Of a stretch of 64,000 nucleotides of DNA, positions 1 through 64,000 are shown piece after piece. This stretch comes from Agrocybe praecox (lineage: Eukaryota > Basidiomycota > Agaricomycetes > Agaricales > Agrocybaceae), in assembly GCA_964017145.1 (NCBI GenBank), contig OZ024852.1, positions 2,667,945-2,731,944 on the forward strand, written 5' to 3'. Position numbers and translations under genes: made by a program. Numbering within the stretch: position 1 is the stretch's first letter; the number at the start of each line of letters is the position of its first letter. The notes beneath the pieces were generated by a model. It saw only the letters and a program-made list of their open reading frames with translations, did no database searches and was not told the DNA's origin.

Positions 1-60
1 CCGTAAGTCACCTCCATATATGAGTTGCCGCATATACTTAACTGTTATATCACCCACTAG

Positions 61-2686
61 TCACGCTCAGCGACCGTTTCAACCAACGTAAGATTTTTTA
101 ACCCTTGAATTTCGGAATACATAGCTTTTTCGCGCATAGACATAATTGCCTGTATACGTACTCTCATAAAACAGTGAAATATACCTGTTCTTTCATGGTT
201 ATAATACCCCCCTTTCTGAATGGCATTAATTACTTGAATATTGGGTGCTTTATCTCTATTTGATTCCCTCGTCTACCTGGTCTTTCCTGTACCCGGTTTA
301 ACCAGTAATTCTCAACAGTTATTTTGCCTATCACAACAACTCAAAATGACCACCATTTTTACGCTTTTTAATGACTCGTTACAAGGGTCCTAATTACACT
401 CTAACCTGGTTGCAAAATTACCCGTTTTGCATAGGCAATTCGGACATAACCATGCTTTTTTTCACCATGTAATCTCGTACTTTCTGCCCGTTTGTCCCTA
501 CCCGTTTAACTGGTTGTGTCCAGTTTATCCGGTCATTTCTTCCTGTTCTTCCAGACTACTTGCACCCTTTTCAGTGACATTTACTGAGTAATTTTAACCC
601 TGTTCGGGGCTCACAGTGCTAGTAATGACACCGTCACCTTAGCTGGCTATAGACGCTAATAGCTGTAACTATGACAATCTTCGCTCAAGAAGTGCAGGAT
701 CCCTTACTTACAATATATCCTTTCTATTGCTCAGGGTGCGAGAACTATGAACCATCGGCAGCTAAGACGACAGTTACCTACAACAAGGCCGGAACTACAC
801 CTTTGAAAGTTGCCAGTAACAAAACTCTACTTGGGAAAGGGAGCGCCGGAGGAATGTGCGTCTGTTTTTATTTTACTCCCCTTCTTCAAAGTATTGTACT
901 AAACTATAAATCGGCCCCTCAGCTTGGGAAAAGGTCTCAAAATATCTGGGGCAAGTAATATCATTATTCAAAACATCAAAATAGGTGAGTATCAATACCT
1001 TAATCGGTACTTATTTATCAACTAAAATTTCGTACGCAGCGAGCATAAATCCTCAGTTTGTCTGGGTAAGTAATTTGATCATTACCATCTCAGTAATAGT
1101 GGTATGAGCTATCGTTCTGCAATTTAGGGAGGCGTGAGTTTCACCTATATATTCTATACGCATGCACATTCTCTCATGTTATTTGTCTTGTGAAGGATGC
1201 CATCCAAATTGATGGAGGAAGTAAGATTTGGGTATGTCGCCATGATCCTTCGATTATGATATGCGCGCTTATTGGGCGCTTATACTAGATCGATCATAAC
1301 ACAGTAGGTAGTATATCGAGCTTTTCTATAACAAGCCATTCAAGAAAACTCTATATCTCAGGTCCAAAACATAGGTCGTCAAATGATTGTAACCGTAAGC
1401 GTTGAAATTATTTGTGTATTACCGTAAATAACGACAGAGTTAATCTAGGGGTATGGTGCGGTTACTGCCACCACGGTATTGCTTTATATTCGCTTTATAC
1501 TTTTCTCTCACTGAGAAATGTCCTTTGGATCTAGATCTCCAACAACGTTTTCAACGTAGGAATAATGCAAAGAATAGTAGAATCATTTGATTGATACTCT
1601 CCGATTCTTGCCTTTCAGGGTGATAGTACGTACTCTGCTACGTGCAATGGGGACCATTACTGGGTGTGTGCATTCACTCTCTGGCTCGAATAAACGCTGT
1701 CCTCACATGCACACATCAGGTTGCCTTATTTACCGGAAGTGGGGACCAAATCACATTTGCCTTAAACTAGTAAATCGTCAATTTCCTTCTGCAAAGCGCA
1801 AAGTTTAACATGGTTCTATTTTCATCAGCTTGTACAAGACAAGTGGTCGTGGTCCACACGTGTAAGTTGGCATCTTCCACTCTCCGAATCCTCCTCATCG
1901 ACCCCTTCCTTCTAGCGGGTAAGAATTTATGTATATACAGAAAAGGCCGCCGACTGGCTTACATTTGTGTGTGCAGCGGTACAAGCGGTTACTACCAGAA
2001 TATACATGCGTACAACAATGTGAGTCATTAAACCCTATGGGCGATCTGATCTGACGCGGTCCTCAGTATTTCGGTGAGATTTCTTTCTACACGCTGACGT
2101 TCGCACAGGGAAGATCAGCATGTTTAACTATACTTCTTGTCGTCTAGTTTCGGTTGATGGGCACGCTGTCGATCCCGAAGTCGGTTCAAAGATTCTTCTT
2201 GAAGGAAATTACTTCAATACGGTGAGTCAACTGCTCACCTCTCGTGGTGGTCTTCTTTTTCCATATTCATCCGATGTTTAATTGGAACACTACAGGTGAC
2301 CACTCCGATCTTGTCTGGGGGAACAGGTCAGGCTTTCGCGCCCGTAAGTTCTTCGGACGCGGCCGCCTGTGCATCTCAATTGGGGAGAAACTGCGTCACA
2401 AACATTGCGTGAGTGGCAAATATGTGTATAATCTATACACATTTCTGATATCTTGGCCGCAAGTCTTTCTTCGGGCGCTTTACCAGGGACTGCCACCGAT
2501 ACTGGCACGCTCAATGGATTCACATCGGCGAGTAACTTTCGTAATGACTCTTCAGGCTGATGTGTATTAACTGAAAATCATGACTGTTGTTGTGTATAGT
2601 CGGTATACAAATCGGCCAACATTATGGCGGCCTCCAGTGTTGGATCATATGTACAAGCCAATGCCGGCATAGGGAAGGTCAATTGA
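61..2686 (+). CDS. Pectin lyase (PL1 family), extremely intron-rich, 5' end unresolved
   Basis: Secreted beta-helix enzyme cleaving methylated pectin by beta-elimination. Splicing about 19 exons between 653 and 2686 gives a continuous protein with family blocks in order: WCENYEP, VASNKTLLGKG, GLKISGASNIIIQNIKI, INPQFVWGGDAIQIDGG, IDHNTVQNIGRQMIVT, YSATCNGDHYW, TSGRGPHV, VDGHAVDPEVGSKILLEGNY, LGRNCVTNIA and a C-terminal ANAGIGKVN before the TGA at 2684-2686. Exons: 653-664, 735-855, 923-984, 1040-1065, 1128-1133, 1196-1231, 1289-1303, 1362-1394, 1449-1475, 1535-1555, 1619-1663, 1720-1769, 1829-1861, possibly 1916-1918, 1977-2019, 2067-2073, 2148-2221, 2296-2408, 2464-about 2553, 2600-2686. A 27 nt exon at 61-87 (SATVSTN) is plausible for the N-terminal region; the signal-peptide exon was not found and may be left of the window. 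The donor of the last intron (near 2553) could not be matched to a GT in the right phase. Confidence 0.85.
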
Positions 2687-2786
2687 AACAGTCATAGTGA
2701 TGTTGAACGTGTGGTTTTGTAATTATTGAAATACGCCCAACGACGTCGTTTCGTTCGTTTTATACGCATGATCACAATGGATTCCC

Positions 2787-4473
2787 TTAAATTTCTTCGA
2801 TACGCATATCTTCGTCATCGGATCCATCTGCAGGTTTCGCTTCCTGAAAGTCACCCTGTCCCGGGTTCAAGTCAAGAGTGTCGGTCTCATCGTCCACAGG
2901 CGAGATTTTAGGTTCTTCTCCCTTGATCAATTGAACAAGGCGTTCGATGTGTTCGGCGACCTGCGTCCAGTAATCGTTAAAAGTTGATGTATAAAGATAA
3001 TGAAGAGGAAGGAAGTACCTTGTCCACTGTCTCATTTTCGTGTGCAGCTCGAATGATCTGATAAACACCGTGTTGTCGCTGGTAGTCGCGGCCCCATCTA
3101 GTGTGACACAATAGGAGGAGAGTCTCAACGTGAGTGAGACGAATTGTGGCATCTTTTTCGCGTTTTTTCGTGGCCGGAAGGAATTGAAGTGCATCCGGTA
3201 AAGTTTCTTGGTCCTTCGCAAAGAGAATGAGACCATTCTAATGAATAACGATGACCATAAAGCATACTTCGAGATCAAACTCTTCAGGACCTGCGAGAGG
3301 GAGAAGAAGGTACGTAAGGGCATTTATCCCAGGTACTGTTATCGTCGAAGGGCGGACAGCAACTTGATCCGTCTCTGCGCTGAGAATTGCTTTGTGGCCT
3401 GGTGGATAAAAAGCACAATTTCTGCGCAAATATCAACTTCATGGAACAAACAAAAAATAGATAAATTACTTGATGGCAGCAGCAACACCACCTCTGCGGA
3501 TAGTATCTTGATGCTCAGTGAAAACCACAAGCTTCGCAAGAGGGTATTCAAGGGGTTGGTTGGGTTTAGAGGCTGTAGTCGGTTGAGGTGACAAGAAATA
3601 ATTTCGGCCAATTGGAGACTACGGTTATTAGAAAATGAACTCATGTACGGCATACATGCACTTACAATTGTCATATTCGCAAAAACGTTGGCTAAAAAGT
3701 GAAGGTGTGCCTTTCTCGTACGTTTTGATATGTTTTCAGCGATTTGCGCTCCTTCAGCAAAGGCGTCTATCAAAAACGGTAGAGCCAGAACTTCTTTAGC
3801 CTCTGCGCTCGGGTACGGCACTGGAGCTGGACATGATCCGCAGCGCGATTCGATAGGGTAGTTAGAGTTAGACAGTCGATCATCTGGAATGACCTGGACT
3901 TTGAGAGTGAGAAGGATGGAGCAGGCCGTCGACCCAGCGGTCAGATTTGACAATAACATTGCTGCAAGATCGGCCAAGATCGAGTGAGGATTCTGATGTA
4001 TAATTCAGCAATTATGGTCGAAAATAAGTACGTGAGGCCTCACAATTATATAAGAAGCGATAAAACTAAGGAATGACTGGTCCGAGAGCGGGGCAATCAC
4101 CAAAGGTGAATCAGACAAGTTGACGAGGGCTTTAAATGCGTCGTGGGCAACGCTCTAGACATCAAATCAGCCCGATGTTTCTTGAATATCATGCCAATAC
4201 ATACGACTTGGTCCCGACATAATAGCTTTATGTCTTTGATGACATCGCTTTCCTTTGGCTTCTGCAAACCTCCAGATTGTAGACCAGAAAAGAAAATGTT
4301 TCTGTGAGGGGCATCTTTGACTGTTTGAGGCAGCAAATTTTCCAAGGCAAGCTGCCTGACCTGAGGATTTCGATCCCTCAAAAATGGAACAAGCTGAAGC
4401 CATAAATATTAGAATATTCTTAAGAAGATTTGCTGTGACAGTCAAAACTCACTTCGCGAAGCTGGGCGTCCAT
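2787..4473 (-). CDS. HGH1: Protein HGH1 homologue
   Basis: HGH1 is an armadillo-like cytosolic protein that in yeast helps fold translation elongation factor 2. The start is the ATG at 4473 (MDAQLRE), followed by an intron. The next exon gives LVPFLRDRNPQVRQLALENL, the family's N-terminal signature. Later exons give AFKALVNLSDSPLV, then NPHSILADLAAMLLSNLT (DUF383 region), and the C-terminal DUF384 part ends with a charged tail (HIERLVQLIKGEEP, then acidic DDETDTLD) and a stop at 2787. At least five introns are needed. It is divergent with SPT20 (160 bp between start codons) and convergent with the pectin lyase (100 bp). The assignment rests on family blocks recognised by eye. Confidence 0.85.
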
Positions 4474-4632
4474 TCTGAAATATTCAGAACACGTGATCTG
4501 CTTAACGCGACCCTATTCCAATGCTTACGTGATCAATGCTCATTGTCCTTTGCCGCCCTGTGCACCTCATCAGGCTGAGCGCCAATTTCATTGTCCTCCA
4601 GAGTCTTGTCCTTCTTCTCCTTGTTGGCCGGT
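4474..4632. promoter_or_regulatory. Divergent HGH1/SPT20 promoter
   Basis: Only 159 bp separate the HGH1 start codon (minus, 4473) from the SPT20 start codon (plus, 4633), so both promoters must lie here or within transcribed sequence. No TATA box is obvious on either strand. Confidence 0.6.
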
Positions 4633-6980
4633 ATGGCGGGATACAACAGGACTCGCTCTGTGGAGGAGATTCTCGAAAATACTCAGTCATTACCACCAAC
4701 ATTCACCGTTCATCTTCATTCTGAACACTGGGTTTTGAACAATGGATCGAAGTTTCTATATCACAACCCGATTGCCGTACGTCTGTCTAAGTAATTTTGT
4801 GTATCCTTTGCTCAATCTACCGAAACTTTAGTCGCTATTGGATGACATTCGTGCACATCGCATACCTGTGGATTTTTTGGAGTTGTTTGATTCGGCGCGG
4901 GTGCCGTTCTATGAAGGTTAGTACTTCGATGGGAAGGGGTCTCGTATTATCTGAGCACACGAGCTTAACAATATCTTCTAGGATGCATGATTGTGGAACT
5001 TCTAGATTATCGTCCTCTGAAAAGCCATGAACCAGCTTTGAAAAACCCACAGAAGACGCGTGTTGTTCTTCATCCCAATTCTGAGACTTTATGGGCAGAT
5101 ATATGCACATTGAATCAGAAGGCTGGTGGTAAATGGACGGATATGGATGCTCTTGAAGTTGAGGCAAAGATTTTGGTATAGCCTTTTATGTCCGTTGAGG
5201 TGTCAATCGTCATTTATTTCTTTGCTAGCTCGCCACTTCTCCGCCGTTGTGCCTTGACCCAGACCCTCATCTGACGCGCATTGTCAACCAGGTAGTTAGG
5301 GTATCGACGCCTACTACGCCTCTGTCTCTTAAACGGAAAGCATCGGCCTTGGAACCTGAGGAAAATGGACCCGAGAAGGCAAAGCGAGAACGTCTCCTTA
5401 CGTTCATGGCACCAAGAGAAGCCAGACATGGACCAACGTAAGTTGTTTTCATTACCACAATATATCATAGGACTTAAAAAACATTATTTTTTCAGCTATT
5501 CTTTGTTAGACGCTTTTACCAGAAAAAGGACGACCGCTGATCCGAATCAAACAGGATCAGCAGTTGGCACAGGCCCTTGGAATTCATCCCAACCTGCACA
5601 AGTGACACAGTCCACTTCGCCTGCAGCAGTGCCACAGACACCGACAGCTGGATCCCAAGCTCTTTCACCCACAGAAACAGCAGACAGCAAATCGTCAAGC
5701 GTAAGGAAGAATGCCACTCCCCAAATCTCTGGGTATAATCCGGCCTTTACGCGCACAGATGGCTCTCATACGCCGATTCCTCCCCAACCTACCCACCAAT
5801 TTGTAAATCAGCATCCGCCGACTGCACTCAATTCGTCGCCTGCGATACAACCTCAAGCTTATAACAGCTTTAAGGAAGCACAAGAAGCTGCAAGCAACAT
5901 CTCGCCAGTAGGTGCACAANNNNNNNNNNNNNNNNNNNNNNNNNNNNNNNNNNNNNNNNNNNNNNNNNNNNNNNNNNNNNNNNNNNNNNNNNNNNNNNNN
6001 NNNNNNNNNNNNNNNNNNNNNNNNNNNNNNNNNNNNNNNNNNNNNNNNNNNNNNNNNNNNNNNNNNNNNNNNNNNNNNNNNNNNNNNNNNNNNNNNNNNN
6101 NNNNNNNNNNNNNNNNNNNATGCAGAACCAAGCAGCTCTACGGCGGCAGACACCTCTCCAGCAGGTTCAACAACAGGTTCAACATGCTCAACAGCAACAA
6201 GCTATGAATGCGGCATCTCCGCAGGCCCAGCAATTGCAGATACAAGCCGCTCAGGCCAAGGCACAATTCCAGGTGTTGGCGGCACAAGCTCAAGCTGCCC
6301 AGCAGCAGCAGCAGCAGCAACAACAACAACAACAACAAGTTTCCCCGCAGAATCCAGCGGCTATGCCTCAGCAACAGCAGCAACTATCTAACCAGCCATC
6401 TCAACAACAAATGGCCCAATATCAGCAAATATACAACACGTACCAACAACAAGGGTTCAATATGTGGCCCCGCATGCAGGCAGGTGCAAATCTCACGCAA
6501 CAACAGGTCCAGCAGGTGCAACAACAGATGTTGCAGCAGCAGCAGCAGCGTATGTTACAGCAACAACAACAACAACAAAATGGTGGCTCTTCGGTACAAC
6601 CTCAGGGGATGATGCCCAATATGACGCAACAGCAGCATTTGGAACGCCAACAGTTAATAAGGATGAACATCCTCCGTGCCCAGCAAGCTGCTCACGCCGG
6701 TTTACATCACCAGCAACAACAAGCTTCCGTAGCAGCGGCGGGGGTTTCTGGAGAACAAGGTGGGATGACGCTGGGAAATGGGCTACAAAATAGCGCTCAG
6801 CTTTCGCAAGCAGCCATGATGGGGAAAATACTTCCACAAGGACTCTCTCAGGCTCATGCACAACAGGCCCACGCTCAAGCTCAGCTGCTGCAAGCACAGA
6901 TGATGGGGAAAGGAAAGATGATGTTGCCCAAGAAGGTTCCACCCCCGATGGCTGCCAAACCAGGTGGACCTCAGCGATGA
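4633..6980 (+). CDS. SPT20: SAGA complex subunit Spt20, interrupted by an assembly gap
   Basis: Spt20 is a structural subunit of the SAGA histone acetyltransferase coactivator in the nucleus. The ATG at 4633 starts MAGYNRTRSVEEILEN. The Spt20 domain follows over about 180 residues: FTVHLHSEHWVLNNGSKFLY, then after the first intron SLLDDIRAHRIPVDFLELFD, then CMIVELLDYRP, TRVVLHPNSETLWADI and LDPDPHLTRIVNQV. Introns begin at 4779, 4918, 5176 and 5438. The C-terminal half is Ser/Pro/Thr- and then Gln-rich (CAG/CAA runs at 6299-6337 and 6530-6580), ending QR-TGA at 6978-6980. A 200 N gap (5920-6119) falls in this half and the flanking frames differ, so an intron lies in the gap or its length is arbitrary. 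The PolyQ tail is typical of the family. Confidence 0.9.
5920..6119. other. Assembly gap (200 N)
   Basis: Exactly 200 undetermined bases inside SPT20. The round length suggests a placeholder, not a measured distance. It sits just before the CAG/CAA-rich stretch, where assemblers often fail. Confidence 0.95.
6299..6341 (+). repeat. CAG/CAA microsatellite
   Basis: An uninterrupted run of CAG then CAA codons in SPT20 encodes a glutamine tract. Similar, more broken tracts follow to about 6750. Confidence 0.8.
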
Positions 6981-7641
6981 TTATGTTTTTCTCCCTTCCT
7001 TTCATTCGCACGCGCCTTATTCTATCCTTTTGTTTGACCCATTTTACGCTGTTTTCGCTTTTTTCCACTTTATCTTGGGATGTAAATTATTAGCTTATAT
7101 TTTATTAACGGTACTAGAACCAAGGAATTTTATCCTATTATTGACATGTTGTACTTATAGATATACCTTTGATTGCAGTCACTGGGTTTCCTGGTTCCAC
7201 TTTTTTTTTTGTTTGAACACAAGTGTGGCGCACCGAAGTACTTGCCAAATAAGGAAGTAGTCCTCTCGATCTTGGGTAAGGGAAAAATGCATCATTATAG
7301 TCCGGGGTGTATGTGAGTGTCACGAAAGTAGGTAATTTGATTGAGTGGAATAGTCTGTATATATGTGTTGTAACGTAAGCGCGAGCGCGATGAGACCGGC
7401 CTGATATCAAGGTAAGGAAAGGAGAGAGATATAACTTGAAGATGAGGGAACCTGATAGATGGGGAGAGAAAAGGGACGGAAAAAAGAAGGCGAGATATAG
7501 GATGAAAGGGCGTAGAAGAAATTTTGCGGTATACCATGCCAGTTAGAGCCATATTTCAGAGTGAAGGAAACAGAAACAGAACGAGAATCATATGAGAAAA
7601 GAAAGAGAGAAAAAGGCGGAGAATCTATTCTACTAGTATCT
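6981..7641. other. Intergenic, convergent 3' ends
   Basis: This stretch carries the 3' untranslated ends of SPT20 (plus) and the orphan gene to its right (minus). It is T-rich on the left and purine-rich on the plus strand to the right. I see no gene. Confidence 0.6.
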
Positions 7642-10600
7642 TCATCCTTCTTCCTTCCATCTCCCAGCTCTCAATCCATTACCCTGCTGTTGCTGTTGCT
7701 GTGGTTGTCCAACCCTATTCCCATCCACATCCTCTTCACTTTGTTCTTCGTCTCCACTATCTTCATCTCCTGGCTCAAACTTCTCGGCAGGAGCTGATGG
7801 TGCAACTGCCTTGCCTTTAGCTGTGCCCAAGCCAGCTGCTCTCTCCTTCGCTCTTCTGCGACGCTTCAAAACCTTTTTTCTCGCTTTAACAGCCCGGTTA
7901 TACCCAGCTTGGCCGCCATAGAATAGGTCGTACTCGCAGAATGCACAGATCCATTCATCTTCCGGGGGATGTGTCTGCACCTGCGCATTAGGTGTTTGGT
8001 TTTCCTTTTCCTTGTCTTGACGAATACCTTTCTTCCCTCGACCTTTTGTGCGAGGTGGGATGTCACTAGATAGAAACCGAACGGGAAGAGGCGAGATCCC
8101 CCAATAATCTCCTGTCGCTCCGGGTGCAGCAGATCCACTGGTACCGGTGGAGGGTAATCGCGACGGAACGTAATTCTTGAGATGATGGGGGTTGGATGCG
8201 TTCGCAAGTGCAGAGCGTTTCTTCTTTTTCTTCTTGCCCTTAGTCTGTCCGGCCACTTGGTCTTGTGATTGGACTGTCGAAGACACGGTTACTCCTGCTT
8301 CAGAGGCTGTTCCGGTTGTTGATAGGGCACTCTGAGTAACGTTTTTTGGACTGGTCGATGTTTTGGTACCGCCGGAGTTAGCGATGGCGCTAGCGTTCGA
8401 AGGAACATGTTCTCTTTCTCTCTTGGCCTTTGTAGCGACAACTTTCTCTCTCTCCTTCTCCTTGTCGCTTGTAGGCACTAAAAGTTGCTTTTCGCCACCA
8501 GCTCCTCTAGCACCGGTACCGGCACCGGTACCAGCGGCTGCAGCCGCAGCAACCAATGCTAACCTTTTCGTCTTTTTCTTCTGTCTTTCCAACTCCATCT
8601 CAAACCGTCGCCTTAGTGCGAGAACTTCGTCCTTCGTGGCTGAAAGTCTGTCCGCGGCTGTGGTGTACATAAATTTAATAAAAATTCATACGAAGAGAAA
8701 AAGGAGATTTAGAAAGAGGTGTGGGCAACAACAAAATCCAACATGAAAAAAATCGACGTAAACACTTACTTCCGCTAGGCCACTTGAATTCAAAAACGTC
8801 CTTTTTGGGGAAAGCGACTGCGTCGGGGTGAGGAGTCTTCTTTTCCGGCATTTCAAGCATCACTTTCATGGTCCTCGCTAACCGCACCGTACGTCTCTTG
8901 GATTTTCGGACTGAAGGTGCAGGCTGCTGCATAGACATAGGGAAAGGAAGAGAAGGATTCGACGAAGACGACGACGAATGCAAAGCATTTAAAATGCCAG
9001 GAGGCAGGTGAGGAGGCAGAGAGTCTCCGAGGTTAGACGCGCTTCCAAAGTCGAACGTTATAGAACCTCCTTGGACTGAATGTGATCCCGCCAGTCCTCC
9101 GAGCCCGCCCGGAAGACCAAGTCCAGTTACAGACTCGAATAAGAGTTGACTCTCCACTTCCATATCTACGCCAATACCTGCAGCATTCGAAAAAATGTTT
9201 CCACTTCCTCCAGGACTAGTAAAATTCGCACTGGGAGGAGCTGCCGTGGAGGATGTCCAAAATCCAAAAGACGAAGAACTTTCGTTACTCGCGTCGTCTG
9301 CCGGCTTTCCCGAACCTGGTCCTATCCGCATCTGCATCAAGGCTTGCTCGAATGCCAAACTCATTCCATAACCTATATCATCCCTACCCTCATCCCCTCG
9401 CCCAGCTTCGTTCGGGCCTTCCGTGGCATTTCCTTTGCCAATTGTACCGCCAGCCATGAGCCCACCAGCACCGCTCCAACTGTAGCTCACCCCTTCACTT
9501 TGTCCACTTCCAGCTAGCCCACCTACGAACGCCGCTAACTGCCTCCTTCTCCTCCTTAGCATCTCTTTCTGCTGAACACCCGCAAGAGCAGCAGCTGTTA
9601 ATTTCCCACGACGTCGACGCACATGCGCCAGCAAGCCCGGGTAAGGTGCTGGTGCGTATGAATGACCACCATGATGGGCACCAAATTGAGATTGTTCATG
9701 ATGTGAATGCGGATTTAAACGTAAAGGCGTAGAAGGGCTACTCGTATTGTCGACATCCGGGTGTTCCTGTTCATCTGCCCCACCATCGTCTTCTTCCTCT
9801 TCGCTTTCCCTATCTCTTTCCCTATCTCTATCTCTATCCCTTAATATGCCTTCTGCTGGTACCTTCCGCTTTTTTGTATTTCCTTGGCCCTCTTGACGAT
9901 GCCTAGGCTCGTCTTCTTCATCCTTCGCATCTTCATCGTCACCCCCTCGATCTCGATTTTTCTCCCAAGCACGACCAGTGCTCGTATTTAAACTGCTGTT
10001 TAAGTTCGCAATTGGCCGCCCTTTCCCATTGGGCATAAAACGCTCTTGTACCAAACTGAACTCGTCAATAGCAGCACCCGCAGCAGCGGCTGCGGCTGCA
10101 AAACGCGCACCGAATTCTTCTATTGAATCCAAGTCGATATCCAAGCTTAGATCAAGGTCCTTCAATTCGGAAAAACTTGACAAAGGGGGTGGAGCAGGAA
10201 GCTTTCCCTGCCGAGTTGGTCCTCCTGCCTTCCAGTTATCCACTTCACTAGAAGACGTACCGGCTGCAGCCGCTGCAGCGCTTGATAAAAACCCGCGCAC
10301 GCCTCCTAATGATGGCATGTAGTAATTCTGCATTGTCATTCTTGTAGAGAGATTGTCGGCATGCGCCAAAAGAATGTCTTCCAGCTCTTGGTTAGACATT
10401 TTGGGGTCAGTGGCTGCGTTGGCGATGGAAGCGGTGAAATCTGAAAGCGAGCCGCTTGCAGAACTCGTATTCAATTTCGCATTCAAAGCCGAAGAGTGGG
10501 TGGGAGGTGCTGAAGGCGGTAAAATTCCCTGTGCTTGAAGTCTTTGTCGCTGTCTCTGATGCTCGTCAAAGATAGCGCTGACGGTTGCAGATAGGTTTTC

Positions 10601-10759
10601 CTCTGAAACAAGTAACCCCCCTCCTGGTATACCTCCCATCCCCATACCGGCACCGGACGTCCGCCGTCGTTTCGGGAGAGGTTTCACTCTACGAAAACGC
10701 GGAAAGTCAGGCGCATCGAATGGAGGCGACTCCGATGGGGAAGGTGATCCACGATACAT
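7642..10759 (-). CDS. Conserved hypothetical nuclear-like protein with C-terminal ICAFCEYDLFYG module
   Basis: About 1,000 residues in two exons. Exon 1 runs from the ATG at 10759 (MYRGSPSPSESPPFDAPDF) and reads KKDVFEFKWPSG before a GTAAGT donor near 8770; exon 2 resumes with TADRLSATKDEVLALRRRFE at about 8660. The N-terminal part has a basic KPLPKRRR cluster resembling a nuclear localisation signal, several alanine runs and a charged Asp/Arg/Glu stretch. Exon 2 starts with a predicted coiled coil (LALRRRFEMELERQKKKTKR) and ends with EDEWICAFCEYDLFYGG followed by a highly basic ARKKVLKRRRRAKERA, then an acidic tail and polyQ. The CxxC inside the aromatic block could form half of a metal site. 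The length, NLS-like cluster and basic helix suggest a chromatin or RNA role, but I recognise no characterised family. Confidence 0.7.
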
Positions 10760-13700
10760 GGTCGTTCTTTCTAATGGACCGATCGCAAGAGCGTGTGTAT
10801 GGTGGTAGTGGTAGTGGCTACGGTCACGATGCTCGTTTCTTCTTGATATAATATGCAGCAGTTAACAACCCCAATTGATTTTCAGCTAACAACGTGGTCG
10901 GAAGTAATTAGAGGTCGCAATGTGGTAAAAATGAGATAGGAGTAGCAATGTAGGGAAGGACTGTTATTGATGAAGGCTGTAATGAGGTGTGAGATAGCCG
11001 AGTGTGTGATGGATTGATTGGAGGCGAGTGCAGAATCGATGGACGTTGCAATCCTCGGACTAGCGATGGTATTTCAAGGCTTGCTTGAAAGGTATTGCTT
11101 TTTGACAAAGAAAGGCGATTGATGTATTGGCGTCGATGCCTGAAGCGCTTCTGCGTGTACCTGGATAGAAAGAGGGAGGATGTAAAACTGGTCAGCACTT
11201 CTACCTAAGCTCCACTTTAGGAAGTAAACATGAAGATGAAGAAAGGCGAAAGGAGTAGCGTCCTTGTCAAGACATTCGAAACATAGAAGTAAAGTGGAAA
11301 AATCAACGGTGTCATGTACGTGCAATGACGTTTACGAGACGAGCAACGTTCGAGATGAATAGTTACAGTCGTTAGACTTTGGGAACGTAGAAAGAGGTGC
11401 AAGGTAAATGCCATTCAAAATGTCGCGCTGGAAATAGCCACTTCGTGTATTTTTGTATCATTGCATGATGTGGCCTAGTTTCTACAGGGCGTAGAAAGCC
11501 CATGCCAAAATAGAACGAAAAGAGACGTTTTTTTGGGTAATTTGGAAGACGCGGTGTGAGTGAACCCTTCCATGAGAGCGGAAAATATCCGAGGAATTCA
11601 AACACCTGCGGAATGTTCACGCAACATTTCGATACCAGTATTGCTGTCAGTATCCGAACCCCAAATACGATCCTTGTCAATTCAAGAACACGCACACAAA
11701 AATCTCGTATGAGGCCGAGAAAAAAATCGACTCCCAGAGTTCAGCTCTAGATGTGAGAGCTCCTTTCGCAGAACAAAAGGATATTAAAATGAAAGAAGTG
11801 TCCACAGACATAAGCACGAAAAGAAGTGGGAAAAGAAAGGACAAAGAAGCGAGACAATCACACCTTCCTGTCAGCCACTAGGGGACGTTCAACAGATTCA
11901 ATCCGGCTTGGGGGGGAATGTGTTCTCTCTCTCTCTTCCGTCTTCCTATCCTCCTATTCAAGCGGGTGATTTCCCTCTGCTCTTGCGTGTGTAACAGCGC
12001 TCGTGAATAGTCGTAGCGATGACGGGTGAACCAAAACCGACGCCGTGTCCCGAAATTGAGTTCCTGCCGCTGCCGTGCGGGTTGCAAACGTCGAGTAAAT
12101 GACACCCGACGGTGTCGTCAACTCCTATACCAATATCGAGGGAACAAAACAACTATTTCCACAAACTCGAACTTGACCACGTCCACAGCGATTTCAGAAA
12201 GTCAAAGAGACAAAGCAGTTGTTGTATTTCGAGGCAAACGGCGAATTCGGAAAGTCGAACAAGGAACAAGTTGCAACCACTTCGCTATGCAAAACCAGGG
12301 GTTACCTCCGGGTCGCTAAAGTAGCTGCGATGGGGTTACGTGTCCAAGTCGTCGATTATTTTATCTCGACGCTGGAGGATTAGCAAGAGTGGGTACCGTA
12401 ATACTAATCAAGAAATCAGGTCCAGCCCGCCGATTGCCGAGAATAATATAACCGCTTCAACTTCAGAGGGAATTTCACCGTCAATAAAGAGATCATACGC
12501 AGAAACAGAAACATATAGATAATCATATTGAAAACATAACAGACGAGTACTCTGACCTACGTAAGAAACAAACAGCAGCAGTGTGCAGAATAATTACACC
12601 AATAGACGTAGCTCATCCCAACAAAGTCGAAAAAAAAACCACATCTACGAAATAGATAAAAAAACGACCTCTGCTATTGTATTCATGGGGTCGAACTTGG
12701 GAGAAGAAAGGGGAAAGAAACAAAACAAGTGATAAAAGTAAAAGTAAAACACATCAAAACTCGAAGGATGAGAACGATCGAACAAAGAGGTTTTTAAAAG
12801 GGACCTAAATCATACAATAATCGTCTTGTGCTGCATAATATCATATCAAACCAGGGTGCGGTAGAGGAAAAAAAAAAGGGTGCGATCGGACAACAAATGG
12901 ATGATGATGAATGAACAACTCTATCTATAATATGTGCATCGATGGGGATGGAGTAATAGTATGCGCAAGTGTGATGCGTGTGAATACGAAAACATATTAA
13001 AAGAGGATAAAATATCATCTATCGCCATCATTTTAGACGGACAGTCTATAGGGGTAAAGCTGGTTTCCCAGCTGGGTATCAAGTCCTATCGAGGTGTCGC
13101 AATATTATTCGAGGCGTGTCGCGTACGAAAGGTATGGGGTATGGGCAATAAACAAGGTGATAGAACATGATACAATAGGCCGACAAGTTGCATTTGTGTC
13201 GACTGTCCACAAATTCGAGGCGACAATGATAGCGGTGATGATGGAGAAAAGCATCCAGATGTACTCGTGTTGCCTAGGACAAGAAGGGAAAAGAAGACAC
13301 AGGTGACGATGGGATGAGGATGAAGGATGAATGATATGAAAGATGCGTTGTTGCTCGTCCATGCTGTGCAGAAAACAAAGAGAGGAGACACGTATAGGAG
13401 CGGGGCAATCGATGATGGGTGTTAAAAATCAACCCGTAAATTTTAATATAAGGGATGGTATAACATGATTGTTCGCCCGCGTCTAAGAATCTGTATGGGC
13501 CGGCTTGAATACGTGTATTTCGCACGATGAAACTGTCGGGAAGTGTCGAACGGGTGGTTGCCAGTGATGAAAACCGATGACGAAAAACCATTGCACCGAA
13601 GAAGGGTATTAGGATGATGGTTGTATGCGGATAATTAGACAGGGAAGGTGATAAAAAATCGTCATGGTGGGTTTCATCATACATCATACATTCTAGAAAT

Positions 13701-14043
13701 CATACAGAACGAAAAGAGTCCCTCTATTATTGTGAAGGGGAAAGTGCATGAATACGAGCAACTGGCGTCGGAAAGCGGTCATTATTGAGCAGCACAAATA
13801 ATCGTTGGCAGTGAGAAAGTCGATGCCGTCGGGTCATTATAAAGATCTAGGTCGAGTTGGTCGAGAGTTGATGATAGAAAGTTTGGGAGGTTCCATTTTT
13901 TGAAGTTTTTAAAGCGGAAGGATCTGATTTTGTGCATAGAAAGGAGGGGACAACATAGGCGATACTGAAGCGCAGTGACTTCATTTAAGTTTCGAAGCTA
14001 GGAAACCAAAGGAAACCTGCCTCGGTGAATAGCCACGAAATAT
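10760..14043. other. 3.3 kb gene-poor intergenic region
   Basis: The region lies upstream of the orphan gene and downstream of DED1 (both minus strand). Open frames inside are short, without family resemblance or plausible splicing, and run on both strands. It probably contains the DED1 3' UTR on the right and promoter plus 5' UTR of the orphan gene on the left. No RNA gene could be supported. Confidence 0.4.
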
Positions 14044-16177
<2,134 letters not shown>

Positions 16178-16480
16178 ATTATATTTGAAGAGGTAAAGGT
16201 TTGTGTTTTAGATGGTATTTCTTTTGTAGAAAAGAAAAGAAAAAGAAAGAAAAAGGGTGTTCTAAGATGGGTGATGATTGGGGTGATCAAAGAGCGAACT
16301 CACCGCCTCAGAAAAATTCTCGAGGAGCTCCAGCGGACGAATGACTAAGCGACTCAGTTTCTCATGATCACATGACCTATGACGATCGCTGAAACGGCCC
16401 AGTGCTCAGCGCTCAGTGCTGAGTGAAAGGACGTGCCAGCAAACTAAGCAGCAAGCAGAAAGTACACTAATACCTCCATC
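16178..16480. promoter_or_regulatory. Divergent DED1/Sec72-like promoter
   Basis: 303 bp between two start codons. It contains the near-palindromic cluster CTCAGCGCTCAGTGCTGAG at about 16404-16422 and an A/G-rich 5' leader for DED1 on the right side of its ATG. I assign no factor. Confidence 0.5.
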
Positions 16481-17345
16481 ATGTCTCATTCACATACCCA
16501 TGCTCCTGGCGAGGAACATTCACACTCTCATGGGCCACCCCAATCTCCAGGGATTCCTCAGATGGATCCTACTCTGCAAGCCATGATTGACCAGGACTTC
16601 GTGTCCAGTCCACTTGTGCTTTCTACGGACGGCGCAACAGCTTTGTGCAAAAAGCATAAACAGGAAAAATGTGATGACTGCAACGTGGACTTTGTCAACA
16701 CCAACCGTCTTTCACGCCTCTTAGTTGCCAACCCAAACTTGCTTTGTCCACCACCTAGTAATGTCATCTCGCAGAACCTCTCGAAAGCCGTTCAGACCAC
16801 GAAAGACGAAGGCAATGTGCGTTCTTCGTTTCTTGTATACGTAGACTACTCAATATAACACTACTTCAGACCCTATTCAAATCAGGACAGGCTCAATTGG
16901 CTATCGCCCGATACACCACTGCTGCTGCTTTAGCCACACAGCGTCCACCTTGGGAAGCAAACCAGGTCATGCGCGAGGAACTTTCCGCCACTATTTCCAA
17001 CCGCTCGGCCGCCTACTTTGATCTACAAGATTATATATCTGCTCTTGTTGATGCAGAGACCGTAATTTCAATCCGCCGAAATTGGAGTAAAGGACATTTC
17101 CGCAAAGCTAAAGCACTCCTTGGTCTTCACCGTTTCCGTGAAGCTGCAGACGCTGTCCGCCTTGGTCTGGACTTTGAACCAACAAACAATGTCCGTTTTT
17201 ATCCTGATGTTTTCAATGATTGACTCTGACTTGTATGTATTAGGAACTGATCAACTTCCTTGCCGACATTGAAAAGGTCGAGAAGAGGATTGAAGAAAAG
17301 AGAATTGAGGGAAGACAAAACAAGACCGTCGAGGCTTCAGCATGA
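16481..17345 (+). CDS. Sec72-like TPR protein of the ER translocon
   Basis: Sec72 is a TPR subunit of the Sec63 complex for post-translational ER import. The ATG at 16481 opens a His-rich leader (MSHSHTHAPGEEHSHSHG). The conserved block follows: CKKHKQEKCDDC, DFVNTNRLSRLL, then CPPP. After an intron (about 16813-16868) come TPR helices: TLFKSGQAQLAIARYTTAA, MREELSATISNRSAAYFDL and KGHFRKAKALLGLHRFREAA. A second intron (17191-17244, GTCCGT donor) leads to the last exon, ELINFLADIEKVEKRIEEKR, ending TGA at 17345. About 255 residues. The Sec72 name is by block similarity; a different small TPR protein is possible. Its 3' end is duplicated at 22.44 kb (see the repeat entries). Confidence 0.75.
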
Positions 17346-17610
17346 TACCTTTCTTGACTATTATTCGGATTCTCGTGTATTAACAGCATTTCATTAACCA
17401 CCTTTACATGGGCGATGGTGCCTACGACATAGTGTTAAGGACTGAGATAAGAATTGTGTTTCTGATTAGATTCCATCAAACATGGATTTCGACATTGGGC
17501 TTGGCTCTTCGTCTTTCGTGGGCATGGGTGGAATTGGGTATTCCTTGGGATTCACACGAGAGAGCTTGCTAATGAGGTTATCCTTTTCTTTTTGTCAGTG
17601 AACTGTATCT
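17178..17610 (+). repeat. Direct repeat arm A (Sec72-like tail plus dehydrogenase tail)
   Basis: 433 bp closely similar to 22444-22860. It covers the last Sec72-like intron and exon and, on the opposite strand, the last exon of the convergent short-chain dehydrogenase. The similarity starts abruptly at ACCAACAAACAATGT and ends at AACTGTATCT on both copies. Confidence 0.85.
17468..17610 (-). pseudogene. Relic of short-chain dehydrogenase last exon
   Basis: Reading the minus strand, this matches the intact exon at 22694-22860 ([20 protein letters not shown], then [14 protein letters not shown]). The relic has a lost base after ACTGACAA that shifts the frame, and about 18 bases encoding VKDIVE are missing. 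The rest of the dehydrogenase gene is absent here. Confidence 0.8.
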
Positions 17611-17917
17611 AAAGGCTGGACGAAAAAACGAAGGAGGAAGAACCTAAAAGGCCGGAGAAACGCTCGTTTGTGGCCTAATCCTCTTCTCAGAGAGATTTTG
17701 AGTTAATTTGATCCCTTCCAATGTGTTCTGATGATTCCACATTTTAGCAATGCTCTCTATCCACTGTGCAAACCTGACCATCCATACCATGTATAGATGA
17801 CGAATATTAGTTTGCCTCCCTACTAGACGTGCCAGAAGAGCGAACGGCAAGTCCCGATGGCTTTTGGTTCCGCGAAAACCCCGAAAACTGCACCTTGCTG
17901 ACTTCCACAACATACTC
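17611..17917. other. Intergenic spacer
   Basis: It runs from the end of repeat arm A to the BTB gene start. I see no gene or clear signal. Confidence 0.4.
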
Positions 17918-19109
17918 ATGTCTAACATCAGATCCAAACGAGCTCGTACATCAAAATCCGGACAGTCAAGCGTGCCAAATAAAAAGGCCAAAAAATCGAC
18001 GGCTACACGATCGACGACGACGGTGACATATCCAAACGGCTCAGAACCAAAAAAGGACTCTCGCTTCTGGCTGGAAGATGGCAATGTAGTTCTTCGCGCA
18101 GAAGATTCTTTGTTTCGTGTCCATCGGTCTATACTTTCTCTCAATTCCCAAGTGTTCAAAGACATGTTTGCCATGCCTCAACCCGTCACTCTTCCACCAG
18201 AAGAGTCTGTAGACGGGTGTCCCCTGGTATTTCTCTCGGACAAATCTGCAGACATCGAAGTCATGCTGTCTAATTTCTACGAAATGGACAGGTTAGTGTT
18301 CTTTGATGCGCTCTGGTTCAGTTCCATTTTCTAATTGAGATACTTATGTTTATGCTCTGACTGATATAAGGAGGCTTCAGGAAACGAGCAGAGTGTCGAT
18401 GGAAAGCTTGTTCGCAATTCTCCGCCTGGGAAAAAAGTATGAAATTCATTACTTGTGGGAGATAGGCCTTGGATACATGGGCGCAGAATTTCCGCGTCGC
18501 CTATCTGGTTTCCAGTTAAATAGAGGAATCCCCTCCAGAACCGGAATTGATTATGGCTCAAAACCCAAGAATGACGCGATTATTTCCATCGTAAATCTCG
18601 CTCATGAACTGGGTATACAAAGCATTTTACCGGCAGCGTATTTTTTGCTTACTTCAAATGGAATAGTAATTCTACTCCTTTGTCCATATCTATCAACTTC
18701 TTGGCTGACATCGTTTGTAAACCAGGAAGCTATGCTGAATGCCACAAAAGGGGACGTGCTTCTTCATCCTGGTGCTATGGATTGTTGCCTAATTGGCTAC
18801 GGAAAAATCGTAGCAGCAACTGTCCGCGAGTTTCGGGGCTTGAATGACCGCACAAACGTAGTCCCTGCAAGCGATTGCAAGAGCCGCGACGATTGCCTCC
18901 TACTCTATTCCAAACATACACCACTTGCCCTGCATTTCTCTGATGGAATGAAATGCTTTGACAATGAATACTACAATAAAACCGGTCTATGTGACAAATG
19001 TCACCGTCAGTATGGGATATCTTATAACGCCATTCAAAGCCAAATTTGGGAACAACTTCCTACTTTGTTCGGCCTCCCAGGCTGGGAAGACCTCAAAGAC
19101 GAAATTTAA
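17918..19109 (+). CDS. BTB/POZ domain protein (agaric type)
   Basis: BTB domains mediate dimerisation and cullin-3 adaptor binding; the role of this expanded agaric family is unknown. The ATG at 17918 gives a basic N-terminus (MSNIRSKRARTSKSG, KKAKKS; NLS-like). The BTB core then reads FWLEDGNVVLRAEDSLFRVH, RSILSLNSQVFKDMFAMPQP and VDGCPLVFLSDKSADIEVML. An intron at about 18291-18371 leads to VSMESLFAILRLGKKYEIHY, a BACK-like helix. The C-terminal half holds cysteines (CCLIGYGK, CKSRDDC, CDKCH) and ends DLKDEI-TAA. A 60 nt segment at 18666-18725 has GT..AG ends and a CTGAC branch-like site and is open in frame, so it may be an intron or retained. Length is about 340-360 residues, normal for the family. 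The gene lies inside the block bracketed by the duplicated gene tails. Confidence 0.8.
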
Positions 19110-19739
19110 CATTGATTCAATGGCAGCGGATCAAATCCTTTCTTAACAACAACCTTCATCCATCACTGGTACTTCCTATTCTGTGGTGTATAATGATCTA
19201 GCCTGATGATCACTCCTGTTTTTGTAAATTACCTTCAAATTCCCCCCATAATTATATTCATTTATTTTCCAGACGGTATGCCTTCGCGATTCCCGTATAC
19301 CTACTGACTAGTTCAATGAGGATCGGCAGGGGAACTCGAACGACAGACAGACAGACAGCTACCGACGGGTCTCTCTGAAGACATATTATTGCCATATCTC
19401 GGAGTTTCCAGAGATGAATTATGTGGCTTGTAGGAACGTTTCTCGATTCTTGGCCAAAACGACAATTCGACTCAATCTGTGCACATTCTTGATTCCGATT
19501 CAGGTTTGTTCAGACACAAGCAAGGATCGTCGGCGCCGTTAGCCACCAGTCATAATAAATGTAAAACAATGTTGACTGTTGACATTCAGGATCCCTACAT
19601 GTAAATGAAAGAAATGAATTTGAAAAGTCGAAATCCCACAGTCGTGCCGCTCCATCAATATCGCTAGTCAAATATGTCGGTCCCAGCTGGGTTCGAATCA
19701 TAGATTGTCATTAACTACGATTTTTTTTAAACCACAAAA
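19110..19739. other. Intergenic, convergent
   Basis: It lies between the 3' ends of the BTB gene (plus) and the PEBP-like gene (minus). I see no gene. Confidence 0.4.
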
Positions 19740-20610
19740 TCAAGCGCTAGCAGGCGGGTCTGGACCGACCAACATGAACGTGCCTCCGATGGGTTGCCCA
19801 AGGCCAACTGCTCCTGCGAACTGGCTGATGTTGAACGAAATGATTGAACTTGAGGAGTTGACGAGGGTTTGCTTATTGAACGCTTTCGATTGTTCGAAGA
19901 GTAAGAAAACATATCTGAAAAACAAGCAGAATATAATAAACAGGGGTTATAGCCACACAAAAAACTCATTTGAAATCCGTCAGAGTCGGGTGCGTTGACT
20001 TACCGATGAGGATCAGAACCAGCACGGGGCATCGGCTGTTGGTATTCAGTCACAGATGGAGTATGATTGGTGAGATGGGCGTGGTCTCGTTGTTCGCGTA
20101 CGAAGTTCCCACCAAGGAAGTGCCGAACTTGTGCAACTGTTCGAATTTGTGGAGTGGGTACGTCAAGGTCCACCGCTGCTACCACGAAAGGCCCATTTCC
20201 GACAGGTCCGGCGACACCGAATGTAGGAGGCCCAACGGTGGCTAACATATATCATAGTAAGTCAGCTAGCCAAAGTAAATCGGTATCGACAAGCCGATTT
20301 CCTGATACTCGCCATTCCTTGGAAGATGTATTCCTGCGTGAAGTGTGATAGGGCGGCCAGTCGGTTGTGGAAATGTGACTTCCAACAAGGCCTTGGGGTT
20401 AAATGACAAACTCAAATTTCCAGGAACCTTGGTAAAACAAAACAAAAAAAGTCAGCCACACAAATACTTGCAAATTATCGCAAAGTAAAGTATAGAGGAA
20501 ACGCTCACCAGAGCCTCGTCAAATGTTCTCTTGACAGTCTCGAGGCTAATATCTTGGGCAGCAGCAAGCGTCGTAAGGGCAACGACAAAGCAACCAGAAA
20601 GGAAACGCAT
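19740..20610 (-). CDS. Secreted PEBP-like (phosphatidylethanolamine-binding) protein
   Basis: PEBP proteins bind phospholipids or proteases; the role of the secreted fungal members is unclear. The ATG at 20610 opens a signal peptide (MRFLSGCFVVALTTLAAAQ). Exon 2 gives VPGNLSLSFNPKALLEVTFP and ITLHAGIHLPRN. Exon 3 carries the PEBP core: GPPTFGVAGP, FVVAAVDLDVPTPQIRTVAQ (DPDAPT-like motif as DLDVPT), VRHFLGGNF and PAGSDPHR-like PRAGSDPHR. The last exon gives YVFLLFEQSKAF, SFNISQFA and QPIGGTFMLVGPDPPASA, with a stop at 19740-19742. The intron at 20242-20312 uses a GC donor (G/GCGAGT), which restores the frame as RNATVGPPTF. About 215 residues. Confidence 0.85.
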
Positions 20611-20670
20611 GATTGTAAGTAGTGGTTTGAAAAAGGCTTTTTTTTTACAGGAAAAGTGGGGTCTAGGACC

Positions 20671-20678
20671 CTTTTATA
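20671..20678 (-). promoter_or_regulatory. TATA box of the PEBP-like gene
   Basis: TATAAAAG on the minus strand lies 61-68 bases upstream of the start codon at 20610. It is next to a GGGTC/GACCC inverted repeat. The spacing fits a core promoter of a strongly regulated secreted-protein gene. Confidence 0.55.
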
Positions 20679-22443
20679 TGTTCCTGATAGGCTGACCAAA
20701 AATTGCCCTCTCGTCATCCTGCCTCTTTTATTGGACTTAGAGACAGGATCTAAGCAGCTAGTAAGCAAAGATTCGAAAGAAACACCAGAACAACCATTAC
20801 CCGGTATTTTGCAGAGATGAAATCATCCTGTGCGAAAAATGAGGAAAAAGAAAATGTCAATGACGCGACGGCGTCGAACCAGATTGGTCACTGTTGCTTG
20901 CGCTTGTACGGTCCTGCTAGATCTTGCAACGCTTGAGTCTTGCAAATCAAAAGTTTTAACAAGGCAGTCTACATCATTCACGAGCATATTAGTAGTAGTG
21001 TTCAATAAAATATGTATATGCTTACGAGCGTTGATGGTGGTCGTAGTTTACTTTTGTTCTAAAGTTTTTTCAAATACACTGCGATCAACATATGCGCATA
21101 CGTTTTTCATCTCTGAAAAGGTCTATGTGTATCACTTTTGGCAACCAGCTTCAGTTTCGCCTTGGTTTCTGCAGCAATTTGGAGACAACTAGAAAGATGG
21201 ATGTCAGGGCCCAAGCATTATCAGCACAAAGATTACTGATGCATCATCATACAGTTTATTGAGGCAGCCAGTGCAGGGACGAGGGACCTATATGCGGTTT
21301 CAAATGAGTTATCAAGCTGTCAAACCCTTGGTGTCGTTTTCGATTCAGCTCCAGCACGGTTGGAAGGGTGGAATTCCGACTATCCGTTGAAAATATGAGT
21401 GATTTACATCAGTACCGATCAAGCCGAGACGATAGTAGTAGGATGTGCACCCCCGGAGAAGTTGCGTGGTATAGTGTACTGCGTTTTGGCGGTCATATCA
21501 GTTTCGCCCCACTTCTCCAAAGATTTGAGATACAGGCGCTGCGAGGACCAGCATCAGATATACGTCATTTTTGGACAGTATACTCCGGCAACATTTACAC
21601 AATGTATATATGAGGGTTTTCGTGCTGATCTTCCCGAGCTAAAGGTGGTCCAGAGCCTAGAAAAGTCAAGTTCTCTATGAACAGCGTGCACTGTAAATCA
21701 GGAAGGCAGTGTCGATGCTAGATGCTGAGATTGTATTCATCAGATCCTGTAAGATGGTTCATTTGGCAGACAGCATGGTTCATGAAGTGCTGGGTGAGAC
21801 GGTAGACCTTCCAATTCCTTAACAAGAGCAGATAGGCACCAAATTGAAAGGACGATATCGTCTCACATCCGCACCGAAACCGCGAGTTCTTTTGCCCAAG
21901 AACAGACATGACAACGCCATCGATTCTGAGTATCAGGATAGAAAATGCACAGTTCTAAGTTGCTGGTCAACGTTCAACGTTCAACGTTCAACAATGGCGA
22001 TGTGATGGTACTTGATCAAAGGTAGATCTAATGACCTTGCCGAGCTTGACCCGCCATTGTCGCCGAGCCCGACGCCGAAGTGCCTAACGCCGAGTGGACC
22101 GTCGACAGATGCCTCATTGGACTCACATTGCACGATAACTGCGCAACAAACTAGGCACGTCGCCGCCGCCTACACTACACAATGGCTCAAACGGCGTTGG
22201 TGGGGTGTCTGGGGATGCTCTCAGCTTCCCAATAGTGAACGAATGGATTAGGTTCAAGTCTCCCACTTACAACTCGCTCTCCGTCGAGGATCTGCCGTCG
22301 CCATTTCCTCTACCTTTCACTTCCTCGCACCCCCACACAGCTTGTCCAGTGGTGCACCCGCACTTGGCGGTACGCTCAGCGCTGTTGGCGGTGTTGTACC
22401 CAGTGGGAGTGGAAGACGACGACCCAAAGGCGGAGGTGGCCAG
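20679..22443. other. Gene-poor part of the bracketed block
   Basis: Upstream of the PEBP-like gene. No coding potential is recognisable. A small tandem AACGTTC triplet lies at about 21970-21991. The right end abuts repeat arm B. Confidence 0.4.
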
Positions 22444-22860
22444 ACCAACAAACAATGTACGTTTTTATCCTGATGTTTTCAATGATTGACTTTGACTTGT
22501 GATTTATTAGGAACTGATTAACTTCCTTGCCGACATTTTCACGAGAAGAGGAAAAACTAAGACCGTCGAGGATTCAGTATGATACCTATTATTCGGATTC
22601 TCATGTACTAACAGCATTTTATTGACCACCTTTACATGGGCGATGGTGCCTACGACATAGTGTTATCGACTGAGATAAGGATTGTGTTTCTAATTATATT
22701 CCATCAAACATGGATTTCGACAATGGGCTTGGGTCTTCGTCTTGAGTCGCGGGCATGGGTGGAATTAGGTATTCCTCGACGATATCCTTCACCTTGGGAT
22801 CCACACGAGAGAGCTCGCTAATGAGGTTATCCTTTGTCTTATTGTCAGTGAACTGTATCT
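22444..22860 (+). repeat. Direct repeat arm B (Sec72-like tail plus dehydrogenase tail)
   Basis: 417 bp closely similar to 17178-17610. The Sec72-like last exon here still reads ELINFLADI but lacks the coiled-coil coding part present in arm A and continues TRRGKTKTVEDSV-TGA. There is no upstream Sec72 coding sequence, so this half is a relic. The minus-strand half is the functional last exon of the dehydrogenase. Confidence 0.85.
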
Positions 22861-24050
22861 GCGCTGCAGGAAAGCCAACTTACCCACAACACCTCTTGTG
22901 CATATTTACTCTCCTCACTAATCACATAATCGCTCGGCTCAACCACATTCTCCAAGGAAATATATGTTCCCTTGAGATCATTGTCTTTGTCTTTGCCACC
23001 TACGGCCGCCCACACTAGCTGTCTGCTTCCTTGCTCAGCCGTGCGCGCCAATGCTTTCTCCATAAACCAGTCGAACCAAGCCATTGCACCTTTGTAGGTT
23101 GCTCGCAGGCCAGAATAGCAATATCCTGGATTAACTGTGTCGATTGTGATGTACCTTTCCCGAAGGTGTTCATTGAACGCTCGCACGAATAAAACGTTCA
23201 TCACTGTTATTCGTTGTATATGTCTGTGTCTCAACATAAAATGTGGAAACTATACATTTTGTTTCCGAATACCTATTCCTGATGTTGTTCGCTTGTTACT
23301 TGAGAAAACATTGGATGGATTTGTTGGCTTACTTCTGATCAAAATAACCCCCGCCCCCATAGAACTTAAGGGGACTCGCGGCGTTGATAACTTGCTTGTC
23401 AATCTTCGCCCAGTAGTGAACTTCACTTGAGACGACCACAAGTCTAGGAATGGTTTCAAACTTCTTTGCGGTCTCCATCATACGGGGAAGCAAGAGAATT
23501 GCGAGCAACGAAGTGGATAGATGGTTAACCTGAAAGCTTGTGGGATAATTAGAATTCATCCAGGATCTAAAGAAAATTAAACCGAACAAACCAAAGTTCC
23601 CATCCGTTTTTTGTGACCTCGTATTTCTCGGGAGGCAATATTCCAGCACTCTCGACGAGGATGTCCAACCTTTCACAATTGTTCTCGACTCGTTGCCCGA
23701 AGGCTTTTACTGATTCAAAGTCTGATAAGTCGAGGAGCCAAAGCTCGGCAGCGTCAAATCCAGTTGCCTCCTTCAACCCTTCAGTCATCGAAGTGATACA
23801 TTAGCGTATTTTTCTAGGAAGCCAGATGTATGGAAATTTTACGTTTCAATGCGGCCTCTCCTCGTTCCTGGCTTCTGCAGGCGAGGATGAGCCTCCCGGG
23901 TTTCATGCGTGCACAGTGTTTGGCTGCCTCCTGTCCGATTCCATTATTGGCGCCGGTGACGATGACGGTTTTACCGTGCAAATCGCTTTCGAACACAGGT
24001 GGTACTGAATTGCGCTGTTGGCGAATAAATTGGGCGAGCGTGAGCTGCAT
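22694..24050 (-). CDS. Short-chain dehydrogenase/reductase (retinol dehydrogenase/WWOX-like)
   Basis: NAD(P)-dependent oxidoreductase, substrate unknown. The ATG at 24050 gives [20 protein letters not shown]. The Rossmann motif TGANNGIG follows, then an intron and [15 protein letters not shown]. The structural NNAG motif is replaced by ESAG ([10 protein letters not shown]). Then come [26 protein letters not shown] (catalytic Ser region), and, after splicing a small exon near 23260, [15 protein letters not shown], containing the YxxxK catalytic pair. [12 protein letters not shown] follows, and the last exon gives [20 protein letters not shown], ending MFDGI-TAA at 22694-22696. About six exons. 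The gene is convergent with a relic Sec72-like tail; the true Sec72-like gene is 5.3 kb away. Confidence 0.8.
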
Positions 24051-26792
24051 GGTAGGAAGGAGTTTTGGGTAGTTTCGATATGAAATTATCAGTTTTCAAG
24101 CATATCCATGTCTGAATTTATGTTTTACCATTGTTTCCAACCTGAAATGTGCACGTCATTGTGTTGCAGTAAAGTCGAGGCTGTCTCGAGTCCGTGTCAT
24201 TGCTCAAGTCATTGAAATTACCCTAACGGAATTTTGTATTTATGTTTGTTGGGACAAAAATAAATAACGAGAAGGTGGTTCAAATGGTCGAATCCAGATT
24301 GAGGAGTCGAAAAGGGGTAACTCATCCGAGACGAACATGGTGATCGTAGGTCTGCGCGGGAGGGGCCACTGGTAGCGACGAAAGGAGCCTGAGGACGTTC
24401 CGAGCACTGAGAAGTCGTCGTATCCAGAGAATAGTAGGACAACGTACGTGGTCACCGGCGTAGGCTGAAACCCTTCCGTTCCCTTTTCCTTCTCTGACCC
24501 GATCCTTGAGTCGCCCCATAAAGCAAGGAAAGTTATTCAACGCTTTGAAGTCGGTCGTCGATCAGTGCCAGCACGCAAACCACAGTCACAGGTGCCAACA
24601 CCCCAACGGGGAGCATCTGGTCATGGAGGCCAGGACGATGTAGCCCTGTATCGATACTATCTTTCATCCCCATTGCCGCCTTGCTCATGCCTGCAACCTC
24701 CTCCAGTCCTGTCACAGCTTGATTATTACTATCGAGAGACAAGGGCTATCCAACTTTGAAAGTACGAAATGAGGCCTCCAGTGAAAGTCGGACATGAGCT
24801 GGTCTGAGCAACGAAGACAACCTCTGAGGATGTCTGAGCAAGGTTGTGTTTAGCTGCGCTTTTCAGTCCAGCGCAGAATCCAGTGGTTTGGAAAAGATTC
24901 TGAGTTTGAAATTCGACACCTCGTCGACTTGTTGACATCATCAAAGAGCAAATCTGGGGGAAATGCTCTTCGTTTCTCTCTCGTCGTTTTCTGACTTACC
25001 AGTGACCTACGACGGGTCCGTGCACCCAATTCGCCTAGCTCTTATATGACGCGACGAATTTCGAAGGACCGAGAAGTTTCTTTCTTCCCTCCCCCCCATC
25101 ATCTCGCCTGCCGCCATCCGCCATCGCGCACACCGATCTCCATTCTGACCAGGTATGTATCTATCAACATGTCTAAACCGCTTCTGATGATCCCGAAGTG
25201 GGATATATGCGTCTTTTTTGGATGGCGGGGTGTTTTCTTCGGTGAGTGCCAGTTGTTTCCGTACCTCATTCCAAGATGGCTGATGCTTGTGCCATTAGTA
25301 CATCAGAAACCGTCTGCAGCTTCGCATTAAGTATTTGAATTTTGAGGTGCGATTCTTATTCACATTATGAGTGTCATCGGCTCAATATTATTTCGCGCGC
25401 AACGGCGTCATCGTCAATGTTTACCCTACCAAAATCTCGTCTTTCGAATACCTAAGGACCACGGCGTGCCAACCATCCCAGCCCCAGCCACCCTTCTTCG
25501 TCGTCCCCTCTTGCACTTGTTCTCGGATTTGGGAGGAGTTCGTGAGTGGAAATGGGTTGGAAGGTTGGACACAGGGAGGAAGATTGGTCGCGCAGCCGTC
25601 TGTTCAAGGCGTGGAGAAGCGTAGATGGGCACGGACGACCACAGATAATTCCTTTATTAGCACACGAGCTTTTAATTAGTAAAAACCTGCAATTGTACAG
25701 ATATTCTCAGACCACCCCATATAGAGTCAGACGAGAACAGAAAAATCTGCAATATCTGTAAAGCAGGAAATCTCTCTCTCGCAGGTTACTCAGAAAACGC
25801 TCAGCAAAACTCCTTTGAAGGGAAAAAACCTGTAGTTGGCTGTGTTTAGCCGCGTTCTCGGCTCAGGTCGGATATTCTCAGACCAGCTCATGTCCGACTT
25901 TCACTGGGAATGAGGGTTCGTGGGGTGACTTAGCAAGTCAACAGAAAAACATAGGTGAGCGAAATGCAGGCTGCACTCCGTGGGAATGTCCCGATAGACG
26001 GCACAACAATGCCGTGCCCACGTACCCTGTATTTTCATTGTTCTACGACGCTTGAGGATCACGGAGTTTCTCATTTCCACTGGATTTTTGGTTTTAACAA
26101 TGATTCTTTACTATCAATGTTGGATTAAGGACGGAGTGACATTGTCAGCACTACCTCCCTCATCTTCTCTCCCGCTCATCAAAGTTTCAGGGTGCAATTG
26201 GCATGGACCTAGTTGAATTGGCACCTTTGGGAGGAAAGACATTAATTGTAAAATACTCGCGAGCACTTAGGCTGAAAACGCGGATGGAAGATCATGCCAA
26301 GAGACAGGTCTCCGTTGTTTTTGTTGCTAGTTTTTTCTTATCGGCTAATTTCGCAAGCCTGGCCACGCAAGGTGCCAAAGATCGGAGGTAAGGTACGTCA
26401 TGTCAACGAGAAACATTCAACGGCCATGATCCACAGCTAAAGAGGATTTAAAATTAAAATTAAAAATGGCGGCTGGCCACGAAGTCGAGAGCCTATGGTG
26501 CTTCAACAAAGAATTTCATCCGAAACGACTTAAATTTGAAAGCTAAATAAAGGGCATCCCTTGCAGGACCTCCTCTCGATAAATCAAATTTGGCCTATTG
26601 TCCAGTAATACAAGTTAAACAAGGACCGACGATGCAATCTACGCAATGGGAATATAAAGTAATGATCGGATGTATAGTTGGGACCAGCCTTACCTCAGAC
26701 CGAGAACGGTTTATGCTATCTGTCCCATGGAATTAAAGGTCATGAAATCAAGAACTGCAAGCACAATCTACAACAAATAACTTTAGTACGAA
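24051..26792. other. 2.7 kb region without a supported gene
   Basis: It contains the 31 bp inverted repeat pair (24778-24808 and 25877-25907) and a word GATATTCTCAGACCA occurring twice (about 25700 and 25871). Short open frames at 25.0-25.7 kb have intron-like junctions but no recognisable family. Confidence 0.4.
24778..25907. mobile_element. Candidate non-autonomous element with 31 bp perfect terminal inverted repeats
   Basis: The sequence CCAGTGAAAGTCGGACATGA at 24778 begins a 31-base block that is repeated as an exact reverse complement at 25877-25907. The repeats begin CAGTG, as in hAT-type ends. AATGAGG lies just outside both ends but not at the same offset (3 bp and 1 bp away), so a target duplication is not proven. 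No transposase is visible inside. Confidence 0.5.
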
Positions 26793-27461
26793 TCAATTAC
26801 GCCGCCCATTCACAATGATAGACGTACCATTAAAAGGCATCACGTATGCGACAATTCCCCCGTTAGTCCACCCGACACCTATCCCTATTAAGGCGTTCAA
26901 CTCCACCAAATTTGTGGTATACCAATGATCGGATGACGGAAGAACAGCCTCATAAAGAGGTATGCTGTTACAAACCTGTGTGGGGTAGACATATCCAACG
27001 ATTCCCCCGGTTTGGAAACCGCTGACAGTGGGAGGGCTTCCGTTTGTAGACACTCGATAGAGGGAATCCTGGTTTGATGGATTGGAGAGTCCGTAGAAGG
27101 GGACCGTGCTGGGTTGTCCGGAAAACGGCCAGGCACGAAAGCTCGGAGCGTCGATCTGCCAGATATTGCCCTCCGAGTCAGCGGCGGCGATGTGAACCTG
27201 GAGATTAAGTTGGTGCTTATTGATTCCATGATTGAAGCACTCAAAGTATGTCAAGGCAGCGGACGGGTCCCCGCAAGTGTTTGGGGCACGACGCTGCACA
27301 AGAGAAAGCGTGAGTCAGTACCCAAAAGTAACTCATAGACAGCATTCGTGATGTTAATGTACCTGCTCCGTTACATTACTTCCCTTGACAATGGTGCTGC
27401 AAACGGCGGAAACATGGTTCATGGCGAGGGTTGCAAGGAGTACAAATAAAATGTTCTTCAT
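26793..27461 (-). CDS. Secreted DUF5648 protein (copy 1)
   Basis: Family of unknown function. The ATG at 27461 opens a signal peptide (MKNILFVLLATLAMNHVSA). An intron at about 27300-27367 joins to RRAPNTCGDPSAALTYFECF. The rest consists of DUF5648-type repeats: VPFYGLSNPSNQDSLYRVST, GFQTGGIVGYVYPTQ, and IPLYEAV then SSDHWYTTNLVELNAL and GWTNGGIVAYVMP. The stop is at 26793-26795. About 200 residues. A paralogue in the opposite orientation lies at 31.6 kb; both have the same exon layout, with the intron just before the (R)xxNTC motif. Confidence 0.85.
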
Positions 27462-28013
27462 CCTCGTGCTGCTAATTCAAAACGTAAAGGAGAAGGATAG
27501 GATAGGACGAGTTGAAGGCAATTCTGTGGATTTTGGGTCCTGATATACAAATTCTGGAGATTTTTATGAGTAAGAAAAAGGATGTCTATTTGGAAGAACT
27601 CCGGCAGAATTGGGAGAACGGCCTGACAGGCGCCTATTCTGTCAGGATCACATGGGCTTCACGTCAATATCCCGGCGAACCTCAAGCACCAACCGTCTGT
27701 ACCCGCATCTCGGCGTGGAAACTGACGAATTTATACATACCAGTTGGATATCTAATTCTGTTTGACTGAGGGCCTATATTTATAGCTGTGTTTTACTCAG
27801 TGTTGCTTAGTTGGCCAGAATGATAGAGAAACTAAAAGACAACTCCATTCCCATGGATAGACGCCATTTGGTCCCTCTCCTAAACATTCCTGAAAAGGAT
27901 CTTCCCGATAATATTCTTTCCTTCATTTCTTCTTTCCCTTATGTCCCGTCCACATGTAAAACTTTTCCCAAGGTCTTGTCATCATTTCGTATTAGTGAGA
28001 TAAAAAACATTTG
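27462..28013. other. Intergenic
   Basis: Upstream of DUF5648 copy 1. A TATAAATA on the minus strand at about 27777-27784 is the only promoter-like signal, though it is some 310 bases from the start codon. Confidence 0.35.
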
Positions 28014-28087
28014 TTAGGCAGGCACGATACGGACGTACTCTGGCGCTGTGATCCCGACTGATCGCATCGATATTGGTTTGCTTGGGC

Positions 28088-28275
28088 AATGATTCTCAGG
28101 TACCTTCTCTTCCAATAAACGATGCTTCAATTGGGCCGAGATCGTGAAGACTCTGGAGTTCAAGGAATTGTCCGACTTTAGCAAATTGCGGAAGGATGTT
28201 TGAATGTCCAAAAAATACCATATTGATGCTGTCCCCCACTTTCGTAGGCGCCGATTGACATGCCGAGATCGGCCG
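28088..28275 (-). pseudogene. Orphan exon, unrecognised protein fragment
   Basis: A 60-residue open stretch follows an AG acceptor and ends in a GTACCT donor: GTRPISACQSAPTKVGDSIN, then MVFFGHSNILPQFAKVG and DLGPIEASFIGRE. Its composition looks like real secreted-protein sequence, but no start exon or continuation could be joined on either side. I do not recognise the family; it may be a remnant of a deleted gene. Confidence 0.3.
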
Positions 28276-29343
28276 TGTTCCTGCCAAGTAAACAATAGTA
28301 TGTTTTCGGGAATAGTGATCGCGAAAATTAGCTTAAGATTAGTCGGGAATCACTAAAATTCTCTCGGTAACGCGGAAAAGTGCTGGGAAAGGTCAAATTT
28401 ATTTCCGAGAAACCTAAAAACGTCTTGGGAATGGTCAAAAATGATGTCGAGAACGCTACATGTTTCAGGGAATGTCATTTTTATTTTTATTAGGCTTAAT
28501 GTACAGTCTCAGGAAGTGTGTATTAATGTCGGGGAAACGCCCTAATATGTACAGGATTAAGAAAATATGAAGTTGTTTCAGGAAATAATACTTCCCCTGA
28601 TTCCCTGCCATACAGCCTGAGAATTGACTGAAAACCAGTTCTACATGGGTAAAGACAGCCTCGACACGGAAGATTTCCCTCACGAATACATGGACTCTAC
28701 GAGGCCAACAGATATATCAGCGACTACGACGAGAATTATCTGAATATACATGGTATGAAGATTAATGAAAAGTTTGGGCGTCATTTAAATATGATTTGAT
28801 CGAAACCCTAGTGGAATGCCCGATATCTGAGTGAGGGAGGCTATGCTAGAAAAATTGCCTTGCATGCAACACTACTTACGAGATGATTGTTCTGGGTCTT
28901 GAATAACACGGAAAATATGTACAATCTCGGTAACGAGTCATGTATAGCAAGAAATATCAATGACTGTATACCCGTCCAAGACGTAACCCCCTTTTATTTG
29001 TTTCTGGGATGCATGGTATCATGCCAGGAATCCAACCCAAGCCCGAAGAAAGCGACGAACTGGCTGCTTCTCCTTAATCTATTAATAGCAAATCAACTGT
29101 GCGAGTCCTCGGCGCTTAATGCTATACGACCATGTGGGCGTCCTCTCATCTGATCACCGTTCTATGTGTATTATCACTGTCAGACTGTGCTTCTCAATAC
29201 GAACTTCACCGTCGAAACATCGTTGGAGTAGTCCGATCTGCCAGCAGCGGTGGACTCTGGTGAGAATCGTTGTGTATTTCCGGTGACAGCGTGCACAGCT
29301 GATAGTCACCGGCGATATCCGTATGTACATAGTCTAATCTATG
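28276..29343. other. Intergenic, no gene seen
   Basis: AT-rich with many stops in all frames. It adjoins the left end of the transposon at 29346. Confidence 0.4.
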
Positions 29344-29345
29344 TA

Positions 29346-30196
29346 TGGTGCCACATGATTAGTCACCACATATTTTGTACAGCGGCCAATTTGGCCGGCA
29401 AAAAAAATAAAATATCTAATTTTGAATACTATTTGTAAAACAAAAACATATTTTCAACACATTTTCAGCGATAATGGGACGTCCTCGAAGGAACTGGCGC
29501 ACTGCTACAGCTGCACGAGCACGAAAATTTGTACACACAAACAAGTTAAACTTTTCCTCACCAATTGAATGCCCCGACAACTCTTATGATGACTCACAAC
29601 CGGATTTCAAGGCCCAAAAGTCACTCGTCACTGAAGTAATCGCAGCGGCGGGTCACCTCTGCATCATTTTGCCAAAATTTCACTGTGAACTCAATTTTAT
29701 TGAATACTTCTGGGGCGTGGTGAAACACTATCTTCAAGAACAATGTGATTATACCTTCACAACACTCCAAGCAAATATGCCAGTTGCACTAGCTTCGGTG
29801 AACTTGATGCTCATTCGGAAGTGGCAGAATAGGATGATGAGATGGATGGATGCGTATAAGGATGGATTGGCTGCAAAAGAAGCTCAGCTTCGAGTGCAAT
29901 CTTACAGTTCGAAGAAATATACTTCCCATCGCCGCGTTCCGGAGTGTGTTGCAGCCGCATTAGATTAGATCAGATAGTTAGATCTTCCTTATATGGATGG
30001 CTTTACATAAGCCGGCCAATCTGAACTTAGGTCGATTTTATAACTCGCTCAGTTTTGATTGTATCAAAATTCTGTTTAGATGATCAATTCGTATTGACAA
30101 ATGAAAGCTTTCATCTAAAGGAATAAGAAATTTACCCATTTTTTGGACCCCCATATCCGTTGTACAAAATATGTGGTGACTAGTCATGTGGCACCA
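29346..30196 (+). mobile_element. Internally deleted Tc1/mariner-type DDE transposon
   Basis: 851 bp with terminal inverted repeats of about 40 bp (TGGTGCCACATGATTAGTCA at the left, TGGTGCCACATGACTAGTCA read inward from the right; two mismatches). TA lies directly outside both ends (29344-29345 and 30197-30198), the target duplication of Tc1/mariner elements. The element encodes a short transposase remnant. The near-identical ends suggest a fairly recent insertion. Confidence 0.85.
29474..29968 (+). pseudogene. Truncated transposase (N- and C-terminal ends fused)
   Basis: 164 residues. The start MGRPRRNWRTATAARARK resembles the transposase N-terminus. The rest is the C-terminal catalytic end: ILPKFHCELNFIEYFWGVVK (third acidic residue of the DDE triad in the NFIE context), YTFTTLQANMPVALASVN, then IRKWQNRMMRWMDAY and KYTSHRRVPE. 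The two catalytic aspartates and the helix-turn-helix region are missing, so it cannot be active. An internal deletion keeping both ends is the simplest explanation. Confidence 0.8.
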
Positions 30197-30198
30197 TA

Positions 30199-31582
30199 CG
30201 AGCCATGAATCTAATCTACTTATTGTTTAATCTAGAGACCGTGGGCAGATTGCACTGCCACATCGTGCCAGGGTGAGCACAGTTGTATATGAGCGCCGCC
30301 GCGGAGTCAGGCCCAGAATGCATGTCGTAGGTGGGGAAGGCTGGCAAGACGAGAAGGAAAAAGTGGCGTGTATTGGTCGGATGTAATAGCACGGTTCACA
30401 CGCACCTTTTCTGCATCGCACTTGATCATGATTGATGACAGGCGCCAAACAAGGTAGCTTCGGCAGCAATATATCAGTTCTCTCCCTTAATAGCACTCGG
30501 TGTGTTCGAAATACCGAATTCCATGTGCTCTATTTATCTGGACTTGTAATCCTCATGATCTGTTATATTCCTTCTGATGTGTCACAAGTCTATGGCATAC
30601 CAAATATTTATTCATAGCCAATATCGTTTCTAATTTAGCTAAGCGCCCAGGGAAACCTGGAATTAATCTACTCTGGTCCCTTAATCAGGAATCATTCACG
30701 TTTTTGTGCCTTCACAGCTAAATAGTACAACACTCTCGTGAAGTAGGGGCGACCTATTAAAAATTTCCATAAGAACTCTGTGGCCCAGAACATCAAGACC
30801 GGTGGTACCCTTGATGGTGGACTGTGTGAAAAGGGTCGACCGCTAAAGCATCACCAATCTCAGAGCAATTTTAGGGTCCATAAAAAAAATTACATCTCAA
30901 TGTAAAACATAAGATTAGTTGACCGGAAAATATGGCAGAATTTCGGATGTCTACATTCCAACCTGTGTTCCCAGTCAAGGAATTAGTACCTGCGCTTAAT
31001 TAAGACCTTTTGTTATGGTTGCATAGCCGAATACGGGCGGTGGCAAGAGAAGCTGGCGGATTGTTGTCCCCAGTGTTGATCAGCCGCGATGGATAGAACC
31101 AGAAGACCTCACATGTTGCAGAATTGCTTTGCATAAATTTCAAGAGATTTACCTTGCGTTCCCAGATTCAACCATTGACATGGAAGGCTCTAGTGTCTCA
31201 TGTCAGACCAAACCAAGTAACTTTAACCAACACATGGAACAGTAGATGTTCATGCTTGAAGTATCAACATATGGGATTCATTGACAGTTGGCCGAAACTC
31301 CTCCGATCAACAGGTAGCGCTGGTCATTTCCCCTGCAATTCGCCACTCTTGCTCATAATCACATGTAAGATTATGAGGTGGAATGTCTTCTTTGACCCCA
31401 ATGACCCGCGACCCGGCCTTTTCAGTACAACATACTGTTCCAAAAGTACTTTCGATACTCTCAGTATCCGCACTCACATCAAATATATACAAATGTATAT
31501 AAGACTCCAAGTTCTACTGAAATCCCCCAGTCACTCAACAAATTCAATTTCTACTGCCAGTCAAACACCTCCGCCGACAGTG
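30199..31582. other. Intergenic upstream of DUF5648 copy 2
   Basis: No gene recognised. It contains the TATA box listed separately. Confidence 0.4.
31496..31503 (+). promoter_or_regulatory. TATA box of DUF5648 copy 2
   Basis: TATATAAG lies 80 bases upstream of the start codon at 31583, with CT/CA-rich leader sequence after it. The spacing is typical of strong fungal promoters. Confidence 0.55.
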
Positions 31583-32286
31583 ATGAACATATTTTCAAAA
31601 TTTCTCTTGTCCTTGTTGCTCAGTCACACTTTGCATGTGTGCAGCAACAATGTCCTCGCCAACAATTCAACGGATTATATTATAGTACGTCCCACCAGGG
31701 AGTCAGGGTTCAAGTTACTAATTCATGAATCCCTATCATTTAGCCCCGCTCGGTAAACACTTGCGCAGACCCAAGCCTCGCGTCTGTCTATGGCACAACC
31801 TTTGACGTAGCCAGAACCACTCACGTCATACAACCACGGGTTTACCTGATCGACAATGACCTCCCTTCCACTGCTGGTCAATGGACATGGCAGGGCGACA
31901 ACTTCCGCGCATGGGAGTTGCCACAACCCTTCACAGTCCCTCTGTACCTCTTCTTCAATCCAGCAACGACAGACTACAGCTTTATCCTCTCAACCTCCGG
32001 AAGCGCTCCAACTCCGAGCGGGTTGCAGTCACAGGGTATTCGAGCTTACGTGTATTCTTCACCAGTGTGCGGCAGCGTGCCTCTCTTTGCAGTCGCCCAG
32101 CAAAGTGTCGGTGATCATTGGTATACGACAATCGCAAGCGAGCGGGATGCTCTGGTAGGAGGGGGATGGACCGATTTGGGAATTTTGGCTTATGTGCTAC
32201 CTTTGGTATCTGATAATAGTAAGTTCTTCTCCCAAAAAGCACCTGTGCCTACTAACAGTCAATCAGGCTGCACATGTAGTTCCTAA
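31583..32286 (+). CDS. Secreted DUF5648 protein (copy 2)
   Basis: Function unknown. The ATG at 31583 opens MNIFSKFLLSLLLSHTLHVC, a signal peptide. An intron (31685-about 31743) precedes PRSVNTCADPSLASVYG. DUF5648-type repeats follow: VPLYLFFNPATTDYSFIL, GLQSQGIRAYVYSSPVC, VPLFAVAQQSVGDHWYTT and GWTDLGILAYVLP. A last small intron (about 32220-32266) gives the end SDNSCTCSS; without splicing the frame reaches the same TAA at 32284-32286. About 200 residues. It resembles copy 1 across its whole length but is clearly diverged. Confidence 0.85.
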
Positions 32287-32771
32287 GTCACTTCTCTGAT
32301 ATGGCCCATTGCTATCCTTCAACACCATTCTCATTTTATTCATTGCTTACTCCAAACTTCCCTTTCTAGAGTTTGGGGTGCCCATATTCACTCGATTTGT
32401 TTCTATAAATTTCTCTTGCCCATCTACCATTCCATCTGCAGCAGTCTTCAAAGCGCCTCGTAATTAGAGCAGGGAGTTCCAGCCATGCGGGTGCTTTATT
32501 TTATTACTTCTTTAGTAAATATATCCTGTATATTCCTTCGACGGTTGTCAGTGATCACCGGCACCGGCACTGATAATATTGCCGAGAAGGTCCGACAGGG
32601 GGTTTGCTGTTTGGGGAAGTTGATTTTGGAAATCATATTCAACGAGATTCAACCTAATTCAACGTTCGTGAAATAGCGTGAAATAGCTACGTCGACACCA
32701 TCCAGTCGATCCAATAGGACAGTCAACAGACAAATACCCAAGTAACATTTGAATCCAGACAACATATCTCC
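32287..32771. other. Intergenic
   Basis: 3' UTR of DUF5648 copy 2 and promoter of the GFA-like gene. No other feature seen. Confidence 0.4.
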
Positions 32772-33308
32772 ATGGCCACAACGAAGGTATATCACGCCAG
32801 CTGCCTATGCAAAGGCGTGAAGTTCAATCTGGAAGGAGAGCCATTCCACTTCGTTATTTGCCACTGTACGAACTGCAAGAAAGTTTCTGGATCTGCCTTT
32901 ATGGCAAATGCCATGTACAAGCCAGAGGTTAGTATGCTTGTATCTCGTCATACTATCAAGAAAAGATTGACTGAATGTTGTGCCGCCAGCGCGTTACAAT
33001 TACCCAAGGAAAGGATTTGGTCAAGGAGTATACCGACGGGAATACGCTGAGCGGTAATACTATAACAAGAACATTCTGCGGGAAATGCGGGTCGACGCTA
33101 GTAATCATACCAGCTAAAGGCGACATCAATATCACCCATCCAAGTCTCATTGAGGAACCCGTAGACTGGGGTAAGAGACATGGCATGGAATTCTTCGATA
33201 CGATACTGATTTAATTATGTAGTTCCAAAGAAAGAGTTCCATAATAATCACAGATGGTCATGGGTAAAAGATATTACGTTCAAAAAGAAAGAAGCAGCGA
33301 AACTATGA
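32772..33308 (+). CDS. GFA/CENP-V family zinc enzyme
   Basis: The family includes glutathione-dependent formaldehyde-activating enzymes; most fungal members have unknown substrates. The ATG at 32772 gives MATTKVYHASCLCKGVKFNL. Zinc ligands are visible: CLC, then CHCTNC, and later CGKC. Introns at about 32931-32993 and 33172-33221 are needed to reach PKKEFHNNHRWSWVKDITFK and the TGA at 33306-33308. About 140 residues, standard for the family. The Cys pattern Cx-C, HCxxC, CxxC is complete, so it is probably functional. Confidence 0.85.
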
Positions 33309-33313
33309 TCTAT

Positions 33314-35071
33314 CTATTCCTCAAAGAATTTCGTGATCTCGTCTGCGATAAACTTGTCGTCCGCTGCGTTGGCCCCGCCTCCAGCTATAACATATCCCAA
33401 TTAGCAACTGTAAAACATTCATTGCAAGCAGAATTTCGTACCCATGTGGCCCCAAACGGTATCGATAACCACGAGACGGGCGGAAGATTGAAGAGATGCA
33501 ACTTCATTTACGCTATCCTCAGGCTGGAGTTTCATAAGACTATTGGTCCAGGGGATACACTAAAATATAACACTCACAGGGAAGTACAAGTCCGTCTTAC
33601 TAGGCATAAGTAATCCTTTTGCCTTGATTTGACTCAGACATTTGTTCAAGTTTCCCCCGTCTCGAATCAAAGATACATCTCCCGTTTGCCATGTCTTCAA
33701 AAGAGTCAACAGGTCATTTGCATCCCATGAACCGAGGAATGACCCTTCCCAATCTTCCCGGATGAAAGTCTCCAAATCAGGATAGCTATCGCCAGAAGTT
33801 TCGTGAGTTCAGGAGCATATGTTTTTGATAAAGTCGATACTTGCACTCCCCCTCGAAGATGTTGATTCTCTCTGAACCACTGGTAAGAATAAATATCAAA
33901 CATTGCTCTAATTGTTAAGATAGCACACTTGCAGTTTGCCCATATGCCCAGGCACTGTAAACCCTTCCAAAAGCCCTGATTCCAGCCTGTGGCTCGGTTT
34001 TATAATGCCCTCCAAGAAAATCTTTCGAAGCGACCAAAGCAGCCTTTGGTCCTTCCAAGAAGCTGAGTGCGGTAATCAATATCGTAAATATGTTCGAAAG
34101 GGTACTCGTGAAACCGAACGCACCACTGGTTATGCTGGCTTGTACGAGCAGAACTACAGAGAGGGACGTATCTGACAGAGTATGAGGTGAACAAATTGAT
34201 TTTTTACATGGAAAGAAGCTGACATACCGTTCAACATAATCAGGATACATCACAGGCCAATAATATGCCTATCGGTGCCCGCGAATGATTCAATATGTTG
34301 AAATTCGACAGCTTGCAGCTCGAGAATAAATAATATGAGGTACCTGTTGCCCTCCCATAGAAAATCCAACGACCGCAAAGAGTTTCTTCACGCCGAGTTC
34401 CTGGAGGACGGCGTACTGCGCTCGGCTTGAAATCCATCCGGGTCCCTAAGTCGCAACATCGATAGGTCATACTAGAGATCACACCCACATGTTGTCTTCG
34501 TATGAGACTGCAGGAAAGTACGGTCCATTGTATGGCGCGGGCTAAGAGGAAACCGGGTCGAAACTCGCACGTCAATAGGCAGCGTGCGAAGAAGGGTTAC
34601 TAATGGCAATCCCACATACAGTGTTTGACGGCGACGAAGACTACAATCCAATGCGAAAGCTCAGTCAGAGATATTCTCCGCAATATATAGAGTCCGCGAC
34701 AACGCACCTCTCCATTGGAAAATAACGCAAAGGTGACCACATAATATTTCTTCGTGTTCAAGACCTGTGGTTGGGATTTATTTTTATTAGAGCTGTTGTT
34801 TACCCATATGAGAAGTGCTGACCTTATCTTCGCCAACCATATATGCCTGACCTAGAAATGAGGAATCTCCCTTTCTTAAATTTATTCTCAAGAGCACCAG
34901 CTATCATGGAAACTCACTATCCAACCTTCCTCCATAACAAGTTGGAAAAACTATGCATGGATTGGCCGGGTCTCCGTAGGTTCTGTACGCTGTTATAGCA
35001 TCTGGCAATGACCCGCCTGCTACCTTGAAGCGTCCGTGATGATGGTATTGTGTCGGTGGTTCCTGGGCCAT
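33314..35071 (-). CDS. Alpha/beta hydrolase, homoserine O-acetyltransferase family
   Basis: The family includes methionine-pathway MetX/Met2 acyltransferases and diverged fungal hydrolases; the substrate here is unknown. The ATG at 35071 gives MAQEPPTQYHHHGRFKVAGG, then AYRTYGDPANPCIVFPTCYG. Later exons carry VLNTKKYYVVTFALFSNGE, the nucleophile elbow FAVVGFSMGGQQ (GxSMGG), YYWPVMYPDYVER, FLEGPKAALVASKDFLGGHY, WRENQHLRGG-like and FIREDWEGSFLGSWDANDLL. The catalytic His lies in VWGHMAGGGANAADD (split by an intron near 33430), and the stop is at 33314-33316. About nine exons, about 370 residues. A true Met2 is usually longer, so I favour a diverged hydrolase. Confidence 0.8.
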
Positions 35072-35337
35072 CTTGTTGTGGGTTTAGAAGTAGCTGCCCA
35101 AGGAATTGAGCTAAGAAGGGTTTTTAGTTTTGCTCGACCAGATACTCTGAGAATACAACGATATATATATGCCTATGTGAGCGCAGAGAATATCTGGACA
35201 AATATGGATCCCGTCCCATGCAGTACCCCAAAGTTGGACGATCCGGCTCAGGATGTCGTAGTCAATAAAAGATACGAGACTGCAAGACAGTCTTAATTAG
35301 CCCTAACGTATACATATCAGAAATACCCTATTACACT

Positions 35338-36952
35338 TCATGCAGCTTCGGCCATGGACGGTTCGGGAAGTCCAGGAGGCGTATCTGCAGTCCGACTTGT
35401 CCTGCTTGCTCTATGTGAAGCGATATCGTTGCCTTCTGTAAACGCATTTCCATTACTAGTTTCAATGCCTGCAGTCCCACTGGAAGCACTGTTATACCAA
35501 CCGCAGTTCCTGGCCCCGTTGCCGTGGACTCTTTCATACTGTGCAATGACGTGAGAGCGGGTTCTATTCACAATCATGCAAAAGATAATGCCCTGTATAG
35601 ATAAGGCATATCAAAATTGGGAAGAACTTCGACGCTTGTATTCACGACTTACGGTTGTGGGTGTGGTCTGGACAATGCGGTTATAATACATTATCTTGAA
35701 TGGACATCGTATGAATCGGAAACTTACAATCGCAACAGTAATATAGCTTGCGTTGGAGCCGACGATCATGAAAGCAAGCGATAGAAGCACAAGTAAGCTG
35801 AAGATAATATTGATGATTTATTATACTGGGTCGTCAATCTTAAGGGGACTGCAAACCTATAAATTGCAGCACTCTGGATGAGAACCTCCTGAACTTTCTA
35901 CAAAAAAAGCATCGTTTAACGGAGAAAATCATACAGAAAAATATAACGCACCTGGGAAAGTGTTTTTTCACACCCCCTGCCTTTCTGAACCCCTCGTTGA
36001 GCTTGGAAAATACGGAAGGCAATCAGGGCTTAACCAGGCTGTCAGCCACGACAAATAATATCTCTAGATGGATTGCTTACATGTAGAATATGTGTTGCAC
36101 CTAAGTAGCACATGTCAGTGAACATGTTTTCTACAAATCCAGATATCCAGATACGCACACGAAAGTCAGGGCAAATGCAGCTAGTGTCCACCTCAGAGAT
36201 GCACCAAAGATAAAGTCTCTAGAAATCGCAAACAAAGATACCGCCCTCATCCCAGTAGCTATCCAAACAATTGATCACTAAGGGGCCAATATTGCTACGT
36301 TATTTAAAAAAACTATTTGCTTACCCAACAAGGAGAGCAGAGCGAGAACCGGAAAGATGATAATCCAGATGTTGTGCGACCATACCACGAAAAGTCGATA
36401 GGTCTGTAATATGGAGATAAATAATCATGTGTCAAGACACACAACATTATGCAACTTGCCAAAAAGCCGTCGGCGAGGACTGTGACTATCACGTATACCG
36501 CCGACTCAGCGACCAACCACGGAAGAAATAAATGACTATATTTCACGATGGCTGGAGTTGGACTGAATGGTTCGACACAATACTCCACATCTTTGGGCGT
36601 GATGAAAGCAGCAAATAATGCATAAATCACTATGATCCAGTGCTGCAGAGAATCAGTGAGCTTCTCAAAAAAGTGAATTAAACGTACGCATACAGTCAAT
36701 ATGCATAAGAAAAGTAGCCAAGCCACGCAGAATATGGGACTGATAAACCTTTCTTTCCGGACGGTTGATGTTTGCCTCAAAGTCTGCATGCATGTATAGA
36801 AGTGGGCCCAAAATATGCCTACTCATTATCGTCAGAGCCTGCGGAAGCATTGCGAAAAAATGTACCTCACCATTGAATAAAGATTCTAGCAAGGCAGCAG
36901 CTAGGCGAGCACTGTCTAAACGTGGTTGATTTGTTATCGCGGTTGTGACCAT
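35338..36952 (-). CDS. Seven-helix membrane protein of agaricomycetes, function unknown
   Basis: The ATG at 36952 gives MVTTAITNQPRLDSARLAAA. Exons encode successive hydrophobic helices: VGIFWAHFYTCMQTLR (helix 1 end), PIFCVAWLLFLCILTV, HWIIVIYALFAAF, then the family hallmark TYRLFVVWSHNIWIIIFPVL, FGASLRWTLAAFALTFV, and IQSAAIYSLLVLLSLAFMIV-like helices, ending in a hydrophilic tail rich in Ser/Thr/Asn (HVIAQYERVHGNG onwards). The intron at 36404-36459 starts with a canonical GC donor (GCAAGT). The RLFVVW motif and topology place it in a large, uncharacterised fungal membrane-protein family. I cannot assign a ligand or transport activity. Confidence 0.7.
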
Positions 36953-37972
36953 TGCGGATTATCGTGCGAGATGGTGTTAAACCGACGTTGATGGAGATCA
37001 AAAAGTTACTCGTCTATGAAAGAGTTGCATAGAAAGGAATCGTTGGTTTAAGCTGCCTTCAGTGGTCTGTGCATACATCGCTGAAACTGGGGTAATTGTG
37101 GTTGTTGATGCGCAATATTCATACCCGCTGAACTGTATAGAATCATTTCCATTCTCGATGAATCAGGTGTCCGAGATGTGCAATAGAAAGCAGAGTATCC
37201 GCAAAGAAGTACAAAGATATGCGTAAAATGTTTGAACCTTTGTTCGTCCCAAATCTCAGACATCAATTATGAATAGAGACCGGAGCCTGCTATACAAAGA
37301 ATTCATAGGTTGCGTCATTTCTTCAGTCGCAGTGCAATGGGAACGTCGGAAGGCCGGAGCCTCACCTTTTGGAGGTATAGGTATATTCGAGTAAGTGCAG
37401 GCCTATGTTTGAATTGCGTCAACGCTGAGCGCTGACTCCCGAGGAAAAGTCGATTAGCGATGTTACTTGCTGACACCCGTGAGACCCGGCCCAAGCTCGG
37501 CATAAGGTTTTTTCACAGCCGGAGATCGAGGGTACTTCAAAAGGGAACGAAATTTTTGGAAAAACTTGTGGGTGCTGCAGACGTGGCCGGTTGACCAATG
37601 ACTGCTTAGTGCAGTTCTACCATATTTTGGTGTTCGTGGAAGGGGATAAAATCTCCGCAATAGTCATTTCAATAGTTGTTCGACAATATCTTGTTTACCT
37701 GTCCATAAACTCCAAGGCCGAAGAAGCCGAAGAGGACGGATATAATCGTGACAAAAAGAGAAATCAAGGGTATTTATCGAGCACTGAAGTCTGGGGCTTC
37801 TCCGAGTTCCAAGCATGAAGGATCGCTTTCCCATGTGATTCGTAGAGACATAAGGGAAGGGAAGAGGTGACAGACTCGCACGCTGTCTTGAGAGCTCGGC
37901 GAGAATTTGTTTAAATACTCTGGAAACTAAATCCTTAAACCGCACCTTGGTCCTTCAAGGTAACAAAGACCG
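36953..37972. other. 1 kb intergenic region
   Basis: A divergent promoter region between the membrane protein and the first methyltransferase. I see no gene. Confidence 0.4.
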
Positions 37973-38741
37973 ATGGCAGTTGCTGCTTTACCAAAATTCC
38001 CGTTTATAGTGGTATACACGTACTGCTGGCACAGGGTCATGAAGCCCCCCAATCCCAATGCGCCGAGAGAAGAGCTGCAGGCCACTGCAGCAGCGGATGT
38101 GATCAGCCATGCATTTTGGAGAGTGAACGGAACACTCGTGAGGATATCCTATACTATTGTTCCTCACTCTTTGGCTGACAAAAAACCACCAGTACTCCCA
38201 GGTCCTGATCTCTGTGATGGAAATCGTCAGCATCTTATCTGCGAGCGGTGTTTCCTTGTCTGGAACCCACGTGGTATCGTCGAATTTTCAAGATGGGGCA
38301 AAAAGCTTCACCTTGAACACATACTCGATGGCAGGTTTCACATTTATGGTGCTAGCGGCATTCATACGCGTAGCCTCTTTCAAAGCACTGGGCCGCTTCT
38401 TTCGTTACCAAGTCAGCATCCAGAAAGACCACCAGCTCATAGTCAGCGGTCCGTATTCCATAGTCCGACACCCAGGTTACACAGGCATCCTATTCGCCAT
38501 TATTGGATGGTTCCTTTGGAACTGGTCGGAAGGCTCATGGGTCAGGACATCGGGGATTCTGGATAATATTGTTGGGATACTTTTCATGGCTTTCCTGAGC
38601 TTGGTCGGGGTTTTTGGCATCTCACTCGTCACTCTGGGACGGATGAAATTCGAAGACGAAGCTTTGCGAAGACAGTTTGGCGAAGAATGGGATGATTGGG
38701 CAAGGAGAGTACCATACTCTGTCTTGCCAGGGATTTGGTAA
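37973..38741 (+). CDS. Isoprenylcysteine carboxyl methyltransferase (ICMT)-like protein, copy 1
   Basis: ICMT enzymes are membrane methyltransferases using S-adenosylmethionine. The ATG at 37973 gives MAVAALPKFPFIVVYTYCWH. One 55 nt intron (38138-38192) joins NGTL to YSQVLISVMEIVSIL. Membrane helices follow, then the cofactor-binding end: GPYSIVRHPGYTGIL, FLWNWSEGSWVR, and the C-terminal FGEEWDDWARRVPYSVLPGI with TAA at 38741. RHPGYTG and the Glu-rich YGEEY-like end are the family signature. About 238 residues. It is a tandem copy of the next gene. Whether it methylates prenylated proteins or another substrate is unknown. Confidence 0.8.
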
Positions 38742-38900
38742 TATAGCATTCCTCGTGTTCGCACTATCGGTACTTCTTGATACCCCTATTCGCTTCCGTT
38801 AAATATGGGCTGACGTGGTCTTCCAATTATAATTCGTTTGAATCCTGAGCACGATCCTTATACTGAATTCCATCTTCGAGTAGAGCAAAGTCTGGCACCA

Positions 38901-39667
38901 ATGTCGAGTTCAGCACTTTCCAAAATCCCGTTCATAGTCGTCTACACGTATTGCTGGCACAAGATCTTGAATCCCCCAAACCCGCATGCACCAAAAGAAG
39001 AGTTGCGAGCCACAACCACGTTTGACGTGGTCAGCCACGTATCTTGGAGAACAAATGGGACGATTGTAAGAGCGTTGCAGGCGATTGATTTTTATTAGTT
39101 TCCTGATGACAACACTAGTATACCCAGATCCTTTTTTCATTGTTGGAAATAGGGACTATTCTAGCCGCCAGTGACATCCCTGTGCCCGGCGGACAGACAT
39201 TGTTGTCAAACTTCCGGGGAGAACCAGAGAACCTTCGCCTGAACAAATACTCGACGGCAGGGTTCATACTGGCGGTCCTGGGGGCGTTTATTCGAGGAGC
39301 GACTTATAGAGCACTCGGTCCCATGTTTCGATACCAAATTAGCATCCAAAAGGAGCATAAGTTGATCGTCACTGGTCCATATTCCATCGTCAGACACCCA
39401 GGATACACTGGATTGATATTCGGAGTCACCGGATGGTTCCTCTGGAATTGGTCGGAGGCTTCGTGGGTCAGAATATCAGGAGTGTTCAACAATGTTCTTG
39501 GAATGCTTTTTATGGCTGTCTTGAGCATAGTCGGAGTCTTTGCCGTTTTGGTCGTCACTTTAGGGCGAATGAAGCACGAGGACGAGGCGTTGCACGGAGA
39601 GTTTGGAAAGCAATGGGAGGAATGGGCAAAGAGAGTGCAATACTTTGTCTTGCCATGGATATGGTAA
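38901..39667 (+). CDS. ICMT-like methyltransferase, copy 2
   Basis: The ATG at 38901 gives MSSSALSKIPFIVVYTYCWH, aligned with copy 1. The intron (39066-39118) is at the same codon position as in copy 1. Downstream are YTQILFSLLEIGTILAA, GPYSIVRHPGYTGLIFG, FLWNWSEASWVRISGVF and FGKQWEEWAKRVQYFVLPWI, with the stop at 39665-39667. The copy has the family signature intact. It probably arose by tandem duplication with copy 1; both are intact and diverged, so both may be used. Confidence 0.8.
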
Positions 39668-39857
39668 TTACATGAGGTAGTTTTATACTGGGTAGAATAG
39701 AAGATAAGCTTGTGTCGAGAAGATAGAATTACGAGCCGACTCACCATTAAGAAATGGCATGGTATTGGGATAGTTATAGATAGAAAGGACTGTGTAGGCA
39801 ATGTAGATGACAATACGACAATTGAGTAGTGGTTGATGCGAGACCTCGTATTCAGAG

Positions 39858-40478
39858 TCACTCGGAATATTCCAAGTCACCGTTCGAGCCAATGATCCCT
39901 CTTCTTACTTCCTCTCCCTTGTTTCGAAGAATATCTTCAATCGTGGGAAGTTTCCCCCCTTTTGTGGCATCTACAAACCATCCAAGATGGTCTGCAATTA
40001 AATGCCTTGACGATTATGAGTAAGCAAAAAGGCATTATGCATGCCTAAAGATTTACCTGTTTTTGCATCCCGGACATTGGACAAGGACAACACCTTTTTC
40101 ATAGGCATGTTTCGTGAATTGGTGGGTCGACCTTTCGCCACAGTTCGGTACGGTACACGTAAATGTGAGCGACAGTTTCGGTACAATGGTCTCTGGAAGA
40201 GCCTGAGAGGTTGTCGTCGGTGCATTTATTGTTTCACCAGAATCTGCTGGTGGATGAGATGCGATTGCTTCTTCCGCAGGATTTGTCCTGGAAGATCCTT
40301 CGGCCCTAGATGGTGTCGTTGAAAAGGTACTTTTGGCTCCTGAAACCGATCCAGGAAGAACACCTAAGCGAAGTCGTAGCTGAACGGCGACATTTGAAGG
40401 AAGACTCGCATGAGGGGTAATAAGACTTCGGAGAGCTGGCGGAATGCCTGTATTTCTGAAAAGTCTAGAAGGAAGCAT
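39858..40478 (-). CDS. ZIM17: Mitochondrial Hsp70 escort protein Zim17/Hep1 (DNL zinc finger)
   Basis: Zim17 keeps mitochondrial Hsp70 soluble for protein import and Fe-S cluster work. The start is taken at 40478, because MLPSRLFRNTGIPPALRSLI is an Arg-rich mitochondrial presequence; the open frame extends further upstream to 40637. After a Ser/Thr-rich linker, the zinc domain reads FTCTVPNCGERSTHQFTKHA then YEKGVVLVQCPGCKN, an intron (about 40003-40058), and RHLIADHLGWFVDATKGG. The C-terminus ends NGDLEYSE, with TGA at 39858-39860. The CTVPNC/CPGC zinc ligands and the HLIADHLGWF block are diagnostic. About 190 residues. Confidence 0.9.
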
Positions 40479-40637
40479 GTTCAATGCAAGTTCAATGTTG
40501 TAAGAAATTTTTTTGCGGTGAACATGTTCACTCTGTGGGCTAAACTTCATATTCGCTAAAGCACCCGGATTACGTAAGCTTGAGGCAGGCTGCCGCATAG
40601 AAGAAACACTAAACCAATGGTTTACTATGCCAGTCAA

Positions 40638-41404
40638 ATGTGTCCTTGAGCTCGAATTCTAGTCAAAACCTTAAGCACGAATCAATACAAACTCTCTTTG
40701 CGCTTCAAATCTCAAGTTGCTAACTTGCTTATGAGAGGACCGGGGTGGTGGGATACTTCGAGTGAATCGTGATCAGAACATAGGTAAAATGATAAATCTA
40801 ATATCATTTCATTCAAGCTGTTCTTACAGAGACATCAACAAGGCGATAAGTATTCAACCACCAGTCAAAGCGATGTACATAGCCCCCGACATGACATGTA
40901 CACGGCGTTTGAGTCTTGGTCATCTACATTTGTATGTCGACGACGTGTTTATATTTATGTTCGAGGACTCGGGGTTTCGTGACTCAGGCTCTTTAAGCTG
41001 CATATACATGTGAATCCCTACTCCCTCTGACCGATTCATGACAACATTATGTGTGAGTAATCTGTTGGCTTGCTGTGTTAACAGTAAGGTTCCTCTCCCC
41101 GACAAATCCCATACATGGAAATAGAATGTTGACCGTTTGTTTGGTTCTTGTTTGTTTTCCCCCGCACGTTACCTCCCAAAACCCACAATTCGAAAATGTT
41201 GACCGTTTGTTTGGTTCTTATTTGTCTTCCCCCTCAATTCGAAAATGTTGACCGTTTGTTTACATCTGCTTGGTTACGGCCTTGACCCCGCTGAAAGTAG
41301 GATTCTGGGGTGGCTACAGTTTCTTTTGAACCTCATCTGCGTGTACGCTATGTCATTTATATCTGTATTATTATACCTCAATTATACCTACCACAACCAT
41401 CTTT
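40638..41404. other. Intergenic with short tandem repeat
   Basis: It contains the tandem repeat at 41124-41262. No gene seen. Confidence 0.4.
41124..41262 (+). repeat. Imperfect tandem repeat (three copies)
   Basis: AATGTTGACCGTTTGTTTGG occurs at 41125 and about 41195, and a shorter third copy at about 41245, separated by CCCCC-containing spacers. Confidence 0.7.
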
Positions 41405-42240
41405 TCAACTAAGCACCGTTTCTCGTTCTCTTTTATTTTCCCAGTCGAGTTCCTCCAGTCTTTCCATATCCAATCTCAGGTCCTTGGACGGATGGTTCTG
41501 AGACAGGTCGTCGTTGAAGTCCCTCAGTAAATGTATTGATGCCAACCTTCCTCTACTCCTCGATAAGGCGACATATACCCCGAATGGTGAAAGTATTTCT
41601 CCTGTTTTCGGCTGTCCTATGTCTGACTATGTTCCCAATAGTTGGCCCCTGTGATTTATAGTCTGTAAACGCGTAGCCGTGTATAATGGGATGTTGCTTC
41701 CTCGGCGCTCGCTATGATTGTTTTCTTGCTGTCACATCCCTCTACCGTAAACGTGGTTACGTGCCTCACGCAAGCGTTAAAGGAGCCAGACCTTCGACGA
41801 CGCCTGGAAACCTCAGTGATATTGGATTTTTAGGGGCAAAACTTGAGGCATATGGTATTGTCCTCATCGATTTGATGTACTGCGTTTTCGAGTGGGTCGA
41901 GTATAATGACCTCGATTGTTCCTCTCGTCCTATTAGCGATTGATGCCTGCGTCACTATGTTTGCACCATTGCCCTCATTCCCACAGCCAATTGGATCGTG
42001 TCTGCTAAACTGCCTGTACTTTCTGTCAAGCGCTTTGCTGTTGCTAACCTTGCATCAGCGGCGTTAAGTTCTAAACAGGTATTTCTGTCGGTGTCTATGG
42101 CGGGTGCGATGTATCTGATTACCAGTTGTTGTTTCTTTTTGCAGGGTTTTCATACCGAGTTTGTGTTCCATTCATCTTTAACACTGTCTGAATCATGTTA
42201 TTAAAACTGCTTCGTCCCAAGAGAGGCTTGAAGCCTCACA
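41405..42240 (-). pseudogene. PIF1-like DNA helicase C-terminal relic
   Basis: Read on the minus strand with several frameshifts and stops, this matches the C-terminal end of the PIF1-type helicases expanded in agaricomycetes (some in Helitrons). In order: DSVKDEWNTNSV, then a stop; LATAKRLTESTGSLADTIQL then AVGMRAMVQT; after a frameshift ANIVTQASIANRTRGTIEVI; ILDPLENAV; HGYAFTDYKSQG (helicase motif V/VI region); after another frameshift LSPFGVYVALSRSRGR; then HLLRDFNDDLSQNHPSKDLR. The Walker A part is absent. The remaining blocks are clear, so this was once an intact helicase gene, now decayed. Confidence 0.8.
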
Positions 42241-42490
42241 GCCATTGAATCATATTCTTATTCGCTATTTGTAGTTTTGGCGGTACTTGAGGACTTGTTG
42301 GAAATTATCTTTTTTTTTAAATTATCTTCAAATATCTGTCTTTTGTCTTATACATACAATTGTGTTAAAGAAAAATTGTTACTTTATCATCGTTCTTTAA
42401 AAACATCCAAAGTCCGACAGCAAGCCTGTTGGCGACGGAGTCGACCGCTAGTTGATTAAATGTTGGTAAAAATCTAATATCTGCACAAAG
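42241..42490. other. Short spacer
   Basis: Between the helicase relic and the NACHT gene. The first coding exon of the NACHT gene may be hidden here or further upstream. Confidence 0.35.
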
Positions 42491-45289
42491 CTCGCTTCCG
42501 CCGCAAGAGTGCGACGAACCTTACGGCCACCCTGATTAATGGAGGAACATTCAATACTGCAGAGCGAGATATCACTATCTTTCAAACGAACGGTGTGATT
42601 GATATCAAAGGTTCGAAAATGGTTATCGAATGGTAATCGCATTCTAACCGGTACTTTGCAGAGCCTGTAGGAATCGAACTCTTGCGCAAAAATGTCGCCT
42701 CTGGTGCATTCCACAACTCGGCTGAACGATTCGATCCCCCCAAGTGTGACCCACACACGCGTGAAGCCGTCCTAAAGGAAATAATGGACTGGGTTGGGCA
42801 GGCCAGTAAGCAACAGCTGCTTTTATGGCTATATGGACCAGCAGGGGCCGGAAAATCCAGCATCGCTCACACCATCGCTGAGATGTGCAGAAAGGCTGGG
42901 CTTCTGGCTGCAGATTTCTTCTTTTCCCGAACGGCTGCCGATCGGAATCACGACAGATATCTCATCGCGACTATCGTGTATCAACTCATCCTGTCTATAC
43001 CTGAACTACGGCGAGAAGTAGCTTCAGCTGTAGAGCATGACCCATTGATATTTTCGCGGTCAATTAGTGCCCAAGTGCAAGCTCTAATCATCGAGCCCTT
43101 CAGTAAAATACGGAGTGTCCTGGAGGATGAAGAAATTCCTGGCTTGGTTATCATCGATGGTTTGGACGAGTGCTCGGATCCTCGGTCACAAGGCAACATC
43201 ATATCCGCTTGTTCTCTCGCTCTCGAGGAAGCGCACATACCCCTCTTTTTCCTGATAGCCAGTAGACCCGAACATGCTATCAGAAATGCCTTTAATGCCG
43301 GTACGACATACGCGACTATGCGGCCCCTTGTTTTGGATAACTCCTACGAGCCTGATACCGACATAAGACTTTTCCTTCGTTCCAAATTTGAAGAAATCAG
43401 GAAACAACACCCTTCTGGGTCCTCCTTTCCCGCTTCATGGCCGCCCTCTGCCAAGGTCGAAAAGCTGGTAGAAAAATCATCTGGTCAATTTATATATGCC
43501 TCGACGGTGATGAAATTTGTTGCGGAACCGGGATATTGGCCTGATGATAGGCTGGATATCGTTTTTGGTCTTTCGCCCCCAGGGATCAACACACCTTTTG
43601 CAGAGCTGGATGCATTTTACACGCACATCTTGACCTCTGTCAAAGATTTCGATAAAGTGCGGATGGTGTTCTATTTCCTCATATTCACGGAAAGCCGCGT
43701 GAAGGACAAATCTCCTAGCAAGATTGAGAAATTTCTGAACTTCAGGCCCGGAGAATTGCAGACGATACTCTGTGACTTACATTCCATTCTTTTTGTACCA
43801 CCCGATCGTTCGGCGCGTTCGTCTTTCAATGGCACTCGTGAACAGGTCACTATACTCCATGCGTCACTACCCGATTTTCTTATGGATAAAGCGCGGTCAC
43901 AACGGTTCTTCCTTGATGTAGGTGATGCGCATGCCCATCTTGCTGAATGCTACATGAAGATCGTAGGGTTAAAAAGAGGTGAGCTCAGTTTCCTTTTCTT
44001 TAATGGGAATTTCTTAATGACATATTATCATCTGAAAGATTACTTATACTTGGATTATCACTTCTTCCTTGACATTGAGTTGGACTCTGAAAGTATATTA
44101 AATCATATCATGAAGGCCACTTCTCCTATGCGGTCCCTGTTGAAACTGGATTTTGCGGCATATCTTCGTGATCGTCTAAATCCGGATACCAGTGGGGTCA
44201 CCGACTTGGCTTACAGTGCAGAGCCTCTGAGAGAGGTATCGCGGATAATGATGTTCGGTCGCAGCAACATCTCCAAATTCCTTCAGTGGGCGAAAAAAGA
44301 GGTATCTATTATCTATATCTACGTAGTATTGAAAATTAGATCTGACATTATCTCTCAGCAAAATACGCAGTACCATTTCAAAACATTCGACGCATGGTTA
44401 CTCTCTCAGCTCGACAAATATCCCAAATCGGCATTTTTCTTCCATGTTCTTGCTGCGTTCACGATAAACGCTTCACGAAAGGAGTGTATTCTCGTTGCAG
44501 AAATTCTCAAACTGGCGCATTCACACCTTGCGTTTGATTCTGCCTCTATGATGGATGTAGACCCTAATGCCCTCGGGTTCATCGCATCATCCCTCTTAGA
44601 AGATGAACCAACTCAAGCCGAGGCTATGGCCATCCTGTCCACATTCTTTGGAGACCAAGAAAGATCCGGAGAATATTGTATCACCGAGTCGAGATACATT
44701 GGCCTTGCGAAGATATTCGTCCATTTTTTAGCTAATGGAAATTCGTTAGTGCTTTTTTACAGTAACTTGTTGTCCCAAAAGTCTCATGCTTGACTTTCCC
44801 CCCAGTAACGTACAGAATAAATGGGCCTCGGTGTCTGGCCGAGAGATTGATATCGACAAAAGTTCTTTGGTCATTCTCAATACCCTTTTAGAACAGGTTC
44901 CAGGGGAGCGTGCTTTCGGCCTATTTCTGCGCAATAATCCGCTTCGTATGGAGGGACGCTTTGACAGGATCTCTGAAGAATTCAATCTTCTGTCATTCAC
45001 AATAGCGAACTACATAAGGGTGAGTCGTTGTTGGGCTCTAGTTTTACGGCCACTCTTTTCTTTCTAGAGTTCTGACTTGTTCCATCACGAATAGAAATGT
45101 GCTAGGACGTCGTCAGACCCAATCGAAGCCCCAACGGAGACGCAAAGTCAAGTCAAAGTTCCTGTTCCTGTTCACATTACTTTATCACCAACTTTAACCA
45201 ATCTCTCGTGGCCAGCCGCAGTTGGTGCACCTACTGGTCGCGTGGTCAAAAAAAGGAAAAGCCTAAACAACTGGTTATGCGTAGCTTGA
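42491..45289 (+). CDS. NACHT-domain STAND NTPase (fungal NLR-like, NWD2 type), start not found
   Basis: Fungal STAND proteins resemble immune or heterokaryon-incompatibility receptors. The first recognised exon (42491-42610) reads LINGGTFNTAERDITIFQTN, the usual short N-terminal segment of this family; no start codon is in frame. The main exon starts at 42662: GIELLRKNVASGAFHNSAER, then DPHTREAVLKEIMDW, P-loop LYGPAGAGKSSIAHTI, Walker B GLVIIDGLDECSD, and LIASRPEHAIRNAFN. The helical rest continues as LHASLPDFLMDKARS. Introns at about 44743-44805 and 45018-45095 lead to a C-terminus ending NNWLCVA, TGA at 45287-45289. About 860 residues; no ankyrin, WD40 or TPR repeat is recognisable at the C-terminus. 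Confidence 0.8.
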
Positions 45290-45934
45290 GTTCCATAACC
45301 AACAAGAACTGTTCATGGACAAGGCCTCCTGAATCAAACCCAAAGTGAATCTATGTACTTATATTACTAGAACAGCAGCAGTTGAAATGGAGCTTCAATC
45401 AAAATGGGGTAAAAAGCAGGGAAAACACCTGCAAAAAAGTAAATACTAAACACATAAACACACCCCAAAAGACATGCAATGTATTTATACAGCCAAATTC
45501 GACTCGCGAACACGCCAATTAGCAGAGGAGATCAGCCCACGGCCAACCGTTTTGGCCCAGCGCCACCCATCGCCTCCTGCTGCTCTAGGACTAAATTATC
45601 CCGCATTCACATTGCGTTAGGCATATTATCTCATACATCAGCGCCGTATGTAGATTATCCAGGCAAATTGTAAGGCGGCCAAATGAAAGTCGCTCACGTA
45701 CTTTAGTCTCACTGTACTTGTATGATACTCAAAATAGTTATACAACGTCTGATAATGGTCCCTGGCACGAGTTGTCCAGAAAAAGACAAAAATGGTTATT
45801 TGCTTTTGGGGTCTTTAGGCCAAATAGGGGCAGCAGCTTCAGAAGCTAGTCTCACGAATTGGAGAACATGTTTTGATTTGTATCTACCTTTAAGACAAGG
45901 CGTTATCGTGGAGGGCCGCCTTTGAGCGTCGGGA
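45290..45934. other. Intergenic
   Basis: Between the NACHT gene 3' end and the RhoGEF gene. No gene seen. Confidence 0.4.
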
Positions 45935-48900
45935 ATGGCATCTGGTGAGTTGCACGCTCTGCGTCGAATATATGTGTTGAAGGTGCTGCAGGGAGTAGTG
46001 TTACTTTTCCTGTATCAGAGACGTCTCCACAGAAGCCAGGATCTCCCATAAAGCCTCCCCACTTACCGTTCAGGAGGATCTCTCTGCCAACTGCACCATC
46101 TCTGCTCCATAGAGTTTCCGTCGTCAGCGTTGCTTCATTCGATTCTTTACCGGAGGATGACGACGGTTCCCCACGACGTCACGCCAAGGTCAGCGTTAAT
46201 GCACCGGGCAAGAGTGCGCAAGTCCGTCCAATTTCAGAATCTCCAAGACGCAGGAAAGCTCGTGATTCAAGTCAGAAACCGGTTGATGATAGGCAGGCTG
46301 CCAAGCGGAGGAAGGTGGTAGATGAATTCTACGAAACGGAGAAAGCGTATGTCTCTGGTTTAGAGTTAATCTATTCTGTGAGTGCCCCCTACTCTTTTCA
46401 TTCTTATCATTCTGACCTGAATGTTGCAGCATTTTCTGACCCCCATTATCGCATCTTTAGATGCTGCTGAACCATTGCTCAATCGCTCGGCGTTGACCTC
46501 GATCTTCTCCAATTTTATAGATATCTGGAACTTCCACCGATCCTTCCTTTCCGCTCTTACTTCATTGCTTGATACCAACGAGGCACCTCCGAAGCTCTCG
46601 CCGCTACTACTCGCCCACTTCCCTTATCTCTCTCTGTATACGCCGTTTGTTACATCATTTTCTGCTACCATTTCTGCACTTAATGAGCTCATTACGTCAC
46701 CTTCTGCGACGCGACCCAATCCTCAGTACAATCAACGCTTTGCCACATTCCTAGCCGCGCAAGAAGCAGACCGACGATGTGGCAAGCTCAAGTTGAGGGA
46801 TTGGCTTTTAACTATTGTTCAGCGCTGTCCAAGATATCTCCTTCTCCTCAAAGACTTGATCAATTCGACCAGCAAAGATGACACAGAACATTCTCAATTA
46901 ACGGCAGTCCATACTTTGGTGTCGAAAAGTTTGCTCCAATTATTCATCTGTTATTTCCAAGCGACTAATATCTTTTCTAGTTACTTTATCGCTCAACACC
47001 TCCCTGCATACTCATTCACAAACCCTGTCATTATTGGCCTTGCAACGATCCACGCCAAACCTTCCTTTTCAGTTGATTTCTCCAGGACGCACTCTCCTTA
47101 GACGTGGCTCGTTGCTTCAAACGCAGAGAAGTGAAGGTCCTCTTGAGCGTGAATTTCTCTTGTTCTCCGACTGTTTACTTTGGCTCGCTGCGGCCAGTGA
47201 AGGCTCAAGCTCGTCATGGGACTGGAGCTGGAGTGGTAGCGGAACGAGTCAAAATAGCTATGCTACACCAGCGCTAGCTCCTTTCCCTATGGAAAGACCA
47301 CCCATGACGCGGACAAGAAGCAAAAGTGAAGCCGAGTTACCTAATTTCTGGAAGCCAGAACCCGCTCGCCCTGACTTACGGGCTCGGGCTCGTGGGCATG
47401 ATTCAGAAGATGCAGCATCTGGAGTACAAACCACACCTTCTTCTCCTGTGAAGCCTTTGACTGCTGTGAAGTCCAAATCAGTTATGCATACTACACCAGC
47501 CCCACCTCCACTGAATATGATAAAGAGGAATACATCTTCAGATGACAAGTGGGTGTATAAAGGTCATGTTGATCTCGTGGATGTAGAAGTCGTAGTGGGT
47601 TCGGCATTGGAGGATGAAGGAAGGTTCGAGATTCTGAGCCCGGAAGGCAGCTTCGCTTTATTTTCAGGTACGGATCTTTAGTGTTTGAACAAATGGACTT
47701 GTTGATGAAAAATGGGCTTTAGCTTCTCAGCAAGAAAGAGACAATTGGACTTCAGAAATCCGAAGCGCGAAGGCCCAGCTGCTCGTTTCGTTGAACATTA
47801 CCAACCCGAACTCCACGTTAACGTCTTCAGCATCGACGAATCATGTTAGGCGGGCATTACAGGCGCTCCCATACCATCCATCGGATGAAAGGATAGGGAC
47901 TTTAAGGGCTAGCGCAAGCTTGGATCTCATCAGCTCGTCAAGCAGCTCTCACGGGAAGATCAAGTTCAGTAAGAAAGACAAGGGGAAACGAGGTCTGCCT
48001 ACAGAACGAAGAAAAAAGGTGGAACATTGGGTCCCAGCGATTTGGATACCTGATGGTAAGACAAACTCATGCATGCGTTGTGGGAGAATGTTTGGATGGC
48101 GGAGAAGGCGGCATCATTGTCGGTTGTGCGGCCGTTGCGTATGTGCCAATTGTTCTGGACGGGTGGGTTTTATTCTGGCCGTCTTTCATAACAAGATATG
48201 GTACTTAATTAATTCTCTTTTCAGACATTTTTTATAGCCGACGCCAACCCGAAGTCCGAATCATCAGGAAAACCTGCTAGGGCATGCGATGCATGCTATG
48301 AGACGGTGTTTCCTTTGATCGACCCTCTGAACTCTTATAATGATATTGCGGAGGAAAACTCTGCTGAGGCTAACGCTGAACTGCGAGGTTCTGATACTAT
48401 TACCTCTCTTTCACATCTTCCGTCATGGTTCTCAATGCCTGCACTTCCAGTCCAACACCAGCCACAGGCGCTGATGGCAATTGACTTGAACTCAAGTCGG
48501 GATATGCCTCTCGCTTCGGAAAGCATGCATGACGTTAGTGGCCATAGGAGAGGAGAGGAGCGCGAGCAGCGCCGTCCGCGGTTGAAAATGAAATCGCATC
48601 AGAGGCTACGCAGCTATCAGCAGATCTTGGAAGATTTCCAAGAACAATCTCGGAGTGTCAAGCAGTCAAATAATAATATTGCTGCTGCTCCTACGGACTC
48701 GGAAGGTGGAGGAGACAATACCGGCAATGATCAACAAGGCGAAGATGACTTGAAGGAGGAAGACCTAGACCACATTGAGGATTTCTTCACACCCACACAT
48801 TCGTTGGTCTCTTCACCTGTATCATCCCCTAGGAAACCTCAAAGGAGGGAGGACACAGCAAGGAGAAGTAAAAGGTTCTCCTTGCCTGCGATTGCCTTGC

Positions 48901-49160
48901 AGCCGACAAATGTCACCGCCCGCACTGCAGAGATCAGTCCTACAGACACTGCTTCACTTTCTAGAGAGAGCTCAATGGGAGAGCTGTCTTCCTCTGCGGG
49001 AGGTCGCTCTAGGAGGTTTTCGCTGGTGCTTATGGGTAGGAACAGCTATTACCCGGAAGATGGAAACGCGAGCGTGGTTTTGGACCAGAGTGCGGATTTG
49101 GCAAAAGGTGTTGCTGCAGCTCGACTGAGTGAGCTTTTGGGCCGGAAGGCGAAACCATAG
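45935..49160 (+). CDS. RhoGEF-PH-FYVE protein (FGD-like guanine nucleotide exchange factor)
   Basis: Activates Rho/Cdc42-type GTPases at membranes rich in phosphatidylinositol 3-phosphate. The ATG at 45935 starts a 10 nt coding exon (MAS G), spliced at 46010 to SSVTFPVSETSPQKPGSPIK. The DH domain begins RRKVVDEFYETEKAYVSGLE LIYS, continues SIFSNFIDIWNFHRSFLSAL and LLTIVQRCPRYLLLLKDLIN. The PH domain follows after an intron (near 46928): ISPGRTLLRRGSLL, REFLLFSDCLLWLA, and KWVYKGHVDLVDVEVVVGS, ending ERDNWTSEIRSAK. The FYVE finger starts WVPAIWIPDGKTNSCMRCGR, RRRRHHCRLCGRCVCANCSG, and is completed after an intron by ACDACYETVF. A Ser- and Glu-rich tail ends at TAG 49160. About 950 residues; seven exons. 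Confidence 0.88.
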
Positions 49161-51621
49161 TAGGTCGGGCGGGGTTCATGGAGAACATTGGTTAACGTTC
49201 TCGAGCCCGGGACTCGGTCGGTATACTATTATTTTATATATTTTTTATACCATTCTATCTTCGCCGGACTATTTCTCTCTCCCCTGTGTACGTTGTACGT
49301 TGGAATTAAGTATGAAGTGTTGTAGTGTATAGTGTGTGTACTAGTTACATGTAAACTGTCAAGTTTTGATCGGGTCTCCGGGAGAATTTGGCTCGTTGAT
49401 AGAACTATCGAGGAATGGTAAACCCTGTTAGGCAAAATTAGAACACATCTAGCGGGCACTTTTCAAGTTGGCGTGCGTCAGCATTATAACTAAACGTGTG
49501 TCGGATCTCCATCCCTTTGTTCGTTGGCATCTTCCACTTACAAAAATATCGTTTTTGTCTCGGCTTCCATGAACCTCGCGCGACACATGAGATTGCAGAG
49601 CACTCATGTTTGTCGTTACCATATAGGTATCATGAGGGAGTATGGTATATAAACCCTTCTGAACTAGATTAAAATACACATTGATATAGTAAGGCATTAA
49701 AATATCAACAAGCGGACAATTTTATAACGGAGACGAGAAACAACGGTGTTACTGTACTCGGAACCGTCTATTAGACCGGGTTAGCATCTATGAAAGATGG
49801 TCAATATAGGGGGCTTGAAGAAGTACAAGGTGTTATACAAGGCGTGGCGGCTTGACATTTACGGGCGTTTTCTTCCACTGGCAGTGAGTCAGTCTATAAT
49901 GCCACTTTTAAACTTCATATGCATGTAAAAGCTGTAGGTTAACGACGTATTAACTCACTAATGCATGTTATGTTACGAAAGAGAAACTGACTGCGTAGGC
50001 TCTCACAGCTTCAAAAAGCTTTATTTATGCGGAATACGATGGGCGCTTATTTTGACTGAATCGATTACGCATGGTGGGAAAGTTAATAGGGGATGGCGCC
50101 GCTTCATTATTTCTCATCCAGCTGTGTAACAGTGTTTGAAACAATCATCTTGAGCGGAACGCTTAGATTGTGGCGAAATATTCATCTCTAACAATTAACT
50201 CGAGGCCCAAGTAAATAGTACAAATCTATTTTGGTATTTTGTATTGCTCTGGGACAGATGACAGATGCCGAATCTTCAGAGTAAAAAGACTTGAGACCCA
50301 AGCGTTCTAGTCGTTATCCTTATGTCTTGCGGCCAGAATCTCTGTACATGGTAGGACCGGGCCAATCAGGAGTCTAACGCAGAAGCAACGCAGAAGGGGA
50401 TGAGACCATGATTGACTAAAATAGGGTAAAGAAGTCACGTGAAGTTTTCTGATTGGTTCGGCTGTGCATGCCGGCCGGAAGCTTTATTGAGAAATTTCCC
50501 ATTTTGTAGAAAATAAAGATATATTCTAGTTAGCAAGTCTTGGCTAACGGTTTGGTGTACTCCTCCTGCTTCCCTCATACCAGCAGCTTTCAGTATCGGA
50601 GAACGCGTTCGAGCGCATTGCTCTCGGCCTAAGCTTCATCCTGAGACGTATCTGCTGCTGATAGCCAGGAGGCGCGTCCGAACGGGTCTACTACGAGTCT
50701 GCGGCATCGAAGGGCAGGTCCATATTCAGCGAACGATCACTCATTTCGGCTCCTTGAAACAGGCTCTTACTCAGGTTGTAGCATCGAGTTGGCCAAAGCT
50801 GCCTTGGAGGAAGAGGACACCAGCAAAGTAGTGAGCAACGGGCATAAGGTGCCTTACTGTGACCATAGAGGGCGGAAGTAGAAGGTTTTGAAAGAGAAAG
50901 CTGTAGACTGCAACGCTTAGGGGGATAGGTGTGTGTTGGACCTCGTTATTTCTTCAGTTTTATGTGCCCTTTGGTTCCAAGTTTTGTTGCCATTATTTCT
51001 TCCAAGACAAGAGTGCTATCTGCGACCAAATGCAGTAGGCATTACTCTGCTCCAGAATTCACTTCTGGCGGCAAAGCGACCCTGATGACTGCATCCCACA
51101 TCGCCCCTTATTTTGGAGGTGACAATGATGAGGATGGATAGATGGATGATGCTGATCGTCGGGGGCAGCATAACAACCCCGTCCTCAGTCTCTTCGTCCT
51201 CTCAAGCCTTGTCTTGACTGACGGACAGGCTAAATTCAAGTTTGATAACACTTCTAGTCCTCCTTATTTTCTCTCAGGAGACCGGATGTCGGCTTCCAAT
51301 TCAAGTTTGCTGTTTCAGTGATCAACCCCTGCCGTTCATCATACACACGCACACTATATTTTTTCTTTTTTCTTTTTCTTCGGTGTTGGAAGAAGTAAAG
51401 AAGCACTCGTCGTGCCAATTTAACTTTCGCGTTCCCGCTTCGTCATTGTTCCTTCGTTTTCGCTATGGATTTCTATTCACTTCCTTGATTTTGCTCTTGC
51501 TCTTGAACTACCAGCTTTGTTTACTAATCTAAACGACAGGCAAAATTTGAAGGCCAGCTGTATTGCCATCTTGACCCGCCTAGAGCCCGAATCGCTTTGA
51601 ACATCTTAGGATTTGCTAGAC
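49161..51621. other. 2.5 kb intergenic region, GATA gene upstream sequence
   Basis: Left part is 3' UTR-like. No gene is recognisable; a 70-codon open frame at 50.9-51.1 kb is not supported by a family. A CCAAT/E-box cluster lies at 50.36-50.46 kb (separate entry), and T/C-rich sequence precedes the GATA gene start, fitting a long 5' UTR. Confidence 0.4.
50362..50456. promoter_or_regulatory. CCAAT boxes flanking a CACGTG E-box
   Basis: CCAATCAG at 50362-50369 and its reverse complement CTGATTGG at 50449-50456 flank CACGTG at 50436-50441. The inverted arrangement suggests binding by the CCAAT complex and a bHLH factor. It lies about 1.2 kb upstream of the GATA gene start codon. Confidence 0.35.
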
Positions 51622-54600
51622 ATGTCTAATGGCCGTTATTCTGCGCATGGATCATCAGGAGGATACGATCCTTATTCTTCCAGCTCATCGACGACGGGGT
51701 CGTACAACTCATTGCCACAATCGTCGTTGAGTTCGACCAGTGGCAGTCATCACCACCAGCCAAGCCATTTTCAACAATATCAACAGCACCACCCCCCTCC
51801 TGCTTCGTCTTCGTCCTCATCAACTTCTCTTTACTCAAGCCAGAGTCAGAGCCAATATCAGAACCCGCCGCAGAGACCTCAAGTTTCGCACCGTTATGCC
51901 CAACATCCAACATCTTCAACGACTTCGTCATCTTCGCACATCCCATTGCCGCCACCACCGCCACCATTGAGTTCCTCGGCTTCGGCCTCGGGGCCCAGCT
52001 CAACATACTCGGCAACATATGGGGGTAGTAGCGGGTATGTAAGCACCAGGCCTTTGCATGTATCGACAAGTTCAAGCACATCGACGGCGCATCATCATCA
52101 ACCACACTCACAGCAATGGACGCCAACTCCCCCGCCAGCACCCCCATTATCTGCCTCTCCCGATCCAGGTTTGAGTGAAAATGGAAGAAGAACAAGTGGT
52201 GGGAGTGGATGGGCACACCACCCGCAATCACAGCAGCAGGAGCAGTATCAATCTTCGTCTTCATCTTCTCACCACCAACCGCAGCACCATCATCCTCCAT
52301 CACAGCCTCAGCAGCATTCACACTCCGAGTCGGCTTACTATAGTCAATCCTTACCTTCTTCATCTTCTTCGTCTGCGGCGTTAACGACTTCGACTTCTTC
52401 ACACATTCATCCTTCTTTAAGTTCACATCATGCCTCTTCGCACAAGCTACCTCCCCCGCTTACATCGGCTTCTTCTGGATCAGCATCTACTTCTGGACAT
52501 AGGTTATCATCTGGTTCTGTTGGATACGGCTCGGGAGGAGGAGGAGGAGGAGGAGGAGGAGGAGGAGGAGGAAGTAGTTCAAGTTCTTCAAGGACGACGG
52601 TATTGGGTTTGGGGTCAACGGTGACCTCAAGGTCGAACCCGCCATTGGGTTTATCAAGTTCCCATTCGAATAATAGCTCGACAGGCAGCGGCACTGCAAA
52701 TGGTGGGTACTCTCACCACCAGCGGTACGAAAGTACGCTTTCTACGACCCCAGGGCCGCCTCGATATGAAGCATTGCCTCCGACGAGTAGTACTAGCAGC
52801 AGTACTACCGCCCCCGCCCCCGCCGCCCCACCTCAGTACTCATCACAGTATTCTGCACAGCAGCAGCATCATTCGCAGACACAGTACTCCCAGACACAAC
52901 ATACGCGTGCGCAAGCTCCTCATCAGCCTCAACCCCGCCAGCAACCCCGCCAAATATCTCACCAACCATCGTATCAGCACCACCAGCAAGCGGCTCCACC
53001 CCCAGCACCAACTCACTCTTCGTCTTCTTCTACGATACACGGGTCTTCTTCTGCGACACATGGAGGCCATTCGTCAGCAATGTCACCACCGCCTCCTCCA
53101 TATTCGTCAATGTCCACATCAAGCTCATCTGTTGCTATCTCATCTTCACAGTCACAAGTGCTGCCAACAACGGCATCGCCAATGCAGCTACAACATGTAC
53201 CACAGTCTACACCTGGATATTCGTACGCAGGTGGAAGTACTAGAGGTTATCAGTCGCAGCAATATCAGCCAACAGCGAGTTCGGCATCTACTCAGCAGTC
53301 TCAAAGTCAAAATCAGAGCCAAAGACAAAGCCAGCATCAAACACCATACCAAACTTCGTCAGCATTGCCTCCTTCAGCATCTGCTCCTAGTCCCGCTCTC
53401 AGTGCCATTTCTGTTGGACCACCGAGCCAATATAGATCGTCGACGTCGTCGTTACATAATGCTCAACAGTCGTCGTCTTTGTCGCAACACCATAGTCAAT
53501 CTCAGCAACAACAGCATGCGCAACAACAGGCAACGAGTACTGGTACTGTTCAACCTTCACATCTGTACCTGACGCAGCCGCCACCTCTGCGTCACCCTCA
53601 GTCGAGCGCTGCCTCCATGAATAACAACAAGCGCAGGAGGTCACCTGTAAGAGAGGAAACAGTGACGCCCGTGCCTATTCCAACGCCTCAGCAGCCTGTG
53701 ACCCCGTATACACAGCCAGCGGTTGTGCAATCCCACAAGCCGGCCCCGACCCAGCAACAGCAACAGCCGCGCCAACCTGCAGCTCTACCACCTCCGCCCG
53801 TATCTGCTTCTTCTGTTTTGGCAAACCAACAGCAATATCAGCAGCAGCAGCAGCAGCAGCAACATCAACAGCAGCAACATCAGCAGCAACAGGCATATCC
53901 ACCACACGCTTACCAGAATCACCCCCCGCCTCCTCCACCTCCACCACAAGCATCGCCACCTACTCCTGCTCATCCGCAGGTACCTCTCCCTTCGCATTCA
54001 CACTCACAGGTATCTTCACCACCATCGCCTCCACCTCTAGTAACCCAACTTCAGCATCGACAGCAACAACAGCTCCCACCGGAGCCTCAACACACGTACC
54101 AACCTACGACTGTGCAGCCTTCTCGACTTCAGCGACAACCTACAAACTATGCCCAGACTACGATGGGGCCTGGAGTGCCAGGACTGGGAGTTCCTCTACT
54201 GGATTTTGGCAAGGTAGGCACCTTTTTGTGTTGCCCTGTATGATTGCAAGTCCACGCAATGTTTTCGTATTGGTGTGATGTCATACTTGACTATAATGGA
54301 AACAAGAAAGGCAAGATGGAGAAAAAATCGAACGAGAGAAAAGAAGTAGACATCGGTTATTTATTGGTCTGCTGAGCCTATCTATTCTTCCGACCCTTTT
54401 TGTGTTTTCTGTACCTTCTTCTATTCGATCTGTCTTCCGGATCTGATTGATACTAATCTTCTTTGCACACGTCACTAGTTGGTGGACTCCTATCAAACTA
54501 TCCTCGACCGCGCAAATTCGGTTACCCGATCTTCTGGAACTCATGTTAACGGAAATAGCAACAACCGAGCTGCGTCATCGACACTGAATGGTGGGCGCAC

Positions 54601-55652
54601 GGACAGTAACCCTTTGAGCCCCGAAGCAGTTGACCGTATGCTCCAGAGCGCAACGATGGGCTTGCAGATGCTCGACGCTGCGCTGCAGCATGTTCAGAAT
54701 GGAATACCGGCGTCCAACTCTGTTAGTGGAAGCTCGCTTTCGAACGCTATGAACCCTGCGCCACCCCCTCCGCCACTGCCTACGTCTTCATCAGCGCCCA
54801 CGTATTTGCAGAGTCATACACATTCTGCGCCTGCTCCAGGTGGGACCAGCAGTGGAAACACATCCACATCCACGACACCAATGACGCCGCCGAGGATGGT
54901 AGTCAGTGGCAAGGATAGGGAAGATATACAGATGGTGGATGAAACTAAGGTTGCTGCGACTGGTACTGCCACGACAAAAGTGAAAAAGACTAAGGGGGAT
55001 GGTGCGAAGGAAGGAAAAGAAGGAACCAATGGCACGGAAAGGTCGAAGAGGCAGGTATGTCTATTTTTATCTATTGATCCTCACTCGGCTTTTTTTTTTC
55101 TTGAATCGAATTGTTTTTCTTACCTATTTGGTTATGATATTTCCAGAAAACATCGGATGATGGTTCGCATGACGGCCAGACTTGTCTCGGTTGTAAGGCT
55201 ACTTCGACACCCGAATGGCGTCGTGGACCTCTAGGTCGGTGTTTGTTTTGATCAATAATTGTTTAAGTTATCTGAGCGGTTGGATGCATCTAGGCCCTAG
55301 AACCTTGTGCAATGCATGCGGACTCGTTTATGCTAAGATGGTGCGTTGAAGAAATCATATCTCTTCCAGCGGTTTTATGAATTTTTCGGTCTTATAGATC
55401 AAGAAACGTGCCAAAGAAAAGAATGGCACAGTCAAGAAACCATCTGGCTCTAACGGAGGACGTAACGGTGGCATTACCAAGTCTACTATCGGCGGTGGTA
55501 TCACCACAAAAGTGCTAACCAGTGGATTTGGGGCTCCAGGGAGCATGCATGTTATTGGTCCGGACAACAGCATGGATGATTCTGCGGACGAGGGCAGCGA
55601 GGAAAATGATTATGCGTCTCAAAATGACAGGCGGAGTATCTTACGAGAGTGA
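51622..55652 (+). CDS. GATA zinc-finger transcription factor, giant low-complexity N-terminus
   Basis: A DNA-binding regulator recognising GATA-type sites. The ATG at 51622 gives MSNGRYSAHGSSGGYDPYSS. About 860 residues of Ser/Gln/Pro/His-rich sequence with a Gly13 run follow (exon 1 to about 54213). A second exon from 54480 (LVDSYQTILDRANSVTRSSG) has a helix QSATMGLQMLDAALQHVQN that may dimerise. The finger spans two introns: GQTCLGCKATSTPEWRRGPL, then GPRTLCNACGLVYAK, with 18 residues between the CxxC pairs (white-collar-2 spacing), followed by a basic KKRAKEK. The end is RRSILRE with TGA at 55650-55652. No PAS domain is visible, so it is not a plain WC-2. About 1,170 residues; five exons. 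Confidence 0.88.
52532..52574 (+). repeat. GGA microsatellite
   Basis: Thirteen consecutive GGA triplets encode a glycine run in the GATA factor. It lies in the coding frame and is likely length-variable between strains. Confidence 0.85.
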
Positions 55653-56285
55653 TTTTGGCTTCTCTCCCATCTTTCGTCGAAGCTTGCTGTCGGGTGTGTG
55701 TTCTTGGTGTAAAAAAAAACCTATGGGTTAACTCTTCGTTCTTTTTTTGTTTTTTTTGTTTTGTTTGGTTAGGCGACTGGCTTTTCGCTCGCCCGTTATC
55801 TCTTTCTACTTTTACCCCAAAAATCAGCACTGCTGAGCGGACTGCTTTACTATCTTGCATTCATTTTGATTTTTTTCAACTCGCTACTCCTTATTTTTCT
55901 AACTAGTTTGTATGTTCTTGCTATTTCACCCGTAAAGTACAGATAACCCATCCTCCCTATCTCTTACCCATCTTTCTTGCTGTCTGCGTCTTCGTCGCTG
56001 TGTTTAGATTCTCTGCTCGATACCTAATATTGGCTGCCGTCCTCATTTCATATCCCCTCGCCTTCTTGACATATATTTATCCACTTTGACCCCTTCCAAG
56101 CTATTTCTATTTCGTTCCTTTCCTCCTTATTTATATATCTCTGTTGTGTACTTCTTGGTCTATTCCTGCTGTTGTCATTGTAATTTGCTTTACCCTCGTT
56201 TCCCTTTTAAGGACCCTTTACGTAGACAAAAAATTAGCTGATCTATTGCAGATGCATTATGCACATATGATTCCTTGAATTGTGT
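55653..56285. other. Convergent 3' region of the GATA factor and ADE1
   Basis: Pyrimidine-rich plus strand with T runs at 55741-55760, consistent with a long 3' UTR. No gene seen. Confidence 0.45.
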
Positions 56286-57359
56286 TTAGCCTGTGAGGAG
56301 CTGGACAACTTCTGCGTATCGGTCTCTAGTGCCTTTGACGACATCTTCGTTGATAACCCAGCCTTGCCCTTCTTTCCCAAGTGGCCCGCTTTCGAGTCCC
56401 TTACGAAAACCAGAGCTCACCAGCCAATCGCGCAAGTATTGCTTGTCGAAGCTCGGTTGACTTCCACCAGCTTTGTAACCATCCAAAGGCCAATATCGCG
56501 AGGAATCCGGCGTAAGAAGCTCGTCGATGAGGATAAGCTCTTTGCCAATGAGACCGAACTCGAATTTGGTGTCGGCAAGGATGACTCCACGCGTTCGCGC
56601 GTAATCGGACGCGGTGGTGTAAAGTTCGAGAGCAACTTTTGAGATTCGGTCGTACAGTTCTTGCCCTACAATTTTTGCGGCTATTGGAAATATTGAGCAA
56701 GCGTATGGAAAATAATAATAATGAAATACAGCCTAACCTTGTTCCGGAGAAATGTTTTCATCGTGAGCCCCCTGTTCTGCCTTGGTAGAGGGTGTAAAGA
56801 TGGGTTTTGGGAGTTTCTCTCCTTCAACCAGGCCTTCGGGCATTTTTATGCCATGGACAGACCCACTCTTCTTGTATTCCGACCATGCCGACCCTTGATA
56901 GGACGGACACCTTGAGAAGGAGCATTAAGGGCCGAGTGTCAGAAGCGTACCAGCCATGTATCCTCGTACGATTGCTTCCAGTGGGACTACCTCCGCCCTT
57001 TTCACGAGCATCGCGCGTCCATCTAGCTGGTCTTTGTATTTGCGTACTTCTTCCGGCATCTCATCGATATCCACTGTGACGAAGTGGTTGGGGATGATAT
57101 GTCCTAGTTTTTGGAACCAGAATAGGGAGATCTGTGTAAGAAGTTTGCCTTTATCTGGAATTCCCTTTCATATAATTTAGAAGTGTGTCTGATTGTGCCT
57201 ACAATCACTCACGTTCTTGAGAATAACATCGTATGCTGATATTCTGTCCGACGCGACGAAGAGCAAGTGATCAGGAGACGAGGTGCTGTAGATGTCCCTG
57301 ACTTTTCCTTTTGAGAGAAGCTTGAGATCAGGGAGATTAGAATCGATAAGAGCTGCCAT
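56286..57359 (-). CDS. ADE1: SAICAR synthetase (phosphoribosylaminoimidazole-succinocarboxamide synthase)
   Basis: Joins aspartate to CAIR in de novo purine synthesis, cytosolic, ATP-dependent. The ATG at 57359 gives [44 protein letters not shown] is the ATP/substrate-binding block. After a 50-odd nt intron (about 57167-57210) comes [18 protein letters not shown], then [20 protein letters not shown], another intron, [40 protein letters not shown], an intron, and [40 protein letters not shown]. The stop lies at 56286. All catalytic blocks are present. About 310 residues, normal length. Confidence 0.95.
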
Positions 57360-57521
57360 ATTATAATAATTAAAGGAAGGAAAAGGTGTCCGAGTTGTGG
57401 TCGTATACTGACATAGATTTTAGGGACGACGATCTATCTAAGCGGTGTCATGTGATTTTTCCAGTGTATTAAGATTTCACGCTGCTTGATTTTTTATACT
57501 TATGTAATGAATGACAATGTA
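57360..57521. other. ADE1 promoter region
   Basis: Short region between the ADE1 start codon and the left end of the MITE-like element. Insertion of the element near this promoter could influence ADE1. No TATA box stands out. Confidence 0.4.
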
Positions 57522-57530
57522 GGCATACAT

Positions 57531-58379
57531 GAAAACCCAGTCCGCCCAAACTATTGGATAAGCAATCCCACGTTAATTTCCTGACAGAACCGCTTCTTTG
57601 GCGCGACGTGACAGAGAATCCCGTCTGAGAAGATGCGGCGTTTTTCGGCATGAGAGGCGGAATTACATATATATTCAACTCCGCTAGGCCAGATAGCCTT
57701 GCCGATTGAGCGACTGAGTCCTGATCTAGGAGGATGGGTGTTGAAATAACACACTTTCCTTATAATATGGCATTACTGTAGGTTTATAATGTCATACTTA
57801 CTGTAACAAAATACTTCCACTCGGATTTGCAACAATACATCAGTTGCGACTTAAAAAAGCGGAAAGGCGCATCCGCCGTCACGACGTCAAACGGCAGTAA
57901 AAATAAGACGTGTTAGAGCAGTGGTTGTAGTCGTTGCAACTTATAAATCTCGTGCGTCGTAGTAGCATGGCGTTCGGTTCTCGATCAAGCCATTTTTTAG
58001 TCCAACCCAAGCACTGAATTTTTCCCAACGCAACGTTGACTTGGCTTAAATTCAGTGTACAACCTATTATGTGGCAGTTAATAATACGTCAAGCACCCCA
58101 CAGAGGTCTGTTAAATTTCAGAAAATAAAACATATATTATAGCATAGCTTTTAATCGTATTCAATATATGTACCTCCGGGGCCCATAGGCTGTGAAGGGA
58201 CTTCGACAATGAAAGTTCCGCAATCCCAGGCCGTCTCGGCAGGCAAACCTTCTTAATTTCCCCCAAACCACCTTTGACGGCTTCTACAAAAATTTTGACA
58301 GTCTATGTCAATCGGCATGGCGGATCAGCTGTCAAAACGTGGGAATGCTTATCCAATAGTTTGGGCGGACTGGCCATCC
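57531..58379. mobile_element. MITE-like non-autonomous DNA transposon (849 bp)
   Basis: The ends carry inverted repeats of about 38 bp with one mismatch (AGTCCGCCCAAACTATTGGA inward from both ends). GGCATACAT flanks the element as a perfect 9 bp direct repeat (57522-57530 and 58380-58388), the size expected for Mutator-like elements. The same 9 bp word occurs again at 58391-58399, which weakens the target-duplication reading. The first eight bases of each end do not match. No transposase frame is inside. Confidence 0.7.
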
Positions 58380-58388
58380 GGCATACAT

Positions 58389-58713
58389 TGGGCATACATA
58401 CAAGTATTAAAATAAATTATGATCCATAACACTGAAATTTATTGAACACTTTTTTTCACGGTGGTTTTAGCCCAAGAGGACAGATACTCATCAGGAGATT
58501 GAGAGATATTATGATCCTAAAACACTGCTCAAGTATCACAGCGTCACGTCAGGCGTACCCAAATAAAACAACTAGATTAAATTAGATAAGTAGTCTGTAC
58601 AAGGAGTACATATACATCTACGATATACTGCATATGAAATGAAGATCATGGCAGATAAAGCAAGCTGGAGAACATCTTCGCTCTCCTGATATCGATTAAA
58701 TAGGCATCATAAA
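58389..58713. other. Kexin 1 3' region
   Basis: AT-rich, no gene; probably the 3' UTR of kexin 1. Confidence 0.45.
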
Positions 58714-61613
58714 TCATGTAAGCCTCTCTCGACTCCCATCCAAGCTATTCCTCGCTGATACAAGTTCACCACTGTCACTATCGTGTTCTCGTTCGTGGTC
58801 GTCTTCAATGTCTGATCTTTTTTGCGCGCTTGAATCAGGCTCGTCGCGGTATTTTGATGTTAATCCTGCCGATGGCTCATCATCGTCCAGGAATCCTGAG
58901 TGGAAACCTAGCCCTCTTCCGGTGGGTGGATTTACATTGACGTTACTACGCGGTTGCGGTTCGCGTGCAGGTAGGTCATCTCCTGATGTACTGGCCCCAA
59001 ATGCGTCGTACAGTGCTCTCGTCGTACGTGTTCCACCAGCAGCAGGTGCTGTTTCTCCACCTCCTAGAGCATTCATGCCAATGTCGTCGGCTGCTAGGGA
59101 GGTGTATTGATCCCGCTGGAGTGCAAGGCGGCGCCTCCAGAAGTAGATGAGGGCGGCTATTCCAGAGATTGTACCCACTCCCAAAGCGCCAAAAAACCAT
59201 TTTTGAGCAGCGACAAGGCTTGCCATATTATCGTACCACGCCTTGGTAGAAGCATCTTCTTTCTTGTCGTCTTCCTTGGGTGGTGGGCGTGGTTTTGGGG
59301 TGACAGTAGGTTTCGGATAAGCAGCATGCGAATTCTCTCCAGTTGCTTCACCATGGTCGTCGGGTAGATGATCTGTTGGTTTGGCATGCACTGTACTTGA
59401 GAGCTCATCGTTCGGCACGGGTCTGGGAGGGAAATCTGCCGGTGGAAGGGCGTTGTCGATAACGGGTTCCGCAAATTTTGTTGCTTTTGAAGCATCGATG
59501 GCACTTCCCCAGAAAGCCATATTCCAACCTAGAAGTTTTCCGTGATGATCTGGATCGCTTTGATCAAAGACTCGTAAAGTCCATTCTCCAACAGCGTTTT
59601 CGCCCCTGAACCAAACCAAGTGGTCAACACCTCCGTTTTAATTTTCCGATTGATTCAAACATACCAATGTTTAACTGTCATGAATCTCCATCCAGGAAAA
59701 CCAGTCGTCGCTTCATCAAATTCGCGAGTGCTAGCAAGAACACTTCGAATTCCACTCGGACTTTCAATCTCCACCTCTACGTCGCCACGTTTGGTGTGTT
59801 CAATCCACACCCTCACAGTGATGTGTTCCAGCGTCTCGAAGTTATTTTTGACTAGTTGGTCCTTGGTAACTTTGAGGGTTTTTTCAATGCCATCTGGTCC
59901 AATCCCCTCTCCGCCTTTGTACTTGAATTTCTTGTGACCTAGGTCGTGCATCTCACCATCTTTGAAGATGAAAGTTTCGGTGAAGAACCATGCCTGAGGT
60001 TTGACGAGTTTCCATGTTTTGGCTGCTTGAACGAAGGCGTAACCGTCAATGGCACCGTAGCCATACTTGTAACTGTATAACCGCCCACTAGCTGTCTTCT
60101 CCCAGTCTGGATCATTTGGGTTGACTAAGCGCCCGGTCTCAACACAGAGGTGTTGAATATCTCTCCAAGTTAATTCAGGTCTGTAAATTCTTATGAGAAC
60201 GTTTCCTGATGATTGGAAGGAAACCGACACTCACCGGGCCTGTAAAGCCAAAGCGAAGATTCCCACAGCGTTGGGAGCAGCAGCGGATGTGCCACCATGA
60301 TTCTTTGAACATTCCGATTTACCTCGATCAGTGGTAACCTAACAAAAGTTAAGGATAGGGAAAAACGTAGAAATTACATCAAAACGCACGATATGATTCC
60401 CGCTGCCTGAGCTATACGCAACGATCATATTGGCGGCACAGGTTTCTGAATAACTTGGATGCAGTCCCATAAAGTCAATGGAAGCCACAGTGACCGAGTA
60501 TATGCTATTCGTATATCCGTCGAAGTTACACTGATCATCGTTTCGACCACCATTTCCGCTCGCAAACACGAAGATAGATCCTTTCCCATCACGTCCTTTG
60601 TTGATCCCATTTACCACAGACTTGCGAATGAGATAATTGGGACCTTCCATGGTTTGCCCATTGTCTCGTGGGCCCCAACTACAACTATAGATGTCGATTT
60701 CGTCATAACCGTAGTTCAGAGCTGCTGCTTCATCAACGTTGGATATGGGACCTCCTAGAATGCGGACTCCGGCTGCTTTGGCGTCGTATGCAATCCCAAC
60801 TCCGCAGGCTTCGTTACGACGAGCTACGACTTGACCGGCACAGCGCGTTCCGTGATGGTCGCGTGAGCCCGTTGGTCGGGGTAAGGCTACATGCCCATTG
60901 AAGTCATAGGAATTCTTCTCATCCTGCAAAGTAATCAGAACATAAACACGGAAGTAGACTGATGAAAGACCCACGAAGGCATCTTTCAAATCATCGGCAT
61001 CAAAATCTAACCCATCATCTAAGAACGATGTCCTGACTCCCTTGCCTGTGTAACCCATGTCCCACACAGGGGTGGCATTCATCATATGCTCAGGAAAATC
61101 GTCATTGATTAAATGCCACTGTTCAGTGAAAAGAGGGTCATGTAATCCTAATCTTGTTTTCACTTCTTCAGCAGAAGCCCGTGTCGGTGGCCGTATTGGA
61201 GGTGGTGCTCGTTTCACGAGCTCGGTCGGCGTCTGCAGTTCAAGATAGTGGACAGCTGACACTACCTTCCTTGCGAATAATCCATCTTCAGACCGTTTTG
61301 AGAGATCTGAGTCGGCTCGTGCTTTCAATTCCTGGAAAGCACTTATTACAGGATCCGGGCTTTCGTCTCTTGCGTCGAGTTGGACCTGAGGCACGCGTAC
61401 CAGCCAGACATTCTCCAGCTCTCCTGCCTGTTCGACAACCTCGACGCCTAAGGCTTGTGCCACATCATTCAGTGAAGCCCCCTTCTCCGGTTTATGTTCC
61501 ATAGCATAATATCTATGCGTATCGTAATGTCGTTTGGCCGGTGTTCCAGAGACATGGACCGAAGCAAGGGCTATTGAAGCCAGGACGGCCCAGATGTTCA
61601 GCCTAATTTGCAT
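58714..61613 (-). CDS. KEX2: Kexin (KEX2-type) Golgi prohormone protease, copy 1
   Basis: Calcium-dependent subtilase of the trans-Golgi that cleaves after dibasic sites. The ATG at 61613 gives the signal peptide MQIRLNIWAVLASIALASVH. The propeptide ends around KRAPPPIRPP. The catalytic Asp sits in FLDDGLDFDADDL, the His in DHHGTRCAGQ (Gln for the usual Glu), the oxyanion Asn in FVFASGNGGRNDDQC, and the Ser in HGGTSAAAPNAVGIFALAL. The S1 block is SCSWGPRDNGQTMEGPNYLI. The P domain runs from about WKLVKPQAW to GEWTLRVFDQSDPDHHGKLL. A membrane span (WFFGALGVGTISGIAALIYF) precedes a cytoplasmic tail with LGFHSGFLDDDEPS; the stop is at 58714. About 860 residues; the gene has at least five introns. 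Confidence 0.93.
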
Positions 61614-62102
61614 CCTGGCCAGCAGATGTATAGTTTAGTGCTGCGATGGGAGGAGTTCAAGGATTAACCCTCCCCCGTTTGTCGTTATGTCCTATAGTTA
61701 GGCGAATACATAGCCACTCACTCCGTACAGGGATGTATCATATTTTTACCGGAAACGCATCATGATGGATGTGGTTACAGAATACCACGCCGAGCAAACC
61801 GGCGTTTTGCGTTTCAACAGAAACTTCAACGTAAAATAATGTCAGAAAGCTATGAAGCGAAGATACATATGTAAATAGTACAGGAGTCCTCCGAAGAAAA
61901 TAATAATAATATATAATGTAATTAGTTGGATGCGCTTAAGGATGCCAAAGCAAAAGGCTTCAGCAAAGGTTTTAAAAACCTCGTCCGGTCCGTTGTCTCC
62001 TCACGCCCAGCGCTTTTCAACCTAGAAATACGCGATCATGGGAGATCTTGGATATGATTCAGTTTCAAATTTCAGGTCGTCGATGTACATAGTCAAACTA
62101 TC
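61614..62102. other. Spacer between tandem kexin genes
   Basis: 490 bp; promoter of kexin 1 and 3' end of kexin 2. No other gene seen. Confidence 0.5.
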
Positions 62103-64000
62103 TCAAGGCAGACGCGCAGACTGTGGGCCAAATTGTCGTCCACCAATGGGATGTACAGCCGAGTGTAAGACTCGTTCCTCCATCGAGCTCCGCAGCGGTA
62201 TGTGAGAAAACATTTCAGGATGGTCACGGTAATTAGGGGACGAGGCGACCGACGGTGCCGGTGAAGGCTCATCGTCGTCGAGGAATCCAGAATGGAAGCC
62301 CAACGTTTTCGCTTGAGGTGGTTCCATAGCTTGAAGATGCGCAGGTAGACTGGTCTGAAGTCCTTCATCATCGTCCCGTCTTTCGTTATGATTATGCCTA
62401 TCATTATCGTCGTCGTCGTCGTCATCCATATCAAACCTGACACTGCGCGTAGACCTTAGACCAGCACCAGCTAGGTTTTGGCCGTGCCGTTCTTCCACAG
62501 AATCCATGAGGATCTCATCCTCGCCCAAAGACGAGTAATTCTTCAATTGCTCTTGCCTACGTTTCCACATGAAGATTGCTGCGCCAATTGCAGCAATGAA
62601 GCCCGTCCCAACGAAAAATGTAAGCCATTTGTGATTAGAAGCCGTGTTGACGATTGGGCTATACCAGGAGTCAGAGTTTTGCACTTCGTCCTCCTGCGGT
62701 TTCTTCCCACTACTTGTACCCGCATCGGGTGTGGCGCCTGCGTGGGTGGGTGGAAGGTGATCTGTAGGCTTGGCATGCTGGGTCGCAGAAGTGGGATGTG
62801 GGTCATGATTAATAGGGCGAGCAGTATTGTCAGGTGGCAATGCGTTATCCACAGGAAGTTCAACAGCCTTTTTCACCTTGGAGGGATCGATTGCGCTGCC
62901 CCAGAAAGCCATATTCCATCCCAAAAATGAGCCGTTGTGACCTGATGTTTGCTTGTCAGTGAGCTTAATAGTCCACTCTCCTATGGGATTTTCACCCCTG
63001 CCATGTGTGTAATATGTCAGAAAAAATTGAACACAGAGAAAAAACGATAAACACACCAGTGTTTGATAGTCATAAATCTCCAACCAGGGAACCCAGTAGT
63101 AGCCTCATCCCACCGTCGACCACCAGCGAGCAGACTCTTGATCCCGTTCGGACTGACGAGTTCAATTATCACATCACCTCTTTTTGTGTGGCGTGCCCAA
63201 ATGCGAACATCAATATGCTCCAATGACTCCAAGTTATTTTCCTGCATCATCTCCTTCGTGACCTTCATTTTTTGCTCAACACCATGAGCCCCAATTGCAA
63301 TTCCTCCTTCGTAATCATACTTCCGATGACCCAGAGGGGTCAACTTGCCGTTGTTCAGGACCACGGTTTCAGTGTGAATCCACGCCTGTGGCTTGACGAG
63401 TTTCCAGGACTGGGCAGCTGTAACGAAAGCCCAGGCGTCCAAGGCGCCGTAACCGAACTTGTAACTGTACATTCGTCCTGCGGCGGTCTTCTCCCACTCA
63501 CCGCCTACAGGATCGACCATTTTTCCTGTTAGTACACAAAGATGTTGGATATCCCGCCATGTCAAATCTGGTCTGCAGTAAAGTCAGCTTGTCAGCTTGA
63601 AAGACATAGTACATATTGAGTGATGGTCGACTAACCGGGCTTCTAAAGCAAGAGCGAACACTCCGACAGCGTTCGGCGCAGCTGCAGAGGTTCCACCGTG
63701 ATCTTTGGCGCACTGATTCTGCCCTCTGTCTGTAGTTACCTGGAAAAGGAGCGCTTAGTACCCCAAGAAAAGGAATGAAAGAATGTAACGTACAATATAT
63801 TTACCACCACCCGAGGTGTAGGCAGCGACCATGACTGCAGAACATGATTCTGAATATGTAGACCACTTCCCCGTATGGTCAACCGCAGAGACTGTTACTG
63901 AGTAGATACTGTTCGTATACCCATCGTAATTGCACTGATCGTCAGAACCCGCTCCGTTCCCACTTGCAAATACGAAAATCGAGCCTTTGCCTTCACGTCC
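62103..64000 (-). CDS. Kexin-like protease, copy 2 (partial, N-terminus beyond window)
   Basis: The gene enters from the right edge. Visible: KGSIFVFASGNGAGSDDQCN (oxyanion Asn), CAKDHGGTSAAAPNAVGVFA (catalytic Ser), P domain from LTWRDIQHLCVLTGKM to GEWTIKLTDKQTSGHNGSFL, then a membrane helix (WLTFFVGTGFIAAIGAAIFM) and a tail with DDDDDDDND and LGFHSGFLDDDEPS. The stop lies at 62103-62105. Introns at about 63571-63634 and 63738-63795, and another near 63000. It is a tandem paralogue of copy 1 in the same orientation. The catalytic Asp and His are outside the window. Confidence 0.9.

Follow-up and report, generated by a model that had tools for sequence, protein, structure and literature searches.

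Insertions in which a gene-bearing block stands between long direct copies of a once-single target have been described from Helicobacter pylori under the published name 'insertion with long target duplication' (Nobusato et al. 2000, via PMC1643837 and PMC2869330). In the cases that these accounts present, the insertions were found by strain comparison and often involve restriction-modification genes. Similarly, direct repeats of a genic target flank transposed genes in Arabidopsis, for some of which a donor is given, and the authors favour excision of a circle followed by reinsertion through homology (PMC2869330). In rice, insertions of 10-1000 bp from ectopic donors have been attributed to asymmetric nicks with end joining (Vaughn and Bennetzen 2014, via PMC7407515), and tandem or ectopic duplications are described at the repaired breaks. 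Staggered-break inversions of Drosophila duplicate hundreds of bases at the break site, and the duplicates are typically inverted and located at two breakpoints (PMC7584159). In addition, the breakage-replication/fusion process described from human cells copies and fuses staggered ends a few hundred bases apart, which yields a duplication with adjacent parallel breakpoints as its hallmark (PMC12807874), and filler DNA copied during break repair has been presented as a way in which genes of grasses move (PMC3445842).

Here we analyzed a locus of the basidiomycete Agrocybe praecox within a window of 64,000 nucleotides, which corresponds to C13:2667945-2731944 (C13 being the window's own scaffold). 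The locus is a clean fungal case of an insertion with long target duplication for which the donor has been identified. As in H. pylori, long direct repeats of the target flank a gene-bearing block, and their lengths of 433 and 417 bp are of the order of hundreds of bp that characterizes a long target duplication; however, the donor in this case lies on the same scaffold, and the organism is a basidiomycete. The arrangement also resembles that of the transposed Arabidopsis genes, except that no homology to J was found at the donor, which has remained in place. Whereas the rice insertions described measure 10-1000 bp, the insert found here spans 4.8 kb and contains two open genes. The duplicates are direct and flank a copied segment, unlike the Drosophila duplicates, and the breakpoints at the target face each other around one insert, in contrast to the parallel breakpoints of breakage-replication/fusion. 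A literature search, which covered few subscription papers, found no earlier report of this locus. The features of the locus are summarized in Table 1, in which J denotes the tail-to-tail junction of a Sec72-like gene with a short-chain dehydrogenase (SDR) gene.

Table 1. Features of the duplicated junction, the inserted block and the two adjoining genes (window positions; scaffold positions are prefixed with C13)
Feature	Position	Strand	Remarks
Sec72-like (TPR) gene, complete at J1	16481..17345	+	3 exons, 252 aa, by splice model; TPR_2
Left arm J1, duplicated target	17178..17610	none	Starts near the end of Sec72 exon 2 and stops inside the last SDR intron; carries SDR last-exon relic
Truncated tail of donor 344-aa ORF	17611..17836	+	About 20 codons and 3' flank; 83.5% to C13:2646892-2646656
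BTB/POZ gene	17918..19109	+	3 exons by splice model, open throughout; no donor counterpart today
PEBP gene and flanks	19208..20843	-	Frame intact, 209 aa; 19208-20700 90.5% to C13:2644751-2643259; Pfam PBP
Intergenic stretch copied from donor	20841..22094	none	84% with gaps to C13:2642983-2641721; 119/1211 mismatches
Fragment of donor Sds3-like exon 3, cut at J2	22107..22443	+	80% with gaps to C13:2640813-2640433; Sds3 Pfam match
Right arm J2, second target copy	22444..22860	none	Carries Sec72 last-exon relic; completes SDR
Short-chain dehydrogenase (SDR)	22694..24050	-	6 exons; 357-359 aa, depending on the last acceptor

A sequence-only reading of the window had delimited the two arms, and its boundaries proved right to the base. 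BLAST aligned J1 and J2 in direct orientation with an E-value of 4.8e-125 and 80.5% identity counting gaps. When gaps were disregarded, the divergence of the arms was 28 differences at 394 sites (7.1%), comprising 15 transitions and 13 transversions, and seven indels covered a further 62 columns. A repeat finder resolved the same match into seven ungapped pieces of 85-96% identity each. No other spaced direct pair of the window is as strong. A second direct pair, at 59486-60596 and 62878-64000, has about 2.3 kb between its copies and shows 63-71% identity. We also searched the genome (59.17 Mb, 347 contigs) with J1 and obtained two places, J1 itself and J2, with no third among the matches listed, these hit counts being lower bounds. 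Within C13:2628001-2731944, there were no matches to J besides the two arms.

Both arms contain the last exon of the Sec72-like gene together with the last exon of the SDR gene. As the sequence-only reading had noticed, the Sec72-like gene is complete only at J1 (coding segments 16481-16816, 16870-17190 and 17244-17345, with the stop at 17345) and the SDR gene, whose product matches Pfam adh_short at 1e-24, only at J2. That reading had further held that each arm has decayed in the half that it does not need. This was borne out by gaps and mostly nonsynonymous changes in the two relics, with the refinement that the frame has been kept. The SDR relic in J1, which the genome search also picked up at C13:2685413-2685529, has gaps of 18 and 3 bases in the last exon, so that six codons and one codon are gone, and in the 36 codons that can be compared it shows six nonsynonymous changes and one synonymous change. 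The Sec72 last-exon relic in J2 is shorter by 30 bases net, which align as two or three separate gaps, and shows six nonsynonymous and three synonymous changes over 21 comparable codons. The net changes in coding length (18, 3 and 30) are all multiples of three, although they represent few events, and the two relic tails retain an open frame.

The genome search further showed that most of the block between the arms (17611-22443) is an inverted copy of C13:2640433-2646892, a segment of the same scaffold that lies some 38 kb upstream. The parts of the block that match this donor are 17611-17836, 19208-20700, 20663-20756, 20841-22094 and 22107-22442, so that the donor homology reaches from one arm edge to the other, that is, from 17611 to 22442-22445. 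At the left edge, the donor has a 344-aa open reading frame that continues without interruption, and the version in the block is cut where J1 ends. At the right edge, the donor has an uninterrupted Sds3-like gene (Pfam Sds3, 1.1e-6), and the version in the block is cut where J2 starts. Because the donor frames are whole across both edges and cut in the block, the direction of copying is fixed without an outgroup. The edges are also sharp, given that a search for other Sec72 sequence in the block and other SDR sequence after J1 returned only 12-15-base matches with E-values of 0.04 or worse. The arms adjoin the block directly, and the J copies are direct and 4.8 kb apart. At the joins, 0 bp (left) and 2 bp (AC, right) are shared with the donor, and overlaps this short do not indicate a pathway. 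Between donor and block lies a run of 200 N (window positions 5920-6119), and therefore their distance and relative orientation rest on scaffolding. The earlier proposal that the two genes were once tail-to-tail neighbours, separated by a block with a BTB and a PEBP gene that was inserted with duplication of the junction, thus agrees with the internal evidence and is strengthened by the donor. Its description of the block was accurate in that both genes are present, but it missed that the block is mostly an inverted copy from the same scaffold, that two truncated gene ends are included, and that the BTB gene does not occur in the donor.

The largest part of the block that has no match in the donor is 17837-19207 (1371 of 4833 bases, 28%), which contains the BTB gene. 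At the corresponding position, the donor holds 1.9 kb of unrelated sequence, and the ends of this stretch match sequences dispersed over C2, C12, C8 and C13. In the genome search, we found no second copy of the BTB gene at the DNA level; its closest relative by protein is 33% identical and located at C13:2567288. Block positions 20757-20840 are likewise not in the donor, yet they are matched by two further PEBP copies in the genome, designated C and D. As the BTB stretch and 20757-20840 are lacking in it, the donor as it stands is an imperfect template, which speaks against a simple copying, and later changes must be assumed. Conversely, the block does not have 907 donor bases ahead of the Sds3 fragment, exons 1-2 among them.

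Next, we compared the divergence of the arms with that of the copy and its donor. Outside the PEBP gene, the copied segments differ from the donor at 12.4% (226 sites), 7.8% (538 sites), 9.8% (1211 sites) and 8.9% (336 sites), which gives a pooled value of 219/2311, or 9.5%. This count leaves out the PEBP gene (52/849, 6.1%), the badly aligning stretch 20611-20700 (32/90) and the short match 20663-20756. The arm divergence of 7.1% did not differ significantly from this value (Fisher P 0.16), and a test of homogeneity over the five segments gave P 0.15. The arms and the copy are therefore compatible with one age, in the sense of no significant difference, which is weaker than proven equality. 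As the arms are partly constrained by two living genes, their divergence would be lowered. With regard to an upper limit of the age, the first 66 bases of the arms, which are mostly Sec72 intron, have three sites that differ between J1 and J2, and the annotated Sec72 tail of Agrocybe pediades seems to read through an intron unlike that in J. Given that the arm introns are nearly alike, the insertion should postdate the split from A. pediades, as judged from the annotated protein.

From these results, we consider it very probable that donor DNA was copied into one Sec72/SDR junction and that the junction was duplicated in the process, by whatever path. In the proposed course, the ancestor would have had the Sec72-like and SDR genes tail to tail with one common junction J of about 430 bp. 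In a single event, the segment now found at C13:2640433-2646892 would have been copied and joined into J in inverted orientation (as scaffolded), with J on both sides. Such an event may have started with a break or a collapsed fork at the SDR-side edge of J, followed by copying of the donor and re-entry into the target at a position some 430 bp before that at which it had been left; the donor would have kept its own DNA in place. Subsequently, parts of the copy would have disappeared (about 900 bp in the region of the Sds3 fragment), the donor would have lost or exchanged the BTB gene, the donor PEBP gene would have acquired its frameshift, and the unused gene half of each arm would have drifted. 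It is plausible that the BTB gene was present at the donor when it was copied and was replaced there later. One feature of templated repair is seen in that the donor sequence still exists elsewhere, except for the BTB part. Replicative break repair is the likeliest path, although, taken alone, we regard its probability as somewhat short of even. It is mildly favoured, since a single break suffices and the donor stays intact.

The duplication could also have arisen by capture at a staggered break, in which the two strands of J were nicked at sites about 430 bp from each other, the resulting long overhangs were filled in, and a donor fragment, either copied or broken off, was ligated between the ends. 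This would yield the identical final structure, the near-blunt joins fit end joining, and breaks of this kind have been described for the rice insertions (PMC7407515) and the Drosophila inversions (PMC7584159). However, it requires overhangs of about 430 nt and a free donor fragment of 5-6 kb while the donor chromosome stays whole, and no sequence feature sets it apart from template switching; we consider it rather unlikely. Less probable again is an unequal joining of sister (or homologous) chromatids broken at the opposite edges of J, with a copy of the donor between them. Such a joining produces direct J copies without long overhangs, and a 'chromatid' model of a similar sort has been discussed for the Drosophila inversions (PMC7584159), but two target breaks in one cell and a copied donor are required, and the joining has no specific trace. 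Template switching, end capture and chromatid joining all give the structure J-copy-J, and the data do not separate them. The sequence-only reading had attributed the duplication to a staggered break or to unequal exchange, which is compatible with our results but inseparable from template switching.

A course in two steps can also be imagined, in which a staggered-break inversion at the donor segment and J created an inverted duplication of both, and a flip-back through the inverted donor copies then left J-block-J. This would account without chance for an inverted copy on the same scaffold, and the block and donor do form long inverted repeats that are able to recombine. However, we regard this course as highly improbable, in that it requires a stagger of 5-6.5 kb and two events, and in that the orientation of the copy depends on scaffolding across the N run. 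A simple staggered-break inversion can be rejected, as it would give inverted duplicates at two breakpoints, and the J copies are direct.

We also considered the possibility that the block was inserted as a circle or by homology through a repeat related to J, or that it landed in an older tandem duplication of J. Long direct repeats that match the target have been described at moved Arabidopsis genes, for which explanations of this kind are preferred (PMC2869330). In our case, J-like sequence was found neither near the donor, where comparison of J with C13:2639000-2649000 gave only 11-13-base matches with E-values of 0.05 or worse, nor elsewhere among the genome matches listed, and, in an older tandem, the block would have had to hit the joint of the two J copies exactly; there is only a slim chance that one of these occurred. 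Excision of a circle with homologous reinsertion was rejected, as no repeat common to donor and target was found. A larger tandem duplication followed by deletions was rejected as well, since the block has no other relics of Sec72 or SDR exons beyond 12-15 bases. A transposon or retroelement insertion fails in that the block ends inside donor genes and the target duplication measures 417-433 bp rather than a short fixed length; no inverted pair of at least 25 bases was found at the block ends.

An assembly artefact or a false joining of two haplotypes is scarcely credible. The organism may be dikaryotic, and an N run does occur in the window, but window positions 14-26 kb contain no N, and neither do the 39,944 bases upstream of the window, so that the arms, the block and the donor each lie in N-free sequence. 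Moreover, the arms differ by 7% and by indels, their decay is specific to one half each, and the donor match stops at the arms. A genome search in which the best candidates were scored found no second allele-like copy or haplotig of the locus.

Returning to the copying of donor DNA into J, the case allows target, donor, both edges and polarity to be read in one genome, which makes it useful for understanding how genes move and how tail-to-tail neighbours can be separated without transposons. It is possible, and we propose it tentatively, that one repair event relocated the BTB gene and an open PEBP gene together (the donor today having no BTB gene and a frameshifted PEBP gene), that genes of mushrooms can be relocated through break repair with long target duplication, and that the two inverted copies, which lie some 38 kb from each other, could now cause the intervening stretch to flip. 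The event is datable, and its signature, long direct arms with a donor that matches from edge to edge, could be searched for across fungal genomes. Such a search could ask how often repair, and not transposition, moves genes.

To characterize the inserted PEBP gene further, we compared the PEBP copies. The donor copy is frameshifted by the loss of two bases at the beginning of exon 4, and its exon 3 is 15 bases shorter. In copy D (contig C1), the gene is disrupted by an additional 99 bases that contain stops. The block, donor and D copies are nearly equidistant (block-donor 8.4%, block-D 9.4%, and 10.0% for the remaining pair), and copy C is older, with a divergence of 25-26%. That D comes almost as near to the block as the donor does counts against copying from the donor. 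The inserted gene showed dN 0.056 and dS 0.080 against the donor, and dN 0.058 and dS 0.130 against D. Because both the donor and the D copies are broken, these ratios say little about the inserted gene, and purifying selection on it was not accepted on this basis; an open frame would by itself be no proof of function. Around copy D, the direct pairs found in C1:4250001-4260000 are limited to two short ones (49 and 41 bases), with no target duplication at its flanks, and thus D arose otherwise, or its arms are gone. Among the matches listed from other species, the inserted PEBP protein has its highest identity with A. pediades (81% over 81%) and its best E-value with Psilocybe cubensis.

Finally, we examined the Sec72-like and SDR genes in related species using protein records among the matches listed, in which contigs of equal size served as a proxy for the same contig. 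The protein matches as a whole point to an agaric mushroom. The Sec72-like protein is 79% identical to the homologues of Pholiota molesta and Hebeloma, with the highest identity in A. pediades (90% over 73% of the query) and the best E-value in P. molesta. Five examples, picked from at least 120 matches for each protein, in which Sec72 and SDR homologues lie on equal-sized contigs are Hebeloma cylindrosporum, Gymnopilus junonius, Crassisporium funariophilum, Psilocybe cf. subviscida and Agrocybe chaxingu. In H. cylindrosporum and P. cf. subviscida, PEBP homologues also occur on the same equal-sized contigs, and the protein records suggest linkage of Sec72, SDR and PEBP there. In P. cf. subviscida, the locus tags are 006546 for Sec72, 006560 and 006570 for SDRs, and 006566 for PEBP, which places Sec72 and SDR 14-24 tags apart; in A. 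chaxingu, they are g6214 for Sec72 and g6210 for SDR. In the examples picked from the matches listed, Sec72 and SDR homologues are never shown as direct neighbours. This counts against a general tail-to-tail arrangement, although the compared SDRs are 48-58% identical and may be non-orthologous. Sec72 (P0016) and PEBP (P0244) of A. pediades are both on contigs of 123,576, and its SDR (P0121), by far the best match to the SDR described here (75%), is on a contig of 2,984,741, which probably belongs to another assembly. Within the genome studied, other matches of the SDR are exons at 25-66% identity, and no second Sec72 or SDR locus was found. The acceptor of the last SDR intron possibly lies six bases further on, which would give the sequence ...EVLWDNLISEL..., in agreement with the A. 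pediades protein.

Both relic tails, the decayed last exons of the short-chain dehydrogenase gene (left arm) and the Sec72-like gene (right arm), retain an open reading frame, and their net changes in coding length are multiples of three. This frame-keeping could be due to chance.

Beside the donor lies a third, inverted copy of the PEBP gene (copy C), from which it is separated by the Sds3-like gene. The pieces of copy C show 75-85% identity to the donor, and its parts are permuted in order relative to the inserted block; this copy is older. A fourth copy (copy D) is located on a different contig, and its distance to the inserted PEBP gene is nearly as small as that of the donor. Exon 3 of copy D is broken by 99 additional bases containing stops. 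Where the block carries the BTB gene, the donor has a 1.9-kb stretch, the ends of which match dispersed sequences on C2, C12, C8 and C13.

Coordinates of the features (C1, C13: scaffold coordinates; others: window)
Feature	Position	Length	Repeats or identity
Relic tail, dehydrogenase	17463-17610		
Relic tail, Sec72-like	22511-22583		
PEBP copy C	C13:2637017-2639951		
PEBP copy D	C1:4254113-4255756		
Donor stretch	C13:2644752-2646655	1.9 kb	
Element	24778-25907	1130 bp	31 bp, perfect (24778-24808 / 25877-25907)
Inverted-repeat-bounded stretch	29343-30199	857 bp	43 bp; 95-97% (range across both stretches)
Inverted-repeat-bounded stretch	57537-58373	837 bp	38 bp; 95-97% (range across both stretches)
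Neighbouring direct pair	37988-38742 / 38917-39668		69% over 758 bases
Spaced direct pair	59486-60596 / 62878-64000	spacing ~2.3 kb	63-71%

An element with terminal inverted repeats lies a short way past the dehydrogenase gene and looks like a non-autonomous DNA transposon. The two other inverted-repeat-bounded stretches are possibly small DNA transposons, and the neighbouring direct pair probably represents a tandem gene duplication. The spaced direct pair, which reaches the window end, is weaker.
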